A program made the translations under genes and the position numbers. A DNA stretch of 33,676 nt from Candidatus Poseidoniales archaeon. GTDB lineage: Archaea > Thermoplasmatota > Poseidoniia > Poseidoniales > Poseidoniaceae. Positions 1 through 33,676 of this stretch are shown one piece after another. Position 1 is the stretch's first letter. Each line of letters begins with the position of its first letter. Below the pieces are notes generated by a model that was given only the letters and a program-made list of their open reading frames with translations, made no database searches and was not told the origin of the DNA. The stretch is from NCBI GenBank assembly GCA_009887095.1, contig QXYC01000007.1, forward strand, positions 1 through 33,676, read 5' to 3'.

Positions 1-1
1 T

Positions 2-310
2 CGTCTGGTTGGCGAGCACGTGAGCCGAAGATTCTTTTTTGAAAATCAAATTTGGACAGCTGAGGTAGCACTTGGTGCCGGGGCCCTCGATGAAGTGGTT
101 GAAGCAGAAGATCTCATCAACCGATCGATCGAGGTCGCCACAAATTGGAGTCAGTGGGGCAACCATTTCCGAGAAGCGACCAAACATCTTCTCCACGTCC
201 AAACGATGAACGATTTTGAGACGCACCTCAAGCACGAGCAAACACTGATTGAGGCTGCAGGAACGACGCCTGAATTCAAAGAAGGTGTCTCAAAATTCCT
301 GGGGAATTAG
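2..310 (+). CDS. Enoyl-CoA hydratase/isomerase (crotonase) family protein, C-terminal part
   Basis: The reading frame is open from the window edge, so this is only the last 102 or so residues of a gene that starts outside. The tail has the look of the C-terminal trimerisation helices of crotonases: a segment reading GALDEVVEAEDL, then a helical stretch, then EFKEGVSKFLGN, which matches the family's usual closing pattern of an acidic helix, EGV and a phenylalanine. The catalytic half is not in the window, so the exact substrate cannot be told. A GTG at 20 could be mistaken for a start, but the frame continues upstream of it. It converges on the next gene with only 30 bases between stops. A second, complete crotonase lies at 10516. 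Confidence 0.7.
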   Translation, partial: RLVGEHVSRRFFFENQIWTAEVALGAGALDEVVEAEDLINRSIEVATNWSQWGNHFREATKHLLHVQTMNDFETHLKHEQTLIEAAGTTPEFKEGVSKFLGN

Positions 311-340
311 CATTGTTAGGATTCGAATTGTCTTTACAAC

Positions 341-898
341 TCAAACGTCAATGATTCCACCGTAGGGCATGAACATGAGATGATGGGAAGACTCGTAATT
401 GCGAACCCAACCTTGTGACTCATTTCTAAATTGAATCAATGGAGCGAAACTTGCATCCATGAACCGCCATTGTCGAACGAGCATGCCAAACTTTTCTCGC
501 AGGCCGAACATACGTTGCATGGTGAATTGGTGACGTGAGACAAGAATCAGTTCTTCTGTTCTCATTCCACGCATGTGTTTTCGGATTCTGCTCCGGATTT
601 TCCGAATGATGTCTTCTAATTCGATGTCAGGGTGATCGACAAAAATCACCAATCGTGGATTGAACGGCCCAGGTACGCCGCCGGGAAACACGTTGCACCC
701 CCCATCAGGACCATATTCAGAAGCAATTCGATCGATGTCGCCACCATCGAAAGGACGGGGTTCTTCCCAATGCACATCACAGGTTTGGGTTTGGCCGCAA
801 CTTGGGCACGGGTCGGTTGGTCGGTGGTGGTCCGATGTTACTTTTTCACCGTGCCATAATGCTCCATGTTCTGCGCAATATCCTCTCAATACAAACAT
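341..898 (-). CDS. Hypothetical protein with N-terminal zinc-ribbon-like cysteines
   Basis: This 185-aa protein is not recognised. Residues 8-40 hold Cys8, His11, Cys31, Cys34 and Cys40. The spacing C-x2-H and C-x2-C suggests a small zinc ribbon. The middle (about 80-115) is rich in basic residues with repeated R/K-x2-R/K, which could touch nucleic acid. The C-terminal half is aromatic and methionine rich and has no membrane segment. It is transcribed away from the nuclease-like gene at 1013. A TATA-like AATAAGGTAG lies about 22 bases before the start. A role in nucleic-acid binding is only a guess from composition. Confidence 0.6.
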   Translation of the reverse strand: MFVLRGYCAEHGALWHGEKVTSDHHRPTDPCPSCGQTQTCDVHWEEPRPFDGGDIDRIASEYGPDGGCNVFPGGVPGPFNPRLVIFVDHPDIELEDIIRKIRSRIRKHMRGMRTEELILVSRHQFTMQRMFGLREKFGMLVRQWRFMDASFAPLIQFRNESQGWVRNYESSHHLMFMPYGGIIDV

Positions 899-913
899 GT
901 AAGTCGTACATCC

Positions 914-925
914 TCTACCTTATTT
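914..925 (-). promoter_or_regulatory. TATA-like promoter element of the zinc-ribbon gene
   Basis: On the minus strand the sequence reads CAAATAAGGTAG, centred about 22 bases before the ATG at 898. The same AATAAGGTAG string stands about 25 bases before the oxygenase gene that starts at 5771. This supports it as a promoter with a very short or absent leader. Confidence 0.4.
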
Positions 926-982
926 GAATGTCAACCTGTTTACAACATCTGAAAGAAAATTCCTCGTCTCGTTTTGGCTAGG

Positions 983-990
983 ATTAAATG
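983..990 (+). promoter_or_regulatory. TATA box of the nuclease-like gene
   Basis: ATTAAATG is centred 26 bases before the ATG at 1013. In archaea the TATA box sits about 26 bases before the transcription start, so the transcript would begin at or near the start codon (leaderless). Confidence 0.45.
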
Positions 991-1012
991 AAATGAGTTC
1001 TATGTTCGCTTC

Positions 1013-2251
1013 ATGGCAAAGTCGAAGGATCCTGCAAAGGTGATTGAAGCCCTCACCGAGGAGAACAAGAAATTGAAAGCGGATCTAGCAAAGGTACCAA
1101 AGCCAGGAATCACACTCGTTGACAATCAAACTTCTCTCTTCGTTTTTGATGAATTTGAACTCCACCCTGCAGTTCACGGTTGGTTTACCAGCCCTAAGGT
1201 GAAGTCAACCGAGCGGCACGATAAGATTACCAAAGCACTCAATATTGGCATGCTGGCTCTTTGGCAGGGAAGAGTAGCTCACGCTTTGAATACGTTCAAG
1301 GATGAACTACAATCGGAAATTGAGCTCGTTCAAATGTATGCTGATTCTTTGCAAGAGAGGCTCGAGAAAGACAACAAATACAAAACTGATCAAGAGATTA
1401 CTGTTGCGGATGCTTTAGAAGCCTACATCAAAGAAAAGAAATACAGTGACACAGTTGAAGTTACAGGAACTGCCGGAACTGATAGTGGCAACAAAACTGG
1501 CGATGTTCTGGCGTTGGTAAAAGATGGGCGAGATTCAGAAAATCTTGGCATTGAGATCAAGTTCACCAAAAAATACGGATTGGGCGACACCACCGCAAAT
1601 TCAAACGATGGAGGCCGGAAAAAAGGCAAAACAAACTACAGGGCTGCCGGCGATAATGCTGTATCTCAGTTAATTGAAACGAGAGCGAACCGGAATTCCA
1701 AATATGCCATTTTTGTTATCGACCAGCACTTGAACCCTCTGCAAGGTCCACCTGTCCAATACTTCCCGGCATATTCTGGCTTCATTGTATCAGTTGACTC
1801 TCTTTCTAACGACTTTACCTCATTGGAGATTTGTTATGAAATAGCGAGAAAAATGACGTTGTCCTCACGCAAAATAGTGGACAACGAATTCGCTGTTCTC
1901 GAATATTTATTGAAGGATTTGGCATTTGTCTTGAACCGTCAAGGATACCTAAAGGATGCTGGAAAAACAATCATCAAACAGATCACTAAATCTCACAAAG
2001 ACAACATGAAGGTCGTTACAGAACAAATATCTGTGTTTGATGCTGAGTTAACTGCCATGAAAACTTCCATTGACAACACAATGTCGATCCTGGACAACTT
2101 TTTCACTAGCGGTGAAATTAGTGCCAATGATATGTTCTTGAATTACATTCGCGACCAAGAAAGCAAGCAATGGGCGAGCGTTAAAGCAGACACTGCTGAA
2201 TGGGCCAAAAAGGTTGAAGCAAGAGCAGCCGCTGAGGCTGAAGAAGAATAA
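1013..2251 (+). CDS. Putative PD-(D/E)XK-fold nuclease-like protein
   Basis: A 412-aa soluble protein. Residues 8-28 form a short charged coiled coil. Around 160-185 it reads TGDVLAL, then IEIKF after about ten residues. This is the classic PD-(D/E)XK spacing: Asp164 followed by Glu181-x-Lys183. Glu136 in the preceding helix could be the first acidic residue. It is followed by a helix and strand (DNAVSQLIETR, KYAIFVID) typical of the fold's second half. The last 80 residues are helical and end in an Ala/Glu-rich tail. Base composition is clearly AT-richer than its neighbours (about 35-38% GC in sampled lines near the 3' end), consistent with acquisition. No methylase or other restriction partner is nearby. 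It could be a solitary defence or repair nuclease. The fold call is from the motif only. Confidence 0.6.
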   Translation: MAKSKDPAKVIEALTEENKKLKADLAKVPKPGITLVDNQTSLFVFDEFELHPAVHGWFTSPKVKSTERHDKITKALNIGMLALWQGRVAHALNTFKDELQSEIELVQMYADSLQERLEKDNKYKTDQEITVADALEAYIKEKKYSDTVEVTGTAGTDSGNKTGDVLALVKDGRDSENLGIEIKFTKKYGLGDTTANSNDGGRKKGKTNYRAAGDNAVSQLIETRANRNSKYAIFVIDQHLNPLQGPPVQYFPAYSGFIVSVDSLSNDFTSLEICYEIARKMTLSSRKIVDNEFAVLEYLLKDLAFVLNRQGYLKDAGKTIIKQITKSHKDNMKVVTEQISVFDAELTAMKTSIDNTMSILDNFFTSGEISANDMFLNYIRDQESKQWASVKADTAEWAKKVEARAAAEAEEE

Positions 2252-2257
2252 CCTCAT

Positions 2258-3136
2258 TCACCATTCAAAGAAACCTTGACCTGATTTCTGACCAAGGTGA
2301 CCCTTGGCCACCATCTCTTCCAACAACGGATGAGGCGCATAGCGATCGTCATTGAACGAACGTTGTAGGTTGAGCAGAATGTCTCGACGGACATCCAATC
2401 CAACAAGATCGGTCAACTTGAGGGGGCCCATTGGGTGCTTGTAGCCAAGCACCATGGCCGTATCGATGTCTTCAGCACTCGCCACACCATCAGCAAGCAT
2501 GCGAATGGCTTCGTTACCAAGGACAACACCAAGGCGGCTTGTGGCAAAACCTGGCACGTCCTTGACAAGAATCGTGGTCTTGCCCATGGCCACACCAGCA
2601 GCTTCTGCGGCTGCGACTGTCGCATCACTGGTTGATTCATGACGAACGAGTTCGAGCAGTTTCATGATTGGAACAGGGTTGAAGAAATGCATGCCGATGA
2701 CCTGTTCAGGCCGGGTGGTGGCTGCAGCGATACCTGCAATCGAAAGCGAGGACGTGTTGGTGCCAAGGATCGCATGAGCCGGGGCCAAGCGGTCAAGATC
2801 AGCAAAGATGCTGTGCTTCAAATCTGGAATTTCGGGAACCGCTTCAATCACCATGTCAGCGTTTCCTACCGCTTCGGCGAGGTCTCCGACAGCGTGGAGT
2901 CGAGCGCCCCATTCTGCCTTTTGCTCAAGGGTCGTTTTGCCACGAGCGATGCCTTTGTCCCAAAACGCGTCGATGCGATCCATGCCACGTTCCAAACCTT
3001 CTGGGAATGCGTCGAACAGATTGGTTTTCCAGCCTGCTTGGGCACAAACTTGCGCAATTCCTGCACCCATGGTTCCTGCACCGATCACGGCAACTTCTCG
3101 AATCTCCATGCCCCATGCGACGGGGCCGAACTTCAT
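2258..3136 (-). CDS. 3-hydroxyacyl-CoA dehydrogenase (3-hydroxybutyryl-CoA dehydrogenase type)
   Basis: It oxidises a 3-hydroxyacyl-CoA to the 3-ketoacyl-CoA with NAD+, a beta-oxidation step. The 292-aa product has the N-terminal Rossmann motif GAGTMGAGIA (19-28), the EAVPE segment, TNTSSLSI, and the signature HFFNPVPIMKLLELV with the catalytic histidine at about 150, followed by the C-terminal dimerisation domain (MGPLKLTDLVGLD). Length matches single-domain family members. The start was placed at 3136 because that ATG forms an ATGA overlap with the stop of the upstream EamA gene. An internal Met at 3109 is also possible, while the frame further upstream overlaps the EamA gene and is spurious. 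It is last in the oxygenase operon, so its substrate may be a ring-opened hydroxyacyl-CoA. Confidence 0.9.
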   Translation of the reverse strand: MKFGPVAWGMEIREVAVIGAGTMGAGIAQVCAQAGWKTNLFDAFPEGLERGMDRIDAFWDKGIARGKTTLEQKAEWGARLHAVGDLAEAVGNADMVIEAVPEIPDLKHSIFADLDRLAPAHAILGTNTSSLSIAGIAAATTRPEQVIGMHFFNPVPIMKLLELVRHESTSDATVAAAEAAGVAMGKTTILVKDVPGFATSRLGVVLGNEAIRMLADGVASAEDIDTAMVLGYKHPMGPLKLTDLVGLDVRRDILLNLQRSFNDDRYAPHPLLEEMVAKGHLGQKSGQGFFEW

Positions 3137-4056
3137 GATGCTTCCTCGACCGCCGCCTTCTGGCTTTGAGCCAACCACACGCCACCAACGATGAGGACAA
3201 ACGAAAGCAAAAGTGGAACCCCGAGTTTTTCGTCCAACAGCAGCCATCCGCTGAAGATGCCAAATGGAGGTACGAGGTAGACATACAAGGCTGCTTTTCC
3301 AGCGCCAATGGTTCGGATTCCATCAGCAAACCAAACATACGAGATAACCGTGGAGAACACCGCCAAAAACACAAGAGAAATCCAACCCTCTGTGTTCGAA
3401 TCTGGTACGCCAACGCTCAGTGTTTCGACCACTGCCGGAGGCGTCAGCAGGATGAGCCCCGCCACAGAGGACCACACGGTCAAGTGAAGCGGTGACAGGG
3501 TCGCTTTCGCATCAGGTGCGGGGGTGTTCATGGCGCGTTTCATCAGAATGTTATTGCAAGCCCAAGCAAATGCTGCTGCAGCGATTAGCAAATCACCAAG
3601 GGCACGTTCGGCAATTGGAATATCGACATTCGGAGAATAGAGGAACAGGATTGTTACCCCGATGATTCCCAAGGCCAGTCCTGTTGCCAGTCGCCAATGC
3701 AGGCGCTCGTTTAGGAACACAATAGCAAGAAGGGCCGTGAAGAACGGATTGAAGGTGATCATGAGGGAGGCATCGCCTGCTGCTGTGTACTTCATTCCGT
3801 AGAGGAAGAAGGCTTGGTAGACAACTGTTGAGAAAAAGCCAATCATTGCTACGCGCTTCCATTCACCTCTTGTTGGGAAAAGCCAGTTATCGGTGGCTTG
3901 GAGGTACAACGCAAAACAGCCGATAGCGACAACGTACCGAATCCATGCTGCTGTAAATGGTGCCATTTGGTCGGCTAAGACCCGTCCTGCGGGCCAACCA
4001 AACCCCCAAACGGCGGCGACAAGTACGAGTTTAAGATGAACTTTCCAATGGTTCAT
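3133..4056 (-). CDS. EamA/DMT family transporter
   Basis: A 307-aa integral membrane protein with about ten hydrophobic helices arranged as two EamA repeats. The first runs from LVLVAAVWGFGWPAGRVLAD to FLYSPN. The second begins at LGDLLIAAAAFAWACNNILM and includes GAGKAALYVYLVPPFGI, the common LxPV-like segment of this family. Such proteins usually export small metabolites or amino acids. It overlaps both neighbours by ATGA (start with the 183-aa gene, stop with the dehydrogenase gene), so the three are translationally coupled. This links it to the same pathway, perhaps exporting or importing a pathway compound. The substrate cannot be told from sequence. Confidence 0.88.
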   Translation of the reverse strand: MNHWKVHLKLVLVAAVWGFGWPAGRVLADQMAPFTAAWIRYVVAIGCFALYLQATDNWLFPTRGEWKRVAMIGFFSTVVYQAFFLYGMKYTAAGDASLMITFNPFFTALLAIVFLNERLHWRLATGLALGIIGVTILFLYSPNVDIPIAERALGDLLIAAAAFAWACNNILMKRAMNTPAPDAKATLSPLHLTVWSSVAGLILLTPPAVVETLSVGVPDSNTEGWISLVFLAVFSTVISYVWFADGIRTIGAGKAALYVYLVPPFGIFSGWLLLDEKLGVPLLLSFVLIVGGVWLAQSQKAAVEEAS

Positions 4057-4604
4057 TCAAACCGCTCCAAACCGAGTTGGAGCATGCGAGATCGGGGCAA
4101 ACCAATCTCTGGTAAGCCGGCTGCTGGAGCGTACTTCTTCAGCCCTTCTAAACGTGACACATAGAGCCCGTAGGAGGCAATGTCGTCCGGCAAATAGGGA
4201 GTTGGAACGCCCATTCGAGTAAGGGTTGCGCATGCTGCTTCAGAATAGATGGGGAAGAGGTTGGTGCTAAAATGCATCCATTCAGAAACACGCTGTGCAT
4301 CAATGTTGTCGAGTGTCAACAGGTGTTCGAGCATTGAAACGTCGGGGTATGTGGTGGTTCGAAGGGTCATTTCGACTTCATTGGTGATGTCTTCGGGCCA
4401 CGCAAACGGTTGGTGATTCGACCATTGATCGGCGATTCGAATGTGTTCGAGCGACGCTTCCGTTTCGATTGAGAATAATGCTTTAGCGTAATTTTCGTCG
4501 TCCACGCTGTCAGCAACCAAGGTCGGCAACGCCTCGTAAAAGGCTTCACAGAGTTCAACGTTTACACCGTACAGTGCAACTGGTATCATGTGATTCCACT
4601 CCAT
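4053..4604 (-). CDS. Hypothetical protein of the oxygenase operon
   Basis: A 183-aa soluble, acidic protein that is not recognised. The N-terminal third is helical (NVELCEAFYEALPTLVAD) and contains SIETEASLEHIRIAD, whose Glu and His spacing faintly recalls a ferritin-like helix. No second matching helix was found, so a di-iron site is not claimed. It starts six bases after the stop of the BoxB/PaaA-like gene and its stop overlaps the EamA start by ATGA. This constant tight packing suggests that it works with the oxygenase, for example as an accessory or structural subunit in the way PaaC supports PaaA. That role is inference from position only. An alternative start is the Met at 4589. Confidence 0.6.
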   Translation of the reverse strand: MEWNHMIPVALYGVNVELCEAFYEALPTLVADSVDDENYAKALFSIETEASLEHIRIADQWSNHQPFAWPEDITNEVEMTLRTTTYPDVSMLEHLLTLDNIDAQRVSEWMHFSTNLFPIYSEAACATLTRMGVPTPYLPDDIASYGLYVSRLEGLKKYAPAAGLPEIGLPRSRMLQLGLERFE

Positions 4605-4610
4605 TTAAGC

Positions 4611-5771
4611 TCAGGCCTTGGCGCCAATACCGGAAGCGATTTGGCGCGCTGACATTGGCTTGTTTGCAACCCAATCTTGCTTGAAGAGTTCCTTGAGGTC
4701 TTCCTCATCTTGAGCACTTGGCAGAACAGTTCCAAGGTAGGCTTGATACTCATCTTCTGAGCCTTCAAACACATCACCCTCGAGTGTGCAATTGACCTTC
4801 TTGAAGGCGCCAATGTCTCGGTGGAAATTTTCGTGAGGCACAAAGAGTTGGGGAGCACCTTCAGGGAGGTAGCCGTTGAGTTTCTGGACTTCTCCGACAA
4901 TCTCTGCATGGTAGTGGCCACGTGCTTCTTCGTTGAGAACTTCCTTGTCGACTTCAACACCAGCTTCGAGTTTCTTGCGTTCGTCCCATCGGCCTTTCAC
5001 GCCCCAAACATAGGACCAGTGTGCAGATGAAGATGCATCAACGCCAAACAGATCGTGAGCGGTTGAAACCCACTTGTTGATGTAGCGTTGGAGCATATCA
5101 AGTGGGATTACTCCGGCTTTGATGACTCGGCGCAATCCGTTTGAACCGGTTCCAAGGTGGAAGGATTCTTCCTTGAGCATTGGTCCCATCGATGCAGCCA
5201 ACGGCTTGAACGCAGAGGTAGAGAGCATGCCCAACTGGAACTTACCATCTCGGTCAACAAACATGGTGTAGCAGAAGAAATCGAGCCAGTGCGGCATTGG
5301 GCGGTTGAACGCACCGAGCAAGCGGTCGCCGTCCTGAGCATTGCGCTCGAGGAGTTTTTGCGCTTCACGTCGCCCTTGTTGTCCAAAGTAAGTCATGAGA
5401 AGGTGTGCCATTTGCCATCCGTGGCGTTGCTCCTCGGCCATGATGCGTGCTGCAGCGTATCGGTCATAGTCGGTTGGAGCGCTGGCGAGCAAGTGGCGTT
5501 GTTGCTCCACGGACGCGAATTCAGTATCGCCTTGAACGGTGATCATTGCAACGAGCGCATCTCGCATGCTTTGGTGAGGTACTTGGAGGGAGCGCTCCCA
5601 CTTTGGACGTCCTGCGTAGTCTCCGAACTCAATCAAATCGCCTGCTCGGTCCCAATCATACTGAACAGATAGGTCAAAGTCGCCCATCCATTCTCTGTTA
5701 AAGCCGACGCGGTCTTGCCATTCGCCGAAGTTTGCAATCCAGTCTTCCCATGTGTTCGGTAGGTTGTCCAT
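4611..5771 (-). CDS. BoxB/PaaA-family di-iron acyl-CoA epoxidase (oxygenase component)
   Basis: A 386-aa ferritin-like protein related to benzoyl-CoA epoxidase BoxB and, more distantly, phenylacetyl-CoA epoxidase PaaA. These use O2 to epoxidise the ring of an aromatic CoA thioester. Visible ligands fit a carboxylate-bridged di-iron site: Glu84 (GDTEFASVEQQRH), Glu114 and His117 (AEEQRHGW), Asp173 or Asp175 (VDRDGK), and Glu202 with His205 (KEESFHLGTG). The two ExxH helices and the 30-residue Glu84 to Glu114 spacing match BoxB as I recall it. A reductase partner (BoxA or PaaE type) is not in the window. Its own TATA-like box and a tandem repeat lie just upstream. The family is fairly sure; the actual substrate is not. 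Confidence 0.8.
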   Translation of the reverse strand: MDNLPNTWEDWIANFGEWQDRVGFNREWMGDFDLSVQYDWDRAGDLIEFGDYAGRPKWERSLQVPHQSMRDALVAMITVQGDTEFASVEQQRHLLASAPTDYDRYAAARIMAEEQRHGWQMAHLLMTYFGQQGRREAQKLLERNAQDGDRLLGAFNRPMPHWLDFFCYTMFVDRDGKFQLGMLSTSAFKPLAASMGPMLKEESFHLGTGSNGLRRVIKAGVIPLDMLQRYINKWVSTAHDLFGVDASSSAHWSYVWGVKGRWDERKKLEAGVEVDKEVLNEEARGHYHAEIVGEVQKLNGYLPEGAPQLFVPHENFHRDIGAFKKVNCTLEGDVFEGSEDEYQAYLGTVLPSAQDEEDLKELFKQDWVANKPMSARQIASGIGAKA

Positions 5772-5790
5772 GTGTTTGCCTTAACGCCGC

Positions 5791-5801
5791 CTACCTTATT
5801 G
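5791..5801 (-). promoter_or_regulatory. TATA-like element of the oxygenase gene
   Basis: On the minus strand CAATAAGGTAG is centred about 25 bases before the ATG at 5771, so the transcript may be leaderless. The same AATAAGGTAG core precedes the gene starting at 898. The tandem repeat at 5806-5832 abuts it on the upstream side. Confidence 0.45.
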
Positions 5802-5805
5802 CCTT

Positions 5806-5832
5806 TGCGAACATGTTCGTGCGAACATGTTA
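5806..5832. promoter_or_regulatory. Tandem palindromic repeat, probable activator site upstream of the oxygenase gene
   Basis: The 12-base string TGCGAACATGTT occurs at 5806-5817 and again, identically, at 5820-5831, a 14-base period. The first copy extends to the perfect palindrome CGAACATGTTCG (5808-5819). The pair lies directly upstream of the TATA-like element of the oxygenase gene and its far end overlaps the stop codon of the HTH_10 regulator gene. Bat-type regulators are known to bind just upstream of the TATA box, so this is a natural site for the neighbouring regulator. The pairing is inference. Confidence 0.6.
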
Positions 5833-6456
5833 GGGGCTTCGTTTGCGCACTTCGTCTGCAAACGCATGCATGATTGTTGATTCGATCCGTTGTAGTTGAG
5901 CGGATAAAGTCGATTTTGCAACGTCCAACTTAGCCGCAAGGGCTGTCAGTGTCACACGTCGAGGCACGTCGTAGAATCCTTCTTGTGTGGCTGTATCAAA
6001 CACCAAGCGTTGCCTGGGCGTGAGCATTCTTGATGAGACACCCCGAGTCGACAACAATCGATATGGAATGCGCTCGTCATCGAAGCCCGCGATGAGATCA
6101 CGCACTTTTCCTTGAGCGCAAGCAATTGTCCAATCAACCCAACCGTCTCGGACTTCAAACGGAGTGTGTGGAATCACGCCAACCCTTAGCAACGGTTTGA
6201 GGAAACCACCTCCACCTGCAATAATGTCGACAGCAAATTGCTGTGAACCAAAAGATCGAACCTCTTCAATTCCCGGATGTTCGCCCACAGTGATGGTAAT
6301 GTCTTCACTGCATGATGCTTTCGCCGTACCACGGCCTTTCATCAAAGGCATGTGTTCCTCAATCCGTAAGATGGCTGAAGGATGGCTCCGAGTCACATCC
6401 CCTGCCCAGTGCCCTTCAGGCAACCGAACTTCGATGCGGACCTGTTGGACGCCCAT
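5830..6456 (-). CDS. Bat-type HTH_10 transcriptional regulator
   Basis: A 208-aa protein whose last 60 residues are the HTH_10 (bacterio-opsin activator) DNA-binding domain: LTPRQRLVFDTATQEGFYDV followed by PRRVTL, LAAKLDVAKSTLSAQLQRIE (about 145-192). The N-terminal part (1-130) looks like the sensory half of short haloarchaeal-type Bat regulators, with no recognised cofactor motif. It lies immediately before the BoxB/PaaA-like operon on the same strand. The tandem palindrome between the two genes sits where an activator of the oxygenase promoter would bind. It has its own TATA-like element about 25 bases before the start, so regulator and oxygenase can be transcribed separately. The effector may be an aromatic acid or its CoA ester, but nothing in the sequence proves this. 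Confidence 0.85.
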   Translation of the reverse strand: MGVQQVRIEVRLPEGHWAGDVTRSHPSAILRIEEHMPLMKGRGTAKASCSEDITITVGEHPGIEEVRSFGSQQFAVDIIAGGGGFLKPLLRVGVIPHTPFEVRDGWVDWTIACAQGKVRDLIAGFDDERIPYRLLSTRGVSSRMLTPRQRLVFDTATQEGFYDVPRRVTLTALAAKLDVAKSTLSAQLQRIESTIMHAFADEVRKRSP

Positions 6457-6476
6457 GGAAAGATGTAGGGTGGCTT

Positions 6477-6485
6477 CCTATTGAA
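6477..6485 (-). promoter_or_regulatory. TATA-like element of the HTH_10 regulator gene
   Basis: TTCAATAGG on the minus strand is centred about 25 bases before the ATG at 6456, between the stop of glpX and the regulator gene. It implies a leaderless or nearly leaderless transcript. Confidence 0.4.
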
Positions 6486-6499
6486 GGTACTCAAGCCGA

Positions 6500-7480
6500 T
6501 CAGAGGCTACGAGTGGTTTCGATTTTGCGAACAGTGCCAGAGGCCACGTCAATCACTTCGCTGAAGGTCGTGGTGGTTGTTTCACCCAGAACTACGCCTG
6601 GGAGATAGCCATCGCAAACGCCGGAGGCTGCAAAAATAGCATCTTCGCTTTTGCACAAATCCTTGGCCTGCCAAAGGCGGGTGAGGTCGTCACCAACCAT
6701 GTTTCCAGCCCTTGCTTCCTCTTCGTCTGAACGAAACACAAGACGCCCCTCAAAAACACCACCCAAACCACGAATGGCGGTGGCCGAAATGACGCCTTCT
6801 GGTGCAGCACCAATCCCCATCAAGAGGTCGAAGGGTCCATCGGGGCGAGCTGCCCAAATCGCGCCAGAAACATCGCCATCGCCCATCAACTCAAGTTGAG
6901 CGCCGCTGGCTCGTATCTCTTTGAAGAGGTCTGCATGCCGATCGCGGTCAAGGGCAACGACACGCACGTCTTCGACCGCTTTGTCGAGCGCCGATGCTGT
7001 TTGCTCAAGGTTGTAGGCAACACCGCCATCAAGGCTAATTTCACCAACCAATTCCGGACCACCGGCGATTTTGTCCATGTAACAATCCGGTGCATGCAGG
7101 AGCGCCCCCCGAGGAGCTGCAGCAAGCACTGCAATGGAGTTAGGTGAATTGTCGGCGCAATTGTTCGTGCATTCAAGCGGGTCGACGGCGATGTCGATCC
7201 TTGGGGCACCGGCAACACCAACCATGTTGCCGATTTCCTCCCCAATGTAGAGCATTGGGGCTTCATCGCGTTCGCCCTCACCAATTGCCACTCGTCCGTC
7301 AAACGGGACGGTGTCAAACGTTCGGCGCATGGCTTCGACCGCAGCCTCATCAGCCTTGTCTTTTTCACCTAAACCGCGCCATGCTGCGCTTGAGATAGCA
7401 GCTTGATCAACGGCTTCGAGGAAGTGATGGTAGAGGTTGCCAACGCCGGCCATGGGTGATGACGAGCGCGGCCCATCCAT
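6500..7480 (-). CDS. glpX: Fructose-1,6-bisphosphatase, class II (GlpX)
   Basis: It hydrolyses fructose 1,6-bisphosphate to fructose 6-phosphate, the committed step of gluconeogenesis. The metal-site segments of GlpX are clear: GEGERDEAPMLYIGEEIGN, then VDPLECTNN, then a C-terminal domain with LMGIGAAPEGVISATAIRGL. The length of 326 aa is typical. The frame is open up to a TTG at 7552 that makes a TTGA overlap with bioY, but homology begins near NLYHHFLEAVDQAA, so ATG 7480 or 7453 is preferred. An oddity: the near-invariant Gly of DPxEGT is Cys here (DPLECT), a single-base difference from a glycine codon. The archaeal aldolase at 11524 serves the same pathway. Confidence 0.9.
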   Translation of the reverse strand: MDGPRSSSPMAGVGNLYHHFLEAVDQAAISSAAWRGLGEKDKADEAAVEAMRRTFDTVPFDGRVAIGEGERDEAPMLYIGEEIGNMVGVAGAPRIDIAVDPLECTNNCADNSPNSIAVLAAAPRGALLHAPDCYMDKIAGGPELVGEISLDGGVAYNLEQTASALDKAVEDVRVVALDRDRHADLFKEIRASGAQLELMGDGDVSGAIWAARPDGPFDLLMGIGAAPEGVISATAIRGLGGVFEGRLVFRSDEEEARAGNMVGDDLTRLWQAKDLCKSEDAIFAASGVCDGYLPGVVLGETTTTTFSEVIDVASGTVRKIETTRSL

Positions 7481-7548
7481 GAATGAAACGGTCAAACGGA
7501 ACGCGCCCTTTGGCGAGGAGCGCCCGTGGCCATCGACTTGGCTAGACG

Positions 7549-8163
7549 TCAATCACGGTGAGGGGCGTAACCCCAAACCTTGGTGGTGATGATGCACATG
7601 ACGATGATTTTACCAAAGTCCCACAGAAGGAAGGGTTCTGTACCCCATGCGTAAGCTTGAGTCATATCAACACCATATGACTCTGCCAACCAGAGGGTGC
7701 CAAAAGCGTAGACAGGAAGCATGGCGAAGGCCCAACAAATCAGTTGTGCTGGGATGTCTGCAATACCGGCATTGTACGATCGGTCAAGCCCCTCTGCAAC
7801 AAGAGCGGAAGCAAACGGGAAGGCAATCAAATAACCCCCAGAGGCGATGAGCGCCCCGCCCTCAAACAACATGTCGCCACCCGATGAAAACACCGGAGCG
7901 CCGAGCGCACCAACCATGAGGTACAACGCTCCAGAGACAAAAGCGTCATTTCGTCGCAGGTAGACGCCTGTGGCAAGCACGGCAAATGTTTGCAAGGTGA
8001 ACGGCACAGGCGTTATGCTGGTTAGCACCGTCACTTGAGCGCATAAGGCGGTGAGGCCAGCAAAGAAAACAATACCAACGGCTCGCTCGTTCAACGTGAT
8101 GTTTTGGCCCCTTAAGGCGAGGTGCCATCGCATGGGATTCGACAGGAGGGACGGGTTGACCAT
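7549..8163 (-). CDS. bioY: BioY family biotin transporter substrate-binding protein
   Basis: A 204-aa membrane protein with about six hydrophobic helices. It carries the BioY hallmark TPVPFTLQTFAVLATGVYL at about 51-69, followed by GALYLMVGALGAPVFSSGG. BioY is the S-component of energy-coupling factor biotin importers and in some organisms works alone. No EcfA or EcfT gene is present here. Its stop overlaps the possible TTG start of glpX (TTGA). The 115 bases between its start and the moaC stop show no good TATA box; a weak CGAGG/CCTCG hairpin sits at 8207-8222. Biotin is needed for acyl-CoA carboxylases, which fits the CoA-rich metabolism in the window. Confidence 0.88.
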   Translation of the reverse strand: MVNPSLLSNPMRWHLALRGQNITLNERAVGIVFFAGLTALCAQVTVLTSITPVPFTLQTFAVLATGVYLRRNDAFVSGALYLMVGALGAPVFSSGGDMLFEGGALIASGGYLIAFPFASALVAEGLDRSYNAGIADIPAQLICWAFAMLPVYAFGTLWLAESYGVDMTQAYAWGTEPFLLWDFGKIIVMCIITTKVWGYAPHRD

Positions 8164-8278
8164 GTCGTTTCGGTTGTTGGTTGGGTTCTTAGTGATTCAC
8201 GCTTGGCGAGGGGCTTTCCTCGATTCTTGGGCCAATAGGGTTGGCAAGCGCAAGGTGCATGAAAAAGAAACACGGTGT

Positions 8279-8731
8279 TCAGAGCGTGCCTTTGAATTTC
8301 TCAACCACAACGACGTCCGTGATTGAGGTACCTGGGTATTGCCCTGAACCGTCCTTTTCCAAGGATTTGACCATATCAAGAGCGCAAAGCAAGCCCGCAC
8401 AGACGCCTGTTAAGGCCTCCATTTCGATACCAGTTTTGTAATGAGCCGATACGAACACAGTGCACCGCAACGCATGCCCCTCCCAATCCCATGTGACATT
8501 GCAGCCTTCGAGGGGAATCGGATGGCAGTGTGGTATGATTCTTGGTGTGTCTTTGACGGCTTGGATAGCCGCAATGGTCGATGCTTCAAGCACATCTCCT
8601 TTTTTGACTGATTTTTCTTGGATGGCTGCAACGGTGGCCGGTGACAAATGAAGCAAGCCCGTGGCCGTTGCATGCCGTTCCACAACTGGCTTTGATCCAA
8701 TTTGTACAATGCCTTCGATTTCTTTTCCCAT
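8279..8731 (-). CDS. moaC: Cyclic pyranopterin monophosphate synthase MoaC
   Basis: With MoaA it converts GTP-derived 3',8-cyclo-GTP to cyclic pyranopterin monophosphate, the first step of molybdenum cofactor synthesis. The 150-aa product has the active-site stretch DTPRIIPHCHPIPLEGCNV (61-79) and the AHYKTGIEMEALTGV segment that ends in the catalytic, substrate-holding region. The start was set at ATG 8731 (MGKEIEGIVQIG), because the open frame further upstream lies inside moaE and has no MoaC similarity. It follows moaE by ten bases on the same strand, so the two form a molybdopterin operon. MoaA, MoaB and MoeA are not in the window. Confidence 0.95.
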   Translation of the reverse strand: MGKEIEGIVQIGSKPVVERHATATGLLHLSPATVAAIQEKSVKKGDVLEASTIAAIQAVKDTPRIIPHCHPIPLEGCNVTWDWEGHALRCTVFVSAHYKTGIEMEALTGVCAGLLCALDMVKSLEKDGSGQYPGTSITDVVVVEKFKGTL

Positions 8732-8741
8732 GATGAATCCC

Positions 8742-9191
8742 TCAGCCCAAGCCAGCCTTCCAAGTCGCCCCTTCGGTCGTGACTTCTTTTTTCCACAAGG
8801 GGGCTTGCTTCTTGAGTTCGTCGATGAGCCATTCACACGCCCTGAACGCCTCCTTTCGGTGTGGACTGCCAACATGAATGGAGACAATAGGTTCCTGTGG
8901 CCCGACCGAGCCAACTCTGTGAGCCATGGCTACGCAATGAACGCCGTGCAATCCAATTGCTTGTTCAGCTAATCCATGCAGAACTGAAGCAAGTTGCTCT
9001 TGCCAAGCATCGAATTCCAAACGGATGACTTCACTGTCCCCTTCTGTTCCACGAGTGATCCCCAGAAAAGAGACCACTGCACCACACCCATCCAACGGAA
9101 GTTTGGCTTTGAGGGCGTTTTCATCAAGCGCATTTACCGCCTCTTCGATGATGATGCGCCCGTTCATGCACACACGAAGAGAACGCATCAT
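8742..9191 (-). CDS. moaE: Molybdopterin synthase catalytic subunit MoaE
   Basis: It transfers sulfur from MoaD thiocarboxylate to cyclic pyranopterin monophosphate to make molybdopterin. The 149-aa product shows GAVVSFLGITRG near the N-terminus, the AMAHRVGSVGPQEPIVSIHV strand pair, RKEAFRACEWLIDELKKQAP, and the lysine motif PLWKKE near the C-terminus. Three starts compete: 9191, 9188 and 9167. Met 9167 (MNGRIIIEEAV) aligns best with family N-termini and has a weak TATA-like GTTTGAATG about 27 bases before it. The divergent flavoprotein gene begins only 17 bases away, so both promoters must lie inside the opposite coding region or overlap. No MoaD was seen. Confidence 0.93.
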   Translation of the reverse strand: MMRSLRVCMNGRIIIEEAVNALDENALKAKLPLDGCGAVVSFLGITRGTEGDSEVIRLEFDAWQEQLASVLHGLAEQAIGLHGVHCVAMAHRVGSVGPQEPIVSIHVGSPHRKEAFRACEWLIDELKKQAPLWKKEVTTEGATWKAGLG

Positions 9192-9208
9192 TCAAACCCC
9201 ACGCCTCC

Positions 9209-10492
9209 ATGGGGTTACCCATGGGCGACGAGGCGGCTATCCACATCATGGGGGCTGGCCTCTCCGGCCTTGCCGCCGCCACCCTTCTTGCGAGGGCTGG
9301 AAAGGAAGTGCATGTCCACGACGTGCGGGCAGATTCAGGTGCACGGTTTGACGGTGATTTCCAAGCCTTAGAAAATTGGAGCATGGACGAAGATTTCTTC
9401 GACCAATTGAAGGAATGGGGCTTTGATGCATCTGAATTCAAGGCAACCGAATTCGACGTCGTCGACCTCATCCACCCAGATGACAAAATTACGCAAGCCA
9501 CCACCTCGAAAGTGGCTTACAGAATTGTCGAACGGGGTACATCGGAGCATACCATCGATCAAGGCTTCAAACGCCAAGCACTCGCTGCGGGAGCAAAAAT
9601 CCACTACAAATCACGTGTGAAGGAAGAGGATTGCACGATCATCGCATGTGGGCCAAAAGGAACTTCTGCCGTCGCTTATGGGGAAATATTCCACACCGAC
9701 CATCCAAATCACATCGGGTTCCAGCTCAACGACCACCTTGCCCCAGGCTCATACTCATACCTCATCATCATCGATGGTGTTGGGCTTATTTGCACATGCC
9801 TTTGGCGAAAGCAGAAGAAAAGTGAACGATTCCTTAACGAGACCATTGCCTGGTATGAGGCGCACTATCCGAACCTAAACCGCACGCCAATCAAGCGCGT
9901 TGGGGGCAAGGGAGACTTCACGATCAATCGGAATTACAAGCAAGACGGTCGTTACTATGTTGGCGAATCAGGCGGGCTTCAAGATTTCATGTGGGGTTTT
10001 GGCATGCGAATGGCCGTATGGTCGGGCGTTCTTGCCGCAAACGACATTCTTGGTAAAGGCGATTATGAAGCGGATGTGAGGAAGTACCTCATGCCCTATG
10101 TCCGCACAAGCGTTGCAAACCGTTGGCTGATGAACCGCGTTGGGGATCGCACCTTCAAGCGAATGTGCAACGCATGGATGAAGGACCAGAAGAAAAAAGG
10201 CGATGGATTGATCTGGATTGGCAACCTCTTCAAACCAAAATGGTACAAGAGTATCCTGTACCGTGTGGTCAGCCCGTTCATGTTGCAAAGCGACCCGAAA
10301 GCAATGGGCAGAGGCGTGCGCCGGATGCCCTTCAGAAAAGCACTCAAGCGCGATGTCTGGGAACAGTCAGAAGCAGCCAAGGCGGTTGGCGCTCAATGGG
10401 ATGCAGCCCGTCGAAAGGGAGGAAAAACCTCATTCGCTGATGATGTTGAAACCCCCAAGGATGAGCAATCCGAGCATGCGATTTCTTCATAA
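9209..10492 (+). CDS. FAD-dependent oxidoreductase, geranylgeranyl-reductase-like
   Basis: A 427-aa flavoprotein with an N-terminal dinucleotide fold, IHIMGAGLSGLAAATLLARA, and an acidic strand end HVHDVRADSGARFDGD. In the middle, PGSYSYLIIIDGVGLI occupies the place where geranylgeranyl reductases have their YxWxFP-like substrate segment. GESGGLQDFMWGFGMRMAVW with SGVLAA corresponds to the second FAD motif. Such enzymes saturate isoprenoid chains of archaeal lipids or related polyprenoids. The C-terminal 130 residues are basic and unusual for the group. The start could be 9209 or 9221 (MGDEAAIHIMG). Its stop overlaps the TATA-like element of the following crotonase gene. The subfamily assignment is moderate only. 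Confidence 0.75.
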   Translation: MGLPMGDEAAIHIMGAGLSGLAAATLLARAGKEVHVHDVRADSGARFDGDFQALENWSMDEDFFDQLKEWGFDASEFKATEFDVVDLIHPDDKITQATTSKVAYRIVERGTSEHTIDQGFKRQALAAGAKIHYKSRVKEEDCTIIACGPKGTSAVAYGEIFHTDHPNHIGFQLNDHLAPGSYSYLIIIDGVGLICTCLWRKQKKSERFLNETIAWYEAHYPNLNRTPIKRVGGKGDFTINRNYKQDGRYYVGESGGLQDFMWGFGMRMAVWSGVLAANDILGKGDYEADVRKYLMPYVRTSVANRWLMNRVGDRTFKRMCNAWMKDQKKKGDGLIWIGNLFKPKWYKSILYRVVSPFMLQSDPKAMGRGVRRMPFRKALKRDVWEQSEAAKAVGAQWDAARRKGGKTSFADDVETPKDEQSEHAISS

Positions 10493-10496
10493 TACG
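10488..10496 (+). promoter_or_regulatory. TATA-like element of the crotonase gene
   Basis: CATAATACG is centred about 24 bases before the ATG at 10516 and overlaps the stop codon of the flavoprotein gene. It suggests that the crotonase has its own near-leaderless promoter. Confidence 0.4.
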
Positions 10497-10515
10497 GGTC
10501 CGTGTGGCTTGACGC

Positions 10516-11382
10516 ATGGACGACCTACACGGATTGACCCTTGAACCAATGCCTAACCGACTTGTCAACTACGGTGTCACCAACAACGGCATCGCAGTGA
10601 TCGAACTCACCTCAGACTCAGCAGGTGCTCCACTTGAAGGCGCAAACGACCGTTCCCCAAACACCTACACCCACGAAATGATGCGAGACATCGATACTGC
10701 AATCGTCAAGGCACGTTTTGATGACGATGTGACCTGCATTGTGCTCACTGGAAACGGCGCATCCTTCTTCTCCGCAGGCGCTTCGATTCAGATGCTCAAC
10801 AGCGTGACTCCAGGCTTCAAGTACAACTTCTGCCTCCACGCAAACGAAACTCTTTCTCGACTTGAGCAAACTTCCAAACTTGTTGTCTGCGCAATCAATG
10901 GACACGCAGTTGGAGGCGGACTTGAAATCGCTATGGCGGCTGACATTCGAATCGCACGAAAGAACTCCGGCAAGGTCGGACTTCCTGAAATCAACCTTGG
11001 TGTTCTCGCAGGCACCGGTGGTACCGCTCGCTTGACCCGCTTGATTGGGAAGGCAAAAGCGCTCGAGATGATGGTTACAGGCGAACTCATGTCCTTTGAG
11101 GACGCACACGGTTGCAACCTTATCAACCACATTTGGGAAGGATCTGCTGATGACTTCCGCCGAGACATTCTCGACTGGTGTGGACAATTCACCCTACCAA
11201 ACAAGGCTGTCAAAGCCGTTGGAAACATCAAGCGTTCCTGCCAAACCGGTCCTGAAATTCCTTTCGAGTACCACTTGGCCCTTGAGCGTGAATTGCAAGC
11301 ATCCTTGTTCAACAGCAGCGACGCCAAGGAAGGCATCGCAGCATACGTCGAAAAGCGTGTTGCAAACTTCACCGGTCAGTGA
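10516..11382 (+). CDS. Enoyl-CoA hydratase/isomerase family protein
   Basis: A 288-aa crotonase. The two oxyanion-hole segments are visible: GNGASFFSAGASIQML and AINGHAVGGGLEIAMAADIR. The second-shell/catalytic region GLPEINLGVLAGTGGTARL has the glutamate found in true hydratases, and the helical tail ends EGIAAYVEKRVANF as in the family. Expected reaction: addition of water across the 2,3 double bond of an enoyl-CoA, or a related isomerisation. It has a 30-residue N-terminal extension relative to short crotonases (an alternative start is 10549). Together with the dehydrogenase at 2258 and the partial crotonase at the window edge it forms a scattered set of beta-oxidation enzymes near the BoxB/PaaA-like oxygenase. 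Confidence 0.9.
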   Translation: MDDLHGLTLEPMPNRLVNYGVTNNGIAVIELTSDSAGAPLEGANDRSPNTYTHEMMRDIDTAIVKARFDDDVTCIVLTGNGASFFSAGASIQMLNSVTPGFKYNFCLHANETLSRLEQTSKLVVCAINGHAVGGGLEIAMAADIRIARKNSGKVGLPEINLGVLAGTGGTARLTRLIGKAKALEMMVTGELMSFEDAHGCNLINHIWEGSADDFRRDILDWCGQFTLPNKAVKAVGNIKRSCQTGPEIPFEYHLALERELQASLFNSSDAKEGIAAYVEKRVANFTGQ

Positions 11383-11400
11383 ACCGAACACAGCGAATCG

Positions 11401-11425
11401 AACAAAACCGTGTGATGCGGTTTGT
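11401..11425 (+). terminator. Hairpin after the crotonase gene
   Basis: AACAAAACCG (11401-11410) can pair with CGGTTTGTT (11418-11426) with one bulged A and a seven-base loop. It begins 18 bases after the stop at 11382. It could be a terminator or RNA-stabilising hairpin; archaeal terminators rely more on T-runs, which are weak here. Confidence 0.35.
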
Positions 11426-11427
11426 TG

Positions 11428-11461
11428 ATGCTTGGCCATGTGCTTAGTGCATGCTTGGCCA
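11428..11461. promoter_or_regulatory. Direct repeat upstream of the aldolase promoter
   Basis: ATGCTTGGCCA occurs at 11428-11438 and exactly again at 11451-11461, 23 bases apart, about two helical turns. Each copy contains the small palindrome TGGCCA. The repeats end just before a TATA-like AATTTTGG at about 11466-11473. The position suggests binding sites for a dimeric regulator of the aldolase gene. Confidence 0.5.
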
Positions 11462-11523
11462 CAGGAATTTTGGCCGCAGTCTTGAAGTTCCCCCCACCTC
11501 TGGCTCGGTCCACAGGTGAGCCG

Positions 11524-12450
11524 ATGAGCAAGTACAACGTTCCAGCCGATGTCCCCAACGATTTGATTGACACATACATCTCGAACATGGATGCTGCAAC
11601 TGCTGGAACTGGTAAGATGAACCTCTTCGCTTGCGACCAAAAAATCGAACACCTCAACGATGACTTCTATGATGGTGGCGCAAAAATCCCCCTCACGTCG
11701 AACAACCCTGGTCATTTCTTTGAAATCGGCCAACGATGCCATGACGCAGGCACCATTGGCGTCCTTGCTGGCCAACTCGGCCTCATTTCCCAATACGCAC
11801 GGGATTATCCGGACCTGCCTTATCTCGTCAAATTGAACTCAAAATCCCACATGGTCAAAACTGCTCAACGCGACCCAATCTCACAAGCCATGTGGGATAT
11901 GGATGATGTCATGGCCCTTGCGCACAACGGGATTAACGTCGTGGGCATTGGTTACACGGTGTACATCGGCAGCGAATACGAGCACGAGATGTTCTCTGAA
12001 GCCGCTCAATTCATTCGTCAAGCACACGAACTTGGCATGATTGCCGTGGTTTGGATGTACCCTCGAGGTCAAGCTGTTGCCGACGAGAAAGACCCTCAAT
12101 TGATCTCAGGCGCTGCTGGTGTCGCTGCTTGCCTCGGTGCAGACTTTGCCAAGGTCAACTACCCTGGAGCGTTTGATGGCATGACTCGCCCAGAATCCCT
12201 TGCGATTGCTGCAGAAGCTGCTGGACGAACTGGCATTATCTGCTCTGGCGGCGGCTCGCTCCCAGCAAAGGACTTCCTTCAGCGACTCCATGATCAAATG
12301 AGCGTCGGCAACTGCATGGGTGCGGCAACTGGTAGAAACATTCACCAGCGAACCACAGAAGAAGCGGTTCGAATGACGGCAGCCTGTCATGCAATTATCT
12401 GCGAGGATGCATCAGTTGCTGAAGCCATGGCCATCTTCGAAGGCAACTGA
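11524..12450 (+). CDS. Fructose-bisphosphate aldolase, archaeal class I (DhnA/FbaB type)
   Basis: It makes or cleaves fructose 1,6-bisphosphate through a Schiff base. The 308-aa TIM-barrel protein has FACDQKIEHLNDDFY near the N-terminus, YLVKLNSKS, AVVWMYPRGQAV, the likely Schiff-base lysine Lys210 in GADFAKVNYPG, and a phosphate-binding GIICSGGGS segment. The start was set at ATG 11524 because it has a good ribosome binding site (GGTGAG about five bases before it) and because the open frame upstream is a hydrophobic stretch without family similarity. The direct repeat at 11428-11461 may control it. With glpX it forms the gluconeogenic pair of this window. It faces ahcY tail to tail. Confidence 0.88.
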   Translation: MSKYNVPADVPNDLIDTYISNMDAATAGTGKMNLFACDQKIEHLNDDFYDGGAKIPLTSNNPGHFFEIGQRCHDAGTIGVLAGQLGLISQYARDYPDLPYLVKLNSKSHMVKTAQRDPISQAMWDMDDVMALAHNGINVVGIGYTVYIGSEYEHEMFSEAAQFIRQAHELGMIAVVWMYPRGQAVADEKDPQLISGAAGVAACLGADFAKVNYPGAFDGMTRPESLAIAAEAAGRTGIICSGGGSLPAKDFLQRLHDQMSVGNCMGAATGRNIHQRTTEEAVRMTAACHAIICEDASVAEAMAIFEGN

Positions 12451-12518
12451 GCGGATTGTATCAACTCCCGACTTCGGATGAGTGGTTAACACACTGCAAC
12501 AGTGAATCACGCGTAGCC

Positions 12519-12546
12519 TTGGCTTCGTTCAGGATGTCGAAGCCAA
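12519..12546. terminator. Hairpin between the convergent aldolase and ahcY genes
   Basis: TTGGCTTCG (12519-12527) and CGAAGCCAA (12538-12546) form a perfect nine-base stem with a ten-base loop, placed between two convergent stops. A smaller CACTG/CAGTG hairpin lies at 12492-12504. It could serve both genes as a two-way terminator or transcript end. Confidence 0.45.
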
Positions 12547-12548
12547 CT

Positions 12549-13847
12549 TCATGTGCCGACGGTGTAGTCATCGAGGTAGGCAAGTTGAGCATCTGTGAGG
12601 ACATCGATGCTGAAACCAAGGGTCTCGAGTTTGGTCGTTGCCAAATCTTGATCTTGCTCCGTAGTGATGTCGTAAACAGCGTTGTCCATCGATGCACCTT
12701 CTCTTGCCAATCGGCACAAGGAGAGGAACTGGTTGGCGAAGGACATGTCCATCACTTCGGATGGGTGGCCTTCAGCAGCAGCGAGGTTGACCAAGCGGCC
12801 TCGTGCGAGTAAGAAAACTCGACGACCATCTGGCATGAGGAACTCTTCGTTGTCTGGACGAATCGTTCGAACCGAACTGGAGAGTTCTTCGAGGTCAGTG
12901 ATTTTGATTTCACAGTCGTAGTGTCCGGTGTTTGCAATAATTGCGCCGTCCTTCATGGATTCAAAGTGGCGTCCAACGATGACGTCCTCCATTCCGGTTG
13001 CCGTGCAGAAAATGTCGCCGATCTTTGCAGCTTCATCCATGGTCATGACCCGATAGCCTTCCATGACAGCCCGGAGTGCTGGGAGAGGATCGACTTCGGT
13101 GATAATGACGTTCGCACCCATGCCGCGGGCTCGCATTGCTACACCGCTACCGCAGTGTCCGAAACCTGCAACGACGAAGGTTTTGCCAGCAAGAAGGACC
13201 GATGTAGCCCGAAGAATACCGTCAATGGTGGATTGACCTGTGCCGTAGACATTGTCGAAGTCCCACTTGGTTACAGCATCGTTCACTGCAATCACTGGAT
13301 AGCGAAGGTCACCGGCAGCGCCCATTGCCCGCAAGCGGTGAACACCCGTTGTCGTCTCTTCTGTTCCGCCAATGACGCCTTCAGCATATTCTGATTTGTC
13401 GCCGTGGACACGGACAATAAGATCTGCACCGTCGTCGAGTGTGAGTGTGGGCTTGAATTCGAGGGTTCGGTCGATGCACCAGTAGAAATCCTCGTTGGAT
13501 TGTCCGTGCCATGCGTGGACTGAGTAGCCCTCACGTGCGAGGTACGCTGCGACGCTGTCTTGAGTTGAGAGTGGGTTGCAGCCAGACCAGGAAATCTCGG
13601 CACCTGCTGCTCCAATCGCTTCGACCAGCACTGCAGTTTCTTTGGTGACGTGGAGGCATCCAGCCACTCGCATGCCCGCAAGCGGTTTCGTGCGCTCTGC
13701 TTCTTCTTTGAGTTTGGCAAGCACTGGCATTCGAGCACGGGCCCAATCGACACGCAGGGCGCCTTCATCAGCCAATTTCATGTCACGAACGGTGTAGGTT
13801 TCGGTTGCATCTAAGCCTTCCATGCCAATGCGACATGTTCGCCCCAT
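12549..13847 (-). CDS. ahcY: Adenosylhomocysteinase
   Basis: It splits S-adenosylhomocysteine into adenosine and homocysteine, removing the product inhibitor of methyltransferases. The 432-aa product has DMKLADEGALRVDWARARMP at the N-terminus, CLHVTKETAVLVEAI, GTEETTTGVHRLRAM, and the NAD-binding GKTFVVAGFGHCGSGVAMRA, followed by ANTGHYDCEI and RRVFLLARGRLVNLAAAEGH. It lacks the long C-terminal extension and internal insert of eukaryotic forms, as is normal for archaea. Start choice is open: 13847, or Met 13823 (MEGLDATE). In some methanogens a homologue prefers S-inosylhomocysteine; this cannot be judged here. No methionine-cycle partner is adjacent. Confidence 0.93.
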   Translation of the reverse strand: MGRTCRIGMEGLDATETYTVRDMKLADEGALRVDWARARMPVLAKLKEEAERTKPLAGMRVAGCLHVTKETAVLVEAIGAAGAEISWSGCNPLSTQDSVAAYLAREGYSVHAWHGQSNEDFYWCIDRTLEFKPTLTLDDGADLIVRVHGDKSEYAEGVIGGTEETTTGVHRLRAMGAAGDLRYPVIAVNDAVTKWDFDNVYGTGQSTIDGILRATSVLLAGKTFVVAGFGHCGSGVAMRARGMGANVIITEVDPLPALRAVMEGYRVMTMDEAAKIGDIFCTATGMEDVIVGRHFESMKDGAIIANTGHYDCEIKITDLEELSSSVRTIRPDNEEFLMPDGRRVFLLARGRLVNLAAAEGHPSEVMDMSFANQFLSLCRLAREGASMDNAVYDITTEQDQDLATTKLETLGFSIDVLTDAQLAYLDDYTVGT

Positions 13848-13925
13848 TTGAAGTCTATCGTACGAACGGCATGAGCGATCGTAGCAACCTCATCAGGGAG
13901 CGGTTCAAAGCGTTGCCAGAAGCAA

Positions 13926-14252
13926 TCAAAGACGGTTGTTGGAAGCGCCAGTGGTGACGTTTCCATCATTATCGATGATGATTGGTGTGCCTTCTTCCCA
14001 GCCAGGGCAGTTGGTGGAAACCCAGTTGCGGGTGGCCCACTCGCAGATGTCGTAGCCGCCAGAAAGAATGCCGGAGCGCTTGATGTAGCCGACCTTCACG
14101 ATGTCTTTGTCCTTAGAGAGCACGTTACCGAGCTGTTGACTGGTGGTTCCGTGTCGCATGGTGCTGTTGATGTGTTCCAGGATCTCGGCCGTGTTGCGCG
14201 GTCGGTCGCCTAGGAATTTCTTGATCTTCTCTCTAATTCGGGTTGTTTTCAT
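13926..14252 (-). CDS. Small winged-helix-like protein
   Basis: A 108-aa basic protein, not assigned to a named family. Residues 3-60 look like a winged helix: TTRIREKIKKFLGDRPRNTA, then EILEHIN, TTSQQLGNVLSKDKD, then a strand pair KVGYIKRSGILSGGYDICEW that could be the wing. The tail carries a Trp/Cys-containing loop and an acidic strand. The start has an unusually strong ribosome binding site (AGGAGG eight bases before ATG), unlike the leaderless genes in the window, and a TATA box at 14326-14334. It is divergent from the large winged-helix gene at 14525 and could regulate the shared 270-base region. That is inference. Confidence 0.7.
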   Translation of the reverse strand: MKTTRIREKIKKFLGDRPRNTAEILEHINSTMRHGTTSQQLGNVLSKDKDIVKVGYIKRSGILSGGYDICEWATRNWVSTNCPGWEEGTPIIIDNDGNVTTGASNNRL

Positions 14253-14325
14253 GCGTTTTTCCTCCTGTCATGAGGCACTTTCCCAGTGATGGTGGGTGCC
14301 ACTGCTACAGATGAACGAGGCCGCT

Positions 14326-14334
14326 CATATAACC
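14326..14334 (-). promoter_or_regulatory. TATA box of the small winged-helix gene
   Basis: GGTTATATG on the minus strand lies about 78 bases before the start codon. A transcript starting 26 bases downstream would have a leader of about 50 bases carrying the AGGAGG ribosome binding site. Confidence 0.45.
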
Positions 14335-14428
14335 ATTCCTCCGAAGAAAGGTTCTTCGTTACCATTGATGACCGTTTCAGCATAGAAATTGGATGCCGCC
14401 AACAAACAATGTAAGTAAAAAGTCACAT

Positions 14429-14479
14429 CTCCAGTGGAAATGTATAACTTAATGTAACTAGTTAGTCTTTACAGTGAAA
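14429..14479. promoter_or_regulatory. Divergent control region with origin-box-like and palindromic sites
   Basis: This AT-rich stretch holds CTCCAGTGGAAA (14429-14440), which resembles the core of archaeal origin recognition boxes. It also holds TGTATAACT (14441-14449), a TATA-like box for the large gene at 14525, the perfect palindrome TAACTAGTTA (14455-14464), and a partly matching CTTTACAGTGAAAG (14467-14480). It may be a promoter with operator, a minor Orc1/Cdc6 site, or both. Confidence 0.4.
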
Positions 14480-14524
14480 GATTTATCAACGCTCACCCAA
14501 ACCCACGAGACAAGGTGACTCTTG

Positions 14525-17041
14525 GTGTCGAAGGGCCGCATTCGAAGCAATTACCAGCGGCGTGTGCTGAATTGGTTACTCGATGGAGGCGGCACAGTAT
14601 CCGATGTTGCAGGGGCACTGACCTTGCAAATGCCACACGCCTCTCTTGCGCTCCGCCAATTGAGGGAACGTGGCGATGTCCTAAGAGAAGATCAAACCGG
14701 CATTCGAGGGGCGTTACACTTCATCACCGAACAAGGAAGGCTACGATTGGAGCTGGACGCGCTTGCAAGACTGAAGGATGCGCCACTCAATGCGCCCCCT
14801 CTGGCTGATGGTATTTTGCTGGGTCACGATGGTCAACATGTCTTGCTTGGTTATGTGAAACCGTTGTTATCAGAACTGATTTACCTGCCTCAGCAGGGTG
14901 TTCAAGCCACGATGACACCTGGAAATGATTCCAATGGAAACAAAGGGGGGTCTTGGGCCGTCGTTCGCACCGATTCGACCCGCTGGTACGACCTTGCCAC
15001 ATTGGAACCGACAGTTGCACCACCGACCATGGACCTCGGCACCCTCACAGATTGGTCAACCCGCTCACCCTCAATCTGTGTGGTTCATGCAAAACTCATC
15101 GATGCCACCGCACAATGGAGCATGGCACCGGGCACGTGGTTCGAAACCGGAAAAAGCGTCGATGCTGCAGACCTTACCCTCAACTATGGCAAGCACACCC
15201 TCGGCCACACAATTGGAAACAGGGTCACAATCCGCCCACCAATGTCAATCCATGGCCATCTCTCTTCGAAGGTTGGTCGCAAAATGGCCCTTGAAGCCTT
15301 GTCAGAGGAAGCCCTTGTGTTCGAACACATTCGGCAATCAAGCGGGGAACGAACCTTGCCATTGGAAGCATTGTGGTACTGGCTGCGGAAAAAACATCCG
15401 AGATTGGCGAATGTCAAACTGGAGAATAAATTTCAAGACCTGTGTCGATATTTGATTGGCAAGGGTTCGTCGCCACCCTCTATTTCACTTCAACGAGCGC
15501 TCTTGTCCGACTTCGGAAAGGCGAACTGGACACTGGGCGAAGTGTTGTCGAACATCAATTTCTCCGGTACGACGAGCGAGGGAGCCAGCGCTTTGATTGA
15601 ATGGTACCTCGTAGACACGGATCGTGAATGCGTTGTCGAATGGGAGCATCAAGTCGAAGCCAACAGAACCTTGCTTGAAGATCTGCTCGCCTCCCAACGT
15701 TGCAGATTGCTGTTGACCTCAAGCGGCGAACCACAAAGGCTTGCCCATTCCGCTGCAGCGTTGAGAACATCTGGTGAGTTGGGTGTCGTGTCACTTCACT
15801 TGGGCCGAGGAAAAACATTCTCAGTAAAATTGCAGGAATCAAATCGAGATTCTCGTATTGCAGCGGTCCATGAGCGAATACCAACCACCGCATCTGAAAT
15901 GCTCAAAGCAAAAAGCGACGAAGTATATGACCATGAGAGCTTTACCACACTCACCTCCTCACTCGAGCAACGAGCCACCATATGGCACGCTTTGTCACTG
16001 TATCCCAAAGGCGACGAACGGTGGGCCAACCAAGTTGAGACCTCCTTTCCTCTTGCTGCATGGATTGGCACCCCCGACAGTGAGCGAAGCAGCAGGTGGA
16101 TTCGATTGCGCAATGTGCTCCCAACAGGTTGGGCTGATTTGTTACCAATCGATGCGTGTGAGAGTTCCACCCTCATTCGTGCGATGCCAGTCTCCTCTCC
16201 CTTGTGGGCCAATCAAGCGCTTGACAAAGTGCGTCAACGTTTTACACATAACATTCAATCCATCCTCAACTACGAAACATACCTTGAGGATGAACAATTG
16301 AACACTTGGATGAGTGCTGCAGTCCTTCTAACATCACAACATTTGCCCGATGAGTTCCAACCAATGATCGAGCGGTCATGTGAACTGTGGTTGCGAGAGC
16401 CGCATGCAGTCACGCAAGTCCTCGAGGCTCTGTTCCCCCAAGGTTCACCACTCAATGAGCGGAACCAGGCTTGCATGCAAATGTGTTTGAACGCAGCACC
16501 GAATCAGCCTCGCACATCGATGCTCCATGCATGGGGTGCTGCTGTTGGAATGATTGAGCACAACGAACCAATGTCACCTGATAGCCTGCGAACGCTCATG
16601 GGAACGTTACCAACCGCATGGTGGTCAGTTTGGGCTGGTGATTGGCTCCTCATACAACTCTCATCCAGTTCGGGTCGAAGGTGGTTAAGCGACCAAGACA
16701 TCGCATGGCCCGCCCTCATCGCACGCCCCCCCGGGGAACGAAGTGGCTTACCTGGACTCCCGATACAACATCCTGAAGGCATGCTTGCGCTCGAAGATGT
16801 GCTCCAAATTCACCTGATCGAAGACGGCGTAGGTAAACCATCGCTCCTCGATGTACACGACATGCTTGCGACCGTCGTGCGTCAAGAACCGGTTCATTAC
16901 GGACGAACCCACCCGCTTGTGGGATGGCTTGCTCGCCCAGTTGAAGCATGGCCACGAATTGGAATCGAGGCCCTACAACAAGGAGACGAAGAGGTTGGCG
17001 CCCTCCTCTATGCCCGTTCATTTGCTCATCGACTTGAATGA
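14525..17041 (+). CDS. Large protein of unknown function with N-terminal winged helix
   Basis: An 838-aa soluble protein. Residues about 8-75 look like a MarR/ArsR-type winged helix: NYQRRVLNWLLDGGGTVSDV, then ALTLQMPHASLALRQLRERG, a wing, and ALHFITEQGR. The remaining 760 residues match nothing I know: no Walker motif, metal site or membrane segment was found. They contain a possible beta-rich part (about 95-250), then long helices. The start is GTG 14525 (or TTG 14522), with GGTGA upstream. It heads an operon in which the next three reading frames each overlap the previous one by four bases, so it may be linked to CoA synthesis or glycosylation. It may be a DNA-binding regulator with a large sensor body. 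Confidence 0.7.
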   Translation: MSKGRIRSNYQRRVLNWLLDGGGTVSDVAGALTLQMPHASLALRQLRERGDVLREDQTGIRGALHFITEQGRLRLELDALARLKDAPLNAPPLADGILLGHDGQHVLLGYVKPLLSELIYLPQQGVQATMTPGNDSNGNKGGSWAVVRTDSTRWYDLATLEPTVAPPTMDLGTLTDWSTRSPSICVVHAKLIDATAQWSMAPGTWFETGKSVDAADLTLNYGKHTLGHTIGNRVTIRPPMSIHGHLSSKVGRKMALEALSEEALVFEHIRQSSGERTLPLEALWYWLRKKHPRLANVKLENKFQDLCRYLIGKGSSPPSISLQRALLSDFGKANWTLGEVLSNINFSGTTSEGASALIEWYLVDTDRECVVEWEHQVEANRTLLEDLLASQRCRLLLTSSGEPQRLAHSAAALRTSGELGVVSLHLGRGKTFSVKLQESNRDSRIAAVHERIPTTASEMLKAKSDEVYDHESFTTLTSSLEQRATIWHALSLYPKGDERWANQVETSFPLAAWIGTPDSERSSRWIRLRNVLPTGWADLLPIDACESSTLIRAMPVSSPLWANQALDKVRQRFTHNIQSILNYETYLEDEQLNTWMSAAVLLTSQHLPDEFQPMIERSCELWLREPHAVTQVLEALFPQGSPLNERNQACMQMCLNAAPNQPRTSMLHAWGAAVGMIEHNEPMSPDSLRTLMGTLPTAWWSVWAGDWLLIQLSSSSGRRWLSDQDIAWPALIARPPGERSGLPGLPIQHPEGMLALEDVLQIHLIEDGVGKPSLLDVHDMLATVVRQEPVHYGRTHPLVGWLARPVEAWPRIGIEALQQGDEEVGALLYARSFAHRLE

Positions 17042-17438
17042 GCGCCCTGCACGATGTATTGAAAAAGGGTTGGCAGGTGGTTTGCATTGCCGTACCAGCA
17101 ACATCAGGCAGAGCTACTGTGAAATTGCTGTGAAGTCTGATACCAAGTGTACGGTGCGCAATCGAAGACTGGGATGACCCTTCGGGGGATGATTCCCGGT
17201 GCAAACGCGCTTAAACCAACCGGTAGGTTATGGGTCCTCGTGCGACGTCAGAATGAACACGAGACAACCACCCTTCCGGACAGCACACCCTGGCGCTGGG
17301 TCAGGCCCTCGAGCTTTGCGATGAAATGGGCCGTTACGCGCCGGGGTACAGCCTTTCTTTTTCTTCTACGAAACCGTGCTCACTGACGACTGCAAAGCGA
17401 TGCAATCAAAGAGCCGCTTCACCCACCGTTGTACATGA
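17038..17438 (+). pseudogene. Frameshifted remnant of a coupled operon gene of about 130 residues
   Basis: An ATG at 17038 overlaps the previous stop as ATGA and starts a convincing frame (MSALHDVLKKGWQVVCIAVP, then ATSGRATVKLL) that stops at 17131. Later pieces also look coding but in other frames: GRLWVLVRRQNEHETTTLPD at about 17221-17280, then HTLALGQALELCDEMGRYAP from about 17284, then FFYETVLTDDCKAMQSKSRF ending at a TGA (17436-17438) that overlaps the next gene's ATG at 17435. Both ends therefore keep the four-base coupling of this operon, while at least three frame changes lie between. A dead gene is the simplest reading; several sequencing errors in one spot are the alternative. The family is not recognised. 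Confidence 0.6.
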
Positions 17439-18457
17439 CCAATGAGCAACGCTACCGCTGTTGCCTCGTTGGCGGAACTTTTGATCGACTTCATGCAGGG
17501 CATCGATTGCTTCTGGAGGCGGCCTACAAACACGCAACTGAAGTTGAAGTCCATATCACCACGGATGCCATGGCCGAACAAAAATCGATGTTTGTCCTTG
17601 ATTTCGAACAACGTCGATGTGACATCTTAGATTGGGCAGCAACAAAATCCGCTTCTGCGATTACCGTGCATGCTCTTGAGGATTCTTTTGGTCCTGCTCC
17701 AACGCACAGCAAAGCAGATTCGATTGTCGCCACGCCTGAAACCATTGGCATGTGCCATGCCATTAACGAACAGCGCCAAACCAACGGGCTTGCACCTTTG
17801 AACATCATTGAGGTGATGCACCTCAAAGGCATTGAAGGCGGCATCATTAGTTCTTCAGCCATACGAAATGGAGGAATGGACCCCGAGGGCCATCCATGGA
17901 TGCTAAAGTCGCTCCGTGAATCAACCCTAAAAATGGCCCCGGCGCTTGATTCAGAATTGAAAACACCAATGGGCACCCTTTTTGCAGGGCCAGAAAACGA
18001 CCCCGAAGTCGCCATGGCCGCAGCCTTGGACGGTATGCCACCGCATGTCAATCTCCTCGTCGCCGTCGGTGATGTAACCACAAAAACGCTCCTGGAGATG
18101 GGTGTTACACCCGATTTGGCACTCATCGATGGCATGACCAAGCGATCGAAATTAGATCCGGAGCACCTCGTAAATCCTGAGGCGTTCGAACACAGATTGG
18201 GTGCGGAAAACCCACCAGGTCTCCTCACGCCATCCTTGTGTGCTGCCCTCCAAACTGCGCTCCGCGCAGAAGCTCCGTTGTTGCTTGAAGTCGACGGGGA
18301 AGAAGACCTTGCGCCGCTCGTCATCCACTGTTTCGCTCCACTTGGCACCGTGGTGTTGTATGGCCAGCCACGCACAGGCGTTGTGATGCAAATCACAACA
18401 CTCGCTGTCAAAGAACGCTGCAGGAATTTGATCAATCTCTTCGAGGTGATGGATTGA
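17435..18457 (+). CDS. Fused phosphopantetheine adenylyltransferase / GTP-dependent dephospho-CoA kinase
   Basis: A 340-aa two-domain protein covering the last two steps of CoA synthesis. Residues 1-160 are an archaeal/eukaryotic-type nucleotidyltransferase: GGTFDRLHAGHRLLLEAA at the N-terminus and ISSSAIR near the end, which adenylates 4'-phosphopantetheine. Residues about 190-335 are DUF359, the archaeal GTP-dependent dephospho-CoA kinase: VAVGDVTTKTLLEMGVTPDL, LIDGMTKR, PPGLLTP, DGEEDLAPLV and APLGTVVLYGQPRTGVV are its conserved blocks. The logic parallels the eukaryotic CoA synthase fusion, though the kinase family differs. The ATG at 17435 was chosen over TTG 17429 because of its ATGA overlap and fit to homologues. 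It overlaps the glycosyltransferase by TTGA. Confidence 0.9.
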   Translation: MTNEQRYRCCLVGGTFDRLHAGHRLLLEAAYKHATEVEVHITTDAMAEQKSMFVLDFEQRRCDILDWAATKSASAITVHALEDSFGPAPTHSKADSIVATPETIGMCHAINEQRQTNGLAPLNIIEVMHLKGIEGGIISSSAIRNGGMDPEGHPWMLKSLRESTLKMAPALDSELKTPMGTLFAGPENDPEVAMAAALDGMPPHVNLLVAVGDVTTKTLLEMGVTPDLALIDGMTKRSKLDPEHLVNPEAFEHRLGAENPPGLLTPSLCAALQTALRAEAPLLLEVDGEEDLAPLVIHCFAPLGTVVLYGQPRTGVVMQITTLAVKERCRNLINLFEVMD

Positions 18458-19587
18458 ACCCTAATCCCTTGGTCTCAGTGACCGTTTGTGTCAGGGATGG
18501 CGAAGATTGGGTCGATGGTTGCCTCGAAGCACTCAAAGCACAAACCTACAGGCCACTGGAAATAATTGCAGTGGATGACGGTTCAACGGATGCTTCGAAG
18601 GAACGCTTACTAAAATGGAAGGACGAGGAAGGGGATCCGTCGATTCGAGTGCTCACTCAATCCGCAAAGGGCCTCTCTGCGGGGCGCCAATGGGCGGTCG
18701 AAGAAGCGAGGGGTGAATGGGTGGCCATCACCGACATCGATGTTCGCCCCGAACCAGATTGGATTGAAACAATGGTTGCAGAAACGAAACCAATTGCCGA
18801 CGGAGAATCCATTGTAGCTGTCACTGGACGCACCGTCTTCGCCCACGATGGCGATGTTGTCAGCCGTGTCCGTTCGATGGAAATTGCTCGGAAATACAGA
18901 GCAAGGCCACGAAAAACAAGTCTTGCGAACGGTCCCTGTTCGATGTTTCGACGAAGTTCGCTCCAATCGATTGGGGGATTCAATCCTGATTGGTACCATG
19001 CTGAAGACATGGAAGTCAGTTTGAGGCTCATCGAGGCTGGTGGAAGCATCATTTACGCACCAAGTGCAGTCGTGAACCACGTTCCAGAAATCGAACGGAA
19101 GCGGTTTCTTGGGAAACGAAAGCGAGACGCTCGAGCTCACGTACGAATCCTTCGGCATTTTCCCCGGCGCAAGCGAATTGGCCCAGGCCTTGATTTCATC
19201 GGAAGTTCAACGCTCGTCCTGATGGTTCTCCCCTTGTGGATCTCTGCCCTTCTTTCCGGATTGCCATTTGCATTCAAGGCCCTGACAATGAGTGACTGGT
19301 CATGGGCCGTTGCTCAACAATGGTGGCAAACCAAAATACTGCTTTCGACCGCATCCCTCATACTCATTCATGAATTCATTTTGTGGAGAGGGCCTCTTGG
19401 CGAAGTCAATCGAGGCGCCTTGCGAGCCGGTACGTTTGGCTTGAAGGAAATCTGGAACATCCGGCGTTTGACCTTCCGCTGGAGCATTGCTCTATGGCAA
19501 GGATTGTTACTTGGGATGCTTGACGCACTCCGTTCGAGAAACGGACACCGACCGTTGTTCAAGGGATTCGACGACAAACTCAGTTGA
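18454..19587 (+). CDS. Family 2 glycosyltransferase with C-terminal membrane segments
   Basis: A 377-aa GT-A fold enzyme. The N-terminus has VSVTVCVRDGEDWVDGCLEA and the nucleotide-sugar site IIAVDDGSTDAS. A DxD-like VAITDIDVRPEPDW follows at about 90-103. The acceptor region has GGFNPDWYHAEDMEVSLRL with the catalytic-base ED pair. Two or three hydrophobic stretches follow (VLMVLPLWISALLSG at about 255 and LLSTASLILIHEFIL at about 295), so the enzyme is likely anchored in the membrane with its catalytic domain in the cytoplasm. It starts with TTG overlapping the previous stop. Likely role: surface polysaccharide or protein glycan synthesis; donor and acceptor are unknown. Its 3' end overlaps the next convergent gene by eight bases. 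Confidence 0.88.
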   Translation: MNPNPLVSVTVCVRDGEDWVDGCLEALKAQTYRPLEIIAVDDGSTDASKERLLKWKDEEGDPSIRVLTQSAKGLSAGRQWAVEEARGEWVAITDIDVRPEPDWIETMVAETKPIADGESIVAVTGRTVFAHDGDVVSRVRSMEIARKYRARPRKTSLANGPCSMFRRSSLQSIGGFNPDWYHAEDMEVSLRLIEAGGSIIYAPSAVVNHVPEIERKRFLGKRKRDARAHVRILRHFPRRKRIGPGLDFIGSSTLVLMVLPLWISALLSGLPFAFKALTMSDWSWAVAQQWWQTKILLSTASLILIHEFILWRGPLGEVNRGALRAGTFGLKEIWNIRRLTFRWSIALWQGLLLGMLDALRSRNGHRPLFKGFDDKLS

Positions 19588-20146
19588 GTGTTTCATCGCC
19601 TTCAGGAGCGTTGGCGGACGCTTTGAGCGCGAAACCGAACGCAATCAATGCGATGCTGACGGAGTACACGCCAGGGTCTGTCCAGCCGGTGTATGTGATG
19701 CCGTAATATGCGTAGAACGCAAAACCAAGAAGAAGGCACCATGCTGCAAAGAGCATTGACCAGCCCTTGTGGGATGGATCTGCGAGTGCTGGCCATGTGT
19801 CGTTGACCAAGAGTCCTTTTGCCCATGCTCCAATGCCTCCTTCTTCACCAGCAATGGTTTTGAAACCAAGGCCTGCGAGTGCGGCGCAGAGTCCAATGAA
19901 GACGAAATCAGATGCAACAAGTTGCATGCCATCTTGCTTCATCTCAAAAGCTGCATTGGTTGTTTCGAAGGTGAAAAGGCCGCCCCATGACCAATGATAG
20001 GTAGGGTGAGCGAGTCCCATGATGTTGAGAACTGCAAGCATGATGCCCCACAAGCCGAGGGCGATGAACCATTGCGAAACTCCCTTCGACGGGTTGGTGA
20101 TTGCGGCCATGAGGCTGTTCGAACCGTCGTTCTCATCTTTGCTCAT
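19580..20146 (-). CDS. Four-helix membrane protein of unknown function
   Basis: A 188-aa protein with four clear transmembrane stretches: WFIALGLWGIMLAVLNIMGL, LVASDFVFIGLCAALAGLGF, MLFAAWCLLLGFAFYAYYGI and VYSVSIALIAFGFALKA. The N-terminus is hydrophilic and the loop between helices 1 and 2 is rich in aromatic residues (YHWSWGGLFTF). No family was recognised. The start was set at ATG 20146 (MSKDENDG), because a TATA box lies exactly 27 bases upstream; the longer frame to 20179 would start before that promoter. It follows orc1/cdc6 on the same strand but has its own promoter. Confidence 0.7.
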   Translation of the reverse strand: MSKDENDGSNSLMAAITNPSKGVSQWFIALGLWGIMLAVLNIMGLAHPTYHWSWGGLFTFETTNAAFEMKQDGMQLVASDFVFIGLCAALAGLGFKTIAGEEGGIGAWAKGLLVNDTWPALADPSHKGWSMLFAAWCLLLGFAFYAYYGITYTGWTDPGVYSVSIALIAFGFALKASANAPEGDETLN

Positions 20147-20170
20147 AGATTGCGCCACCTGCCTTTTGGA

Positions 20171-20178
20171 TATAAGCA
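20171..20178 (-). promoter_or_regulatory. TATA box of the four-helix membrane protein gene
   Basis: TGCTTATA on the minus strand is centred 27-28 bases before ATG 20146 and implies a leaderless transcript. It lies between the orc1/cdc6 stop (20213) and the gene. Confidence 0.5.
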
Positions 20179-20212
20179 CACCGAATCAGCGACGCAGAAG
20201 AACACCTGAATC

Positions 20213-21454
20213 TCAGAGGCGAGATTGATGCCTGTATGGTCGCTCAAACACTTCCTTCATTTGTGATTCTGAATCCACCATAATGCCTTCAGCATCGATG
20301 TTTTGAGGAATGCACGAGTTGATTTCCTTGGTTCTTCCATAGCGTCCACGGGAGACCGTTCGGGCCGTGATGAGGCCAAGCATGTCCAAATTCGAGATGA
20401 GTCCGGAAACGCGACGTTGAGTCAACGGATTCTGCCTCACATAGCGGCAAGCCTGAGCGTAGACATCGTACACTTCACCGGTCTGAATATTTCTCAAACC
20501 GTTTCGTTCGTTCAAGAGAATTGCAGCGAGAACCAATTTTTGTTGGCTGGGGAGTGAGGCAAGCACTGGGTGCATTTGGTCGGCTTCCAACTGATGTTGT
20601 GCCATGCGAACATGCGCCTGAGTAACACATTCATCGCCTGATTGCTCTGCTTTTTCAGTTGACACACGTAACAGGTCCAATGCACAGCGGGCATCGCCAT
20701 GCTCTTGTGCTGCAATTGCGGAACAGAGGGCGATCACGCTGTCGTCTAGAGCACCCTCGACGAGCGCACCCTCGGCGCGTTGGCGGAGAATATTCTGGAG
20801 TTGCATGGCGTCGTACGGATTGAACACAACATCGGATTGCCCAAGTCGTGAGCGAACTCTGGGGTCGAGGAAATCTGTGAATTTGAGATCGTTTGAGATG
20901 CCAATGACACATGCGCGCGCCGTCTTCAAGGAAGCGTTGATGCTGGTGAGGTTGTAGAGAAGGTCATCGCCCGCTTTGCGCACGAGGTGATCGATTTCGT
21001 CGAGAATGATAACGAACACGCCACCTCGCTTGTCCATGCGACGGACGAGTTCGCCAAACACTCGATCGGTTGGCCAGCCCGTGAATGGAATTTCATCAAT
21101 TTCATGAGATTCGAGAAGAGAATTTCCTAAGTGACTGAGCACACGGTATTGTGTATCGATTTGGCGGCAGTTGACCATGATGCTCTGGACCGGGCGATTG
21201 AGTTCTCTTCCCTTTGCTTCAAGCTCATCGCACACATAGGAGGTGACGGCTGTTTTTCCAGCGCCCGTCACACCGTAGAGCGTCATGTTCGAAGGAATGT
21301 GTCCGTTGAGCGCTTCAACAAGGTTGAACGTGAGTTTTTCAATCTCGCTTTTCCGGTGTGGGAGATTCTTTGGACGGAAGTCGTGGCGAAGAACTTCCTT
21401 GTCAACAAACAGGGTTTTACGCGTAAGGAAGTCATCAAAGATGTTTCCAGACAT
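20213..21454 (-). CDS. Orc1/Cdc6 replication initiator
   Basis: A 413-aa AAA+ protein that binds and opens archaeal replication origins and helps load MCM. Walker A is GVTGAGKT (61-68) and Walker B is VIILDEID (148-155). Sensor 1 is GISND (185-189), and sensor 2 lies in EHGDARCALDLLRVS. The C-terminal winged helix spans about 300-400, including RRVSGLISNLDMLGLI and a basic wing SRGRYGRTKE. The N-terminal RKTLFVDKEVLRHDFRPKNL is typical of the family. The ATG at 21454 has GAGG seven bases upstream and an in-frame stop close before it. The 250 bases upstream (21455-21704) are partly very AT-rich and contain repeats, a usual place for an origin next to this gene. Confidence 0.95.
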   Translation of the reverse strand: MSGNIFDDFLTRKTLFVDKEVLRHDFRPKNLPHRKSEIEKLTFNLVEALNGHIPSNMTLYGVTGAGKTAVTSYVCDELEAKGRELNRPVQSIMVNCRQIDTQYRVLSHLGNSLLESHEIDEIPFTGWPTDRVFGELVRRMDKRGGVFVIILDEIDHLVRKAGDDLLYNLTSINASLKTARACVIGISNDLKFTDFLDPRVRSRLGQSDVVFNPYDAMQLQNILRQRAEGALVEGALDDSVIALCSAIAAQEHGDARCALDLLRVSTEKAEQSGDECVTQAHVRMAQHQLEADQMHPVLASLPSQQKLVLAAILLNERNGLRNIQTGEVYDVYAQACRYVRQNPLTQRRVSGLISNLDMLGLITARTVSRGRYGRTKEINSCIPQNIDAEGIMVDSESQMKEVFERPYRHQSRL

Positions 21455-21600
21455 GATAATTCCTCAGTTTCAGCGTATGCCCGTCAAACCACCGGAGTGG
21501 TCGATGCGCGACAATGTGCGTGAGTCCGAGTCCCCCTCATAAGCATGTCCACTCGTTCAAAGTCGTCAGGCCAATTTGTTGAAAAATCACTCTTCGCTTT

Positions 21601-21690
21601 GAGACTATAAAGGCAAAGGACATTTAAGTCAAAAAGAGAAAAATAACTCCACAAAAGGACAATTTTTTGTCCCTTTTCCGGAAATGAATT
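21601..21690. promoter_or_regulatory. AT-rich intergenic stretch with repeats upstream of orc1/cdc6
   Basis: It contains AAAGGACA at 21615-21622, and AAAAGGACAA at 21653-21662. The latter can pair with TTGTCCCTTTT at 21667-21677 (one bulge). It also holds the palindrome TTTTCCGGAAA at about 21674-21684 and a TATA-like TTTATAG on the minus strand at 21605-21611. This could be an origin element, the orc1 promoter, or the transcript end of the gene stopping at 21705. No clear origin recognition box was found. Confidence 0.35.
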
Positions 21691-21704
21691 CTATGTTGAT
21701 TCTT

Positions 21705-22496
21705 TCAGTTCACTCGCCATGAAGTTCCATGCCGATTCATTCGAAGGCCATCTTCGGCATGATGAACATTCGAAGGATGGATTGGATATGTGTCAGTAAC
21801 CGTTGGCTCCCAACCAGATCCCGGGGTATCGATGAATGAATGCGTGATGATGAATACGACGTTTGGGGTCGCCTTGGCAAGCGCATCGACGTCCGAAGGC
21901 TTGTGGTGGGTGTCGGAAGCAACCCATTCCGGAATGCCCATTTCGAGGATTGCCATGCTTGTTTCTGCAATTTCTTGATACAGCAACTCACAGGGTCCTG
22001 AATCGCCGCTGTGAACAAATCCGCCATCCTTCCCTTTGTTGAAATGATAGCCATACGGATCCACTGATTCGTCATGATACACCTTGAATCGGTGCCACGT
22101 CAAGCCGCAGTCGAGTTCACCATCTGCTTCCTCCCTCCACTGTATTCGTTCAAAAATAGCCTCAAGACTGCCAGGGTAAGCGAGGTCGCAAAGTTGTTTC
22201 AACCGTTCCTTGACACCCTTCGCTGCGACAACAGTGAGCGGCTTTTCGTGCGCTCGGTCTGAGATGTAGGTTCGTTCGAGAAGAAGAAAAGGGAAACCGA
22301 ACACATGATCCCCGTGAACATGAGTGATGAAGATGGTTTCAATGTCACTGACTGAATGACCTTCACGTCGGAAACTAGCAAGGGCCGTCGGTGGACAATC
22401 AATGATGTGTTTCCCATCAATCATGGCAAAGGAATGGTACCGGCCGTAAGGAAGGAAAGCATTGCCTGTTCCAAGCATCACCACCTCCTGCGCCAT
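21705..22496 (-). CDS. Metallo-beta-lactamase-fold hydrolase (RNase Z-like)
   Basis: A 263-aa protein that begins VVMLGTGNAFLPYGRYHS, as in the RNase Z/arylsulfatase-like group. It has the zinc motif THVHGDH (58-64), then HSGDSGP with the bridging aspartate, and a late ITHSFIDTP histidine. Another histidine lies near SDTHHKPSDV. The usual RNase Z exosite arm for tRNA binding is not obvious, so it may act on another phosphodiester or ester. It lies upstream of orc1/cdc6 on the same strand with 250 bases between, and is divergent from nei. Confidence 0.8.
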   Translation of the reverse strand: MAQEVVMLGTGNAFLPYGRYHSFAMIDGKHIIDCPPTALASFRREGHSVSDIETIFITHVHGDHVFGFPFLLLERTYISDRAHEKPLTVVAAKGVKERLKQLCDLAYPGSLEAIFERIQWREEADGELDCGLTWHRFKVYHDESVDPYGYHFNKGKDGGFVHSGDSGPCELLYQEIAETSMAILEMGIPEWVASDTHHKPSDVDALAKATPNVVFIITHSFIDTPGSGWEPTVTDTYPIHPSNVHHAEDGLRMNRHGTSWRVN

Positions 22497-22577
22497 GGTG
22501 GTCGGTATCGGTGCTTGCTCTTGTTTTCATCGGTTGCCAATACATATCTTGATACGCACATCATTTGATTTAAGTTC

Positions 22578-23405
22578 ATGCCAGAAGGCCCTGAAATCCG
22601 TCGTGCAGCGGACCGTCTTGGCAAAGCCCTCATTGGAAAAAAAATCGAACAATGCAGGTTGCCCTACGGTACCTTCACCGGGCGTGAACATTTGATTGAA
22701 GATCAGATGGTGGTTGATGTCACAAGTCAAGCCAAAGCAATGCTCATCCGATTTGGGAATGGATGGACCATGTACAGTCACAATCAACTCTACGGGCGAT
22801 GGACTGTCAACAAAGTAACCACTGAAAGCAGATTGCGACGCACCCTTCGTGCCGAATTTTGCACAGATAAGCATGCTGTTCGCCTTTGGTCTGCTACCGA
22901 CATTGATTTGATCCCAACCGAAGAAGAACCCCTCCATTCGTTTCTCTCGAAACTTGGCCCAGATGTTTTGCACAAGGATGTGGACGAAGAGGTGCTGTAT
23001 CATCAACTCAAATCAAAGAAATGTTTTCGGAAAAAAGGCGCCACGTTGATGCTTGATCAGCGCAGTTTCGCCGGCTTAGGCAATTATTTGAGATCCGAAA
23101 TTCTCTTTGCCGCAAGCATCCACCCAGACGATCGCCCCTGTGATCTTTCAGATTCAGCCCTTCGAACTTGGGCTCGAGCGATTAAACAAGTCACAGTCCA
23201 GGCCTACGAAACGGGCGGTGTGACGGTTCCAGCCGATGTCGCAAAGGCAGGCAAACAACGAGGCGAACCTCGACGGACATGGCGGCATTATGCCTTTTGT
23301 CGTAACGAACGCCCGTGCCTCAAATGTGGGACGCTCGTGGTGCGGCTGCGTTACGGTGGCCGGCGACTTGATCACTGCCCTACATGCCAATCACCGCATC
23401 GGTGA
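22578..23405 (+). CDS. nei: Endonuclease VIII-like DNA glycosylase/AP lyase (Nei)
   Basis: It removes oxidised pyrimidines from DNA and cuts at the abasic site. The 275-aa product starts with the catalytic PEGPEIRRAADRL (Pro2, Glu3). It carries YSHNQLYGRW and SATDIDLI, both characteristic of Nei and not of MutM. The helix-two-turn-helix is LDQRSFAGLGNYLRSEILF. A C-terminal zinc finger has Cys247, Cys250, Cys267 and Cys270. It is a complete and typical length. It converges on the iron-sulfur photolyase with only one base between the stops. This places base-excision repair beside photorepair. Confidence 0.93.
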   Translation: MPEGPEIRRAADRLGKALIGKKIEQCRLPYGTFTGREHLIEDQMVVDVTSQAKAMLIRFGNGWTMYSHNQLYGRWTVNKVTTESRLRRTLRAEFCTDKHAVRLWSATDIDLIPTEEEPLHSFLSKLGPDVLHKDVDEEVLYHQLKSKKCFRKKGATLMLDQRSFAGLGNYLRSEILFAASIHPDDRPCDLSDSALRTWARAIKQVTVQAYETGGVTVPADVAKAGKQRGEPRRTWRHYAFCRNERPCLKCGTLVVRLRYGGRRLDHCPTCQSPHR

Positions 23406-23406
23406 T

Positions 23407-25041
23407 TCACTGCTCATCAGGGCGAAGGGTGCGGCCGTTTGCCAAAGCGTCCTGAACATTGAGGAATGTTTGATGGTCAAGCTGCTTCATTTCTTTATTC
23501 CGTTTTGCGACGTTCCTCAACGCCATAGAGAGGCGATGATTACCGGCAAATGCATGTGAGTGTCGCTCTAAGTACGCCCAATAAAGCCGTCCGATTGGGC
23601 ATGTCTTCTTTGGGTGGAATTCACAAGACTTGCAATGGTTGCTCATTCGATTGATGTAAGCCGAACCTGCGACATAGGGCTTGGTCATCATCGCAGAGCC
23701 GAGTGCAAAGGTTCCCATTCCGAAGACATTTGGTTCAACAACCCAGTCGTATGCATCGATAAACGCTGCGTGAAACCAATCCGTGAGTTCTCTTGGTTGA
23801 ACATCGAGAAGGTGTGCTATGTTGCTCAACACCATTAACCTTGGAATGTGGTGAGTCCAACCTTCCTCCATCACAGAGGCAACTGATTCATCCAAGCAAG
23901 CAAGACCACTTTTTTGACCCCAGTAAGCCTTGGGCAACGGGAATGTTTGTTCGAGATGATTTGGATGAGGTTCGCCATCCAACGGAGCGGCATCATACCA
24001 TTGAGCGTCCCTTCGAGCGAGGGATCTGTTGACTTCCAAGGTACGGAATCCATCTGTCACTTCATGAATGTGGTGCACGTATTCACGCCAAATTAGCTGC
24101 CGCAAAAACCCCTCTATATTGTTGAGTTCAGCCTTGCTCTCGAGCGCCATTTCGGCTGCTTGTTGTGGCATGACTCGATGGAGGTTGAGAAGAGAGGCGA
24201 GGCGAGTGTGGAACAACCCGCGGCTTTCAGTCGACATGGCGTCTTCATAGGTTCCAAAGTGAGATAAGCAGGACCGGGCAAATTCCATCGAGGCTGCAAT
24301 GTCTGCTTCCGATGTCGGAATCTGAGTGAAATCAACGGATCCTGGGTGGTCAGAATACACATCGTCGACCATCGTCTTGACCTCATGATCAATACCATCA
24401 GGAGTGAAGGCAGGGGGGGCGGGCGCAACAGGATCGCCTCGCCAAGGTTTGCGATTCTCCTCATCAAAGCTGTATTTGTCGCCAACCGGTTGTGCGTCAA
24501 CCATGAGCCAGCCAGTTTCTTTTCGCACCCTTCGATAAAATCGGTCCATGCGGAACGGTGGAGCAGTCCCCACGGTTTCGGTGAACCAAGAGCGAGGGGT
24601 GAGCCAACCGTTGTGAGGATGGGTGACTAGAGCCCCTGATTCAATGAGGGGCTGGAGTTCCATTCGAGTTGAGTATTCAGCAAACTCAACACAATGTATG
24701 GGCCCAACTTCGTTGGCCAGAACGGTGAGCGTTTCAGCGTAGGAACCTTGAGTCACGAGGTAGTTAATCGGGTAACCAGCCTCCTGTGCTTCGAGAGCAA
24801 AATGACGTTGATTCGACAAGAGAAGTGCTAACTTCTGTTTGTGGTAAGGTCGGGAACGACCTTTGGATGCTGACTCTATGAACACAAGACCAACGGTTCC
24901 AACCATTTGTTCGATTGTTTTGAACAGCGAGAGATTGAGTTGATCGTACGCGACAAACACCCATGAATCAACATTGTACGGACCCTCTTGAATTGAGTTC
25001 CCAAACCCCTTGGAGACGGTGCTGGCGTTCAATCTCTTCAT
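23407..25041 (-). CDS. Iron-sulfur photolyase/cryptochrome (PhrB/FeS-BCP family)
   Basis: A 544-aa protein of the deoxyribodipyrimidine-photolyase-related family, light-driven flavoenzymes that repair (6-4) photoproducts. The N-terminal antenna domain starts WVFVAYDQLNLSLF. The FAD domain includes RQLIWREYVHHIHEV and GWTHHIPRLMVLSNIAHLLD. Four cysteines that would hold a [4Fe-4S] cluster are present: one in SGLACLDESV, then CKSC and the Cys of KKTCPIGRLYW. Known members use 6,7-dimethyl-8-ribityllumazine as antenna. The start was set at ATG 25041, four bases after the flavoprotein stop; the longer frame overlaps that gene and has no family similarity. It is third in an operon with an ABC1 kinase and a desaturase-like flavoprotein. 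Confidence 0.9.
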   Translation of the reverse strand: MKRLNASTVSKGFGNSIQEGPYNVDSWVFVAYDQLNLSLFKTIEQMVGTVGLVFIESASKGRSRPYHKQKLALLLSNQRHFALEAQEAGYPINYLVTQGSYAETLTVLANEVGPIHCVEFAEYSTRMELQPLIESGALVTHPHNGWLTPRSWFTETVGTAPPFRMDRFYRRVRKETGWLMVDAQPVGDKYSFDEENRKPWRGDPVAPAPPAFTPDGIDHEVKTMVDDVYSDHPGSVDFTQIPTSEADIAASMEFARSCLSHFGTYEDAMSTESRGLFHTRLASLLNLHRVMPQQAAEMALESKAELNNIEGFLRQLIWREYVHHIHEVTDGFRTLEVNRSLARRDAQWYDAAPLDGEPHPNHLEQTFPLPKAYWGQKSGLACLDESVASVMEEGWTHHIPRLMVLSNIAHLLDVQPRELTDWFHAAFIDAYDWVVEPNVFGMGTFALGSAMMTKPYVAGSAYINRMSNHCKSCEFHPKKTCPIGRLYWAYLERHSHAFAGNHRLSMALRNVAKRNKEMKQLDHQTFLNVQDALANGRTLRPDEQ

Positions 25042-25045
25042 CGGC

Positions 25046-26284
25046 TCAGCTCCGAAGATGTGCATCAACAACACTCGCCACACGTTCGGCGGATTGAAGC
25101 GCCCCTTCCACGCTGCCGTGAAGTGTGTGGTCACCACATTCGAATCCATTGAGGCGTGGGGTCGCCTCGAGCAAGCGTTGCGAGCCGACTTCAGGCAGGG
25201 CGTGCTCAATGTGTTGGGTTGCGAGCAGGCGCCATTCGGGTGCTTCATCGGGGAACCACTGATTGACTTCGTTTCGCACCGCTGATTCAACAGATTCTGC
25301 TGTTGTCAAGCCAAGCGCGTCAGCGCGTTCGCCCACGACTGTCACGGTCACGAGCGAGCGACCCATTGGTGCGTAACTTGGCTGGACATCTGATGGGACG
25401 GCAAGGTGAGCGACGACTCCGTCATTTTGCTTGACATCTGCATTGAGGAGCACATGATTGGAAGCAAGAGGCGAATGTTCGGCATCGAAATGCAGTGTCC
25501 ATACGTGTCGCTTTTCAAGATGCTGAGTGCTGTTAAAGGCCCGAATCACAGCGTCGAACGAGGTGTTTTCACCATCAATGTTCACGGTCGTTTCGTCGAT
25601 AACGGTCACATCGCAATTGAGATGGATGTTTTCATCGCCAAGCCTCTGAGCGAGTTGTCGAGGCGCAGAAACGATGCCGTCCTTCGGCAGCACCATGTTC
25701 CCTTTGGACATCATTCGGAATACAAATCGGAACATTCGTTCATTGGTTCGTAAGTCATCTTCTAAGAAAATACCAGAGAAAAGCGGATGAAAGAATCGGT
25801 TGATCATGGAGCTCGAGAAGCCATTCGCCTTCAGGTACGCCTTTGTTGCGTCGTTACCACCTTGGAACACTCGGTCGGTAGCGCCACGGCGAACGGCAAA
25901 ACGAAGGCGAGCGACACGGAGTAAATCAAAAGGTGAAGCAAAGCGATTGAGACCGCTCAGCATCCCTTGAATTGGCCGACGAAACGGGTCAGCCATTCGC
26001 CAAAATTTGGGCTTCTTTTTTCGTTGTTGAACAATGAGGGCACCCGGCTCGAAGGCCATCGCACCCATGGCGTTGAAATCGAAAGCCCGTTGGGAAGTTG
26101 GATACGCCGTCTGCATCACATGAAAGCCATGATCGAGCAGAAAACCATCCACCTTGTCGGTCGCCATTCGTCCGCCGACGCTGCCTGAACGCTCGTAGAC
26201 GGCCACCTCGTGACCTGCGGCCTGGAGAAGTGTTGCACAACGCAAACCTGACAGTCCTGCGCCAACTATTGCAATCGAGGCCAT
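25046..26284 (-). CDS. FAD-dependent amine-oxidase/phytoene-desaturase-like oxidoreductase
   Basis: A 412-aa flavoprotein with the N-terminal dinucleotide motif IAIVGAGLSGLRCATLLQAA, then VYERSGSVGGRMATDKVDGF, the GG doublet typical of this superfamily. The C-terminal FAD contact is CGDHTLHGSVEGALQSAERV. A middle segment FFHPLFSGIFLEDDL resembles phytoene-desaturase-like proteins of bacteria and archaea. It may act on a carotenoid or other polyprenoid; the substrate is not shown by sequence. It lies nine bases after the ABC1 kinase gene and four before the photolyase start, so all three are probably one transcript. Confidence 0.85.
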   Translation of the reverse strand: MASIAIVGAGLSGLRCATLLQAAGHEVAVYERSGSVGGRMATDKVDGFLLDHGFHVMQTAYPTSQRAFDFNAMGAMAFEPGALIVQQRKKKPKFWRMADPFRRPIQGMLSGLNRFASPFDLLRVARLRFAVRRGATDRVFQGGNDATKAYLKANGFSSSMINRFFHPLFSGIFLEDDLRTNERMFRFVFRMMSKGNMVLPKDGIVSAPRQLAQRLGDENIHLNCDVTVIDETTVNIDGENTSFDAVIRAFNSTQHLEKRHVWTLHFDAEHSPLASNHVLLNADVKQNDGVVAHLAVPSDVQPSYAPMGRSLVTVTVVGERADALGLTTAESVESAVRNEVNQWFPDEAPEWRLLATQHIEHALPEVGSQRLLEATPRLNGFECGDHTLHGSVEGALQSAERVASVVDAHLRS

Positions 26285-26293
26285 AAGCGCACC

Positions 26294-27511
26294 TCAAATG
26301 TTCAATTTGGTCTGGAATTCTTCGAGGAAAGGACCCATTGACTGGATGAGGAGAGCGTCAGGGTGGGTCCGAATCACAAGTCCATCGAGGTACATCAGCG
26401 CCCGAATGATTGGGAATGCTTCCTCTCCAAAGATTGCTCCAGCATGTTCAACCGCTGCTTTGACAGTTTTCATCATGATTCGTGTGAGGCTTTGTTCACC
26501 CACTGGTTTCTTTTCAAAATCTGTATAAATTTCAGTCATTGTTGAATAATACTTGGCCAGTTTCTTTGGTGTTGGGTTGACCTCAGTCATTGCGAGCAAG
26601 GCATCAAACGCTTGTTGCATTTCTTGCCGAGAAAGATGGTCAAAAAAGTGGAACAGCGCATGTGCCACCTTTTTCGGTGCATGGCAAATGGCTCCGTTGT
26701 CAATGAACACAAATTTTCCGTTGGGGTCAACGATGCAATTTCCGGGGTGAAGATCTCCGTGAAAGGTTCCGATGCCAAAGAGGAAAGCGCCGTGGATTCT
26801 GAAGAACTGCAACAGGAAATCCCATGTAAGTGCCTTTTCTTCAATCCCTTCTTCGAGGGACATTCCTTCAACAAATTCAGAAACGAGAATATCTGCATTG
26901 GAGAGTTCTGGGTAATAGATCGGAAATCGCAAGAGGTCCATCTGGAACTGGTCGGCAAGCGAGTCTTTGATTGCAGCGAGTTCTTCTGCACCTTTGATTT
27001 CATTTCGGAGGTCGAGTTCTCGTAGTGTGTAGTCTGCTACGTGATTAATCAACGCCATTGGGTTGCCAACCTTGCGTAGTTTGGGTGCAAAGATCAGGAA
27101 AATACGAAGCCATCGTCGCATTCGAACAACTTCTTTTTTGAATTCCACAGCGTTGGTTTGTTTGATGAATTTAATCACCACTTCTTCACCGGTCTTCAGG
27201 CGCCCACGGTGCACTTGGCCCACCGAAGCTGCTGCGAGTGGTTCATCGTCGATTGATTCGAACGCATCCATAAATCCGGCTGGAGCCTTTAGAGCGATGG
27301 TTTCGTGCAGGTTTTCGGAGGCGATGGACGCCGCATGCTGGTAGAGTTGTTGCAGTTGTCGCGCCTTTTCGACACCTAAAAGATCAGGACGAAGCGCAAA
27401 GATTTGGGCGAGTTTCACGGCGATGAGGCCCTGCCTTTGAATCCAATCGAGGTCTGCTGGTTTCTTCCTTAGAATCTGCCGCATGAAGCGGAAGAATGTC
27501 AGCATCTTCAT
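26294..27511 (-). CDS. ABC1/UbiB-type atypical kinase
   Basis: A 405-aa member of the ABC1/ADCK/UbiB family. The alanine-rich nucleotide loop AAASVGQVHRG (93-103) and the lysine in VVIKF (114) are present. So are the catalytic loop HGDLHPGNCIV and the metal site FIDNGA. Two signature positions deviate: the family KxGQ motif is KLAQ (33-36), and the usual DFG is DNG. The C-terminus is helical without clear membrane spans. Family members support isoprenoid quinone or other lipid synthesis. Here the link to a desaturase-like enzyme suggests a prenyl-lipid or carotenoid setting. A TATA box stands 26 bases before the ATG. Confidence 0.88.
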   Translation of the reverse strand: MKMLTFFRFMRQILRKKPADLDWIQRQGLIAVKLAQIFALRPDLLGVEKARQLQQLYQHAASIASENLHETIALKAPAGFMDAFESIDDEPLAAASVGQVHRGRLKTGEEVVIKFIKQTNAVEFKKEVVRMRRWLRIFLIFAPKLRKVGNPMALINHVADYTLRELDLRNEIKGAEELAAIKDSLADQFQMDLLRFPIYYPELSNADILVSEFVEGMSLEEGIEEKALTWDFLLQFFRIHGAFLFGIGTFHGDLHPGNCIVDPNGKFVFIDNGAICHAPKKVAHALFHFFDHLSRQEMQQAFDALLAMTEVNPTPKKLAKYYSTMTEIYTDFEKKPVGEQSLTRIMMKTVKAAVEHAGAIFGEEAFPIIRALMYLDGLVIRTHPDALLIQSMGPFLEEFQTKLNI

Positions 27512-27532
27512 GCTTTTGAGTCAAGGCTTTGG

Positions 27533-27541
27533 CTTATCAAG
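27533..27541 (-). promoter_or_regulatory. TATA box of the ABC1 kinase - photolyase operon
   Basis: CTTGATAAG on the minus strand is centred 26 bases before ATG 27511, in the 38-base gap after the TrmB gene stop. It implies a leaderless transcript for the three-gene operon. Confidence 0.45.
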
Positions 27542-27549
27542 AGATGTTT

Positions 27550-28941
27550 TCATTCTAACAAATCTTCGTCTGTTTCGTCAATGAAAACAAGGGTGTATCG
27601 CCACGCATCTGGACCTTCTGACTCCCTGCGAATTCGTACGTTTCCGTTCTCGGGATATCGTGCTAGAAGCGCTCCTTCGATGATGCCGTCATCGAGTTGC
27701 CACAACGGCAGTACATCGTCACCGTCCGTAGCAGGGTGAGCGAGGTTGACAATGATGTGGAAGAATGGATCTGCATTGTAGTCTAATTCACCAAGACCTG
27801 CATGCTCCCACCAATCCATGAGTTCATTCAAGAATTCAACATGGCCTTCGATCTTCCGGAGGCTGAAGGAAAGTTCTTCACCAATTCGTTGGCCAACTTG
27901 TCGGAGCATGGTCCCGAGATCAATCCCCAGTTCATGCAGACTGCTCATGCGTCCATCTTGCAAAGCGGCCCTCGCTTGGTTGATTTCGCTGCTCGAGGCA
28001 AGGAACGATTCCGGGTTGAATGGAACATCTTCTTCTGGCAGGTCTTCGCTAACTTTGAGGGCTTGGCGGAACTGTTCTAGGAAGGATCCTTGACCGACTG
28101 TGAGACGCAATGGATCGACGATTCGTTCTTCTGTGAATCGCTTCTTTGCAGTTTCGATGTCGATGGCCTTGGTCCAAATCGCATTCACGAAATCGCTGTG
28201 TGATGTCGCAAAGACTTCTGAATTGACAACAAGAGCCGCATCATCGCGACCACGGCCCACTGGGTTTTCTTCAACGTGGAGGAACTGAATGACGTTGCCA
28301 GTATCTTGGAGCACGCCAAGCGATGCAACCTCATCCGAATGGCGAACCGCTATTGATTCGTGGAGTTGGTCGTAGAATCGCACGGTTCGGCGGTCGAGTT
28401 GAGCAAGGACAGTCACCATGACCCCACGTTCAGCAGCAGAGTTGACCTCTTCAAGTCCAACTGAGCGGCACAGATGGAGAATTCCAAAACGTCCGAGAAG
28501 CAAGACCAGACGTTCTTCTGCCTGTGCGGCAAATTCACCGATTCGCTTGTGGATGTGCTCCCTTCCTTTGAGGACAGCAAACTTTGCATTTGCGTCTTCT
28601 GCCGAATCGTCATTGCTTTCCTCGTAGTCTGCTGTCGCACCTGACATGATGGCGTCGAAGGCCTTGGAAGTGCGTTCGATTCGATCCCGTTGTTCATTCA
28701 GAAGTCGCTTGAACAAAACAGGTAACGAAGAGCATGAAAACCTCATCGGGCGGTCTGCGGTGACCGAAACCAAACCGATTTCGGTGAGCCGGGAAAGTGA
28801 GTTGTAGGCATCAAGGCGGTTTGTACCCAGTTCCTTTGCCAGTTCGCTTGCTTTGAGTTCCTTGGAGGAGGAAAGGATGACCAGCGAGCGGGCTTCACGT
28901 TCCGAAAGGCCTGCATCTTCGAACAATTCGAACCAGTTCAT
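27550..28941 (-). CDS. TrmB-family transcriptional regulator with long C-terminal extension
   Basis: A 463-aa regulator. Residues 1-75 are a TrmB-type winged helix (GLSEREARSLVILSSSKELK, ASELAKELGTNRLDAYNSLS, RLTEIGLVSV). A coiled helix and an acidic linker follow (90-115). Then comes a TrmB effector-like domain starting AKFAVLKGREHIHKRIGEFA and running to about 275. The last 185 residues are not part of the usual family and end in a strand-rich, acidic part (WRYTLVFIDETDED). Its start overlaps the stop of the peroxiredoxin gene by ATGA, so the two are co-translated. This hints at a redox- or stress-linked regulator. The effector is unknown. Confidence 0.8.
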   Translation of the reverse strand: MNWFELFEDAGLSEREARSLVILSSSKELKASELAKELGTNRLDAYNSLSRLTEIGLVSVTADRPMRFSCSSLPVLFKRLLNEQRDRIERTSKAFDAIMSGATADYEESNDDSAEDANAKFAVLKGREHIHKRIGEFAAQAEERLVLLLGRFGILHLCRSVGLEEVNSAAERGVMVTVLAQLDRRTVRFYDQLHESIAVRHSDEVASLGVLQDTGNVIQFLHVEENPVGRGRDDAALVVNSEVFATSHSDFVNAIWTKAIDIETAKKRFTEERIVDPLRLTVGQGSFLEQFRQALKVSEDLPEEDVPFNPESFLASSSEINQARAALQDGRMSSLHELGIDLGTMLRQVGQRIGEELSFSLRKIEGHVEFLNELMDWWEHAGLGELDYNADPFFHIIVNLAHPATDGDDVLPLWQLDDGIIEGALLARYPENGNVRIRRESEGPDAWRYTLVFIDETDEDLLE

Positions 28942-29417
28942 TTCATTGAACCCCCTGATGAGAGTTCACTGAACTTGTCGAGGATGCGCGCAACGTGCCG
29001 ACGAGGTCGGAAGAGCCAGTCGTAGCAATAGTGAACCGTTCGGTCAGGACCAATGAGGAATGAGGATTTCGCCGGGAATCTCCCGAGGAAAACTGGGACG
29101 CCAAACGCATCAGCGACGAGGCGCTCAGGATCACTGAGCAACGGGAACGGGAGATTCAGTTCCTCCTTGAACCTTCGATGATCTTCAACGGAGTCCTGAC
29201 TGATACCAATGACTTCTACAGGAGGGGTGAGGGATTGGAAGAGATCGTATTGTTCCTTGAACGTCAAGCAACCACGCTTGCAAGTTGGGGAACCGTCCTT
29301 GGCATAAAAGAAAACAACTTTCCATTTGCCGTCGAAGTCAGAGAGAGAAAAGGCCTCGCCGTTGGAGGAGGGGAGTGTGAATTCGGGCGCTGTTTCTCCT
29401 GAAAGTTTGTTGGCCAT
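28938..29417 (-). CDS. Peroxiredoxin, AhpC/TSA (BCP-like)
   Basis: A 159-aa thioredoxin-fold peroxidase that reduces hydrogen peroxide and organic peroxides. The N-terminus APEFTLPSSNGEAFSLSDF and WKVVFFYAKDGSPTCKRGC are typical. The peroxidatic cysteine is Cys46 and a second cysteine, Cys50, lies at BCP-like spacing. The motif differs from the usual PxxxTPxC (here the preceding residues are DGSPTC). Further blocks are EVIGISQDSVEDHRRFKEEL and FPLLSDPERLVADAFGV. It is the first gene of a pair with the TrmB regulator and has a TATA box 26 bases before its ATG. Confidence 0.9.
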   Translation of the reverse strand: MANKLSGETAPEFTLPSSNGEAFSLSDFDGKWKVVFFYAKDGSPTCKRGCLTFKEQYDLFQSLTPPVEVIGISQDSVEDHRRFKEELNLPFPLLSDPERLVADAFGVPVFLGRFPAKSSFLIGPDRTVHYCYDWLFRPRRHVARILDKFSELSSGGSMK

Positions 29418-29439
29418 ATTGTCCCCTCAAAATTCCCAC

Positions 29440-29446
29440 TTAAAAT
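29440..29446 (-). promoter_or_regulatory. TATA box of the peroxiredoxin - TrmB pair
   Basis: ATTTTAA on the minus strand is centred 26 bases before ATG 29417, in the 38-base gap between the ribA stop and the peroxiredoxin gene. It implies a leaderless transcript. Confidence 0.5.
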
Positions 29447-29455
29447 GTAGTGGGT

Positions 29456-30067
29456 TCAAGCCTGTTCAGGAATGAGGTGACCCATTCGCTTTTGCTTGGT
29501 GGAGAGGTAATGATCGTTGTACTCGCATCGACCAGCCAAATGAGGCATGCGCTCGTCGACGCGAATCCCGTTTGAGCGGAGACCACGGATTTTGAGTGGG
29601 TTGTTCGTCATTAATTTCACTTGGGTAACACCGACACTGCGTAACATATCTGCGCAGAACGAATAATCTCGAGCGTCGGCTGGTAGATTGAGCGCAAGGT
29701 TTGCATCGAGTGTATCATAGCCGACATCTTGGAGAGCGTAAGCCTTGATTTTTGCTTCAAGACCAATGCCTCGGCCTTCCTGACGCATGTAGAGAATGGC
29801 CCCTGAGCCTTCCTCTTGTATACGGGCCATGGACGCCTGGAGTTGTGGGCCACAGTCACACTTCAACGAGCCAAATGCATCGCCGGTCAGGCATTCCGAA
29901 TGGATTCGCACGATCGGTACAGATTGAGAGTCGTCGAGACCTACGGAGAGGACGGAGTGCTCACCGCCCATGTCGTCGACAAACACCCTCATTCTGAAGT
30001 TCCCGTGTTCCGTTGGTAGGTTGGCGTCTGCCTTTACTTTTGAGGCGTCTACATCGTATGGTGACAT
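29456..30067 (-). CDS. ribA: GTP cyclohydrolase II
   Basis: It opens the imidazole ring of GTP to give 2,5-diamino-6-ribosylamino-pyrimidinone phosphate, formate and pyrophosphate, the first step of riboflavin synthesis. The 203-aa product has the zinc cysteines in [20 protein letters not shown] (Cys59, Cys70, Cys72), the catalytic [11 protein letters not shown], and [16 protein letters not shown]. It is a stand-alone RibA without the RibB domain. The start was set at ATG 30067, because a strong TATA box lies 27 bases upstream; the longer frame to 30109 would begin before the promoter. Many archaea use the unrelated GTP cyclohydrolase III, so this bacterial form suggests gene transfer. Its product leads to FAD and the lumazine antenna. 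Confidence 0.92.
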
Positions 30068-30090
30068 ATCGGTAAATTTCACGGATTCTA

Positions 30091-30098
30091 TTATAAAA
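30091..30098 (-). promoter_or_regulatory. TATA box of ribA
   Basis: TTTTATAA on the minus strand is centred 27 bases before ATG 30067. This is the best TATA match in the window and decides the ribA start. It stands back to back with the NUDIX gene TATA box about 40 bases away. Confidence 0.65.
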
Positions 30099-30133
30099 TC
30101 CTGTTTCAAATCGTGTGAGAATCAAAACAGTCC

Positions 30134-30140
30134 TTTATAC
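30134..30140 (+). promoter_or_regulatory. TATA box of the NUDIX - photolyase operon
   Basis: TTTATAC is centred 26 bases before ATG 30163. It fixes the start of the NUDIX gene at 30163 and implies a leaderless transcript. With the ribA TATA box it makes a compact divergent promoter of 95 bases between two start codons. Confidence 0.6.
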
Positions 30141-30162
30141 GCACCTCTTCACAAAAACCACC

Positions 30163-30654
30163 ATGCACAGTGTGGATTGCGATGTTGGCGTTGCCGCCAT
30201 AGTCCGCCGCGCACGCTCCATTCTGCTCGTTAAGGAACAGCGTGGAAAATACGAAGGCCGCTGGGGTCTTCCTAAGGGTTACGTCGATGAAGGCGAGCTC
30301 CCAAGGAACGCTGCACTCAGAGAACTCAAAGAAGAGTGCAATGTAGACGGAACCGTCCTCGGCGTTCAATCTGTACGGGAGCGTCTCCTCGAGGGCATGC
30401 CTGCGATTTTTATCGCATACTTAGTCGATATACCACCTTCCGCCGTTCCGCTCCCTAACGACGAGGTTTCAGAAGCGACCTTCATCCCAATCGAGCAGTT
30501 CGCTGAGTTGAACTGGATCAGCGACGCCATGCACGCCATGGCTGTCAACGCGGTCAATTCCAAGCATATCCTCTCATCAAACGACTACGAGCACGAACGA
30601 GGCCATCCTTATGTCCTCCACACCCTTCCCAATCTTCGAGGTGGAGTGAGATGA
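30163..30654 (+). CDS. NUDIX hydrolase
   Basis: A 163-aa Mg-dependent hydrolase of nucleoside-diphosphate-linked compounds. The NUDIX box is GYVDEGELPRNAALRELKEE (39-58) followed by CNV, a full match to Gx5Ex7REUxEE. It is preceded by the usual VAAIVRRARSILLVKEQRG and RWGLPKG. The substrate could be an oxidised nucleotide such as 8-oxo-dGTP, or a dinucleotide cofactor; sequence does not decide. The GTG-started frame from 30115 runs through the promoter and was rejected. The stop overlaps the photolyase ATG (ATGA), so it is translationally coupled to photorepair, which favours a nucleotide clean-up role. Confidence 0.9.
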   Translation: MHSVDCDVGVAAIVRRARSILLVKEQRGKYEGRWGLPKGYVDEGELPRNAALRELKEECNVDGTVLGVQSVRERLLEGMPAIFIAYLVDIPPSAVPLPNDEVSEATFIPIEQFAELNWISDAMHAMAVNAVNSKHILSSNDYEHERGHPYVLHTLPNLRGGVR

Positions 30655-32147
30655 ACCCCCGACTTGTCGAACGGGTGCACACCCTCAACACAAGCCCAAT
30701 CAATGAAGATGGGGAATACGTGCTCTACTGGATGATTGCCAACCGTAGGTATCATTCAAACGCTGCTCTCGAATACGCAGCCCACATGGCCGAACAGCAC
30801 AATGTCCCCCTTTTGGTTCTTGAGGAAATCTCGACACGGCACAAGTTCGCAAACGATCGGATAACCTCCTTTATGGTCCAGGGCATGCTCGATAACATTC
30901 GAGTGTTCAGGGACAATAAAATCAGGTACATCCCTTGGGTCGAGACACCTCTCTCTGGTCAAATCGGAAAATTACACGAACTTGCACCGAAAGCAGTGAT
31001 GGTCATCAGCGATGATTTCCCTACATACTACCCCCGAAAAGCAGTCGAAAGTGCATCGAAATCGTTGTCGGTCCGATTCCTAACGGTGGACTCAAACGGG
31101 GTGTTCCCGATGTCTTGGACTGAACGGCCATACCCCACCGCTCACGGATTCAGGCGATTCGTTCACGAGCGTTTCGTCGAGTGCATGGAAACATGGCCCT
31201 CGCACAACCCAATACCTGCTGAACACACGCTGTGGATGGAAGACAATGAATTCAACGCCATTGTCCAAAACTCAAAACTCGGTGTCACGCCGTTTGAGTG
31301 GCTGTGGCGTGCCGGTGAACAAGGCTCATCCGGGCGTGATGCACTTTCCACCCTCGACATCGACCATTCCATTCCGCCAGTTGCAAACGTACGAGGTGGC
31401 CGAGACACTGCCGTGCGAATGCTAAGGGAATTCCTCTCGAACAGACTCAATCGCTATCACGAAGACCGAAATCAAGTCAAAAACCCGGCCACGAGTGGCC
31501 TTTCCCCATGGTTCCACTTCGGCCACCTATCAACCGTTGAGGTTGTGCAAAACATTCTCGATAGAAATGGATGGATGCCCGATCTCATCAACGCCCCGCG
31601 GCGCGGAGCGAGAGCAGGTTGGTGGGGACTGCCCGAACCGGTCGAAGCGTTCCTCGATCAAATCATAACATGGCGAGAACTTGGATTTAACAATGCATAC
31701 CACAATCCAGAACACAACCACTTCGCTTCCTTGCCCGATTGGGCCAAAATCACCCTCTCCGAACACGCCGACGATGAACGGACGACCTACACACTCAAAC
31801 AGATACGAGAAGCAGACACTCACGACGAAATCTGGAACGCTGCGCAACGGCAACTTGTCCGAAAAGGAATCATTCACAATTACCTGCGAATGCTTTGGGG
31901 AAAACGTATCCTCGAATGGGCGTCATCACCCGAACAAGCTGCTGAATGGATGATTGAACTCAACGACACCTACGCACTTGACGGGCGCGATCCGAATTCC
32001 TACACGGGAATTTTCTGGGTCCTCGGACGGCACGACCGAGCATGGGGTCCAGAGCGGGCCATCTTCGGGAAAATCCGCTACATGTCATCTGAAAACACAC
32101 GGCGAAAGTTCGATCTCAAACCCTACCTCCAAGAGTTTGGCCACTGA
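30651..32147 (+). CDS. phr: Deoxyribodipyrimidine photolyase, class II
   Basis: It repairs cyclobutane pyrimidine dimers with light and FADH-. The 498-aa product has class II features: VLYWMIANRRYHSNAALEYA at the N-terminus, NPATSGLSPWFHFGHLS, ITWRELGFNNAYH, KGIIHNYLRMLWGKRILEW, and GRDPNSYTGIFWVLGRHDRA with the conserved tryptophans near the FAD pocket. Class II enzymes occur in some archaea, bacteria, plants and animals. It is complete. It is the second gene after the NUDIX hydrolase and is followed after 15 bases by the SRPBCC/TIGR01777 gene. A second, unrelated-class photolyase is encoded at 23407. Confidence 0.95.
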   Translation: MNPRLVERVHTLNTSPINEDGEYVLYWMIANRRYHSNAALEYAAHMAEQHNVPLLVLEEISTRHKFANDRITSFMVQGMLDNIRVFRDNKIRYIPWVETPLSGQIGKLHELAPKAVMVISDDFPTYYPRKAVESASKSLSVRFLTVDSNGVFPMSWTERPYPTAHGFRRFVHERFVECMETWPSHNPIPAEHTLWMEDNEFNAIVQNSKLGVTPFEWLWRAGEQGSSGRDALSTLDIDHSIPPVANVRGGRDTAVRMLREFLSNRLNRYHEDRNQVKNPATSGLSPWFHFGHLSTVEVVQNILDRNGWMPDLINAPRRGARAGWWGLPEPVEAFLDQIITWRELGFNNAYHNPEHNHFASLPDWAKITLSEHADDERTTYTLKQIREADTHDEIWNAAQRQLVRKGIIHNYLRMLWGKRILEWASSPEQAAEWMIELNDTYALDGRDPNSYTGIFWVLGRHDRAWGPERAIFGKIRYMSSENTRRKFDLKPYLQEFGH

Positions 32148-32162
32148 ACACGAGGCGTTGGC

Positions 32163-33542
32163 ATGGAATACACACACATCACCCAGGTCCCCGACGACAT
32201 CGAGACCACCTTTGCCTGGCATGAACGAAAGGGATCCTTCCGAAGATTGATGCCGCCATGGGAAGAGGTAGAGGAAGTTCGAGCGGACCCAACCCTCGAA
32301 AATGGTTCCGAACGAATTTTCAGGTTCCCGATGGGCCCAATCAAACTTCAATGGATTGCAAGGCACAAAGGCTACAACCCACCACACGCATTCGCCGATG
32401 ACATGATCAAAGGACCATTCAAGTCATGGTCACACGTCCACGCCTTCATCTCAAATGATGACGGAACCTGCCGAATCGAAGACAGGGTCGAATTCAGGGT
32501 GCCTCTTGGCGGCCTTGGCCGTCTGGTGGCAGGCAGAAGTGTTCGAAAGCGAATCGATCGAATGTTCAATGCCCGAGGCATTCGGCTGACTAGAGACATA
32601 CAACGTCACAAGGAATTCAAGCACATGCCTCGGAAGAAGATTCTGATTGCTGGGTCTTCAGGACTCATCGGAAGGCAACTCGTTGCGTTTCTCGACACGG
32701 GTAATCACGAGGTCTGGCGACTTGTGCGAAGAACACCAGTAAAAGACGCCCAAGAAATCCAGTGGGACCCAAAGAACGGCACACTCGATGCAGCATCGCT
32801 GGAAGGTTTTGATGCTGTCATTCACCTTGGTGGCGCAGGCATTGGCGACAAACGCTGGAGCAAGAAACGGATGGAGTTCATTCGAACCAGTCGAACTGAA
32901 AGCACTGGCCTGCTAGCAAGGACATTAGCAAACCTCGAGAACAAACCTGAAGTGTTTATGATTGCCAGCGCCATTGGATATTACGGAAATCGTGGCAACG
33001 AAGAACTCACTGAATCATCGAAGGCGGGGGAAGGCTACCTCCCTGAAACATGCATCGCATGGGAAGCTGCTGCTCAACCGGCCAAGGATGCTGGAATTCG
33101 CACGATCCACACCCGCTCTGGAGGCATCGTGTTGGATGCAACCGGCGGAGGCCTTGGCCAAATGCTCCTCCCAGCAAAGCTCGGCGCTGGCGGACCCATC
33201 GGCCGTGGCCGACAATGGCTCTCATGGATTTCGATGGACGATGAAGTCTACGCAATGCACCATCTCTTGATGACACAATCGTGTGAAGGTGCCTACAACC
33301 TCGTGTCTCCAGGCATCGTTCCTCAGAAGCAATTTGCGAAGGTATTGGGGAAGGTTCTGCGAAGGCCTGCTTTCATTCCAACACCGCCGTTTGGCATATG
33401 GATCTTGTTCGGCAAGATGGGCGTCACGCTGACAACAGACAGCACCAAAGTTCTTCCCAAGCGATTGATCGACATTGGCTATCGATTCGAACACCCAACG
33501 CTCGAGCCGGCTCTCCGAGACACGCTCGGATTGTGGAAGTAA
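32163..33542 (+). CDS. SRPBCC - TIGR01777 epimerase-like fusion protein
   Basis: A 459-aa two-domain protein. Residues 1-150 look like an SRPBCC (START-like) ligand-binding domain: ETTFAWHERKGSFRRLMPPW at 14-33 and a late GPFKSWSHVHAF. From about 157 a short-chain dehydrogenase-type NAD(P) fold begins, KKILIAGSSGLIGRQLVAFL, with VIHLGGAGIGDKRWS, then IASAIGYYGNRG, where Tyr may be the active-site residue, and IRTIHTRSGGIVLD. The fold ends with a DUF1731-like tail LIDIGYRFEHPTLEPALRD. The substrate is unknown. Related epimerase-like genes are common next to photolyase genes in light-induced bacterial clusters, which fits the position right after the class II photolyase. It is complete. Confidence 0.88.
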   Translation: MEYTHITQVPDDIETTFAWHERKGSFRRLMPPWEEVEEVRADPTLENGSERIFRFPMGPIKLQWIARHKGYNPPHAFADDMIKGPFKSWSHVHAFISNDDGTCRIEDRVEFRVPLGGLGRLVAGRSVRKRIDRMFNARGIRLTRDIQRHKEFKHMPRKKILIAGSSGLIGRQLVAFLDTGNHEVWRLVRRTPVKDAQEIQWDPKNGTLDAASLEGFDAVIHLGGAGIGDKRWSKKRMEFIRTSRTESTGLLARTLANLENKPEVFMIASAIGYYGNRGNEELTESSKAGEGYLPETCIAWEAAAQPAKDAGIRTIHTRSGGIVLDATGGGLGQMLLPAKLGAGGPIGRGRQWLSWISMDDEVYAMHHLLMTQSCEGAYNLVSPGIVPQKQFAKVLGKVLRRPAFIPTPPFGIWILFGKMGVTLTTDSTKVLPKRLIDIGYRFEHPTLEPALRDTLGLWK

Positions 33543-33676
33543 AAGGCAAGTGTCCAAACTGATCGTTCAAACAGGTCCGAAGGAGGGCGGCGAACACAAT
33601 GCCAAGGCATTGACCAATCGTTCAGTCGAGACTTGGTGTGAACAACGTCGATAGAGCAACTTGCATCTTCCTGTAG
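33543..33676. other. Window end without a recognised gene
   Basis: The last 134 bases hold only a 34-codon frame from GTG 33551 that ends at 33655, with no recognised similarity. No tRNA, promoter or strong hairpin was seen. Confidence 0.5.

Follow-up and report, generated by a model that had tools for sequence, protein, structure and literature searches.

A predicted BoxB-type di-iron protein and a half-BoxC crotonase in Marine Group II archaea: a candidate reduced Box-type pathway

A conserved gene module encoding a predicted BoxB-type di-iron protein, a 183-aa partner and a single-domain crotonase related to BoxC (half-BoxC) was characterized in a genome of Ca. Poseidoniales, Marine Group II (MGII). 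The window, the whole stretch of DNA analysed, comprised 33,676 nucleotides. On sequence grounds, we lean towards a reduced archaeal Box-type pathway that would act on an aryl-CoA thioester, either benzoyl-CoA or a close relative. MGII archaea are uncultured and, in the portions of the literature available, their diet is described as poorly known.

Organization of the locus

The features of the locus are detailed in Table 1. The five open reading frames of the unit, all on the minus strand, lie where the initial annotation had placed them, and the tight packing that it described for the last four was confirmed: 6 bases separate the BoxB-like gene from the 183-aa gene and the next two junctions are 4-base overlaps. 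This run is located behind the Bat-type regulator gene, as proposed; the regulator gene stops 58 bases short of the BoxB-like start.

Table 1. Features of the BoxB-like locus in the window.
Feature	Coordinates	Strand	Basis
HTH_10 (Bat-type) regulator, 208 aa	5830..6456	-	Pfam PF04967, 5e-16
BoxB-like di-iron oxygenase (predicted), short form, 386 aa	4611..5771	-	BoxB homology, ligands, pocket residues, core gene
183-aa helical partner protein	4053..4604	-	no family match; co-occurs with long BoxB-like protein
EamA-type (DMT) exporter, accessory	3133..4056	-	profile match; position in f1 loci
3-hydroxyacyl-CoA dehydrogenase, 292 aa from ATG at 3136	2258..3136	-	profile match; neighbourhoods
Operator-like double palindrome	5808..5833	.	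kept upstream of BoxB-like start in close relatives
Half-BoxC: single-domain crotonase, 288 aa, BoxC Cys/Glu/Glu set	10516..11382	+	best BoxC match of genome
FAD-type oxidoreductase, 427 aa	9209..10492	+	adjoins half-BoxC in MGII loci
Second crotonase, 3' end, PaaG/oxepin-CoA-hydrolase-like	2..310	+	cut by contig start

The exporter was found at its position in 10 of 11 f1 loci (exception L057) but in none of 8 f2 loci; its assignment to the operon thus stands for the packed unit seen here and not for the conserved core. The 3-hydroxyacyl-CoA dehydrogenase gene was present in 18/18 anchored neighbourhoods (L054, not anchored, was left out here, although its boxB is in the class-wide count) and in 4 of 7 non-MGII loci carrying the long BoxB-like gene. 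Two 10-base stubs, L062 and L064, were left out before the counts.

The palindrome CGAACATGTTCG is located at 5808-5819, with a one-mismatch copy at 5822-5833. In all 72 close relatives whose upstream DNA could be read, it precedes the BoxB-like start by 48-49 bases; 8 of 80 loci were left out as their upstream DNA was short or contained N. Of 276 matches in the contig scan for relatives, the best 80 were covered; these came from Poseidoniales or euryarchaeota at 81% identity or more, with no outgroups among them. This conserved element fits the description of the operon as regulated, and the HTH_10 regulator may switch the run through this private palindrome.

Identity of the BoxB-like protein

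The 386-aa protein matched Pfam PaaA_PaaC (3.6e-15), BoxB of the PDB (9.7e-54) and the BoxB model TIGR03225 (9.4e-66, 222.5 bits), the last below the curated cut-off of 499.1 bits, which was reached in 0/194 genomes of the phylum. A tree had been proposed as a check of this identity, and in it the 386-aa protein and the other long forms grouped with BoxB and apart from PaaA on a branch with 100/100 support; only three bacterial BoxB rows were included, on a long branch, and long-branch joins are possible according to the warning of the tool. Sequences L050 (Ns inside the gene), L173, both pieces of L195, and L205 were left out of the tree. Identification as PaaA was rejected on the basis of TIGR02156 (38.1 bits, cut-off 280), the PDB match to BoxB, and the tree. 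The best Foldseek matches of the structural model, a weak one (pLDDT 64.6), were BoxB chains.

Glu84, Glu114, His117, Asp173, Glu202, and His205 align with Glu120, Glu150, His153, Asp211, Glu240, and His243 of BoxB, whose di-iron ligand positions were taken from the available part of PMC5489048. These six had been named as ligands in the initial annotation and are retained as such, but Asp175, also named there, is conserved yet no ligand. All six occur in 23/23 aligned archaeal long forms (9 MGIIa, 8 MGIIb, and 6 others). They do not discriminate between families, as the PaaA rows and both PaaC rows of the alignment keep all six letters. Within the benzoyl pocket of BoxB, Gln116, Thr119, Ser123, Phe193, and Phe203 are identical in the 23 long forms, Phe206 is Phe or Tyr, and Thr210 is replaced by Val or Ile in all of them. 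The 386-aa protein keeps 5/7 pocket residues; short PaaA-like forms keep 5/7 as well, and two PaaA-type rows from Thermoplasmatota keep the pocket Gln, Thr, and Ser. Shared in this way, the pocket and ligand residues are less telling than they seem, and confidence in the reduced Box-type pathway is lowered because the short forms have the pocket residues. Taken together, the data support the prediction of a BoxB-type di-iron protein.

Distribution of the module

The BoxB-like gene was detected in 191 of 243 genomes of the class, including 35 of the 38 near-complete ones, and is a core gene of the class; given this frequency, and a single match in nearly every genome listed, its occurrence is not due to chance. 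Across the phylum the long protein was present in 54 of 194 genomes, and the module extends to five other Thermoplasmatota families, where tblastn on non-MGII loci also placed its genes near one another. GC-rich loci were read by tblastn and a codon-usage caller, longest-ORF calling being misleading there. In the non-MGII genome G304 the cluster lies downstream of genes for a tryptophan dioxygenase, an arylformamidase, two LigB ring-opening dioxygenases, and a semialdehyde dehydrogenase.

The 183-aa protein had no family match and no significant fold match in profile and structure searches, which gave no support to a ferritin-like PaaC relative. Foldseek showed a likeness to HhH DNA glycosylases that was not significant (E 0.98) and was not relied on. 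The protein was present in 187/236 genomes of the class and, at phylum level, in 53 of the 54 genomes that have the long BoxB-like protein and in 0/140 others. It would represent a new family of proteins linked to a di-iron oxygenase, possibly a dedicated helper with a coupling or reductase-docking role.

Partner enzymes

The initial annotation saw no BoxC in view; this is not borne out, given the half-BoxC gene of the window (Table 1). In 36/36 f1/f2 genomes half-BoxC was the best BoxC match (E-values from 1.4e-14 to 5.0e-26, against about 1e-5 to 5e-11 for further crotonases), and in 33 of them it shares a contig with boxB, at a distance of no more than about 15 kb. The BoxC cut-off was reached in 0/40 genomes. 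Cys111, Glu146, and Glu168 of BoxC, which we take to be its catalytic residues, occur as a set in 27/27 half-BoxC proteins versus 0/21 other crotonases, matches shorter than 150 aa being left out. Half-BoxC is found alongside shorter PaaA-like proteins as well, and in G009, where no boxB shows. An aldehyde dehydrogenase gene follows the second crotonase in G040. The FAD-type oxidoreductase was rejected as the reductase, as none was found near boxB in non-MGII loci.

The BoxA cut-off was reached in none of 60 genomes; its flavoprotein and ferredoxin parts gave separate, unspecific matches. The flavoprotein part was matched in 58/60 genomes, f3 genomes lacking boxB among them, and in 11/14 controls; the match in G097 is a diflavin reductase by eye. 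A CysJ-like flavoprotein lies about 14-18 kb from boxB in many f1/f2 genomes but also occurs without boxB, and was discarded as BoxA for being unspecific. The cut-off of benzoate-CoA ligase TIGR02262 was likewise reached in 0/60 genomes, while at E<=1e-20 this model matched 5/52 f1/f2 and 8/8 f3 genomes. Phenylacetyl-CoA supply was unsupported, with PaaK in 0/60 and indolepyruvate oxidoreductase (IOR) in 1/60 genomes at E<=1e-20. Profile searches showed no PaaB, PaaC, or PaaE among the genes of the unit.

Proposed pathway and alternative interpretations

The reactions and their order, as well as the substrate, are proposed from homology, ligand and pocket residues, the half-BoxC triad, and co-occurrence. 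The short BoxB-like enzyme would use O2 and two electrons for ring epoxidation of the aryl-CoA thioester, and half-BoxC would hydrolyse the epoxide or oxepin, opening it to an aldehyde. This product may be oxidised by the aldehyde dehydrogenase beside the second crotonase, and the PaaG-like crotonase and the 3-hydroxyacyl-CoA dehydrogenase would then take the opened chain through beta-oxidation. The suggestion of a reduced new version of the system is in agreement with the half-BoxC triad, the 183-aa partner, and the presence of the module in other Thermoplasmatota families.

The substrate could instead be another aryl-CoA, such as 2-aminobenzoyl-CoA from tryptophan (kynurenine route), the module then being a branch of aromatic amino-acid breakdown. 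The tryptophan 2,3-dioxygenase and arylformamidase of G304 (over the Pfam cut-offs, below those of NCBIfam), a homologue of the G304 LigB-LigB-RidA trio in the f2 genome G097, some 48 kb away from boxB, the Thr210 replacement, and the lack of a benzoate-CoA ligase over cut-off are in its favour. However, the tryptophan context comes from one non-MGII genome, and its dioxygenase and arylformamidase were unmatched (E<=1e-5) in ~130 kb (G040) and 127 kb (G097) around boxB; we regard this substrate as rather unlikely. A non-aromatic substrate of the oxygenase (a fatty or isoprenoid acyl-CoA), with crotonases and dehydrogenase in ordinary beta-oxidation, would suit the core distribution across the class, the FAD gene adjoining half-BoxC, the generic nature of the crotonase and dehydrogenase families, and the pocket residues common to short PaaA-like forms. 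It appears improbable, given the five benzoyl-pocket residues kept, the restriction of the BoxC-type Cys/Glu/Glu set to half-BoxC among the crotonases compared, and the failure to find the FAD gene near boxB outside MGII. Removal of stray aryl-CoA, as detoxification or repair instead of carbon nutrition, is very improbable: the conserved private upstream element and the exporter in the unit agree with it, but ring-opening and beta-oxidation genes lie close by and high expression has been reported (PMC5069720, in its available part).

If the reduced Box-type pathway is correct, this ring-opening module, which is core and has an upstream element of its own, would point to a specific substrate class for MGII, aryl-CoA, and MGII would join Halobacteria as a second large group of archaea that break down rings aerobically in a CoA-dependent way. 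The PaaA/BoxB family is not limited to bacteria, since PaaA is already annotated in Halobacteria. In the available part of PMC5069720, published in 2016, boxB is listed with the highly expressed genes of Red Sea euryarchaea, 97% of euryarchaeal reads being MG-II; the novelty of such enzymes in euryarchaea, as initially assumed, is thus not sustained. For half-BoxC, the 183-aa partner, and the operator of MGII, no earlier report was found in the literature searched, and term searches of the MGII genome and transcription papers PMC6336850, PMC6461757, and PMC9723583 brought up no mention of this route. Poseidoniales have been counted among archaea with catechol-to-TCA-cycle enzymes (PMC9535955).

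Comparison with known systems

Phenylacetyl-CoA epoxidase PaaABCDE (bacteria, Halobacteria) shares with the archaeal system the PaaA_PaaC superfamily and a PaaG-like second crotonase. It differs in its separate tree group, in PaaK, matched in none of the 60 genomes, and in the pocket, where 3/5 PaaA rows differ at 6/7 residues and the other two (Thermoplasmatota) keep three more.

Short archaeal PaaA-like proteins (Sulfolobus SSO1313, PDB 4mud; Thermoplasmatota) have the di-iron ligands and 5/7 pocket residues, with a half-BoxC crotonase alongside in L177, L201, and L202. In contrast, they measure about 235-285 aa, form a separate tree group, carry Val at Phe203, and come from genomes without the 183-aa partner.

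The bacterial Box pathway consists of BoxA, BoxB, and BoxC, with benzoyl-CoA 2,3-epoxidase and 2,3-epoxybenzoyl-CoA dihydrolase; its reductase BoxA contains two 4Fe-4S clusters and FAD, and its epoxidation of benzoyl-CoA depends on O2 and NADPH. BoxB and BoxC work together in bacteria (PMC4498308, in its available part). Unlike this pathway, the archaeal oxygenase has about 370-390 aa versus about 475 and a changed Thr210, BoxC is cut down to its N-terminal crotonase domain, BoxA over cut-off is lacking in the 60 archaeal genomes, and the locus adds the 183-aa protein and an adjoining HTH_10 gene. Both systems have homologous oxygenases (37-43% to the BoxB of L179) with the six ligands and most pocket residues, a crotonase partner with Cys111/Glu146/Glu168, and oxygenase and ring-opening genes close together. 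More tentatively, and with considerable doubt, Thermoplasmatota might possess a third system, in addition to Box and Paa, for aerobic ring opening of CoA thioesters. In it a short BoxB-like oxygenase would depend on a dedicated helper of about 180 aa, representing a new family, as well as on a ring-opening enzyme of one domain; the system would possibly be ancestral to bacterial BoxB/BoxC, and would be a core carbon route of these abundant surface-ocean archaea.

Gene run and source genome

The source assembly comprised 1.48 Mb and was 68% complete. Close relatives of this genome are named Ca. Poseidoniales or Euryarchaeota; the family labels f1 (MGIIa), f2 (MGIIb) and f3 (MGIII) were inferred in this analysis. 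The five genes of the initial annotation were confirmed as real, with their coordinates unchanged. Directly downstream of the run lies a convergent 412-aa gene, which none of the other neighbourhoods in the comparison shared.

Coordinates of the genes and gene groups considered
Feature	Sequence	Positions	Strand
HTH_10 regulator	window	5830..6456	-
BoxB-like di-iron protein, 386 aa	window	4611..5771	-
183-aa protein	window	4053..4604	-
EamA exporter	window	3133..4056	-
3-hydroxyacyl-CoA dehydrogenase (3HCDH)	window	2258..3136	-
412-aa gene	window	1013-2251	
Half-BoxC crotonase, 288 aa	window	10516..11382	+
BoxC profile match in half-BoxC	window	10552-11037	
FAD-type oxidoreductase	window	9209-10492	
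Second crotonase, truncated by left edge	window	2..310	+
Short PaaA-like protein and half-BoxC (also L201, L202)	L177	4407-5962	
Diflavin reductase (by eye)	L226 (G097, f2)	4744-6582	
LigB-LigB-RidA trio	L224 (G097, f2)	10298-12831	
Catabolic run	L206 and L175 (G304)	12028-20000 and 2-2879	

Affiliation and active site of the BoxB-like protein

The BoxB-like protein was by far nearer to BoxB than to PaaA, with NCBIfam scores of 222.5 bits (below the BoxB cut-off of 499.1 bits) and 38.1 bits, respectively, and PDB matches at 9.7e-54 to BoxB, 4.2e-19 to Sulfolobus 4mud and 2e-5 to the best PaaA. Its AlphaFold model was poor (pLDDT 64.6), and the best PDB fold matches of this model were BoxB chains (2.3e-11). 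In a 40-row tree, long archaeal forms of this type and bacterial BoxB shared one branch with 100/100 support, apart from PaaA and the short PaaA-like forms (~235-285 aa), in agreement with the BoxB side of the BoxB/PaaA-like affinity first proposed. Bacterial BoxB was represented by three rows only, on a long branch (2.46), so it may be either sister to the archaeal forms or nested within them.

Glu84, Glu114, His117, Asp173, Glu202 and His205 align with the six di-iron ligands of BoxB named in PMC5489048; this bears out the BoxB-like ligands of the initial annotation, which were unchanged in 17/17 family rows and in all 23 archaeal long forms. Of the seven second-shell residues by which BoxB positions the benzoyl group, Gln116, Thr119, Ser123, Phe193 and Phe203 were identical in these 23 forms, with Phe/Tyr at the Phe206 position and Val/Ile at that of Thr210. 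The ligand and pocket residues are compatible with BoxB chemistry but are no proof of it, because PaaC rows of the same alignment carry the same ligand letters and short forms likewise retain five of the seven, with Phe206 kept in place of Phe203.

BoxC-like and other crotonases

Contrary to the initial annotation, in which no BoxC was in view, a BoxC-like crotonase lies near boxB. The BoxC profile gave matches in 40/40 genomes and in 8/14 controls, with 0/40 genomes above cut-off. The best match in 36 f1/f2 genomes was a crotonase of ~290 aa covering the N-terminal part of BoxC (half-BoxC); the window copy matched at E 3.8e-22, and other crotonases of the same genomes at about 1e-5 to 5e-11. 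By coordinates, 33/36 of these genomes carry half-BoxC and boxB on one contig, no more than about 15 kb apart, and G078 and G081 have them on different contigs; in G009, which has half-BoxC, no boxB was found.

Aligned to Mycetohabitans BoxC (L179), the window protein retains Cys111, Glu146 and Glu168, which we take to be the catalytic set. This set was present in 27/27 crotonases at ≥228 bits against the window protein and in 0/21 other crotonases of the same loci. The FC..NET stretch also occurs in the Geobacillus structure 2ppy, and not in four other relatives compared; since Geobacillus has the same motif, a two-gene pair of short PaaA-like protein and half-BoxC may exist outside Thermoplasmatota. 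Three loci show a short PaaA-like protein adjoining a half-BoxC with the Cys/Glu/Glu set.

An FAD-type oxidoreductase with Rossmann-level matches only adjoins half-BoxC and is strongly conserved in MGII. In the PDB, the G040 copy of the second crotonase came closest to PaaG; of the further crotonase models, none of which reached its cut-off, oxepin-CoA hydrolase (alternative type) scored highest for this protein.

Electron supply and CoA activation

BoxA and benzoate-CoA ligase were above cut-off in 0/60 genomes. At E≤1e-20, PaaK was found in 0/60 and indolepyruvate oxidoreductase in 1/60, an f3 genome. About 15 kb from boxB in G097, the BoxA-model match is, by eye, a flavodoxin-FNR diflavin reductase.

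The 183-aa protein and the upstream palindrome

The 183-aa protein matched no Pfam or NCBIfam family (an f2 member gave a single match at 0.02), nothing better than E 0.83 in a PDB profile search, and no fold significantly. It was present in 187/236 class genomes and, in the phylum sample (n=194), in 53: 47 f1/f2 genomes plus G252, G263, G271, G289, G304 and G314. The long BoxB-like protein occurred in the same 53 and in G284, where the contig ends inside its gene; the 183-aa protein was found in 0/140 remaining genomes, those with short PaaA-like forms included. G314 carries the two genes on separate contigs, and its 183-aa match is weak (1.3e-9). As most of the 53 genomes belong to one clade, the independent weight of this co-occurrence comes from five other families.

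The palindrome CGAACATGTTCG (≤1 mismatch) stood 48-49 bases ahead of the BoxB-like start in 72/72 genome_contigs loci with readable upstream DNA, drawn from the best 80 of 276 matches and all ≥81% identical; 61 had an exact copy and 40 two copies, with 7 further sites in 1.06 Mb. Its 10-base core was found in 15/15 genus loci including the window (13 exact) and in 5/8 other f1 loci. At this place it was absent from L057, L058, L059 and 8/8 f2 loci; L058 has a single copy farther upstream. Since the window alone held 3 such short sites for 2.1 expected, the evidence is the fixed place and not the count. The palindrome is a putative operator to which the neighbouring HTH_10 protein may bind.

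Distribution and expression

PF05138 was found in 191/243 class genomes, 35/38 near-complete genomes and 22/25 genera, and was absent from five f3 genomes listed in the phylum sample; the boxB-like gene is a core gene of the class. PMC5069720 (2016) places boxB among highly expressed genes on euryarchaeal Red Sea contigs. It alone named boxB in MG-II among the passages searched in open-access journal papers, which also covered PMC13186573, PMC12008989, PMC9239135, PMC5489048, PMC4498308, PMC6461757, PMC9723583 and PMC9535955; a term search of PMC6336850 gave zero matches.

Related clusters outside MGII

By tblastn of non-MGII loci, half-BoxC, BoxB-like, 183-aa and 3HCDH genes were detected in L170, L172 and L175, the last three of these genes in L171, BoxB-like and 183-aa genes in L174, and BoxB-like and half-BoxC genes in L173 and L176. 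Half-BoxC (E≤1e-60) also occurred in the short-form genomes G254, G274, G323, G366 and G387, and in G279, G286 and G009.

Upstream of the cluster in G304 (Thermoplasmatota), on the same strand and separated from it by a few opposite-strand genes, are genes for tryptophan 2,3-dioxygenase, arylformamidase, RidA, a pair of LigB dioxygenases and a semialdehyde dehydrogenase for which the hydroxymuconic type scored highest, below cut-off; the run is predicted to serve aerobic tryptophan/aminophenol-type catabolism. Luciferase-like monooxygenase, asparaginase II and SDR genes are also present in it. In G097, a RidA gene and two genes homologous to the LigB pair (58 and 55%) lie some 48 kb away from boxB, which suggests extradiol ring cleavage in f2; tryptophan dioxygenase was not found in the stretches around boxB that were searched, about 130 kb in G040 and 127 kb in G097.

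Comparison with the Box pathway

The 'reduced new version', one of two options given initially, is supported by the half-BoxC and the partner without known family. The module includes this partner protein and a conserved upstream element. Judged from sequence, its chemistry is likely of Box type, whichever the substrate, and the MGII genes are predicted to constitute a reduced Box-type module, a variant of Box.
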